Of a DNA stretch of 33,537 bases, positions 1 through 33,537 are shown piece after piece. The notes beneath the pieces were generated by a model. That model was not told where the DNA came from and did not search any database. It saw only the letters and a list, made by a program, of their open reading frames with translations. How positions within the stretch are numbered: the first letter of the stretch is position 1; the number at the start of each line of letters is the position of its first letter. The position numbers were made by a program, and so were the translations under genes. The DNA comes from a gamma proteobacterium endosymbiont of Lamellibrachia anaximandri (GTDB lineage Bacteria > Pseudomonadota > Gammaproteobacteria > Chromatiales > Chromatiaceae): NCBI GenBank assembly GCA_016756855.1, contig JAESPD010000041.1, positions 1-33,537 of the forward strand, read 5' to 3'.

Positions 1-69
1 TCCCAGACCGTATGGCTGCCTCGTTTGTAATCTTCCATCTCTGAAGCATAGCCCAACTGACCTATCCGT

Positions 70-81
70 CGCCTAAAGGCG
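70..81. repeat. Short hairpin, possible IS200/IS605-type end remnant
   Basis: CGCC-TAAA-GGCG forms a perfect 4-bp stem with a 4-base loop and is followed directly by AGGGGTTTA. Subterminal hairpins followed by such a sequence are typical of IS200/IS605-family right ends. The family link is an inference from appearance only. Confidence 0.3.
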
Positions 82-86
82 AGGGG

Positions 87-115
87 TTTACGGATCCCCT
101 ATCGGGGACTCTAAA
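87..115. repeat. Imperfect inverted repeat TTTA..TCCCC-TATC-GGGGA..TAAA
   Basis: The arms TTTACGGATCCCC and GGGGACTCTAAA pair imperfectly around the loop TATC; the core CCCC/GGGG stem at 96-107 is perfect. It sits 6 bases after the preceding hairpin. It could be part of a decayed mobile element end or a transcript-end structure. There is no U-tract, so I do not call it a terminator. Confidence 0.35.
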
Positions 116-180
116 TATGATGCGAATGGGTTTATTTGGACTGCTTGATCAAAACGAAACCGAACTCACCGACTCAACTA

Positions 181-201
181 CCCCGCTGCAAGCAGACGCG
201 G
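181..201. repeat. Degenerate hairpin CCCCGCTGC-AA-GCAG..CG..GG
   Basis: CCCCGCTGC (181-189), loop AA, then GCAGACGCGG (192-201) makes a long stem with one bulged A (196) and one mismatch (199). It is followed by TATTTATTT. Perfect versions of this hairpin (CCCCGC...GCGGGG) are common at IS200/IS605-type ends, so this looks like a mutated copy. This is pattern recognition; no element can be delimited. Confidence 0.3.
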
Positions 202-307
202 TATTTATTTGTGAGAGCAGCGCCCCGCCACAATGACTCCGCAGATAGGTAAATCGCGATGAGGGCGCCTCTCACAGCATGTTGTGGGGAGTTACACCCA
301 AAGCGAT

Positions 308-1213
308 TTAATCGACAGCAATACTCTGCATGGCGAGATGACCTGAGCGACCTTCAAGTTCGCCCCAGCCGATCTGGTGCTTGGGCAAAGCGGCAAGATC
401 CAGGGAATCATAGGTATCCCCCACAGCCTGGACAGTTCCCTCGAAGCCTTTCCACATCACCAGCAGTTTCTCCATGGTCGACAGCAACTGCATCCCTTCC
501 AGTTCAGCATGTAGCGTGTAGACGTGGCCATTAGGCAGGATATGCTGGCTCTCCGCATAGATGTATTCGTGTACATTCTCTTCGGTGATGCCGTCGCGAC
601 CGATTAACTCATCAAGGGTAGGAAGCGTGGTGGGAATCTGCGGACATGTGGATTCGATGCCCTGCAGTACAGGAAAAAAGGCACTCTTGCCACGGACATC
701 ACTGGCGTATTTCAAACAGGCCTCCTCCTCCCATTTCAAGGTATGGGCATTGAGTTGCCAGCCTGCGGCACCGTGAGTCGTCGCAGCATGGCCGAAGACT
801 TCCTGGAAGGTCTCTGCCGCCAGATCCAGCTCTCGACGGGTCCATTGCTCATCCTTGTGGGCAACATAATCCTGCCAGCGCACATGATCGTAACAGTGAA
901 TGCCCACCTCGTGACCTGCCTCGGCCACTGAGCGCATCACATCACCCGCCTTGCGGCTGATGTGCGGTCCAGGCAGCAGCACACCGTACATCAGGGTTTT
1001 GAGGCCATAGTTGCTGGCCACTGAGGTACGTCGTACCTTTTGCAGAAACCCAGGACGGAAGATGCGCCGCAGGGCACGGCCGGTGTGGTCCGGTCCCAGG
1101 CTGAAGAGAAAGGTGGCGCGTACTTGATATTCGTCGAACAGGCGCAACAACGCCGGCACCCCTTCCAGGGTGCCGCGATAGGTGTCTACGTCAACTTTAA
1201 GTGCGACTGTCAT
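308..1213 (-). CDS. arnD: ArnD-like undecaprenyl-phosphate L-Ara4FN deformylase
   Basis: Polysaccharide deacetylase (NodB-fold) enzyme that removes the formyl group from undecaprenyl-phosphate-4-deoxy-4-formamido-L-arabinose, giving the L-Ara4N donor used by ArnT. About 301 residues, against 296 in E. coli ArnD. The metal/catalytic Asp pair is visible as KVDVDT (D8, D10), and the second metal motif as GIHCYDH (H106, D109, H110). Resemblance to ArnD runs along the N-terminal half (VDVDTYRGTLEGVP, then FSLGPD). I chose ATG at 1213; a TTG three codons upstream (1222) is less likely and nothing resembling family sequence is lost. It is the last arn gene and is separated from arnA by 122 bases holding two REP-like palindromes, with no good ribosome binding site, so its expression may be lower or separately controlled. 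Confidence 0.9.
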   Translation of the reverse strand: MTVALKVDVDTYRGTLEGVPALLRLFDEYQVRATFLFSLGPDHTGRALRRIFRPGFLQKVRRTSVASNYGLKTLMYGVLLPGPHISRKAGDVMRSVAEAGHEVGIHCYDHVRWQDYVAHKDEQWTRRELDLAAETFQEVFGHAATTHGAAGWQLNAHTLKWEEEACLKYASDVRGKSAFFPVLQGIESTCPQIPTTLPTLDELIGRDGITEENVHEYIYAESQHILPNGHVYTLHAELEGMQLLSTMEKLLVMWKGFEGTVQAVGDTYDSLDLAALPKHQIGWGELEGRSGHLAMQSIAVD

Positions 1214-1224
1214 TGGCGGCAATC

Positions 1225-1255
1225 GTAGGCCGATTCAAGCATAGCGGAACCGGCA
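1225..1255 (+). repeat. REP-like palindrome, copy 1 (degenerate)
   Basis: GTAGGCC..TTCAAGCATAGCGG..CGGCA matches copy 4 near 32267 at most positions, including the AAGCATAGCGG centre, but its stem is degraded (GATTC against GGAACC). It faces copy 2 at 1282-1314 in inverted orientation, an arrangement like a BIME (paired REP elements). It lies directly upstream of arnD. Confidence 0.6.
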
Positions 1256-1281
1256 AGCACCGACCGTTGCGCCAAGCCTTT

Positions 1282-1314
1282 TGCCTGATCCGCTGCGCTT
1301 GATCAGGCCTACAG
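1282..1314 (-). repeat. REP-like palindrome, copy 2
   Basis: GCCTGATC (1283-1290), ten-base loop CGCTGCGCTT, GATCAGGC (1301-1308), then CTACA. The stem is a perfect 8-bp inverted repeat. The same sequence appears at 12441-12478, and in the opposite orientation at 32267-32298. It lies between arnA (decarboxylase) and arnD inside the operon, where it could act as an mRNA 3'-end stabiliser or partial terminator. Confidence 0.75.
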
Positions 1315-1335
1315 ATCCAGGTTGCCAAACCCAGA

Positions 1336-2379
1336 TCAATCGTCGAGCAGCGCGCTGGCTTCGGCGACCTCGTGACGATAGGCTTCGAAGATCTTGCGCA
1401 GTGCGTCACGCACCTCAACCTTGGGCGCCCAATCCAGCTCCTCTTTAGTATTGCCGATATGAGGAACACGAGTCTGAATATCCTGATAACCCTCGCCGTA
1501 GTATTTTCCGGAGGAGACCTCCAGAAGTTCGACCTTCGCGGCGCCAGGCGCATACTCTGGAAACTCTTTGGCAATCTCGACCATCATCTCCGCCAGTTCA
1601 CGCACCGACAGATCGTTGGCTGGGTTACCGATGTTATAGATATTGCCAAGAGCACAGTCGTCCTTGTTTTCGATGATCTTCATCAGCGCGCTGATGCCAT
1701 CACTGAAGTCGGTAAAGCTGCGGCGCTGGCTGCCGCCGTCAACCAACTGGATCGGCTCGCCGCGCGCTATGTGACCCAGGAACTGGGTAACCACCCGCGA
1801 ACTGCCCTCTTTCGGTGTGTGGATGCTGTCGAGGCCGGGACCAATCCAGTTGAAGGGGCGGAACAGGGTGTACTCAAGTCCTTCCTGCTGGCCGTAGGCG
1901 CTGATCACCCGATCCATCAACTGTTTGGCGCAAGAGTAGATCCAGCGTGGCTTGGTCAGCGGACCCAGCACCAGATTGGACTCATAGGGATGAAATTCAC
2001 TGTCCGCCGACATGCCGTAGACCTCAGAGGTCGACGGGAACAGCACCCGCTTGCCGTATTCGACACAGGCCCGCACGATTGGCAGATTGGCCTCAAAATC
2101 AAGTTCAAAAACCGCTAGTGGGTTGGTGACATAGGTGGCGGGGGTAGCGATCGCCACCAGAGGCAGAATCACATCACACTTCTTGACGTGGTACTCCACC
2201 CACTCATGGTTGATAGTGATATCACCCTCGAAGAAGTGGAAACGTTCGTGGTCAACGAACTCCTGCACCCGTTCGGAATGCATATCCATGCCGTAGACAT
2301 TCCAGTCGGTGGTTTCGAGGATACGGCGGGACAGATGGTGTCCGATAAAGCCGTTTACGCCCAAAATCAGGATATTCAT
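1336..2379 (-). CDS. arnA: ArnA C-terminal-type UDP-glucuronate decarboxylase
   Basis: NAD-dependent short-chain dehydrogenase-type enzyme equal to the C-terminal domain of E. coli ArnA: it oxidises and decarboxylates UDP-glucuronate to UDP-4-keto-pentose (UDP-L-Ara4O). 347 residues. Visible: Rossmann motif GVNGFIG (residues 7-13), STSEVYG (116-122) carrying the Ser/Glu pair equivalent to S433/E434 of ArnA, YSCAK (Y148, K152), the PFNWIGP signature (175-181), and QRRSFTD with R220 equivalent to R619. The start ATG at 2379 has a GGAGAAG ribosome binding site. In E. coli this domain is fused behind the formyltransferase; here it is a free-standing gene 34 bases downstream of it. The closeness of the two genes supports the same pathway assignment. 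Confidence 0.92.
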   Translation of the reverse strand: MNILILGVNGFIGHHLSRRILETTDWNVYGMDMHSERVQEFVDHERFHFFEGDITINHEWVEYHVKKCDVILPLVAIATPATYVTNPLAVFELDFEANLPIVRACVEYGKRVLFPSTSEVYGMSADSEFHPYESNLVLGPLTKPRWIYSCAKQLMDRVISAYGQQEGLEYTLFRPFNWIGPGLDSIHTPKEGSSRVVTQFLGHIARGEPIQLVDGGSQRRSFTDFSDGISALMKIIENKDDCALGNIYNIGNPANDLSVRELAEMMVEIAKEFPEYAPGAAKVELLEVSSGKYYGEGYQDIQTRVPHIGNTKEELDWAPKVEVRDALRKIFEAYRHEVAEASALLDD

Positions 2380-2413
2380 AGCAGATGCTTCTCCAGTTTC
2401 ACTATATTCAAGG

Positions 2414-3343
2414 TCAGAGCTTCAGTTCATCACCGAACTGTTGGCTAAATGCGGATTCGTCCAGCACCTCACCATCAAGCTCCAAACGGGTCAATTCGAT
2501 TCGTCTTTCATCGGCACAGTCCGCATAACAGCGGCCGCCCGCCCAGTACAGCCGGGTATTATCGCCTGTTCCTGTCTCATTGCGCCAGTAACTGCCCATC
2601 AACAGCAGTTTTTTTCCTTCCACGCGGGTAAATGCCCCCGGATAGGGAGGGGCCACCGCCCGGATCAGGTTGTGGATCTGCCAGGCGCTCCGGCTCCAAT
2701 CCACCAAGCCATCTTCCGGCCTGCGACCACCAAAGTAACTGCCAGCCAGAAGATCCATCGGGGTCGCTTCCAGCGAGCCATTCAGCAGACCCGGCAGCGA
2801 CCTGGACAGGACAGTCTCTGCGGCACAAACCAGTTTTGAAAACAGATCCAACGCCGTGTCGTTGGGCAGGATGGTCACCGCCTGCTGGTCGACCAGATCA
2901 CCCGCATCGGGTTTGATCTCCATACGGTGCAGACTGGCACCGCTCTGGGTCTCACCATGAACTATCGCCCAGTTCACCGGCACGCGCCCACGGTAGTGCG
3001 GCAGCAGGGAACCGTGCATGTTGTAGGCACCCTGATGGGGGATTGACAGCAGATCAGCCTTGAGCATGTGCCGATAGTAGAAGGAGAAGAATAGATCCGG
3101 CTCACAGCTACTCACCCGCTCGACCACTTCGGGCATGTTGGGATCATCCGGCGTAATCACTGGAATACCCGCCCGCCCGGCCAGTTCGGCGACGGATTCC
3201 CACCAGATAGTTTCGTCGGGATTATCCTGATGTGTCACCACCAATCTAACATCCACCCCCTGAGCCAACAACACAGAGAGACAACGCACACCCACCTGAT
3301 GGTATGCAAAGACCACTGCACTACGCGGAGCAACCGCCTCCAC
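2414..3343 (-). CDS. arnA: ArnA N-terminal-type UDP-L-Ara4N formyltransferase
   Basis: 10-formyltetrahydrofolate-dependent formyltransferase corresponding to the N-terminal domain of ArnA; it formylates UDP-L-Ara4N before transfer to undecaprenyl phosphate. 309 residues, the size of the isolated E. coli domain. The catalytic triad is visible: N108 and H110 in NMHGSLLPHYRG, and D146 in PDAGD. A C-terminal OB-fold-like part follows (APPYPGAFTR around 230-239). The start is GTG at 3343, giving a one-base overlap with the arnC stop codon (TAGTG), so translation is probably coupled. Split from the decarboxylase, unlike E. coli. A generic Met-tRNA formyltransferase or another sugar formyltransferase is unlikely given the arn neighbours. 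Confidence 0.9.
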   Translation of the reverse strand: MEAVAPRSAVVFAYHQVGVRCLSVLLAQGVDVRLVVTHQDNPDETIWWESVAELAGRAGIPVITPDDPNMPEVVERVSSCEPDLFFSFYYRHMLKADLLSIPHQGAYNMHGSLLPHYRGRVPVNWAIVHGETQSGASLHRMEIKPDAGDLVDQQAVTILPNDTALDLFSKLVCAAETVLSRSLPGLLNGSLEATPMDLLAGSYFGGRRPEDGLVDWSRSAWQIHNLIRAVAPPYPGAFTRVEGKKLLLMGSYWRNETGTGDNTRLYWAGGRCYADCADERRIELTRLELDGEVLDESAFSQQFGDELKL

Positions 3344-4323
3344 TAGGCTTCGTCCCCGGTTTCAGGTTGGCCATTTTTCTCAAGCACCATGCGCACCAGG
3401 TAGCGGGGACGCCCACGGGCCTGCACATAGATGCGGCCCACATATTCACCCAGCAGGCCGATACCGAAGAGCAGAATACCGATCAGAAAGAAGACGATGG
3501 CGAACAGGGTGAACACACCCTCCACTTCCGGCCCCACAATAAGACGCCGCAGCACCAGAAAGAGCACGAAGGCAAAAGAGACGATGGAGATTCCCACCCC
3601 CACTAGGGAGAAGACCTGTAGCGGCATCAGTGAAAAGCCGGTCATCAGATCGAAGTTGAGATGGATGAGTTTATAGAGCGGGTATTTCGACTCACCGGCC
3701 GCCCGCTCTTCGTGCTCCACAACCACCTCAATCGGGTTACCGGAATAGAGGTAGGCCAGCGCAGGGATAAAGGTGTTCGACTCTTTGGAATCGAGGATTG
3801 CGTTGATGATGTCCCGATCATAACCACGCAGCATGCAGCCCTGGTCGGTCATATGGATGTTAGTGATGCGCTCGCGCAACCGGTTCATCGCCTTGGAGGC
3901 GATATCCCGCCAGACGCTGTCCTGCCGGTTGCGGCGGATGGAGCCGACATAGTCGTGCCCCTTATCCAGTTCGGCCAGCAGCTTGCCGATCTCTTCCGGC
4001 GGATTCTGCAGATCGGCATCCAGGGTCACCACAAAACTGCCACGGCACTGCTCGAACCCCGCGATGATGGCCGCATGCTGACCGGCGTTGGCGCGCAGGC
4101 AGACCACTCGGGTCTCCTCAGGGCGCACCTGATACTGCTTGCGCAACAGCGCAACTGAACGATCACGGCTGCCGTCATCGATAAAGATGATTTCATAGCT
4201 GCGCCCCAGCGCATCCAGCGCCGGATAGAGCCGGGAAAATAGCGACGGCAGTACCGCCTCTTCGTTATAGACCGGGATCACAACCGACAGATCGGGACTC
4301 CCTTCCAAAGTTTGCTCCGTCAT
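3343..4323 (-). CDS. arnC: ArnC undecaprenyl-phosphate L-Ara4FN transferase
   Basis: GT2-family glycosyltransferase that moves 4-deoxy-4-formamido-L-arabinose from UDP to undecaprenyl phosphate at the inner face of the cytoplasmic membrane. 326 residues, the family's usual size. Visible: VVIPVYNEE at the N terminus (14-22), IDDGSRD (48-54), and the metal-binding DADLQNPPEE (102-111). Two membrane helices occupy about 233-262 and 270-295, as in ArnC and related DPM1/GtrB-type enzymes. The ATG at 4323 overlaps the arnB stop by four bases (ATGA), so translation is coupled. Relatives such as GtrB share this fold; the assignment rests on the arn context. Confidence 0.92.
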   Translation of the reverse strand: MTEQTLEGSPDLSVVIPVYNEEAVLPSLFSRLYPALDALGRSYEIIFIDDGSRDRSVALLRKQYQVRPEETRVVCLRANAGQHAAIIAGFEQCRGSFVVTLDADLQNPPEEIGKLLAELDKGHDYVGSIRRNRQDSVWRDIASKAMNRLRERITNIHMTDQGCMLRGYDRDIINAILDSKESNTFIPALAYLYSGNPIEVVVEHEERAAGESKYPLYKLIHLNFDLMTGFSLMPLQVFSLVGVGISIVSFAFVLFLVLRRLIVGPEVEGVFTLFAIVFFLIGILLFGIGLLGEYVGRIYVQARGRPRYLVRMVLEKNGQPETGDEA

Positions 4324-5441
4324 GGAGTGACTTCTCCGCTAAGTAGTTTGTTCAGCGCATCGCATACCTGATCCACATCCTCATCGGACATCGCGGGAAA
4401 CAGGGGCAGGGTCAGCGTCTGTTCACCGATCCGCTCTGCAACCGGAAAATCACCCGGCCCATAACCGTAGTGCCGATAGAGGGAAAACAGATGCATCGCA
4501 GGATAGTGGATACCGGTTCCGACACCCATCGTCTGCAGTTGTTCCTGAAAGGCCTTGCGGGAGGTGCCGAGGGAGAGATAGTCGATACAGACGGCGAACA
4601 TATGCCAGCTGTGTCCCGGCACATCTTTGGGTATCACCATCGCCGAATGTTTGGGCAGTCGCTCGATATAACGCAGCGCCAATTCACGGCGACGGTGGTT
4701 GAAACCCTCCAGCTTGGGTAGCTGAACCAAACCCATGGCAGCCCCCACATCCGGCATATTCATCTTGCCGCCCCACTCCGGCACATCCATCCCGCCCTCG
4801 TCATCCCGTTCGATTCCATGGAAGCGAATGCGTTCGATGCGGCGGATAAACTGGGGATCACTACTGGCCAGTGCGCCCCCTTCGATGGTGGTGATATTCT
4901 TGTTCGGATGGAAACTGAAACAGACCGGATTACCGGAGGCGCCGACTTTGTGGCCGCCGATACCGGCGCCGATCGCCTGAGCGGCATCCTCGATTACCAG
5001 CAGATTGTTCCGCTCTGCCAGATCGTAAATGGCATGCATCTCCACCGCCACTCCTGCAAAATGGACCGGCATGATGGCGCGGGCGCGAGGTGTCAACACA
5101 GCTTCAACGCCCTTCACCGTGAGATTGCGACTCACCGGATCCACATCCACGAAAACCGGCGTGGCACCCACTCGAACGATGACATTGGCGCTGGCGGTAA
5201 AACTCATGGCGGGGAGGATCACCTCATCCCCGGATCCGACACCGGAAGCGATGAGGGCTGCTTCCAGGGCGCTGGTCCCTGAATTGAAGGCACGAACCAA
5301 AACGCCGCCGCCAATATAGGCCTCCAGCGCCGCTTCGAAAGCCTGCACCTTGGGACCAGTGGTGATCCAGCCGGACTCCAGCACCTCCTTTATGGCCTGC
5401 TGCTCTTCCTCACCAATCGTGGGACGGGTAAACGGCAACAT
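4320..5441 (-). CDS. arnB: ArnB UDP-L-Ara4O aminotransferase
   Basis: PLP-dependent DegT/DnrJ/EryC1-type aminotransferase that converts UDP-L-Ara4O to UDP-L-Ara4N using glutamate. 373 residues, close to the usual 379-385. Visible: the N-terminal LPFTRPTIGEEE, the cofactor-binding NSGTSALEAAL (53-63), VIEDAAQAIGA with D152, and the Schiff-base lysine K181 in FHPNKNITTIEGGAL. The start ATG at 5441 has a clear AGGAG seven bases upstream, and only two bases separate it from the arnE/F-like stop codon. Sugar aminotransferases from other pathways look similar; the neighbouring arnC and split arnA decide the call. Confidence 0.92.
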   Translation of the reverse strand: MLPFTRPTIGEEEQQAIKEVLESGWITTGPKVQAFEAALEAYIGGGVLVRAFNSGTSALEAALIASGVGSGDEVILPAMSFTASANVIVRVGATPVFVDVDPVSRNLTVKGVEAVLTPRARAIMPVHFAGVAVEMHAIYDLAERNNLLVIEDAAQAIGAGIGGHKVGASGNPVCFSFHPNKNITTIEGGALASSDPQFIRRIERIRFHGIERDDEGGMDVPEWGGKMNMPDVGAAMGLVQLPKLEGFNHRRRELALRYIERLPKHSAMVIPKDVPGHSWHMFAVCIDYLSLGTSRKAFQEQLQTMGVGTGIHYPAMHLFSLYRHYGYGPGDFPVAERIGEQTLTLPLFPAMSDEDVDQVCDALNKLLSGEVTP

Positions 5442-5443
5442 AG

Positions 5444-5815
5444 TCAGCTCCTGGCCAGGATAAACACGCCGAGGATGATGACCCCGATACCAGAGAGGCG
5501 CGCAATGCTCAGTACTTCACCAAACAACGCCCAGGCGGCAAATGCATTCACCACATAACCGATGGAGAGCATCGGGTAGGCAATCGATACATCCACTCGT
5601 GAGAGCGCCAGAATCCATACGATGACACTGATGCCGTAACAGAAGAGCCCGACCCAGAGCCAGGGTTCTCCCATCAGCCGCAGGGCCACAGCGCCGGAGT
5701 CGGCCATTTTCAGTTCGATGGCCCCCATGCTGTTCACGCTCGCCTTTAGTGCCAGCTGTGCGACGGCGTTGAGCAGCACACCGGTCAAAATCAGGGAAAA
5801 ACTCACCAGGTTCAT
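5444..5815 (-). CDS. ArnE/ArnF-type small multidrug-like transporter
   Basis: Small EamA/SMR-type membrane protein with four predicted helices (about residues 4-24, 49-70, 73-94, 99-121). In arn operons ArnE and ArnF are proposed to form a heterodimeric flippase carrying undecaprenyl-phosphate-L-Ara4N across the inner membrane. At 123 residues it is a typical length. Only one such gene is present, so either it works as a homodimer or the partner is elsewhere. The ATG at 5815 overlaps the arnT stop by four bases. I cannot tell ArnE from ArnF by eye, so I give no symbol. Confidence 0.8.
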   Translation of the reverse strand: MNLVSFSLILTGVLLNAVAQLALKASVNSMGAIELKMADSGAVALRLMGEPWLWVGLFCYGISVIVWILALSRVDVSIAYPMLSIGYVVNAFAAWALFGEVLSIARLSGIGVIILGVFILARS

Positions 5816-7455
5816 CGGCGTATCACCGCTAGTTTGCGTGGATCTCTGTAGATAATCTGCATCGGCATCTCATCAAAGTTGAATCTCGAAAAACTCTCTG
5901 CATCAAAAACAGCTATGGCCTGCTCATCCTGCATCCAGCGCGATTTAAACTCAGCGAAACTCGGAATCCATTTCTCTGGTTCCTGACGAATGCCCATATC
6001 CAGTTCACTGCGCATAATGGCCAGTTGCACAGGTTTTCCGAGATAGAAGGGCAATGACTGAGGATAGGTCTCCACAGTATAAACCGGGGCACCGGCATCG
6101 ACATAAGGGCGAATCTGCTCAGCCAACGTCCGACTGGAACGGGAACTGCTCAGAGTCTGATAACCCCAGGAGAGCAGTTGCACTGAAAGCAATGCGGTCA
6201 ACGCCAGCGCAGTTATGGCCTTTGGTCCGGCAGCACCAAAATGCCTCACAAGCCAGAAACCACCAAACATCAGCCCTGTCGCGGCCAACCACCAGGGGCG
6301 ATAGGTATGGAGCAATTCAGCCGGCAGTGCACTGGTTGCAACCAGATCTATCTGCCAGGCAGCAACCAGAAACACCAGACCCACAACCGGCATCAGCCAG
6401 ATCTCCGGACCAAGACGGGAATTTTCCGCCAGCGTTTTTCCGATCATCAGGGACAGCGCGGGAAACATCGGCAGCAGATAGGCGGGTAGTTGGGAACTGC
6501 CCATGAAAAAAAAGACGAAAATAAATACCGCGAAAACCCAGAGAAAGCGGATGGGATCGAAAACAGCGGCTTTGGCGGGCAACCAGGCAAAATCCGGTTT
6601 AAACAGATTTTTCGTCACCGCGCTGACCCAGGGCACTGCGCCCAGCAGCAGAATGGCGAGAAGATACCACCAGGGCTTGTCCCGCATATGAACCGTGGAG
6701 GTATAACGGTCGAAGTGTTCGTGGATAAAGAAGAACTCCGGGAATTCCGGGTTCGCCAGACTGACGGCGATAAACCAGGGAGCGGTCACCAGCAGAAAGA
6801 GCAACAGCCCCTTGCCCAGGTGAAGATGCTTCCAGAGCGCCCAGTCCCGCATCCACAGCGAGTAGAGCACAATTGCCGCACCGGGCAAAACCAGGCCGAT
6901 CAACCCCTTCGTCAGGGTAGCGATGCCCAGGGCGGCCCAACCCAACAGCATCCAGTTTCGCACCTGGGTCAGATTATCCCGGTTCGACTGGGCGATCAGC
7001 AGCGCCCCGACACCAATGCCGAGAAACACGCTGACGGTCATGTCCAGCGTGATGATATGCCCCATTGCCACATAGAGCAGTCCACTTATCGACACAAGAA
7101 AGGCGTAGAACCCCGCCGTCTCTCCCCAGAGCCTGCCCGCCACAAACATCACCCAGAGCGCGCCCAGAAAAGAGATCAGCGCCACCCAGAGCCGGGCTGT
7201 CGCGTTGCTCTCGCCAAACAGGGAGAAGCTGACCGCCGTCATCCAGTACTGGAAAACAGGCTTTTCAAAATATTTGAGGTCGTTGAGCCGGGGCGTGGTC
7301 CAGTCGCCGGTCGCCACCATCTCACGGGGGATTTCCGCATAACGCCCCTCGTCAGGCTCCATCAGGTCGCGGTATCCGAGCAGGGAGAACCAGATCACCG
7401 CAGCAATCGCCACGATCATCCATTTGGTGCTGGAGGTAATGGTGAGATCAGACAT
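5812..7455 (-). CDS. arnT: ArnT lipid A L-Ara4N transferase
   Basis: GT-C-fold integral membrane glycosyltransferase (PMT/ArnT family) that transfers L-Ara4N from undecaprenyl phosphate to lipid A phosphates in the periplasmic leaflet, conferring resistance to polymyxin and cationic peptides. 547 residues, against 550 in E. coli. The signature EPDEGRYAEIPREM (33-46) carries the acidic catalytic residues, and the downstream YFEKPVFQYW matches ArnT. A dozen or so hydrophobic segments follow, then a hydrophilic periplasmic C-terminal domain. It is the first gene of the operon, while in E. coli it follows arnA and arnD. ATG at 7455 is chosen; the upstream sequence has no good Shine-Dalgarno motif. 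Other PMT-type transferases share the EPDE motif, but the context fixes the identity. Confidence 0.92.
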   Translation of the reverse strand: MSDLTITSSTKWMIVAIAAVIWFSLLGYRDLMEPDEGRYAEIPREMVATGDWTTPRLNDLKYFEKPVFQYWMTAVSFSLFGESNATARLWVALISFLGALWVMFVAGRLWGETAGFYAFLVSISGLLYVAMGHIITLDMTVSVFLGIGVGALLIAQSNRDNLTQVRNWMLLGWAALGIATLTKGLIGLVLPGAAIVLYSLWMRDWALWKHLHLGKGLLLFLLVTAPWFIAVSLANPEFPEFFFIHEHFDRYTSTVHMRDKPWWYLLAILLLGAVPWVSAVTKNLFKPDFAWLPAKAAVFDPIRFLWVFAVFIFVFFFMGSSQLPAYLLPMFPALSLMIGKTLAENSRLGPEIWLMPVVGLVFLVAAWQIDLVATSALPAELLHTYRPWWLAATGLMFGGFWLVRHFGAAGPKAITALALTALLSVQLLSWGYQTLSSSRSSRTLAEQIRPYVDAGAPVYTVETYPQSLPFYLGKPVQLAIMRSELDMGIRQEPEKWIPSFAEFKSRWMQDEQAIAVFDAESFSRFNFDEMPMQIIYRDPRKLAVIRR

Positions 7456-7678
7456 CTATCGGGCCGGGAAACCTGGAGGTGAAAAAACCGGGCATGATAG
7501 CGGTTGTTCCGTAATAAAACCAGAAATTCAGTAGATTATGCGACGTTTGAGCTATGCTGGATTCTTATTCGGCATATCGCCATGCCTCACTCCCTCAGGG
7601 TTTGCATCGCAAGAATCGATGGCGGCAGGTTTCATGGCAGGCGCAATTATCAGGGCCTGTTAACACTATGCGGATGCC

Positions 7679-7694
7679 GACTGAAACTTCAGTC
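7679..7694. repeat. Perfect dyad GACTGAA-AC-TTCAGTC
   Basis: A 7-bp perfect inverted repeat with a two-base centre overlaps the trhP stop codon. It lacks a U-tract on either strand, so it could be an operator-like dyad or a weak 3'-end hairpin. I see no further support. Confidence 0.3.
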
Positions 7695-8987
7695 CAGGTA
7701 GCGGCAGATCAACCCCAGACTCACCTCATCCACCGGCAGTTTAACCCGCACCTGATAACCACCGCCCAGGGCTTCTGAGATCGGGTTGCCCTGCCGGTCC
7801 TGCATCTCTTCAAGGATAAAAGTTGTGTTACCTGCCTGGGTCATCAGTTCCACACGATCCCCCACCCGCAGCTTGTTTTTGATATCCAGATCAACCAGTC
7901 CGCTTGCTTCATCGATACCGGTCACTTCAGCGACAAAGATCTGCCGATCTCCTGTGGAAGCACCGATGCGATAGTTCTGTAACTCACTCGATTCGTGGCG
8001 CTGGTAGAAACCGTCGGTATAACCCCGGTTGGCAAGCCCTTCGAGATCGGCCATCAATTCAGGCTGAAAGGCACGGCCCGCCACCGCATCGTCGATGGCC
8101 TGGCGATAGACCTGAGTGGTACGGGCCGTGTAGTAGTGAGACTTGGTGCGCCCTTCGATCTTCAGGCAGTCGACGCCGATCTCCACCAGCCGCTGCACAT
8201 GTTCCACCGCCCGCAGATCCCGGGAGTTCATGATGTAGGTGCCGTGCTCATCCTCAAAGATCGGCATCAGCTCACCTGGACGGCCCTTCTCCTCCAGATA
8301 GTGAATCGCATCGGCTTCCGGCTGGTGGGTCATCTCGGCCACATCGAGGGGTTCATCCGGCCCCGCTACCGGCTGGCTGACTTTGTACTCCCAGCGACAG
8401 GCGTTGGTGCAGCTTCCCTGGTTGGCGTCCCGGTGGTTGAAATAGCCCGAAAGCAGGCATCGCCCGGAATAGGCGATGCAGAGTGCCCCATGCACGAAGA
8501 CCTCCAGCTCCATATCGGGACAGGCCTGGCGGATGGCCTCGACCTCTTCCAGGGAGAGCTCACGGGAAAGTATCACCCGTGTCAGCCCCTGCTGCTGCCA
8601 GAAGCGCACAGCGGCGGCATTCGTGGTATTGGCCTGTACCGAGAGATGCACCGGCATATCAGGCCAGCGCTCCCGCACCATCATGATCAAGCCGGGGTCG
8701 GACATGATCAGCGCGTCCGGTCCCATCTCCACCACCGGCGCCATATCGTCGATAAAGGTCTTCAACTTGGCCCCGTGGGGCATAATGTTGGTGGCCAGGT
8801 AGAAGTGCTTGCCCTGTCGATGCGCCTCATCGATACCGATTGCCAGGTTTTCCGGAAGAAAGTCATTATTGCGCACCCGCAGACTGTAACGGGGCAGACC
8901 GGCATAGACTGCATCTGCACCATAGGCGAAGGCGTAGCGGGCGTTCCTCAGGGTGCCGGCGGGTGAGAGCAGTTCTGGGGTTTTCAT
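7689..8987 (-). CDS. trhP: TrhP/YegQ-type U32 family tRNA hydroxylation protein
   Basis: Peptidase U32-family protein. The family member YegQ (TrhP) takes part in prephenate-dependent 5-hydroxylation of uridine-34 in tRNA. About 432 residues. The N terminus KTPELLSPAGTLRNARYAFAYG closely follows the E. coli protein. The U32 signature is plain around 160-200 (EVFVHGALCIAYSGRC, then CLLSGYFNHRDANQG and CTNACRWEY), with cysteines C170, C177, C193 and C197 visible; U32 proteins use conserved cysteines for an Fe-S cluster. I chose ATG at 8987 over a TTG two codons upstream because it matches the family start. It is a monocistronic-looking gene 233 bases upstream of arnT on the same strand. A paralogue such as RlhA is possible but longer (about 650 residues). 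Confidence 0.85.
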   Translation of the reverse strand: MKTPELLSPAGTLRNARYAFAYGADAVYAGLPRYSLRVRNNDFLPENLAIGIDEAHRQGKHFYLATNIMPHGAKLKTFIDDMAPVVEMGPDALIMSDPGLIMMVRERWPDMPVHLSVQANTTNAAAVRFWQQQGLTRVILSRELSLEEVEAIRQACPDMELEVFVHGALCIAYSGRCLLSGYFNHRDANQGSCTNACRWEYKVSQPVAGPDEPLDVAEMTHQPEADAIHYLEEKGRPGELMPIFEDEHGTYIMNSRDLRAVEHVQRLVEIGVDCLKIEGRTKSHYYTARTTQVYRQAIDDAVAGRAFQPELMADLEGLANRGYTDGFYQRHESSELQNYRIGASTGDRQIFVAEVTGIDEASGLVDLDIKNKLRVGDRVELMTQAGNTTFILEEMQDRQGNPISEALGGGYQVRVKLPVDEVSLGLICRYLD

Positions 8988-9025
8988 GGTCAATTATCGG
9001 AGCGAGGTTGAGGGAGCGGACAAAA

Positions 9026-10180
9026 CTACCGCAGCTCAACCTCTATTGTGTGATTTGCACTACCGAGGAACGGCCAGGTCCGCCGCACTACCACATCCAC
9101 TTTTTCGCCAGGCAGGCTATCCATCAACGCAATACGCACATCTGCGTAGCTTGTGATTTCATGTTCGCCGACGCGGAGAATTCTGTCGCCCTTCCGCACG
9201 CCCACCTTCTCGGCGCCACTATGAGGACTGAAACCGCTCACCTTAACAGGTGATTCTTCAACATCCAGAAAGACACCCAGCTTACCGGTGGGATGCAGTC
9301 GGTTGGGTTTCGTCATCATCACGAAATCACCCATCGCAGGTTCGAGTTCGCTGGCTGTGGAGGCGTTGATTACAATCGCGGTGGTAACCGGCACCCGGCG
9401 CTTGAGCCGATTGGGGATCCCGGAACCGTAGACGATGTGGCCGCCGCCGGCCAGAATCACCATATGCCCCTGCGGATTTTCGCGGAACCAAGCCGCTGCC
9501 CGCTCCGCCATACCTTCATCCCAGAGCAGTTGCACATCCATAAAGTGATCGAAATTACGCTTCTCCGAATGAGGATGCATCTGAAAGACAGCTTCAAGAC
9601 GCTGCCGATAAGCTGTATCACTGCGATCGATCTCTTTCGGAATACGCAGCTTCAGCGTTTTTTCAATGCTATCTATACCACCGGCGGATGCCTGGCTCGT
9701 AATCTCCTTTTCAAGATTCAGGGCGATCAGGGGGATGCCATTTTCCCTGGCGTAGCGAAAGATCGGCCGGTAGAGTCGGTAGTCATAGCGCCAGCGATCG
9801 AAATATTCCGACTCCCGGAGCAGTCCGTTTTCGTCGATCTCACCGCTGATGTAACGATCCAGCACCGGCTGAAACGGTTGCTGAAAAAATTCCAGGCCGA
9901 TCACCATATCCGGATGTTTTTTGTGCATTCCCTGGATGATCGCCAACTGGTTCAGGTGGTGTTCGTAACGATCATGGGTCTCGCCGACAAAGACCGCCTG
10001 CCGATCTTCAATCTGCTCCATCAGCCGTTCAACATTCATCAGCTCAGAGAGCGCCACTACGGTAGCCTGTTGCTGCGATCCATGAGCTGACTTCTCATCT
10101 GCCATAACAACCGTGGTACCAAACAAGCCAACCACGCCAAAAACCAGCAATAAAACGCTATTGATGAGTGACTTCGCCAA
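9026..10180 (-). CDS. Secreted ChaN-like protein fused to a PDZ domain
   Basis: 384 residues. An N-terminal signal peptide (about 1-27, hydrophobic LLLVFGVVGLFGTTVV then MADE) targets the periplasm. Residues about 40-275 form a ChaN-like (DUF399) domain: FVGETHDRYEHHLNQ at 64-78 carries the typical GExHD-type motif, followed by GLEFFQQPFQ and a late GGGHIVYGSGIP. ChaN is a haem-binding lipoprotein in Campylobacter. A PDZ domain follows at about 295-384 (LGVFLDVEE, then VRKGDRILRVGEHEI), suggesting peptide or substrate binding. No lipobox is seen. The start is TTG at 10180, supported by AAGGGG seven bases upstream and by the signal peptide; no in-frame ATG lies nearby. Divergent to the M1 peptidase gene (60 bases apart). 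The molecular role is unproven. Confidence 0.75.
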   Translation of the reverse strand: MAKSLINSVLLLVFGVVGLFGTTVVMADEKSAHGSQQQATVVALSELMNVERLMEQIEDRQAVFVGETHDRYEHHLNQLAIIQGMHKKHPDMVIGLEFFQQPFQPVLDRYISGEIDENGLLRESEYFDRWRYDYRLYRPIFRYARENGIPLIALNLEKEITSQASAGGIDSIEKTLKLRIPKEIDRSDTAYRQRLEAVFQMHPHSEKRNFDHFMDVQLLWDEGMAERAAAWFRENPQGHMVILAGGGHIVYGSGIPNRLKRRVPVTTAIVINASTASELEPAMGDFVMMTKPNRLHPTGKLGVFLDVEESPVKVSGFSPHSGAEKVGVRKGDRILRVGEHEITSYADVRIALMDSLPGEKVDVVVRRTWPFLGSANHTIEVELR

Positions 10181-10240
10181 TTTATTCCCCTTGTATTAAA
10201 CCGCTTCCGATCAGGTTGTGATGCCGTAGAATAGAAATCC

Positions 10241-12436
10241 ATGAACAATACGACCAACAATCGCCTATTACGTTTCATCCTGTCGATGATCTTGCTACTG
10301 GCCTCCCGCACCCTCTTGGCGCAGTCTGTAGTCGATCACCGAATCAAGGTGAGCATTGATCCCGAGACCGGGAGTCTCACCGTCAAGGATACCGTCACCC
10401 TGCCCGACAACGGCAATACCGGGTTCACCCTTCATGCCGGACTCAATGCACGCATTCTAACCCCCGGCGTGCAACTCTCCCAAACGAGTCGCGCAAACCA
10501 GGAGATTCAACTGCAAGGCTATCGCGTCAGCCTGCCCCAAGGCGTGAAACAATTCACCCTGGAGTATGCAGGGAAGATCGAGCACGGCTTCACCACCACC
10601 CACGAAAGTACCGGCCGCAGCCGACAGAGACTCGCAGGTACCATCTCATCCGAAGGAGTATTCCTCGATGCCGGCGTTGCCTGGTACCCCCGGTTCGGCG
10701 ACACCCTGAAAACCTTTTCACTCAGTGTCGATCTGCCCGACGGCTGGCTGGTGGTCAGTCAGGGCAGTGGCCCCGCAAAAGCGCAGGACAGCAAGGCAAC
10801 CGTTTGGTCCGCCAACCTGCCCCAGGACGACATCTACCTTATCGCAGCACCTTTCCACTTCTACTCGAAACAACAGGGAAACACCGAAGCACAGGTTTTT
10901 CTGCGGCAGAAGGATCCAAACCTGGCGGACCGGTACCTGCAGGCCACCAGCCGCTATCTGACACTCTATGAAGAACTGATCGGCCCCTACCCCTACACCA
11001 AGTTCGCTCTGGTGGAGAACTTCTGGGAGACCGGCTACGGCATGCCTTCATTCACCCTTCTGGGCTCACGGGTGATCCGCCTGCCTTTCATCATATACAC
11101 CTCATATCCACACGAGATTCTGCACAACTGGTGGGGCAACGGTGTCTATGTCGATTATGCGCACGGCAACTGGAGCGAAGGGCTGACCAGCTATCTGGCG
11201 GATCACCTGCTAAAAGAGCAGCGGGGCCAGGGGATGGCGTACCGGCGTTCCGCTCTGCAGCGCTATGGGGATTTCGTCCGTGGCAGCAACGACTTTCCCC
11301 TCACCGGCTTCCGCAGCCGCCACACCAGCGCCAGTCAGGCAGTAGGTTACGACAAGGCATTGATGATGTTTCACATGCTGCGCCGCAAACTCGGTGACGA
11401 ACAGTTCATCCAAGGACTGCGCCGTTTCTACCGCGACAACCTGTTTAAGCAGGCCGGTTATGCCGAGCTGCGCAGCGCATTCGAGCAGGCCAGCAGCAGG
11501 GATCTGAGGCACTTTTTCCAGCAATGGACGGAACGGAACGGGGCACCCAGGCTGGAACTCAGTGAACTCAAAGTGGCAACGCAAGCCGATGGTTACCGGC
11601 TATCCGGCAAGCTACGCCAGACTCAGACGGCAGCCCCATTTGAACTCGACATCCCCATTATCATCTATCTGGCAGATGCACCTCCGCTGCGAACCTCTCT
11701 GCCGATGCGAGAACATTCGCTGGACCTCAATTTCACCCTGCCGGGGAAACCCCTGCGTTTCGAAATCGATCCCTGGTTCGACCTCTTTCGTGAACTGCAC
11801 CCGGACGAGGTTCCCCCAGTCTTCAGCAAACTGTTTGGCGCGGAACGCTTGCTCATCCTGCTGCCCGCCGACGCCCCAAGAACGCTGCTCGAAGGTTACC
11901 GGAGACTCGCAAACCAGTGGGCATCCGGCAACAACAATATAGAGATCAGACTCGACAGAGACCTGAGCCAGCTCCCGCAAGATCGGCAGATCTGGCTGAT
12001 GGGCCGGGAAAACCATTTTCTAGATATCTTTAGTAATACTTTGAATAACAATGATTATTCCGTGTCAGATGAGACTGTTTCTATCAAACAGAAAACCTTT
12101 CCCCGATCCGGTCACAGCTTTGCCTTTGCCGGAAGATCCGACTCTGGAAACACCATCGCCTGGCTGACCAGCGACGACCCGGCAAGCCTGCCGGGACTGG
12201 CGCGCAAACTGCCCCACTATGGGAAGTACAGCTACCTGGTGTTCGAAGGGGAGCGGCCTGATAATCGCACCAAAGGCCAGTGGGAGGTGAGCCGATCTCC
12301 ACTGCAACGACAGATCCACAGCGGACCGGTCGTTAATCGCATGCCCCCTCCTGCACCACTACTGGATGCCCTGGATAACCTTCCACACCCGAGCGCCGAA
12401 GGGACGGTGTCGACCTTGCAAAGGTTGAAGATGTAA
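10241..12436 (+). CDS. Secreted M1-family (gluzincin) metallopeptidase
   Basis: 731-residue protein with a signal peptide (LLRFILSMILLLASRTLLAQ, cleavage near residue 28), so periplasmic or outer-membrane facing. The gluzincin core is clear: HEILHNWWGN at 291-300 (zinc ligands H291 and H295, catalytic E292) and WSEGLTSYLADHL at 311-323, with E313 as the third zinc ligand. The spacer between H295 and E313 is 17 residues, one fewer than in classical M1 enzymes. An exopeptidase GxMEN-type motif is represented only loosely by ETGYGMPSF (264-272). The C-terminal part (about 420-731) has no recognised catalytic motif. It reads toward the convergent TlpA gene, with a REP-like hairpin just after the stop. 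Confidence 0.82.
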   Translation: MNNTTNNRLLRFILSMILLLASRTLLAQSVVDHRIKVSIDPETGSLTVKDTVTLPDNGNTGFTLHAGLNARILTPGVQLSQTSRANQEIQLQGYRVSLPQGVKQFTLEYAGKIEHGFTTTHESTGRSRQRLAGTISSEGVFLDAGVAWYPRFGDTLKTFSLSVDLPDGWLVVSQGSGPAKAQDSKATVWSANLPQDDIYLIAAPFHFYSKQQGNTEAQVFLRQKDPNLADRYLQATSRYLTLYEELIGPYPYTKFALVENFWETGYGMPSFTLLGSRVIRLPFIIYTSYPHEILHNWWGNGVYVDYAHGNWSEGLTSYLADHLLKEQRGQGMAYRRSALQRYGDFVRGSNDFPLTGFRSRHTSASQAVGYDKALMMFHMLRRKLGDEQFIQGLRRFYRDNLFKQAGYAELRSAFEQASSRDLRHFFQQWTERNGAPRLELSELKVATQADGYRLSGKLRQTQTAAPFELDIPIIIYLADAPPLRTSLPMREHSLDLNFTLPGKPLRFEIDPWFDLFRELHPDEVPPVFSKLFGAERLLILLPADAPRTLLEGYRRLANQWASGNNNIEIRLDRDLSQLPQDRQIWLMGRENHFLDIFSNTLNNNDYSVSDETVSIKQKTFPRSGHSFAFAGRSDSGNTIAWLTSDDPASLPGLARKLPHYGKYSYLVFEGERPDNRTKGQWEVSRSPLQRQIHSGPVVNRMPPPAPLLDALDNLPHPSAEGTVSTLQRLKM

Positions 12437-12440
12437 ATGC

Positions 12441-12478
12441 TGTAGGTGCCTGATCCGCTACGCTTGATCAGGCCTACA
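12441..12478. repeat. REP-like palindrome, copy 3
   Basis: GCCTGATC (12448-12455), loop CGCTACGCTT, GATCAGGC (12466-12473), flanked by TGTAGG on the left and CTACA on the right so that the stem extends with a two-base bulge. It lies 4 bases after the M1 peptidase stop and 10 bases before the TlpA stop, between two convergent genes, where a bidirectional 3'-end hairpin would be useful. Confidence 0.75.
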
Positions 12479-12488
12479 ACCCCGGCAG

Positions 12489-13037
12489 CTATTCGGGATC
12501 ATCCAGTAGAGGCAGGATCTTCTGCTCAAAGGTCTGGTCATCAATGACCCCCTTATGTGCCCCAGACAGCTTTCCGAATTTGTCGAAGAAAACTGTGTAG
12601 GGAATCAAACCGCTGGAGTTTCCCCACTTGGCAAGCAGTTTGCGGTTACTGTTAGGTTCCGCAACCAGCACTGGATAGTTGATTCCAAGAGTGCGTGCAA
12701 CATTCTTCAGCTTACGTGCCTTATCCAGACCCAGGCCGATAATCTGCAAACCTTGCTGTCCATACTGTTCCTGGTAGCGAACAAACTCCTTGATTTCATT
12801 CAGACAGGGCGCACACCAACTGGCCCAGAAATTGAGCATAACAACCTTCCCATTCCATTCGGTCAATGAGTGCATTTCTCCGTCCAGCCCTTTATAACTG
12901 TAATCGGGCAGGCTGGGAGCCTGCTTTTCCTTTGACTCCGCTCCACTGCCCGTCGCCGAACCTGACCCGGCAAAACTGTCGAAGGCAGCAGCAATCAATA
13001 CCGCCCCCAGTAGGAAGACCCATTTCTGTCTTTTCAT
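12489..13037 (-). CDS. TlpA-type thiol-disulfide oxidoreductase
   Basis: 182-residue periplasmic thioredoxin-fold protein. An N-terminal hydrophobic segment (VFLLGAVLIAAAF, 7-19) is a signal peptide or anchor; a Gly/Ser/Glu-rich linker follows. The redox centre WASWCAPC is at about 71-78 and the cis-proline loop is GLIPYTVF further on, as in TlpA/ResA proteins. Members of this group reduce cysteines in the periplasm, including apocytochrome c CXXCH motifs. It overlaps the prolyl isomerase stop by four bases and lies in the same direction downstream of the seven-heme cytochrome, which suggests a role in its maturation. That substrate is inferred from position only. It is the last gene of this block, facing the M1 peptidase gene. 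Confidence 0.85.
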   Translation of the reverse strand: MKRQKWVFLLGAVLIAAAFDSFAGSGSATGSGAESKEKQAPSLPDYSYKGLDGEMHSLTEWNGKVVMLNFWASWCAPCLNEIKEFVRYQEQYGQQGLQIIGLGLDKARKLKNVARTLGINYPVLVAEPNSNRKLLAKWGNSSGLIPYTVFFDKFGKLSGAHKGVIDDQTFEQKILPLLDDPE

Positions 13038-14314
13038 GGTCTACGCGCCTGTTTCTCTCCAATCAGACTCCAGACCACCTTGTAACGTTCACTGAGTTCA
13101 TTGAAATATTCTGCGCTCTTTTCAGTAATCAGGCTCTGTGCAACCTTGTCACGCATGCTCGCAAATGTACGTTTAAGGCTGGGGCTGCGTTCAAGAATCA
13201 TTACAAGGTGAAATCCTGCCGGTGTCTGCACGATTTCACTTAGCTGATTATCTTCAAGACCGTTGACGGCCTTCTCGATGTCAGGGTGACCTGACCCCTC
13301 TTTGACCCAACCCATGTCGCCTCGCATGCGTTTGCCGTAAGGGTCAATGCTCAATTCACCGGCAAGGAGAAACAGGCTCTCACCCGCTTTGATACGCTGG
13401 CTTACAGCTTCTGCATCTTCATGGCTTGAAAGTACGATCTGGCCAATATGCCAACGCTCCATAGTGCGGCTGAATTCGGGGTGGGCATCGTAGTATTTTT
13501 TCAGCGTCTCTTTTCCTGAGGTCCACTCTCTCTGTTTCTGTTCAATCATCATTGCCGGAAGGCGTTCATCACTGTAACTGTTGAGTCTGTCACTCAGATC
13601 AACACCTTCGTCATCAGCAGCCTTCGCAATCACCAGCAACTCGGCGCGCATGTAGAGTCGCTCCATGAGCCAGTTCTTGTTCTGTGGTGGATTGACCTGA
13701 TTACCCACTGCATGCCTATAGGTAATGAGAATCCCGTCACCCTCGAGCAATACCGTATCATCGCTCATCTGGTGTGGCTGAATTCGCGACTCATAAACCT
13801 TGACGTTATATTTGTTGCGCAGGTTCTTGATGGTGAGATAACGCATGGCGCGATAGCGATCAGACAGGTAGGCAGCCCTTGCAGCGGCTGCACCATCTGT
13901 ATCATTCGGATACTGTTGCTTGTTGCTTGCTGTCACATCCTCCGGCACATTGATGCCTTCACGCAGCTTATCCATAAAGTGCCTGTAGAGCAGACCAAGA
14001 CGAAACGTCTCAACGTCCTGTTGGAAAGCCTCGGTTTTATCGATTTCCAGCCGCTTCGCCTCCTGGTAGAGCAGTTTTGAGGCGACCAATCGCTGCAACA
14101 ACGAACCACGAAGTAGCGCCTGGTCTTCCCGGTCCATTGACGGGAACTGGGTTGCAAATGGAGAACTGGCCATGGCGGACTTGAGATCATCGGCAGTGAC
14201 GCTCATTTCACCTGCAGTCGCAAGAACCTGGGACTCTGCGATGGCATAACTTTGTGGCGCAGTGAGAATGGTTGCGAGCAACAGACTGCGCTTAATAACA
14301 GACAGCAACTTCAT
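13034..14314 (-). CDS. Periplasmic PpiC/SurA-type peptidyl-prolyl isomerase
   Basis: 426 residues with a signal peptide (SLLLATILTAPQSYAIA, about 10-26). A SurA N-like helical chaperone region covers about 28-260, and a parvulin domain about 280-375, recognised by WHIGQIVLS, then ELSIDPYGKRMRGDMGWV, then QTPAGFHLVMIL, the usual rotamase layout. It should fold or escort exported proteins in the periplasm. Start ATG at 14314 with AGGAAA nearby. It is downstream of the seven-heme lipoprotein cytochrome, with a terminator-like hairpin between them, and overlaps the TlpA gene. The pair looks like a helper module for the cytochrome. Single-domain use in general outer-membrane protein folding is the alternative. 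Confidence 0.83.
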   Translation of the reverse strand: MKLLSVIKRSLLLATILTAPQSYAIAESQVLATAGEMSVTADDLKSAMASSPFATQFPSMDREDQALLRGSLLQRLVASKLLYQEAKRLEIDKTEAFQQDVETFRLGLLYRHFMDKLREGINVPEDVTASNKQQYPNDTDGAAAARAAYLSDRYRAMRYLTIKNLRNKYNVKVYESRIQPHQMSDDTVLLEGDGILITYRHAVGNQVNPPQNKNWLMERLYMRAELLVIAKAADDEGVDLSDRLNSYSDERLPAMMIEQKQREWTSGKETLKKYYDAHPEFSRTMERWHIGQIVLSSHEDAEAVSQRIKAGESLFLLAGELSIDPYGKRMRGDMGWVKEGSGHPDIEKAVNGLEDNQLSEIVQTPAGFHLVMILERSPSLKRTFASMRDKVAQSLITEKSAEYFNELSERYKVVWSLIGEKQARRP

Positions 14315-14446
14315 AGATCATTTCCTGGTGGTAAGAGATTTATTTGGTTTGGCAGGTTGATACCCGCTCTTTTTCAAAAACACACTCGCTTTTTACACCA
14401 ATGCGCTACTGGAAAACAGCAGAGAAAAAATGGATTTAACCAGCCG

Positions 14447-14470
14447 AAAAAAACGGGGGCCAAGCCCCCG
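14447..14470 (-). terminator. Rho-independent terminator after the cytochrome gene
   Basis: On the minus strand a perfect 7-bp stem CGGGGGC/GCCCCCG with a TTG loop (14454-14470) is followed by seven T (14453-14447). It lies 62 bases downstream of the cytochrome stop and 133 bases upstream of the prolyl isomerase start, so most cytochrome transcripts should end here and the helper genes get only read-through or an own promoter. Confidence 0.88.
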
Positions 14471-14532
14471 ATCTTTCCTGTTAGGGTCAATCCCGCCGGA
14501 CATCCCTGTCGCGGCAGATCAAGTGATGGCCA

Positions 14533-17031
14533 TCACTCTTCGTCTTCGTCCGGGATCTTACCACCCTGATCCAGGGCATTGGCGTGCATCCAGGAAACAG
14601 ACGCATCGTAGTCATTCATGATGCCCTTGCCATTCCAGTTGTAGTCCTCTTCATCATTGGCGAGGAAGGGAACACCTTCATCGTTGACTTCATGACAGGC
14701 GGCACACTTGAAAGGACCGTGGGAACCATCCGGATTGTACTGCGGCGCCTGACGATAGGTTGTCAGATCGGTACGCGGTGTAACCGGATAGAGACCGTGG
14801 ATGGACTGATGACACGCCTGGCAAGCCAGACCCGCATGACCCTTGGAGTAACGCACGTTGGCGTACTTACCCGGCTGGGTGATCGGGAAGGCAGCACCAC
14901 CCTGACCTTCGACATAGGGTGCCGCGTGGCAGTTCGCACAGTGTGGGACGCCTGGAGCCAGCCAGTAGTCACGGCCGTGGGTTGCTGCATCGTAAGGTAC
15001 GGCAGTGGCGCCCGTTGCGCCTTCAGGCAGCTTCAGAGAGGCGATATCAATAGTTGGGTTCGCGGAGAGGGGAGCCACGCTGATGTCACCATCTTCGTCC
15101 TTATTGATCATCGGACCATCACCCTTCAGGGCGATCACCGCGATGTCAGGCACCAGGCGATCCTGCGCCCAGATCTCCAGGATGCGGGACTTACCGGGGG
15201 TGTCATGACCTTTGCCGTCGAGGATGACTTTCGGATCCATCATCTCTTCCAGCTCTTTCATGCTGACACCAATACCCTTGGCGATCTCAGAGAGAGACTT
15301 GTTGCGCAGTGTCTTGCCCTCCTGCTTGAACGCATTGGTCAGTGCATCACGCTGATACAACTCCCGAGAGAGCTGGGTGTGACAGTTGGTGCACCAGAGA
15401 CCCTTGCCGTTACCACCATTACCGATCTGGGAGACATTCTCCTGCAGCCATTCTCCGATCGCATTCAGATGTTCAGGTGTCTCTACACCGTCGGTATCCT
15501 TGCCGGGATTGGAGTGAACGTCACGACCGACGAAACAGCCGCCGGCAGCGTCACGGTTATCGGTATCCGCATAGGCGTTCTTACCGTCCTGGGTGATCGG
15601 ATAACCTTCCATGCTGCCGTCCTGACGATGAACTGGGTGACAGCCCTGACACGCACCGGTACGACCCTGGGAGTCAGGCATTGGCGTGGCTTTCAGATGA
15701 ACGCCATGAATCGCCTCGGTCAGAGGCATGATCACCTTCTCTTTGCCGGTCTTGGGATCTTTGAACGACTTGGATTGAAGTACACCGATGACGTTATCAG
15801 CATGACACTTCTGACAGAGTACCGGATCGCGACCGAGACGGTTCATGGTGGCGCGACTGCCGGGCTTGTAGTCCTTCATGAAGTCGGTGCCGTTGTTGTC
15901 GTCATGCATCTCCAGGATGGAGACAGATGTCGCCTTCAGGTTGGCAATCCAGTCAGATGCGCCCAGTGCCTTCCAGAAGGCCCTCTCCTGCTTGTAGAGG
16001 GTGTACTTGTCACCATTGCCGGTCTCATTCGAGTGGCAGTTGGAGCAGTTGGGAACATCAACCGGGTTGGTACCCACGAAGGTGATCGGCTTGCCGCTGT
16101 GGCTATCCAGAACAGGTTTACCGGTATCGGCATCAACCATACTTACCCAGGCTTCCTGGAATGGCTGAATATCAGACTCCACCAGGGTCAGCGGGTCTTT
16201 GGCGGCCACACTGTCAGTGAACGGTGTCAGAGCCAGCCCCAGTGCATCCCATATGCCCGGATGAGTCAGCATGATCGGCACATTCTCCAGCACGGGAGAC
16301 TGAGTATAGACGATGGTGCCTACCTCTCCCGTATAGTGAAGATGTCCACCCTGCATCGGGCTGGGCGCTGCCGCACCGGCAGGGCCATTGTCTTTCAGCA
16401 CAGGCACTTGCAGACCGACACGCAGCTTTTCACTGTCTTTACTGGTTCCCTTGGGATTGGTCCCTTTCAGATCCTTATAGACATAAAGATGGGGCCAGTA
16501 GGCGTTGGCAACATTCTCGTTGGGACCGTACTTGCCATCCTCATTGACATCATAGGGAACGTCCCAATACTTCAGCTTGTTGCCTTCAGAGAAGTTGTTG
16601 TCGATGTGGCCATAGTTGAGTTTGAAGCGTTTTTTACCGTCAATAACCACCGTCGGATCTTTTTCATCCGCTTCCAGCATCTCCGGGTATTTCTTTCTGC
16701 CGGTTGCCGTCTTGATAACCTGCGACTGAATCGAGTTGTATGGCGGCAACACGCAACAGTAGGTAAAATCGAAGCCGGTACAGTGCATGCCCAGCTCGTA
16801 GTTGATGGTGATGTTGTAATCGTTCTTCGGTTTGTTGGGATCTGCGGCAACCAATGGTCCCGCATAACGCTTCATTGCGCTGGGCGCTGCGGTCTCGTGT
16901 GCCATCGCGGCCTGCCCCTTGGCCTCCGCTGTGTCTTTGGCTTTCGCAGTGTCTTCAGCAGGCTGCTGGGTGGTACAACCCACAGCCGCCACGACAGTGA
17001 GTGCTGTGAGCACAAAGGTATTTCTACCCAT
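14533..17031 (-). CDS. Seven-heme c-type cytochrome lipoprotein
   Basis: 832-residue exported cytochrome. The N terminus TALTVVAAVGCTTQQ ends in a lipobox-like AVGC (C19), so it is probably a lipoprotein. Seven CXXCH haem-binding motifs are visible at residues 329-333, 406-410, 461-465, 547-551, 698-702, 737-741 and 776-780. The first 320 residues lack haem motifs but hold three cysteines (C84, C92, C93) in a conserved-looking GMHCTGFDF segment. The acidic C terminus ends DEDEE. The SD is AAGGGGG upstream of ATG 17031. It most likely carries electrons across or at the outer membrane. I do not recognise a named family (it is not a close match to MtrC, OmcA or NrfA by eye), and its electron donor and acceptor are unknown. 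Confidence 0.85.
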   Translation of the reverse strand: MGRNTFVLTALTVVAAVGCTTQQPAEDTAKAKDTAEAKGQAAMAHETAAPSAMKRYAGPLVAADPNKPKNDYNITINYELGMHCTGFDFTYCCVLPPYNSIQSQVIKTATGRKKYPEMLEADEKDPTVVIDGKKRFKLNYGHIDNNFSEGNKLKYWDVPYDVNEDGKYGPNENVANAYWPHLYVYKDLKGTNPKGTSKDSEKLRVGLQVPVLKDNGPAGAAAPSPMQGGHLHYTGEVGTIVYTQSPVLENVPIMLTHPGIWDALGLALTPFTDSVAAKDPLTLVESDIQPFQEAWVSMVDADTGKPVLDSHSGKPITFVGTNPVDVPNCSNCHSNETGNGDKYTLYKQERAFWKALGASDWIANLKATSVSILEMHDDNNGTDFMKDYKPGSRATMNRLGRDPVLCQKCHADNVIGVLQSKSFKDPKTGKEKVIMPLTEAIHGVHLKATPMPDSQGRTGACQGCHPVHRQDGSMEGYPITQDGKNAYADTDNRDAAGGCFVGRDVHSNPGKDTDGVETPEHLNAIGEWLQENVSQIGNGGNGKGLWCTNCHTQLSRELYQRDALTNAFKQEGKTLRNKSLSEIAKGIGVSMKELEEMMDPKVILDGKGHDTPGKSRILEIWAQDRLVPDIAVIALKGDGPMINKDEDGDISVAPLSANPTIDIASLKLPEGATGATAVPYDAATHGRDYWLAPGVPHCANCHAAPYVEGQGGAAFPITQPGKYANVRYSKGHAGLACQACHQSIHGLYPVTPRTDLTTYRQAPQYNPDGSHGPFKCAACHEVNDEGVPFLANDEEDYNWNGKGIMNDYDASVSWMHANALDQGGKIPDEDEE

Positions 17032-17061
17032 TAGGAACCCCCTTTGGTTCTATAGAAAAAC

Positions 17062-17076
17062 CCCATTGAAAATGGG
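17062..17076 (-). other. Leader hairpin of the cytochrome mRNA
   Basis: CCCATT-GAA-AATGGG is a perfect 6-bp hairpin 31-45 bases upstream of the cytochrome start codon, inside its leader. It is flanked by two copies of GAAAAACCCC (17055-17064 and 17089-17098). A closely similar hairpin lies upstream of the acyl carrier protein gene at 17975-17987. Whether it influences translation cannot be told from sequence. Confidence 0.4.
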
Positions 17077-17131
17077 ATGGTATTAAATGAAAAACCCCGA
17101 ATACTACTTATTATTTACTGGAACTAGGGAA

Positions 17132-17160
17132 ACTATAGCAATCACAAGGGAAAACCACAA
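17132..17160 (-). promoter_or_regulatory. Candidate sigma-70 promoter for the cytochrome
   Basis: On the minus strand, TTGTGG (17160-17155) and TATAGT (17137-17132) are 17 bases apart, a good spacing with 3 of 6 and 5 of 6 consensus bases. The -35 hexamer lies exactly in the six-base spacer of the AGGGAAAA/TTTTCCCT dyad, so a protein bound there would compete with RNA polymerase or recruit it. Confidence 0.4.
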
Positions 17161-17168
17161 TTTTCCCT
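17147..17168. promoter_or_regulatory. Operator-like dyad AGGGAAAA-N6-TTTTCCCT
   Basis: A perfect 8-bp inverted repeat (17147-17154 and 17161-17168) with spacer CCACAA. A third copy, AGGGAAA, stands at 17126-17132, exactly 21 bases (two helical turns) from the left arm and in the same orientation. Such spacing is typical of a dimeric regulator binding site. The regulator is unknown. Confidence 0.5.
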
Positions 17169-17195
17169 ATAATCAATAGGTTGTTAATTTAAGAA

Positions 17196-17214
17196 TATAA
17201 TGATTTTCATTATC
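17196..17214. promoter_or_regulatory. Fur-box-like site overlapping a TATAAT
   Basis: TATAATGATTTTCATTATC matches the 19-base Fur consensus GATAATGATAATCATTATC at 16 of 19 positions and contains the perfect inverted repeat ATAATGA-TTT-TCATTAT. Its first six bases are a perfect TATAAT, a possible -10 box for the ydcF-like gene starting at 17254, so iron-loaded Fur would block that promoter. It may also influence the divergent cytochrome gene. Confidence 0.6.
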
Positions 17215-17253
17215 GACAGACTGTAGCCTGCAACAAACCATAGAGAGACCAAC

Positions 17254-17931
17254 ATGCCGTCAGGATTAATTTTCAGAATGAAGATGATGGGTTGGGATGG
17301 GCTGACAACCTTCTTTCTCTCATCGCTGATTGTCCTGCTATCGTTGGGATTGAGCCTGATACCATCACTCCGCACAGTCTGTCTGACCGCAAGAAAGACG
17401 CCCTCGACCGCTCCCGGCAAAGCACTGCTTATCGTGCTGGGTGCGCGCCTTGAGCAAGATGTCGTCTCTGCGCGTTTTATTACACGGCTGCAGCGGGCAT
17501 TGAACCTGTACAATCTGGCACCACCCGGATCGATATTGATCCTCGGCGGCATTACCGGCAAAAACCATTTCAGTGAAGCGGAACGAGGACGCGACTGGCT
17601 CGAGTCTGAAGGAGTCAGTAGCAATGATATCCAAATGGAGATGCGCTCACGCAATACCCTGGAAAATCTGAAGCATGCCCGCGACCTGATAGATCAAAGC
17701 CAGCGGGTTCCCGTTTTCATCACAAGCCGTTTCCATCTGGCCAGATGCGCAGCCATGGCCAGTGGTCTGGGACTGACACACCAGCTCTGTGCGGCAGAGG
17801 AGAAACTGGCATTTAGACCCTCGCTCATTTATTTATGTCTGCTGGAGGCCTTCTATCTGCATTGGTACCAAGTGGGGAAATTCTGGTCCAGATTGACCCG
17901 AAACAGAAAAAGCCTGGAACGGATCAGCTAG
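17254..17931 (+). CDS. YdcF-like DUF218 membrane protein
   Basis: 225 residues. One N-terminal membrane helix (about 17-38) anchors a DUF218 domain, with LIVLGARLEQDVVSARFITRL at 59-79 (core LGARLEQD), ILGGITGKNHFSEAERGR at 95-112, SRNTLENLKHAR near 131-142 and FITSRFHLARC near 154-164. DUF218 proteins such as YdcF and SanA are linked to envelope integrity, and some fold like nucleotide-binding enzymes; the reaction is not known. ATG at 17254 is preceded by GAGAG. It is the first gene right of the Fur-box-like site and lies 102 bases before the acyl carrier protein gene, which has its own promoter candidate, so joint function with the polyketide-type operon is possible but unproven. Confidence 0.78.
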   Translation: MPSGLIFRMKMMGWDGLTTFFLSSLIVLLSLGLSLIPSLRTVCLTARKTPSTAPGKALLIVLGARLEQDVVSARFITRLQRALNLYNLAPPGSILILGGITGKNHFSEAERGRDWLESEGVSSNDIQMEMRSRNTLENLKHARDLIDQSQRVPVFITSRFHLARCAAMASGLGLTHQLCAAEEKLAFRPSLIYLCLLEAFYLHWYQVGKFWSRLTRNRKSLERIS

Positions 17932-17940
17932 GATCTTTTG

Positions 17941-17969
17941 TTGACAGTCACCACCCCAGAAAAGAGAAT
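17941..17969 (+). promoter_or_regulatory. Candidate promoter of the aryl-polyene-like operon
   Basis: A perfect TTGACA (17941-17946) and GAGAAT (17964-17969) are 17 bases apart, between the ydcF-like stop and the acyl carrier protein start. Predicted transcripts would begin about 58 bases before the ATG at 18034, giving a short leader with two small hairpins. Confidence 0.45.
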
Positions 17970-17974
17970 ATCCG

Positions 17975-18012
17975 CCCATTCAATGGGGGATGCCACTCAT
18001 CCCATCACTTTT
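17975..18012 (+). other. Leader with two overlapping hairpins
   Basis: CCCATT-C-AATGGG (17975-17987) and GGGATG-CCACT-CATCCC (17987-18003) share G17987 and the G-run around it, so they are mutually exclusive. The second is followed by ATCAC and five T (18008-18012), a weak terminator-like end. Together they could act as an attenuator before the acyl carrier protein gene. This is a structural reading only. Confidence 0.3.
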
Positions 18013-18033
18013 TGCTATTGAGCCATACCCGAA

Positions 18034-18285
18034 ATGCTGGAAAACGAAGTTGCCACGCTGATTATCGATACCCTCAACCTGCGGGTCGACCCTTCATCCA
18101 TCGACCCTCAGGCCCCTCTGTTCAACGAAGGACTCGGGCTGGACTCTATCGATGCGCTTGAACTCGCCATGTCGATCTCGAAAAAATACGGCTTTCAACT
18201 CCGTTCCAATGACGAGAACAACGCCAACATCTTCGCCTCACTCAGTTCCCTGAGCAGACACATCGAATCCAGCCGCACGACGTGA
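18034..18285 (+). CDS. Acyl carrier protein (APE-type)
   Basis: 83-residue acyl carrier protein. The phosphopantetheine attachment motif is GLDSIDALEL with S38 as the modified serine; the surrounding helices match the family. It would hold the growing chain for the ketosynthase, dehydratases and reductase encoded downstream. APE clusters of E. coli and Xenorhabdus have two carrier proteins (ApeE and ApeF); only one is here. It is the first gene of the tightly packed operon; its stop overlaps the next gene's GTG by four bases (GTGA). No strong ribosome binding site is visible before ATG 18034. Confidence 0.9.
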   Translation: MLENEVATLIIDTLNLRVDPSSIDPQAPLFNEGLGLDSIDALELAMSISKKYGFQLRSNDENNANIFASLSSLSRHIESSRTT

Positions 18286-18920
18286 GTGTCGACACCTCCC
18301 ATGTCCGGGGCCTGCGGCCACTCGTCATGGTGATGACCTTCAGTTATCCGGTAACGCTACACCTCGCTATCATCAACGGTTTTCTGCAACTGGCCGTCTG
18401 GATACTGTTGGCGATTGCAGTGGCACACTCTCTCCTTATATTGAGTTCGTCGAAACGCAAACTGACCGACCTGTTCCCTCCATCCGTTGCAGCACTTGCG
18501 GTCATCTGTCTGCTGCTGAAGGTCGAAACCGCCCTCTATCTGCCGCCGGTTCTAATCTCTGCTCTACTGCTCTATCTTTTTGGCCGGACCCTGTTGCCCG
18601 GACAGGAACCCCTCATCACCCGCATCGCCCGCAGAATGGGCGACAATGATCTGCCTCACCGCCGCTACACACAGGCACTTACCTGGGTATGGACACTCTT
18701 CTTTGCAGCTATTTTCATCGAGTCCGTACTACTGGCCCTGTTTGCGACCATCGAAGTCTGGTCCCTCTTCACCAATTTCATCAACTACCTGCTGATCCTG
18801 GTATTATTCCTGCTGGATTACCTGGTCTTCCGGGTCATCTATTTCCGCCGACCACCCTCTCTCAACGCTGTCAGACGCGTACTGCGGGAGAGAAACCTGC
18901 AACGGATAGTGCGAGATTGA
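18282..18920 (+). CDS. COG4648-type membrane protein (ApeG-like)
   Basis: 212-residue integral membrane protein with about five or six hydrophobic segments (for example 37-52, 64-80, 84-98, 130-150 and 155-180), ending in a basic tail RRVLRERNLQRIVRD. A membrane protein of this kind sits between the carrier protein and the acyl-ACP synthetase in aryl-polyene clusters (ApeG, unknown function). GTG at 18282 overlaps the carrier protein stop by four bases; its own stop overlaps the next gene's TTG by four. The assignment rests on position plus topology and is stronger for its position than for its function. Confidence 0.72.
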   Translation: MSVDTSHVRGLRPLVMVMTFSYPVTLHLAIINGFLQLAVWILLAIAVAHSLLILSSSKRKLTDLFPPSVAALAVICLLLKVETALYLPPVLISALLLYLFGRTLLPGQEPLITRIARRMGDNDLPHRRYTQALTWVWTLFFAAIFIESVLLALFATIEVWSLFTNFINYLLILVLFLLDYLVFRVIYFRRPPSLNAVRRVLRERNLQRIVRD

Positions 18921-20251
18921 ACCATCTGCCTCTGACAGCTACAACCGATCCGGAAAGAATCGTCGCCTGGCGTGATAATGAACCCCGCAGCCTGTCGCGA
19001 CTGCTGATAGATGCAAGAGCCGTCGCCGGGCAGTTGCCGGATCGATCCTGCCTGATCAACCTCTGCGAAAACCGCTACCGATTTCTCGTTGGCCTGATTG
19101 CCGGTATTCTGAAGGGACAGAAAATCGTGCTGCCACCGGGACGGGCAAATGAAGATCTCAAACGCCTGCAGCAGCACTGCAACTCGATCTATTGCCTGAC
19201 CGACACAGATACACGGCTGGGTGACATAGAGATTCACCGCTACACCGATCCCGTATGTAGTGACTCGAGTGAACAAGCGATACCTGAGGTACCCTCAGCC
19301 AAACCGCAAATCGAACTCTTTACTTCCGGCAGCACCGGCAGAGCCACTGCCCACCAAAAAAGCTGGGGCACCCTCTGGGAAGGCGCCCGGCTGACCGGTG
19401 AACGGCTGGGACTCGACAATCTGACCCAGGCGACCGTACTCGCCACCGTCCCGCCACAGCATATGTTCGGACTGGAGGCCTCCATCCTGCTGCCGCTGCG
19501 ATGGGGACTTTCAGTCTCATCCGAACAGCCCCTCTTTGCCGCTGACATCGCTGCATCGCTGGAAAAACTGCCCGCACCCCGCATCCTCGTCACCACCCCA
19601 CTCCATCTGCGTAACTGTGTTGAGGAAGAGATCAAGCTACCGCAAACCACCTTCATTCTGTCGGCCACATCAACCCTCTCTCCTACACTGGCATCCCGGG
19701 CTGAGAGACTGTTCGATACCCAGGTACTCGAAATCTACGGTTCCACTGAAACCGGCGCAATCGCCACCCGCCGGCCAGCGCTGAAGTCTGACTGGTCATT
19801 GTTACCGGGCATAACCCTGGATCAGGAAACGAAAGGGTGGCGGGTGGCAGCAGCCCATCTTCCGGAATCGGTACGGCTCAGCGACCGGTTGAAAAAAACG
19901 TCGGAACACCATTTCATCCTGCTTGGCCGGGATAGCGACATGGTAAAAATTGCTGGTAAACGTGCTTCCCTCGAGGATCTCAACCTGCGGCTTCAATCTC
20001 TCGATGGCGTGGAGGATGGTGTCTTTTTTCTTCCCGAGCAGAGATCTGCTTCGATCCCCCGGCTCACCGCTTTTGTTGTCTCAAATATTTTGGACGAGCA
20101 GGAGATTACCCAGGCGTTGCGTGAACAGCTTGACCCGGCGTTCCTGCCCCGCCCGCTGTTTAAAGTCGACCGATTGCCCAGAAACGCAACCGGCAAACTC
20201 CCTCAGAGTGCATTGGTTACCCTGTTCAAACAGTGCGGGGAAAAGCAATGA
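18917..20251 (+). CDS. AMP-binding acyl-ACP synthetase (ApeH-like)
   Basis: 444-residue ANL-superfamily enzyme that would activate the starter acid with ATP and load it on the carrier protein. Visible: the P-loop-like FTSGSTGRATAHQKS (135-149), EIYGSTETGA in the middle (adenylate-binding), and near the C terminus PRNATGKLPQSAL with the catalytic lysine. It is shorter than typical 500-600-residue acyl-CoA ligases, like ApeH. I start it at TTG 18917, which overlaps the previous stop by four bases (TTGA) and is in frame with the family sequence; an open frame extending back to 18689 overlaps the membrane protein gene and has no family-like sequence. Substrate (aromatic acid or other) is not readable. 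Confidence 0.83.
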   Translation: MNHLPLTATTDPERIVAWRDNEPRSLSRLLIDARAVAGQLPDRSCLINLCENRYRFLVGLIAGILKGQKIVLPPGRANEDLKRLQQHCNSIYCLTDTDTRLGDIEIHRYTDPVCSDSSEQAIPEVPSAKPQIELFTSGSTGRATAHQKSWGTLWEGARLTGERLGLDNLTQATVLATVPPQHMFGLEASILLPLRWGLSVSSEQPLFAADIAASLEKLPAPRILVTTPLHLRNCVEEEIKLPQTTFILSATSTLSPTLASRAERLFDTQVLEIYGSTETGAIATRRPALKSDWSLLPGITLDQETKGWRVAAAHLPESVRLSDRLKKTSEHHFILLGRDSDMVKIAGKRASLEDLNLRLQSLDGVEDGVFFLPEQRSASIPRLTAFVVSNILDEQEITQALREQLDPAFLPRPLFKVDRLPRNATGKLPQSALVTLFKQCGEKQ

Positions 20252-20526
20252 TCATCCCCGCAAGCCACCCTGCCCTTGCCGGCCACTTCCCGGATAATCC
20301 CCTGGTTCCCGGCGTGGTGATTCTGGATTTTGTGTTGCAGAAGGCCTGGGGAAAGGGTCTGAAAGTAACCGGTTTCAGCCGTACAAAATTCATCGCCCCC
20401 TTGCGAGCTGAAACCCCCTTCGAGATTGAGATCACCCTGTTGAAACAGGAGTGCGAGTTTCGTGTTCTGGCTGCGGGCGATAGCCTCGCCCACGGCATAC
20501 TGAACTGTCCGGATCACTTTTCATGA
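20248..20526 (+). CDS. Hotdog-fold 3-hydroxyacyl-ACP dehydratase (ApeI-like)
   Basis: 92-residue single hotdog domain. HPALAGHFPDNPLVPGVV at 7-24 is the FabA/FabZ-type signature with catalytic H13; the following ILDFVLQKAW is the central helix. It would remove water from the 3-hydroxyacyl-ACP, creating a double bond in each cycle. ATG 20248 overlaps the synthetase stop by four bases (ATGA); a GTG at 20233 lies in the same frame but is less likely. Small dehydratases of this sort sit at the same place in aryl-polyene clusters. Its partner dehydratase is encoded at 25748. Confidence 0.83.
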   Translation: MIIPASHPALAGHFPDNPLVPGVVILDFVLQKAWGKGLKVTGFSRTKFIAPLRAETPFEIEITLLKQECEFRVLAAGDSLAHGILNCPDHFS

Positions 20527-21431
20527 GTCGCCAGTGGCTGAAACAATCCGAACGCGGCAGCCTGTTTCTGATCCGTTTGATAACAAACATCACCCTGCTC
20601 CTTGGACGCCCGGCGGGCCGGCTGTTGCTCTATCCCATCACGCTCTACTTCGTTCTCTTCTCCGGCAAGGCGCGCAACGCTTCCCGGCATTACCTTAAAC
20701 GGGTGTTGCCGCAACCGATCGGTATGCGTCACATCTTCCGTCACTACCACACCTTTGCCGCCACCATCCTCGACCGGATCTATCTGCTCTCCGGCAGACA
20801 GGACTATTTCAACATCGATATCAGAGGTGAGACCCTGCTTCTGGAGCAGTTGAAAGATGGCCGGGGTTGTATGTTGCTGGGTTCCCATCTGGGCAGCTTC
20901 GAACTACTACGCAGTCTGGCGGCAACTCATCCGGATATTTCAGTAAAGGCGCTGATGTATGAAGAGAATGCGGAGAAGATCAATCAGGTCATACAGACAC
21001 TGAACCCGGAGATCGCCGACATGATCATCCCTATCGGCAGGCCGGACAGCCTGTTTCAGGTTCAGGAGGCCATCGAACGGGGCGAGATCATCGGTATCCT
21101 CGGCGACCGCATCGCCCTGGACGATAAACAGGTCAAGGTTCTTTTCTTCGATCAGACCTGCCGTTTTCCCGCCGGACCCATGCTGATTGCCGGACTGCTG
21201 AAGATTCCGGTGGTGCTGTTTTTCGGCATCCACCGAGGCGGTCGAGACTACCAGATTCACTTTGAACTGCTTACCGAAGGCTTTCATCTCGACCGGGAAG
21301 AGCGTTGGCAACAGATCACCGAATGGACGCAGCGTTACGCAAACCGGCTGGAGTACCACACCCGGCAAGCACCCTACAACTGGTTTAATTTCTACGATTT
21401 CTGGGATGAATCAGGGAATAGACCAAAGTGA
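20523..21431 (+). CDS. LpxL/HtrB-type lipid acyltransferase (COG4261-like)
   Basis: 302-residue acyltransferase. The catalytic HxxxxE motif is GSHLGSFE at about 120-127. A membrane-facing N-terminal hydrophobic stretch (about 15-48) and the C-terminal APYNWFNFYDFW (about 281-292) are typical of the acyltransferase half of the glycosyltransferase-acyltransferase fusion (ApeJ) in aryl-polyene clusters. Here it is a free-standing gene, and the GT2 glycosyltransferase comes at 26923. It should transfer the finished chain from ACP or CoA to a glycolipid or phospholipid acceptor. ATG 20523 overlaps the dehydratase stop (ATGA), and the stop overlaps the exporter's GTG (GTGA). Confidence 0.82.
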   Translation: MSRQWLKQSERGSLFLIRLITNITLLLGRPAGRLLLYPITLYFVLFSGKARNASRHYLKRVLPQPIGMRHIFRHYHTFAATILDRIYLLSGRQDYFNIDIRGETLLLEQLKDGRGCMLLGSHLGSFELLRSLAATHPDISVKALMYEENAEKINQVIQTLNPEIADMIIPIGRPDSLFQVQEAIERGEIIGILGDRIALDDKQVKVLFFDQTCRFPAGPMLIAGLLKIPVVLFFGIHRGGRDYQIHFELLTEGFHLDREERWQQITEWTQRYANRLEYHTRQAPYNWFNFYDFWDESGNRPK

Positions 21432-23740
21432 ACCCGGCGGCGAAAAAAAACGGCCTGATCTGGCTGCTGCTGGTGATCGCCTCGGTCTGGATCATTGTTA
21501 CTGCCCCTCCACTGGAAAACGATATGGGTCAGTTTCTGCCCAGTGCGGCAACGCCGCAGCAGGCACTGCTGCTGGATGAGATCAGCCAGGGAACAGGATC
21601 ACGTCTTTTCCTGCTTGCCGTCGCGGGCGGGGAACCGAATCAACTAGACGGAACAAGCCGTAAGCTGAAACAGCAATTGATGGAGACTGGCCACTTCCAG
21701 CAAGTAATGAACGGCGAATCCCTGATCGACGAAAAAACCCGTCAATTACTCTTCGACTATCGCTATCTATTGATAAAAACAGAGATCACCCAGGAAACCC
21801 TGCACATCGCCCTGCAGAAACGACTGCGTGAACTCACCACTCCAGTAGGCATGCCCGGCAGACGATATCTACCCAATGATCCCACTGCCACTGCCCGGGA
21901 GATAATGACTCGATGGGCATCAAACGGTGGAACTGTAGAGACCCGGGGAATCTGGCGTTCACCAGACAATTCTCAGATTTTGCTGATGCTGCAGAGTCAC
22001 TATCCTGCGACGGCGCTCGAGCAACAGGCGGCTGCCATCAAAAGTATCAGGAGTGCATTCAACACCCTGCCCGACCATGAAAGGCTAAACCTGACCATTA
22101 CAGGCCCCCCCTATTTTGGAGTGGAGTCGCGCCGCATCATCCGTCAGGAAGCCCGGTCGATGTCACTCTACGCCTCTATCGGCGTCGCCCTGCTGCTGCT
22201 CTTCTCCTTCCGCTCATTGCGGCTGTTGCTGCTGGCGGCACTGCCACTTACCAGTGGTGTGCTGGCCGGAACCGCAACGGTTTTACTCGCCTTCAACAGT
22301 ATGCACGCCATCACCCTGGCCTTCGGCATCACCTTGATCGGTGTAGCGGTGGACTACCCGATTCACCTCTTCACCCATCTGCGCCATGGCGAACGTGGAG
22401 AGGAAGCCATGCGAAGAGTCTGGCCCATCCTCAGACTCGGACTGATCACCACCGCATTGGGATTCAGCGCCCTGCTGCTGACCGATTTCGGCGGACTGGC
22501 TCAACTCGGCACCTTTGCAGTGGCCGGTCTGTTGGCGGCGGCCCTGGCGACCCGATATCTGCTGCCCACACTGACGCCGGAAAGCGTACAGCCCAATCCC
22601 TTTGAACGGCCTGTCAGAAGGCTCTTTTCTACCCAATCATCCACCCGCCACAGGTCGGCCATCCCACTGGTTATACTGGTGTTGTCCGGCCTCACGCTTT
22701 TCCTCTCGGGCGAGCAACTCCGGGAGCATGACCTGAGGCGGCTCAGCCCAATTTCAGCCGAGACACGGGAACAGGATCAACAACTCCGGCAGCAGTTGGG
22801 AGAGGCGGATGCCGGCCGTCTGCTGATCATTTCCGGCACATCCGCCGAAGATGTCCTGCAACAGAGTGAACAGTTGGAGGGGTTGCTTGAGCATGCAGTC
22901 AAGCAGGGGCTATTGAGCCGATTTGATTTGCCCTCCCGATTGCTGCCGAGTCACCGCATCCAGCTTGAAAACCGAAATCTCCTACCGGATCGTCACTCAC
23001 TGCAAAAAGATCTGGCGCAGGCGGTAGCAGGCATGCCCTTCAAAGCGGGGCTTTTTACCCCCTTTCTGGATGACGTGGCCGACGCTCGCAAGCGTACCCC
23101 CCTCAGCTTCGAACAACTGGAATCCTCTCCACTGGGCCTGCGTCTCTCCGCCCAACTACAACGGAAACCGGATGGCAAATGGCGGGGGCTTGTCCCGCTG
23201 ACCGGCGTGAGTGACGAACCCGCTCTGGAACAGTTGGTAGAGCATGCAGGCATCTCTATCGCCTATCTCAACCTGCACCGGGACACATCGGATCTGGTGG
23301 GCAGCTACCGGGACGAGGCCCTGCGCCTCGCGGGCATGGGTGGGGTGGTTATCCTGTTTGTGCTGCTCTTCGCGCTGCGCAATCTGTCTCAGCTTATCCG
23401 GGTGACACTGCCGGTGGCCACCGCAGTTCTCACCACTGCCGCCCTGCTGGTATTTCTGGGAGAGCAGCTCTCCCTCTTTCACATCGCCGCCCTGTTGCTG
23501 GTCTTGGGAATCGGTCTCGACTATGCGCTCTTCGTGGCGTACACGCCGACTTCCGACCCGGCATTCCCCGCCACTCTGAGTTCACTGCTGATCTGCAATC
23601 TGTCGACCCTGCTGGTTTTTGGATTACTGGCAGCAACCAGCGTGCCCGTTCTGAGCGCCATTGGCCTCACGGTCCTCACAGGCGCTGTTTTCAGCCTTAT
23701 TTTCAGTGTATCGATGGTGCATAATGAGACGCATCCATAG
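21428..23740 (+). CDS. MMPL/RND-family lipid exporter (ApeM-like)
   Basis: 770-residue inner-membrane RND/MMPL transporter. One helix near residues 8-27, then a large periplasmic loop (about 28-230), a block of five helices (about 236-385), a short cytoplasmic linker, one more helix near 415-430, a second periplasmic loop, and a final block of five (about 633-768). The transmembrane IGVAVDYPIH and LGIGLDYALFVA segments hold the paired Asp-Tyr positions expected for proton coupling in the two halves. It should export the lipid-linked product across the inner membrane. GTG 21428 overlaps the acyltransferase stop by four bases. No LolA-like carrier or DUF3261 lipoprotein is found next to it, though APE clusters carry both. 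Confidence 0.85.
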   Translation: MNPAAKKNGLIWLLLVIASVWIIVTAPPLENDMGQFLPSAATPQQALLLDEISQGTGSRLFLLAVAGGEPNQLDGTSRKLKQQLMETGHFQQVMNGESLIDEKTRQLLFDYRYLLIKTEITQETLHIALQKRLRELTTPVGMPGRRYLPNDPTATAREIMTRWASNGGTVETRGIWRSPDNSQILLMLQSHYPATALEQQAAAIKSIRSAFNTLPDHERLNLTITGPPYFGVESRRIIRQEARSMSLYASIGVALLLLFSFRSLRLLLLAALPLTSGVLAGTATVLLAFNSMHAITLAFGITLIGVAVDYPIHLFTHLRHGERGEEAMRRVWPILRLGLITTALGFSALLLTDFGGLAQLGTFAVAGLLAAALATRYLLPTLTPESVQPNPFERPVRRLFSTQSSTRHRSAIPLVILVLSGLTLFLSGEQLREHDLRRLSPISAETREQDQQLRQQLGEADAGRLLIISGTSAEDVLQQSEQLEGLLEHAVKQGLLSRFDLPSRLLPSHRIQLENRNLLPDRHSLQKDLAQAVAGMPFKAGLFTPFLDDVADARKRTPLSFEQLESSPLGLRLSAQLQRKPDGKWRGLVPLTGVSDEPALEQLVEHAGISIAYLNLHRDTSDLVGSYRDEALRLAGMGGVVILFVLLFALRNLSQLIRVTLPVATAVLTTAALLVFLGEQLSLFHIAALLLVLGIGLDYALFVAYTPTSDPAFPATLSSLLICNLSTLLVFGLLAATSVPVLSAIGLTVLTGAVFSLIFSVSMVHNETHP

Positions 23741-23772
23741 CCCAATGCCAATAGGCCCCATTTGAACCCTTG

Positions 23773-24960
23773 ATGGACCCACTCCAGATAACTGCATACA
23801 CCACCATCAGTGCCGCTGGAGATGGAAAAGAGGCACTGCAAAGCGCACTGCTCGAAGGCAAAGGGGGACTCCAGCCCAACGACTTCGGCCATGCCCCTCT
23901 CGATACCTGGATCGGGCGCGTGGCCGATCTGGAAAACCGGCCATTGGATGAGGGCGACCGGCAGTTCGAGTGCCGCAACAACCGTCTGGCCTTCATGGCG
24001 CTCCAGCAGGACGGCTTTCTTACCGCAGTCGAGTCCCTCAAATCCCGCGTTGATCCAACCCGCATCGGGCTCTTCCTCGGCACCAGCACCTCGGGCATCC
24101 TCAGCACCGAGCAGGCCTATCTGGAGCTGGGCAAGAGTGGACGCTGGCCTGCCGGGTATCACTTCAAAGGCAGCCACGATCTCTTCTCGGCAACCCAGTT
24201 TGTGCGGATGAAACTGGGTCTGAAAGGCCCCGCATTCTCAATCTCCACCGCTTGTTCATCCAGTGCCAAGGTCTTCTGTGACGCCCACAGATTCATCTCC
24301 ACCGGACTCTGTGATGCCGCCATCGCCGGCGGTGTCGATTCGCTTTGTCTCACGACACTTTTCGGATTCAACTCGCTGGAACTGGTCTCCGGGCAACCCT
24401 GCCGCCCCTTCGACCAGAACCGTGACGGAATCTCCATCGGTGAGGCAGCAGGTTTCATGGTTCTGGAAAAAAACAGCTCGACCGATTCAGGCGTCGCACT
24501 GCTCGGCTATGGTGAAAGCAGCGATGCCTACCACATCTCCACCCCGAGACCGGATGGCGCCGGCGCCAGACTCGCCATGGAGCAAGCCCTGAACCGGGCA
24601 GGTCTGACGGTTGATGAGATCGACTATATCAATCTGCATGGCACCGCAACACCCAGCAATGACAGAGCTGAGGCCAACTCGATCAATCGGCTCTTTCCGT
24701 CATCAACCCCATGCAGTTCCACCAAAGGCTGGACCGGACACACGCTTGGCGCGGCGGGTATCACCGAATCGATCATCGCCTGCCTGGCGATTGAAGCAGG
24801 CTTCATACCCGGCACCCTCAGCACCCAATCACCGGACCCGACGCTTGGACTCAATATACAACGCGCTACCACAACAGAACCGGTAACCCGGGTATTGAGT
24901 AACTCCTTCGGCTTTGGCGGTAGTAACTGCAGTCTTCTCTTTGGACGAATCTCATGTTGA
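23773..24960 (+). CDS. Beta-ketoacyl-ACP synthase (ApeO-like)
   Basis: 395-residue type II ketosynthase (FabF/FabB fold) for decarboxylative condensation of malonyl-ACP with the growing chain. The catalytic triad is complete: C161 in STACSSS, H289 in NLHGTATPSND and H323 in KGWTGHTLGAAG, with K318 nearby. The C-terminal NSFGFGGSNCS is the family signature. I start at ATG 23773; a TTG one codon upstream (23770) is possible. It follows the exporter by 32 bases. Its partner is probably the inactive half-size ketosynthase just downstream, which overlaps it by seven bases. This is the only full-length ketosynthase in the window, whereas aryl-polyene loci usually have an additional one (ApeR) for initiation or elongation. 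Confidence 0.88.
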   Translation: MDPLQITAYTTISAAGDGKEALQSALLEGKGGLQPNDFGHAPLDTWIGRVADLENRPLDEGDRQFECRNNRLAFMALQQDGFLTAVESLKSRVDPTRIGLFLGTSTSGILSTEQAYLELGKSGRWPAGYHFKGSHDLFSATQFVRMKLGLKGPAFSISTACSSSAKVFCDAHRFISTGLCDAAIAGGVDSLCLTTLFGFNSLELVSGQPCRPFDQNRDGISIGEAAGFMVLEKNSSTDSGVALLGYGESSDAYHISTPRPDGAGARLAMEQALNRAGLTVDEIDYINLHGTATPSNDRAEANSINRLFPSSTPCSSTKGWTGHTLGAAGITESIIACLAIEAGFIPGTLSTQSPDPTLGLNIQRATTTEPVTRVLSNSFGFGGSNCSLLFGRISC

Positions 24961-25754
24961 GTTTCTATCTGGAGGCACCCGCCGTTGCAGCCCCTGGGCT
25001 GGATGGCTGGACAAAGGCCAAGCCTGTGCTGGCGCAAGAGACTGCCTATCGCCAGACCCACCTGCCCAAGTATGTACCGAAAATACTGCCGCCAACCGCC
25101 CAGCGCAGAGGCAGTATAAGCACCCTGCTGGCCACCCAGGCCGCCCAGGAATCGCTGGGCGCTACAGAGATCGCCCCAAGGGAACTGGCCTCGATCTTCG
25201 CCTCTTCCATTGGTGATCCGGAGATCGTCGACCGGCTCTGCTCTGCATTGGCGGATCCGCAACCGATGGTCTCGCCTATCCAATTCCACAACTCGGTTCA
25301 CAATGCCCCCGCCGGCTATTGGAGTATCGCCATCGATTCACTGGAGAGCACCAGCAGCCTGGCGGCCGGCGATGCCAGTTTCGCTGCAGGTTTTTTGTCG
25401 GCAGCCGTTCAATGCCGGGCCGAGTCACGCTCACTTCTGTTAGTCGCCTATGATCTGCCATTCGCAGCACCAATGGATACAACCTGTCCGCTCTCCGCTC
25501 CATTTGCCACTTCGATGGTAGTAACACCCTCCGCCACCAGACAGACCCAGCTGCACTGCACACTGGAAATCAACGCCATCTCTGCTCCAGCTTCCCGCAT
25601 GGCTGACGCCGAATTGGAGCAGTTGCGCGTCGGCAACCCTGCAGCCCGCGCCCTGCCATTATTGCGGCAACTGGCCTCTCCGACTGATGAAGAAACTCTC
25701 ACTTTTGATTATCTGCCCGACTGCCAACTGCAATTGAAGTGCAAACCATGCTGA
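24954..25754 (+). CDS. Half-size ketosynthase homologue, chain length factor (ApeC-like)
   Basis: 266-residue ketosynthase-like protein with only the N-terminal thiolase half. FHNSVHNAPAGYWSIAID (about 111-128) is the signature of the aryl-polyene chain length factor, next to STSSLAAGDASF where the active Cys of an ordinary ketosynthase would be; the window shows no catalytic Cys in that place and no HGT or GHTLG histidine motif. Such proteins form a heterodimer with a working ketosynthase and set chain length. ATG 24954 overlaps the ketosynthase stop (ATGTTGA). Its stop overlaps the next gene by seven bases. I infer non-catalytic pairing with the ketosynthase from the arrangement and residues. 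Confidence 0.8.
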   Translation: MLSFYLEAPAVAAPGLDGWTKAKPVLAQETAYRQTHLPKYVPKILPPTAQRRGSISTLLATQAAQESLGATEIAPRELASIFASSIGDPEIVDRLCSALADPQPMVSPIQFHNSVHNAPAGYWSIAIDSLESTSSLAAGDASFAAGFLSAAVQCRAESRSLLLVAYDLPFAAPMDTTCPLSAPFATSMVVTPSATRQTQLHCTLEINAISAPASRMADAELEQLRVGNPAARALPLLRQLASPTDEETLTFDYLPDCQLQLKCKPC

Positions 25755-26185
25755 ATAGACGGCAAATCTGCGAGCGGCTTCCCCACTCAGGCAGCATGTG
25801 CCTGCTCGACAGCGTGGAGCACTGGGATAACGACAATATCCAATGCATTGCAATCAACCACAGGGAACCTTCAAATCCACTACGCAACCCTATGGGATTG
25901 CCCACAATCAGCGGCGTCGAGTATGCCGCACAAGCCATGGCGGTTCACGGCAGTCTGCTCGCAGATGACAACTCGCCCCGCATGGGTTTTCTTGCCGGGC
26001 TGCGGGATCTCGAACTCAAAACAGAATGGCTGCATAATCTGCAGGGAGAGCTGGTTATTTCCGCTCACAAGCTAGCTGCTGATGAGGGTGGCGCCATCTA
26101 TGATTTCCATATGGAAGCCAACTCGCAACCCTTGTTGAAAGGACGGGCCACGGTGATCTATCAGAACAGAGGGATAGAATCTTGA
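25748..26185 (+). CDS. ApeP-like hotdog dehydratase
   Basis: 145-residue hotdog-fold protein of the COG4706 (ApeP) type, a second 3-hydroxyacyl-ACP dehydratase. LPHSGSMCLLDSVE at 11-24 carries the catalytic H13, and ISGVEYAAQAMAVHG at 54-68 the acidic residue E58; both are the motifs that mark this group. In aryl-polyene synthesis ApeI and ApeP act on growing intermediates. I start at ATG 25748, overlapping the preceding stop by seven bases; a GTG at 25739 lies in frame. Its stop overlaps the ketoreductase start by four bases (TTGA), so translation is coupled. Confidence 0.83.
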   Translation: MLNRRQICERLPHSGSMCLLDSVEHWDNDNIQCIAINHREPSNPLRNPMGLPTISGVEYAAQAMAVHGSLLADDNSPRMGFLAGLRDLELKTEWLHNLQGELVISAHKLAADEGGAIYDFHMEANSQPLLKGRATVIYQNRGIES

Positions 26186-26901
26186 AACGTGCACTGGTAA
26201 CAGGAGGGAGTGGCGCCATCGGCGGCACCATCTGCCGAAAACTTGCTGCCGATGGCCTGTTTGTACTGATCCATGCCAACAGCAAACCGGAGCGGGCCCG
26301 GCAACTGGCTGAAGAGATCAACAGCCAGGGGGGATTCGCCGAGGCAGTCTGTTTTGATGTGCGGGACAGCAGACACAGCAAGGGGACCATAGAACACCTG
26401 CTGCACGGGGGACCGGTGCAGGTTCTGGTCAACAATGCCGGTATCCACGATGACATGCCGATGGCAGGCATGGAAGCCAAGCAATGGCAGAATGTCATCG
26501 ACGTTTCACTGAACGGATTTTTCAACGTCACCCAACCTCTGCTACTGCCGATGATGTCCACCCGCTGGGGGCGCATCATCTCACTCTCTTCCGTGGCCGG
26601 CATCATGGGGAACCGGGGACAGACCAACTACGCTGCCGCCAAGGCAGGACTGCACGGCGCCAGCAAATCCCTGGCCATTGAACTGGCCTCCCGTGGCATA
26701 ACCGTGAATGTAGTCGCCCCAGGCGTTATCGAATCCCCGATGCTCGGAGAGCACTTTACACCGGAAGTCATCGACCGGTTGGTGCCGATGAAACGTGCTG
26801 GCAAACCTGAAGAGGTGGCAGATCTGGTCTCTTTCCTCGCCTCTGAAAGCGCCGCCTATATCTCAGGGCAGATCATCTCCATCAACGGCGCAATGGCCTG
26901 A
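26182..26901 (+). CDS. FabG-like 3-ketoacyl-ACP reductase (ApeQ-like)
   Basis: 239-residue short-chain dehydrogenase. TGGSGAIG (7-14) binds NADP(H), NNAG is at 84-87, and the catalytic residues are S137, Y150 and K154 in ISLSSVAG and NYAAAKAG. The C-terminal SGQIISINGAMA is a FabG hallmark. It would reduce the ketosynthase product to the 3-hydroxyacyl-ACP. The start is TTG at 26182, overlapping the dehydratase stop; no ATG lies close upstream or downstream at a family-like position. It is followed 21 bases later by the glycosyltransferase gene. Confidence 0.87.
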   Translation: MKRALVTGGSGAIGGTICRKLAADGLFVLIHANSKPERARQLAEEINSQGGFAEAVCFDVRDSRHSKGTIEHLLHGGPVQVLVNNAGIHDDMPMAGMEAKQWQNVIDVSLNGFFNVTQPLLLPMMSTRWGRIISLSSVAGIMGNRGQTNYAAAKAGLHGASKSLAIELASRGITVNVVAPGVIESPMLGEHFTPEVIDRLVPMKRAGKPEEVADLVSFLASESAAYISGQIISINGAMA

Positions 26902-26922
26902 TTCAGGGACAATCAACACAAG

Positions 26923-27684
26923 ATGTCGATTCCAGTAACAGTGGTCATACCCGCCTACAATGAGGCGGCCACCATTCGTGATCTGGCGAAACGTGTCTTG
27001 CAGCATACATCCCAACTCATCGTGGTGGATGACGGCTCCAGTGACGACACAGCTGACCAACTTGCCGACCTGCCGCTGATGCTGATCCGTCATCAGGAAA
27101 ACAGGGGTAAGGCAGCCAGTCTGCACGATGGCATGCAGGCGGCGGTCAATCAGGGCGCCAAATGCGTGATCACCCTCGATGGCGACGGCCAGCATGTGCC
27201 AGAGGATATTCCCAAACTCTTTGCAAGCTGGGAGGCCAATCCGAAACACCTGATCATAGGCGCACGCCTGCAGAACCGTGAACAGGCCCCCAATGCACGG
27301 CGCCGCGCCAATAACTTTGCCGACTTCTGGATATCCTGGGCGGCGGGCAGCCGTATCCGCGACAGCCAATCCGGACTCCGGCTCTATCCTGCCGATGCGA
27401 TTCAATCAGTTTCTGTTTCACACAGCAGGGAACGGGGATTTGTTTTTGAGAGTGAATACCTGATCGAAGCGGCGAAAAAGGGTTTTGGATTCAGCACGGT
27501 TCCCGTCGAGTCCCGCTATCCACAGCAGGCGCGGGCAAGCCACTTCCGTCCAGTGGCGGATATTACCCGTATTGTCCTGATGGTGGCGGGAAAACTCATC
27601 GCCAGCGGCATGTATCCCATGGGACTCTATCGAGTATTATTCAGAGAGAATAACGAACCCGACAGGTTTCCTCATGAGAAATAA
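26923..27684 (+). CDS. GT2 glycosyltransferase
   Basis: 253-residue family-2 glycosyltransferase. VVIPAYNEAATIRDL (7-21), IVVDDGSSDDT (33-43) and TLDGDGQHVPED (84-95) form the nucleotide-sugar site with the DxD-type DGD; SQSGLRLYP is the usual later motif. No membrane helix is evident apart from moderately hydrophobic VLMVAGKLIASG near the end. In aryl-polyene clusters this domain is fused to the acyltransferase (ApeJ); here the two are separated by six genes. It probably glycosylates the lipid acceptor of the product. ATG 26923 is preceded by a 21-base gap, so coupling to the ketoreductase is loose. Sugar donor unknown. Confidence 0.82.
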   Translation: MSIPVTVVIPAYNEAATIRDLAKRVLQHTSQLIVVDDGSSDDTADQLADLPLMLIRHQENRGKAASLHDGMQAAVNQGAKCVITLDGDGQHVPEDIPKLFASWEANPKHLIIGARLQNREQAPNARRRANNFADFWISWAAGSRIRDSQSGLRLYPADAIQSVSVSHSRERGFVFESEYLIEAAKKGFGFSTVPVESRYPQQARASHFRPVADITRIVLMVAGKLIASGMYPMGLYRVLFRENNEPDRFPHEK

Positions 27685-27745
27685 GCGAGTAAACTTTCAC
27701 CCGCAGGTTATGTATAAGCCTTTATCAACTTAAGGAGAGTTAGTG

Positions 27746-28141
27746 ATGAAGCAGAAATTATTGGGCGTTCTGATCGTCAGTATGGTTACACTATTCCTGG
27801 CGGGATGCCCGCATCAGGCAATGGTCTATAACGTTGAGGACGCATCCGTTGTCGCCAACAAGGATGGGGTCACCATGGACGATGTCCGCAAGGCCATCAT
27901 CCGTGCCGGCGCCACGCTCGGCTGGAACATGAATGATAAGGGTTCAGGCCTGGTTGAAGGCACCATTCATCTTCGCTCCCACATGGCACAGGTCGATATT
28001 CCGTATGATGCCCAGACCTACAGCATCAAGTACAAAAACAGCGACAACCTGAAGTACGATGGCGAAAAGATCCACAGCAACTACAATGGCTGGATTCAAA
28101 ACCTCGACCGGGCGATCAAGGCGCAGTTGAGTACGCTCTGA
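27746..28141 (+). CDS. Small lipoprotein of unknown function
   Basis: 131-residue protein with a clear lipoprotein signal: MKQKLLGVLIVSMVTLFLAGC, lipobox LAGC, cysteine at residue 21. The mature part is mixed alpha/beta in character (repeated DVRKAIIRAGATLGW, then a beta-rich HLRSHMAQVDIPYDAQTYSIKY). I do not recognise a named family. ATG 27746 is preceded by AAGGAG eight bases upstream; a GTG lies one codon earlier. It stands 61 bases after the glycosyltransferase and could be the operon's last gene, which in aryl-polyene loci would fit a periplasmic or outer-membrane export helper, or an independent gene with its own promoter. No resemblance to LolA or DUF3261 proteins is evident by eye. 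Confidence 0.7.
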   Translation: MKQKLLGVLIVSMVTLFLAGCPHQAMVYNVEDASVVANKDGVTMDDVRKAIIRAGATLGWNMNDKGSGLVEGTIHLRSHMAQVDIPYDAQTYSIKYKNSDNLKYDGEKIHSNYNGWIQNLDRAIKAQLSTL

Positions 28142-28170
28142 TATCCGGTTGTTTCCGAAACGATAAACCA

Positions 28171-28190
28171 CCCCGCTACAAGTTGCGGGG
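28171..28190. terminator. GC-rich hairpin after the lipoprotein gene
   Basis: CCCCGC-TACAAGTT-GCGGGG is a perfect 6-bp stem with an 8-base loop, 29 bases after the lipoprotein stop. There is no clean T-run on the plus strand after it (AAGTCAACC), so its terminator role is uncertain; it could also serve purL on the minus strand. Confidence 0.4.
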
Positions 28191-28205
28191 AAGTCAACCA
28201 GCCAC

Positions 28206-28280
28206 CTTGTAGGGTTAGGTGCACATCGCCGAAAAGATCAATTATTTCCACTAAAGGCAGGTGTGCACCCTAACCCAACG
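28206..28280. repeat. MITE-like inverted repeat of about 75 bases
   Basis: GGGTTAGGTGCACA (28212-28225) and TGTGCACCCTAACCC (28262-28276) are inverted copies apart from one extra base, separated by 36 bases, with the left arm preceded by TTGTA. Short elements of this design (TTGTAGGGT..CCTAACCC) occur as miniature repeats in many proteobacteria. The right arm is followed by AACGTTTTT next to the purL stop, so the hairpin may also end transcription of the lipoprotein gene. No target duplication is evident. Confidence 0.45.
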
Positions 28281-28289
28281 TTTTTCTAT

Positions 28290-31200
28290 CTATCCCACCC
28301 ATGCACGAGCATTTCTGAAAAGACGCAACCAAGGCGCATCTTCACCCCAACCATCCGGATGCCAGGAGTGTTGCACCGTACGAATGACCCGCTCGGGATG
28401 CGGCATCATGATCGTGACCCTGCCATCGGTTGTGGTCAATCCGGTCATGCCCTCCGGTGAGCCGTTGGGATTTGCCGGGTAGGCACTTGCCGCTTCACCG
28501 CTGTTTTCAACATAGCGTAAGGCCATCAGTTCACCTGCCTTTGACAGATGTCCCGCATCACGAAACTCTGCCCTGCCTTCACCATGCGCCACTGCGATAG
28601 GTAATCGGGAACCACTCATGCCCTGCAGCATAATGGATGGAGAATCCACGACCTCTACCGTGACAAAACGGGCCTCGAACTGTTCCGAACGGTTGCGCAC
28701 AAAATGGGGCCAATGTTCTGCACCGGGAATCAGTTCATGCAGATTGGAGAGCATTTGACAGCCGTTACAGACGCCCAACGAAAAGGTATCTTCCCGGTTG
28801 AAGAAGGTCTGAAACTGCTCTCTGGCACGGCCGTTGAAAAGGATCGACTTGGCCCAACCCTCACCTGCACCCAACACATCGCCGTAGGAGAAGCCACCAC
28901 AGGCCACCATCCCCTTAAACTGTTCCAGAGAGACACGTCCTTCGATGACATCGGACATGTGCACGTCCACACACTCAAAACCGGCACGATGGAAAGAGGC
29001 CGCCATCTCCAACTGACCATTGACTCCCTGCTCGCGGAGGATCGCCATTGGCGGGCGAACCCCGGTGGCGATCATGGGTGCCGCCACATCCTCTGTCATA
29101 TCGAATGAGAGTTGCACCTGCATGCCGGGGTCATCCATGCCAATCCGCTCGAACTCCTCTTGGGCGCACTGTGGATTGTCACGTAATGCCTGCATCTGCC
29201 GGGTGGTCTCAGACCAAGCCTGCTGAAACTCTTTTCGAGTCCCTTCCAGCATCGGCTTGCCGCTACGCAGAAATACAATACGATCAGACTCGTCGATACT
29301 ACCGATGACGTAACTGTAATGCCCCAGACCCGCATCATGCAGCCGTTTCAGGACATCATCCGTATCATTATGCCGAACCTGAATCACGGCCCCCAGCTCC
29401 TCGTTGAAGAGGATGGCGAAATCATCATCGCCAAGGTCATTCAGCTCAATGCTGATACCGCAGCGCCCGGCAAAGGCCATTTCACTCAGGGTAGCGAACA
29501 GCCCACCATCGGAACGGTCATGATAAGCCAACAGCAGGCCGTCCCGGTTCAACTCCTGAATCTGCGAAAAGAAGCGTTTCAGTGCATCGGGATCATTGAG
29601 ATCCGCGCCACGATGTCCTATCTGCTTATAGACTTGCGCCAGGGCAGATGCCCCCAAACGGTTCATGCCCTTGCCCAGATCAATCAGAATCAGGTCACTG
29701 TCCCCCAAGTCCGTGCGCAACTGGGGCGTCAGGGTGTGCCGCACATCGCTAACCGGAGAGAAGGCAGTGATAATCAGAGAGAGCGGCGCGGTAACCTCAC
29801 GCCTCTCTCCCCCCTCATCCCAGACCGTCTTCATCGACATGGAGTCCTTGCCCACCGGCACCGCGATGCCCAGTGCGGGACAGAGTTCCATACCCACGGC
29901 CTTTACCGTCTCATAAAGTTTGGCATCCTCGCCGACATGTCCGGCAGGGGCCATCCAGTTAGCGGAGAGTTTGATATCGCTGATTTTTTCGATGAAGGCA
30001 GCGGCGATATTGGTGATCGCCTCGCCAACGGCCATACGCCCGGAAGCGGGAGCGTCGATCAGCGCGATGGGGGTTCGCTCGCCCAATGCCATCGCCTCGC
30101 CGGTATGCCCCATGAGACCCGAAGCCGTCACCGCCAAGTCGGCAACCGGCACCTGCCAGGGACCCACCATCTGATCCCGCGTCACCATACCGGTGATCGT
30201 GCGATCCCCGATGGAGATGAGAAAGGTCTTGTTTGCTACTGTCGGCAGACGCAGCACCCGCAGGGCCGCCTCTTTCAGATCGACGCCACTGAAGTCGAGC
30301 TCCGGCTTGTGGAAGGTGCGATGATGCACATCCCGCAGCATGCGGGGCGCTTTCCCGAACAACAAAGGCATGGGAATATCGATAGGGTTGTTATCGAAGT
30401 GAGCATCGCCCAGGATCAGGTGCTCCTCGTCGATCGCCTCACCCACCACGGCATAGGGACAGCGTTCCCGCTCACAGATTGCCTTGAACTCATCGAGGCG
30501 GTCGACATCCACCGCCATCACGTAACGTTCCTGGGACTCGTTACACCAGATCTCCATGGGAGACATACCGGGATCATCGTTGGGCACCGTGCGCAACTCG
30601 AACCTGCCACCACGCCCTGCATCATGGACCAGTTCCGGCAGTGCATTGGAGAGACCACCCGCACCCACGTCGTGGATAAAGAGGATGGGATTATCGCCGC
30701 CTCTGGACCAGCAGGCATCGATCACCTCCTGACAACGGCGCTCCATCTCTGGATTGGAACGCTGCACCGAGGCAAAATCCAGATCTTCCGCCGAGGTGCC
30801 GCTGGCCATGGATGAAGCAGCGCCACCACCCAGCCCAATCAGCATTGCGGGTCCACCCAGCACCACCAGCGGGGAGCCACCGGGAAAGGTGGTCTTTTCG
30901 ATATGCTCGCCACGGATATTTCCCAATCCGCCAGCCAGCATGATCGGTTTGTGATAGCCCCGCAGCTCGTCCCCATCCGGTCCCGACACCCGCTCTTCGT
31001 AGGTTCGGAAATAGCCACAGATATTGGGGCGGCCAAACTCATTATTGAAAGAGGCCGCGCCGATGGGGCCTTCCAGCATAATATCGAGCGCGGAAACGAT
31101 TCGACCCGGCTTGCCGTGATCGGTCTCCCAAGGCAGCCCTGCGCCAGGGATTCGCAGATTGGAAACCGAGAAACCGCAGAGCCCGGCCTTGGGCTTGGAA

Positions 31201-32177
31201 CCCTTGCCGGTAGCCCCCTCATCACGAATCTCTCCGCCAGACCCGGTCGCTGCACCCGGATCCGGCGAGATCGCGGTGGGGTGGTTGTGGGTCTCCACCT
31301 TCATGAGGATATGAATATCCTCTTCGCCAAAGCCGTAAACATGACTCTCGGCATCAGGAATGAAGCGTTCAGCCCTCGGGCCTCCGATCACTGCCGCGTT
31401 GTCCTTGTAGGCGGAGAGAACATCTTCCGGCGCTTTCTCTGTAGTATTGCGGATCATTTTGAACAGCGAACGATCCTGCTGTTTGCCGTCGATTATCCAG
31501 TCGGCATTGAATATCTTGTGGCGGCAATGCTCAGAGTTGGCCTGGGCAAACATCATCAGCTCAACATCGGTGGGATTGCGTCCCAAGCCCTGAAAACTCT
31601 CCACCAGATATTCGATCTCATCATCAGACAATGCCAACCCAAGTTCGACGTTGGCCTGCTCCAGTGCCGGACAGCCACCCCCGATCACATCAACACTGAT
31701 AAAAGGTTTGGGCTCTGCGTGGCTGAAGAGGCAATTTGCATCCCCCATCTCCAGTAGCACCACCTCAGTCATACGGTCATGCAGTAGAGGCATTACCGTA
31801 TTGAGTTCATCATCGCTAAGGGTGTTCTCCCCGGCCCCCAGATAGTAGGCGATGCCGCGCTCGATCCGGGCAACCTTCTCCAATCCACAGTGGTGCGCAA
31901 TATCCGTCGCTTTGGTCGACCATGGGGAGAGAGTGCCTGGGCGTGGCACCACCAGCAACAGACTCCCTTCCGGATCGTGCTCGGTCAAATGGGGGCCGTA
32001 GCGCAGGACGCGTTCGAGAACCCCCTGTTCGTCTTCCGCAAGTAACTGATCCACCTCGGCAAAATGCATGTATTCCGCATACACGGAGAGAGGCTTGCCA
32101 AGGCTGTTTTCCAGCCGTTGAGCCAGTTTTTTCAGACGAGATTCGGAGAGCGCGGGTGCACCACGGAGAATGAGCAT
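28290..32177 (-). CDS. purL: Phosphoribosylformylglycinamidine synthase
   Basis: 1295 residues, the same length as E. coli PurL, a single-chain enzyme of purine synthesis that makes FGAM from FGAR, glutamine and ATP. The N-terminal PurS-like part is followed by two ATP-binding synthetase halves ([11 protein letters not shown] near 445-455, then the [10 protein letters not shown] segment further on) and a C-terminal glutamine amidotransferase domain with [10 protein letters not shown], nucleophile near residue 1137, and MPHPERV close to the end. ATG 32177 is used. It is transcribed toward the lipoprotein gene and is monocistronic here, in a gap of 228 bases from the divergent amidohydrolase gene. 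No purine riboswitch or PurR box was recognised. Confidence 0.97.
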
Positions 32178-32266
32178 CGACGGGCCTTTTCCTGCTTATT
32201 GGGAGAAGGGGCAATGATACTCGAAAAAGGGGCAGGTGGCAGAGTAGAGGTTTCAGGTTCCAGCTG

Positions 32267-32298
32267 TGTAGGCCTGATCAAGCATAGCGGATCAGGCA
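32267..32298 (+). repeat. REP-like palindrome, copy 4
   Basis: TGTAGG, GCCTGATC (32272-32279), loop AAGCATAGCG, GATCAGGC (32290-32297). It has the opposite orientation to copy 2 and lies between divergent purL and the amidohydrolase gene, upstream of purL. The loop centre AAGCATAGCGG is shared with copy 1. Confidence 0.75.
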
Positions 32299-32405
32299 TC
32301 TGTGCCTCCGGCTGCCGGTTACGACACCGGTCGTGCCCACCACCTGGCTCCTGTTGCTTTATGTTTCTGGACTAAAATACCCTTCCGGCGCATCATTTAC
32401 CGGTA

Positions 32406-33398
32406 ATGAAAACCGTCGACATCCATACTCATCTGCTCAATCCAAGTGTTCGTTTTGACCGCCCACTTGATCGATTTATCGTCCGATTTTTTGCGCAAAA
32501 GCTGGGGGTCGAGGTCAAACGTCTGAAAGCAAATCCCTATTCAGTTTATTTGGAGTCGATGGCACGCGCTATCAGTGAATCACAGCACCTTGAAAAAACC
32601 TGTCTTTTTGGCGTTGACAGCAGGGTCGATCACAAAGGCAGGGAGATTCACCGCGACAAAACAGTCTGCGCCTTAACCGAGGATGTTCTCTCGGCAACTG
32701 CGCAATACCCAGATAGCTTTATCCCCTTCCTCTCGGTTAATCCAGATCGTCCGGATGCGTTGGATCTCATCGACGAGTATGTCGAACGTGGCTGCAAAGG
32801 AGCAAAGTTTCTACAGAACTACTGGGGAATCGACCTCAATAACGAACGCTTTCTTCCCTACTACGAAAAGCTTAAATCAAAAGATATTCCGCTGATCATA
32901 CACATAGGTTGCGAATATACTGTTCAGTCTGACCCTGAATATGAACGGATCAACATGATTGAGCTACCTTTAAAATCCGGCGTGACTGTTATCGCCGCAC
33001 ATATGGGATTGGGACGGCCAAATTACAAATTGAGATTCTGGCGAAACCTTTCAAGGAACCCTGATTTCTTTGACCGGGACTACTACACCCTACTGGAAAA
33101 ACTGACTGTCTACGATAATCTCTACGCTGATTTGTCAGCCATTCTAACGCCATTTAAAGCCCGATCTCTCAGACACATCTCTCAGCAGACAATGGCACAT
33201 GAGAAGATTCTTTTCGGCACAGACTTTCCAGTGCCTTTTCCAATCGTCTTCAATACTTACGATCTGGACATTACTACAAGACTCAGAATCAATGCGACGC
33301 AGAACCCGTTCGATCGCTACATTGAAGCTCTGTTTGAGTATTTCCCGGCAGGCAGCGCAGTCTACAGCAATTACCGAAAGGTGCTTGGCATCACGTGA
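32406..33398 (+). CDS. Amidohydrolase-family (PF04909-type) metal hydrolase
   Basis: 330-residue TIM-barrel metal-dependent hydrolase. The N-terminal DIHTH (H7, H9), a mid HIGCE (H166), AAHMG (H199) and GTDFP with D273 form the metal site typical of amidohydrolase_2/ACMSD-type proteins; there is no signal peptide. The substrate is unknown. ATG 32406 has no strong ribosome binding site; TAAAAT at 32373-32378 might be a -10 box. Its base composition is lower in G+C than its neighbours (hand counts of two 60-base rows gave 40% and 48%, against 67% in a purL row), so recent transfer or a separate origin is possible. It has no functional link to purL that I can see. Confidence 0.72.
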   Translation: MKTVDIHTHLLNPSVRFDRPLDRFIVRFFAQKLGVEVKRLKANPYSVYLESMARAISESQHLEKTCLFGVDSRVDHKGREIHRDKTVCALTEDVLSATAQYPDSFIPFLSVNPDRPDALDLIDEYVERGCKGAKFLQNYWGIDLNNERFLPYYEKLKSKDIPLIIHIGCEYTVQSDPEYERINMIELPLKSGVTVIAAHMGLGRPNYKLRFWRNLSRNPDFFDRDYYTLLEKLTVYDNLYADLSAILTPFKARSLRHISQQTMAHEKILFGTDFPVPFPIVFNTYDLDITTRLRINATQNPFDRYIEALFEYFPAGSAVYSNYRKVLGIT

Positions 33399-33442
33399 CA
33401 CAATAAACAACCCCATAGTAAGTAACTGAAGTTTCACCGTTT

Positions 33443-33454
33443 TTTGCCGGCAAA
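33443..33454. repeat. Perfect 12-bp palindrome TTTGCCGGCAAA
   Basis: TTTGCCGGCAAA is a perfect palindrome 45 bases after the amidohydrolase stop, in the AT-rich right end of the window. It could be an operator half-site for the next gene beyond the edge or a weak hairpin; nothing else supports a function. No gene is seen from 33399 to 33537. Confidence 0.3.
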
Positions 33455-33537
33455 TATAAGTAGTAGCTAATATTTTCGGGGTAGTATTTTAATTCCCCCT
33501 GCATGCATGAAGCGTAAATAATCACAGAAATATCAAT

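Follow-up and report, generated by a model that had tools for sequence, protein, structure and literature searches.

The window (the whole analysed stretch of DNA, 33,537 nucleotides) contains a cluster of 13 genes, all on the + strand, with a DUF218 gene first and apeA last (17254-28141). An earlier sequence-only reading had described eleven of these genes (18034-27684) as a reduced and re-ordered aryl-polyene-like operon. Their common strand and family assignments were borne out, as was the likeness to aryl-polyene clusters, which is supported by BLAST against the Escherichia coli CFT073 cluster, by the ketosynthase tree and by the structure matches of ApeO and ApeC. The comparison with E. 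coli, which the same reading had suggested, matched 11 of the 13 genes to CFT073 ApeA, C, E, G, H, I, J (both halves), M, O and Q.

The first gene encodes a 225-aa DUF218 (YdcF/SanA/ElyC-like) protein (17254-17931; PF02698, E 8e-21) without counterpart in the CFT073 cluster. It is probably a cluster member: its spacing to the acyl carrier protein (ACP) gene is 102-108 bp in the loci of the tubeworm-symbiont genus, and, among the matches listed, 9 loci from other genera have a DUF218 gene no more than 500 bp from a cluster gene. ApeE, the ACP (18034-18285; 46% identity over 79 aa to CFT073 ApeE, E 9e-20), carries a GLDSID serine motif and scores above the cut-off of NF006617 (PRK09184). It is followed by the COG4648-type membrane protein ApeG (18282-18920; 36% over 125 aa, E 2e-14) and by the acyl-ACP synthetase ApeH (18917-20251; TTG start; 29% over 457 aa, E 8e-34), which has the motifs FTSGSTG and EIYGSTETG and a C-terminal NATGK lysine. 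By homology and motifs, ApeE and ApeH are the putative dedicated ACP and aryl-starter acyl-ACP synthetase, and ApeH should load the aryl starter.

A ketoreductase and two dehydratases are present, namely ApeQ (26182-26901; FabG-like; 45% to CFT073 ApeQ, E 2e-64), the small hot-dog protein ApeI (20233-20526; HFPDNPLVPGV motif; 38% over 55 aa, E 1e-8) and an ApeP-like protein (25739-26185). The last is recognized by alignment and by a score below the curated cut-off of the ApeP-like Pfam family (PF22817, E 1.1e-5, 25.5 versus 27 bits); it has no BLAST match to CFT073 ApeP, and its relative in locus L018 does (E 3e-4). Alignments showed that catalytic motifs are retained in the cluster enzymes. 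Genes for membrane anchoring and export comprise, besides apeG, the two separated halves of ApeJ, apeM and apeA. Jat, a lipid A-type acyltransferase (20523-21431; PF03279), corresponds to the C-terminal half of ApeJ (34% to residues 247-549, E 5e-52), and Jgt, a GT2 glycosyltransferase (26923-27684; PF00535), to the N-terminal half (33% to residues 8-226, E 4e-29). ApeM is an MMPL/RND exporter (21428-23740; PF03176; 25% over 591 aa, E 2e-31). ApeA (27743-28141; 38% over 120 aa to CFT073 ApeA, E 4e-25), overlooked in the sequence-only reading, whose span is thus incomplete, is a small predicted lipoprotein with a FLAGC lipobox identified by eye. Its AlphaFold model (mean pLDDT 86.6) matched no solved structure at E <= 0.001, the best hits being KA1-like domains with weak scores. 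The weak points of these comparisons are the identities of ApeH and ApeM to E. coli and the score of ApeP. A promoter scan found 6 sites against 6.2 expected, and terminator-like sites numbered 18 against 10.4 +/- 3.6 expected.

The ketosynthase and its chain-length factor

The ketosynthase ApeO (23770-24960; 42% to CFT073 ApeO) has Cys-His-His active-site motifs and is followed by ApeC (24954-25754; PF13723; 29% over 141 aa to CFT073 ApeC, E 1e-9), the "half ketosynthase" of the sequence-only reading. Judged from its sequence, it is a normal chain-length factor: CFT073 ApeC is likewise short (240 aa), and the only solved-structure matches of the window protein at E <= 0.1 are the ApeC chains 7f28_A and 6qsp_B. 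The best two solved structures for ApeO are 7f28_B and 6qsp_A, both entries being ApeO-ApeC structures (PMC8358021). Thus, the ApeO-ApeC pair is present, and the cluster has a single ketosynthase with a half factor and a single ACP, a xanthomonadin-type trait. A scan of viral contigs found no relatives of ApeC.

Because the ApeO and ApeR profiles overlap, the O and R labels in profile-based layouts are unreliable, and we used a FastTree phylogeny instead, in which long branches, including those of E. coli ApeO and ApeR, were flagged. The window ketosynthase grouped with E. coli ApeO rather than with ApeR, FabF or two other ketosynthases of its own genome. A single clade with support of 100 united 88 of the 92 rows, including E. 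coli ApeO, for loci among the matches listed; for the ketosynthase count, 87 of the 90 eligible loci were used, L019 being omitted because it duplicates L032 (both come from one contig, so that the 92 ApeC loci include one duplicate). Within the same set, Thiohalomonas adjoined the tubeworm-symbiont genus (support 94). The sequence-only reading had held that placement within a known complete subtype would make the locus ordinary; the tree does place the ketosynthase among compact aryl-polyene-type clusters, but it took in no Xanthomonas or Lysobacter sequence. An ApeR encoded elsewhere in the own genome was rejected: of three other ketosynthases found there at E <= 1e-5, one has FabF/AcpP/FabG surroundings and the remaining two adjoin ACP genes, and none fell inside the aryl-polyene clade.

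Related clusters and the absent accessory genes

The 80 named comparison loci are the best 80 of at least 573 confirmed matches. They were found by ApeC similarity and therefore over-represent this subtype, so that gene rates among them are not valid for aryl-polyene clusters at large; many end at contig ends. The nearest cluster among the matches listed, Thiohalomonas L038, has the order E-G-H-I-Jat-(L)-M-O-C-P-Q-Jgt, identical to that of the window apart from ApeL, although its apeA is on the opposite strand. Chromatiales locus L046 has the same order from E to Q (E-G-H-I-Jat-[L]-M-O-C-P-Q), again with ApeL in addition, and Candidatus Thiodiazotropha loci L040, L044 and L055 carry the same gene families with G and H after M, unlike the window. 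In all five of these compact clusters apeA is near the end, as in the window, and apeL is between Jat and M, unlike in the tubeworm-symbiont genus; L038, L040 and L044 share the DUF218 gene. The description of the window cluster as re-ordered thus fails against its own relatives.

Compared with CFT073, with which it shares ApeA, C, E, G, H, I, M, O, Q, both ApeJ domains and an ApeP-like protein, the window cluster has ApeJ split in two and lacks dedicated ApeB, D, F, K, L, N and R. The absences listed by the sequence-only reading stand for these genes; its acyltransferase and GT2 genes are the separated halves of ApeJ. Within the stretches searched, the possibility that the full complement lies right outside, or just beyond the contig, was rejected: elsewhere in the window there was no match to ApeB, D, F or K, and in the single-contig relative G005, 20 kb on each side yielded only one weak GT2 match (33% over 129 aa). 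DUF3261 (ApeN) was not found in the own genome; among 114 genomes of the class, the same search was positive in 7.

Among the matches listed, most related compact clusters are also without ApeB, F, K, N and a second ketosynthase, and it is common for them to have a single ACP, a single ketosynthase and no gene for a thioesterase, methyltransferase or DUF3261 protein. In 62 related loci from these matches, ApeD was found in 18, ApeK in 4, ApeF in 2, ApeB in 1 and ApeN in 0, the ApeB and ApeN counts being of low sensitivity because their profiles rested on 2 and 1 hits, respectively. The absences are thus absences by the enterobacterial standard, and accessory genes vary between subtypes. In E. 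coli, nearly all ape genes, except perhaps apeR, were judged necessary for the full lipid; without apeR the full pigment lipid is still made, and without apeF or apeK partial pigment remains (PMC8253772). In vitro, ApeO-ApeC yields polyene without ApeR, which raises throughput and accompanies one polyene spectral feature seen only in its presence (PMC8358021).

Compared by description, the cluster of Lysobacter enzymogenes OH11, which makes a xanthomonadin-like pigment, resembles the window in having one ketosynthase adjoining a half chain-length factor, one ACP, two dehydratases, a ketoreductase, an acyltransferase, an exporter and a dolichyl-phosphate-mannose-synthase-like gene, and in lacking thioesterase and methyltransferase genes (PMC3691225). 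Its extras, which have no counterpart in the window cluster, are a regulator, further exporters, the LolA-like ORF10 and the XanB2 homologue ORF5 (PMC3691225). The tubeworm-symbiont genus has UbiC.

Loss of ApeL and conservation in the tubeworm-symbiont genus

Among the matches listed, the 69 loci holding both Jat and M divide sharply: outside the genus, 62 of 62 encode ApeL within 300 bp of apeM, and inside it 0 of 7 do. In the window, the apeM start overlaps the Jat stop by 4 bp at the site of apeL in relatives, and a search of six genomes of the genus for an ApeL-type protein returned only canonical LolA. "Reduced" therefore holds for ApeL, whose loss is the one clear reduction and one unusual trait of the cluster, and does not for the other absences, which are usual in related compact clusters. 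E. coli apeL mutants are unpigmented, which counts against a general dispensability of apeL; these are marker-replacement mutants only, for which the authors allow polar effects (PMC8253772). The Lysobacter pigment is made without ORF10, LolA-like by HHpred (PMC3691225), and we therefore did not treat ApeL as a condition of aryl-polyene membership.

The absence of apeL across the whole genus, together with those mutants, could be taken to mean that the locus, in a bacterium living with a host, is a decaying remnant that has ceased to yield a finished product. Constraint weaker than on the neighbouring purL (dN/dS 0.06-0.08), which most cluster genes exceed, points the same way. We consider such decay highly improbable: in five other species all 13 genes are free of stop codons and full length with dN/dS of 0-0.40 (up to 0.40 for apeI, about 0.3 for apeH), apeA is nearly unchanged (0-0.057), and the genes on either side of the lost apeL overlap by 4 bp. 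Gene order is identical in 5 of the 5 other genomes of the genus examined, so that the arrangement is not due to chance. The G+C content of the cluster (0.566) is near that of its flanks (0.557 and 0.552), and composition gives no sign of a recent foreign origin; an older transfer may have occurred, compatible with the patchy spread of ApeC in the family (4 of 28 other genomes).

Proposed aromatic starter, pathway and product

The sequence-only reading had also raised the possibility that the product is another polyunsaturated lipid, perhaps built on a non-aromatic starter, which a re-specialized ApeH would then have to load. ApeH has diverged from its E. coli counterpart and is, by mean dN/dS (0.28-0.33), the second-fastest evolving enzyme gene of the cluster after apeI; no starter-making gene lies in the cluster. 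Nevertheless, this alternative appears unlikely. A chorismatase of the FkbO/Hyg5 family (PF21168), to which XanB2 presumably belongs, is the starter source of the xanthomonadin-type subgroup; it was found in 3 of 6 comparison genomes but in 0 of 6 from the genus, which counts against an aryl-polyene assignment with a dedicated starter source. ApeH retains PQH-[ML]-[FY]-GL and EIYGSTETG, both common to E. coli ApeH and, we assume, bordering the substrate pocket, and its best NCBIfam match is a 4-coumarate ligase (TIGR02372), far under the cut-off (108.5 versus 334.7 bits). Among the matches listed, 23 of 92 related loci carry an FkbO/Hyg5-type chorismatase, a hydroxybenzoate source. Within the genus, 6 of 6 genomes encode UbiC, a source of 4-hydroxybenzoate, though it also serves ubiquinone. 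The ketosynthase, moreover, groups with ApeO.

Thus, the locus is very probably an aryl-polyene cluster that is intact and belongs to the compact, xanthomonadin-like type with one ketosynthase; the genus that carries it consists of endosymbionts of vestimentiferan tubeworms. From the gene identities, motifs, conservation and apeL absence, as read in the sequences, we infer the chemistry and localisation as follows. UbiC, encoded elsewhere, would supply 4-hydroxybenzoate, which ApeH would load onto ApeE. ApeO-ApeC would extend this starter with malonyl units, and reduction by ApeQ and dehydration by ApeI/ApeP in every cycle would produce an acyl chain of the conjugated hydroxyphenyl-polyene kind. 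The two ApeJ halves would attach the chain to a sugar-lipid at the inner membrane, and ApeM, assisted by ApeG and ApeA, would export it. With ApeL missing and no gap in its place, onward delivery would fall to general LolA, to ApeA or to nothing. Most likely, this is a functioning aryl-polyene pathway, a carrier-less form of a known kind, with a yellow membrane pigment as its predicted product; no report of a product from the genus was found.

More tentatively, the aryl-polyene lipid might work without a dedicated carrier, either kept in the inner membrane or passed on by ApeM and ApeA, possibly with the DUF218 protein; the pathway would then have acquired a new destination in the cell as the bacterium adapted to intracellular host life. 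The genus-wide absence of ApeL provides a natural test of the role of the LolA-like carrier. Aryl polyenes rank with the most widespread pigments of bacteria (PMC8253772). In a deep-sea tubeworm symbiont, far from sunlight, an intact cluster under selection would favour a role other than that of a sunscreen, such as protection from oxidants in the trophosome.

Identity of the cluster genes

Gene calls and family searches on the window, which is the entire 33,537-base contig C142 of a 4.26 Mb draft genome, bore out all eleven genes that the sequence-only reading had placed at 18034-27684 on the forward strand, each in its expected family, and showed that neighbouring genes in this span mostly overlap or almost touch. 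In a protein-by-protein comparison with the experimentally studied cluster of Escherichia coli CFT073, the best match was the namesake for ApeE, ApeG, ApeH, ApeI, ApeM, ApeO, ApeC and ApeQ. The ApeP-like protein gave no BLAST match to CFT073 ApeP and was assigned by alignment and through Pfam (E = 1.1e-5, slightly below the cut-off). Because the acyltransferase and the GT2 glycosyltransferase align to separate parts of CFT073 ApeJ (residues 247-549 and 8-226, respectively), ApeJ is split in the window. The span as originally drawn held these eleven genes and left out ApeA, encoded by the very next gene (27743-28141; 38%, E = 4e-25 to CFT073 ApeA).

Alignments showed that ApeO, ApeE, ApeH and ApeI keep what we take to be their active-site motifs. 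The 'half ketosynthase' is ApeC; the CFT073 ApeC, itself just 240 aa long, falls in the same Pfam family. Its sole solved-structure matches (E ≤ 0.1) were chains of 7f28 and 6qsp, and the top two matches of the window ketosynthase were other chains of the same entries, which are ApeO-ApeC entries of Acinetobacter and Xenorhabdus according to PMC8358021.

Several neighbouring genes were also recorded. A DUF218 (YdcF/SanA/ElyC-like) gene at 17254-17931 accompanies the cluster subtype: 9 listed loci outside the genus have it no more than 500 bp from a cluster gene, with apeE, apeA or the GT2 gene as its neighbour. The reverse-strand genes at 14533-17031 and 308-7455 comprise, respectively, a gene for an 832 aa multihaem cytochrome with an MtrC/MtrF-like domain, adjoining a PpiC-type protein and a thioredoxin-fold protein, and a locus resembling arn (aminoarabinose lipid A). 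The latter encodes a deacetylase, an ArnC-like GT2, a DegT aminotransferase, a small membrane protein, presumed ArnA as two genes (epimerase and formyltransferase) and presumed ArnT with an Arnt_C domain. At locus L003, on contig C127 of the window's genome, inspection by eye revealed a further ketosynthase next to genes for an ACP and a methyltransferase-like protein, which may represent another lipid pathway.

Compact layouts and the absence of ApeL

To place the gene set, we used 92 ApeC-holding loci: 80 named loci (the best 80 of 573 confirmed matches), 11 from relatives and the window. Compact layouts recur among them. Acyltransferase and exporter occur together in 62 listed loci outside the genus; of these, 1 has ApeB, 2 have ApeF, 4 ApeK, 18 ApeD and none ApeN, the ApeB and ApeN counts being of low sensitivity. 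A single ketosynthase is present in 81 of the 87 loci counted; 5 carry two and 1 lacks any, as lower bounds, since contigs end within some loci. DUF3261 (ApeN) had no match in the window's own genome; across the class, the same search gave a match in 7 of 114 genomes. ApeB, ApeF, ApeK, ApeN and a second ketosynthase are absent from the cluster, as they are from most related compact loci; the clear exception is ApeL.

ApeL lies within 300 bp of the exporter in all 62 of these loci. The ApeL-less loci, 7 of the 69 with acyltransferase and exporter, all come from the tubeworm-symbiont genus and represent six species (L019 and L032 are on one contig). In the window, the acyltransferase and exporter genes overlap by 4 bp where relatives hold apeL. 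Thiohalomonas, which has the nearest cluster in the ketosynthase tree (support 94), shares the gene order of the window, except that apeL is present there and apeA lies on the opposite strand. An ApeL profile built from relatives was run on six comparison genomes and the six genomes of the genus. It matched strongly in five of the former, with a partial match at a contig end in the sixth (G028); all six of the latter yielded nothing stronger than a weak hit (E = 8e-9 to 1.3e-7), located at canonical LolA.

Among 94 scanned loci, a NodB-like polysaccharide deacetylase occurs in 39 (for example, L090:7803-8708 and relatives) and a UbiE-like methyltransferase in 26, a hint of an amino-sugar anchor and a methylated head group in relatives; neither profile matched in loci of the tubeworm-symbiont genus.

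Starter unit and sufficiency of reduced gene sets

UbiC is present in all six genomes of the genus, and FkbO/Hyg5-type chorismatase, found in none of the six, occurs in 23 of the 92 listed related loci. ApeH retains motifs common to E. coli ApeH (alignment). Because of UbiC, the chorismatase of related loci and the ApeH motifs, the starter is most likely an aromatic hydroxybenzoate, and the suggestion of a different, non-aryl pathway finds no support in the sequence.

In published systems, reduced ape gene sets can suffice: pigment or polyene formation persists in several such cases. Lysobacter makes pigment from one ketosynthase and a half factor, without a thioesterase or methyltransferase gene (PMC3691225); in E. 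coli, the pigment lipid is still formed when apeR is mutated, and pigment is partly retained after mutation of apeF or apeK (PMC8253772); in vitro, ApeO-ApeC alone yields the fully elongated polyene, with ApeR lifting throughput (PMC8358021). However, the authors of the E. coli study deem all genes but perhaps apeR necessary for full lipid assembly, and report apeL and apeN replacement mutants as unpigmented, possibly through polar effects (PMC8253772).

Selection and host lineage

All 13 genes (the DUF218 gene, the eleven genes and apeA) are open and full length in five other species, with dN/dS against the window of 0-0.40, in pairs that all include the window and are thus not independent. 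Within the genus, ApeA ranks by dN/dS (0-0.057) as the best-conserved protein of the cluster; it had no match in Pfam or NCBIfam, and its predicted fold (pLDDT 86.6) weakly resembles KA1-like domains. The value for purL, beside the cluster, is 0.058-0.079, and therefore constraint is weaker on most cluster genes.

ApeC is present in 6/6 genomes of the genus, 4/28 others of the family and 2/21 of other families. The genus presumably comprises vestimentiferan tubeworm endosymbionts (Endoriftia and kin), a name that we take from the title of PMC9796809 and apply here by inference. The passages searched of three tubeworm-symbiont genome papers (PMC9796809, PMC12045306 and PMC7540712) hold nothing on an aryl-polyene pathway, those of PMC12045306 mentioning secondary metabolites twice, in general terms only. 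Open-literature searches for polyenes in connection with Endoriftia, Riftia or tubeworm endosymbionts found no paper; in the searched text of a sponge paper (PMC6474228), 'aryl polyene' appears once and 'tubeworm' five times.

Judging from sequence, this aryl-polyene cluster is maintained under selection and is probably functional; the compact subtype to which it belongs is widespread. What stands out is its host and the absent periplasmic carrier ApeL.
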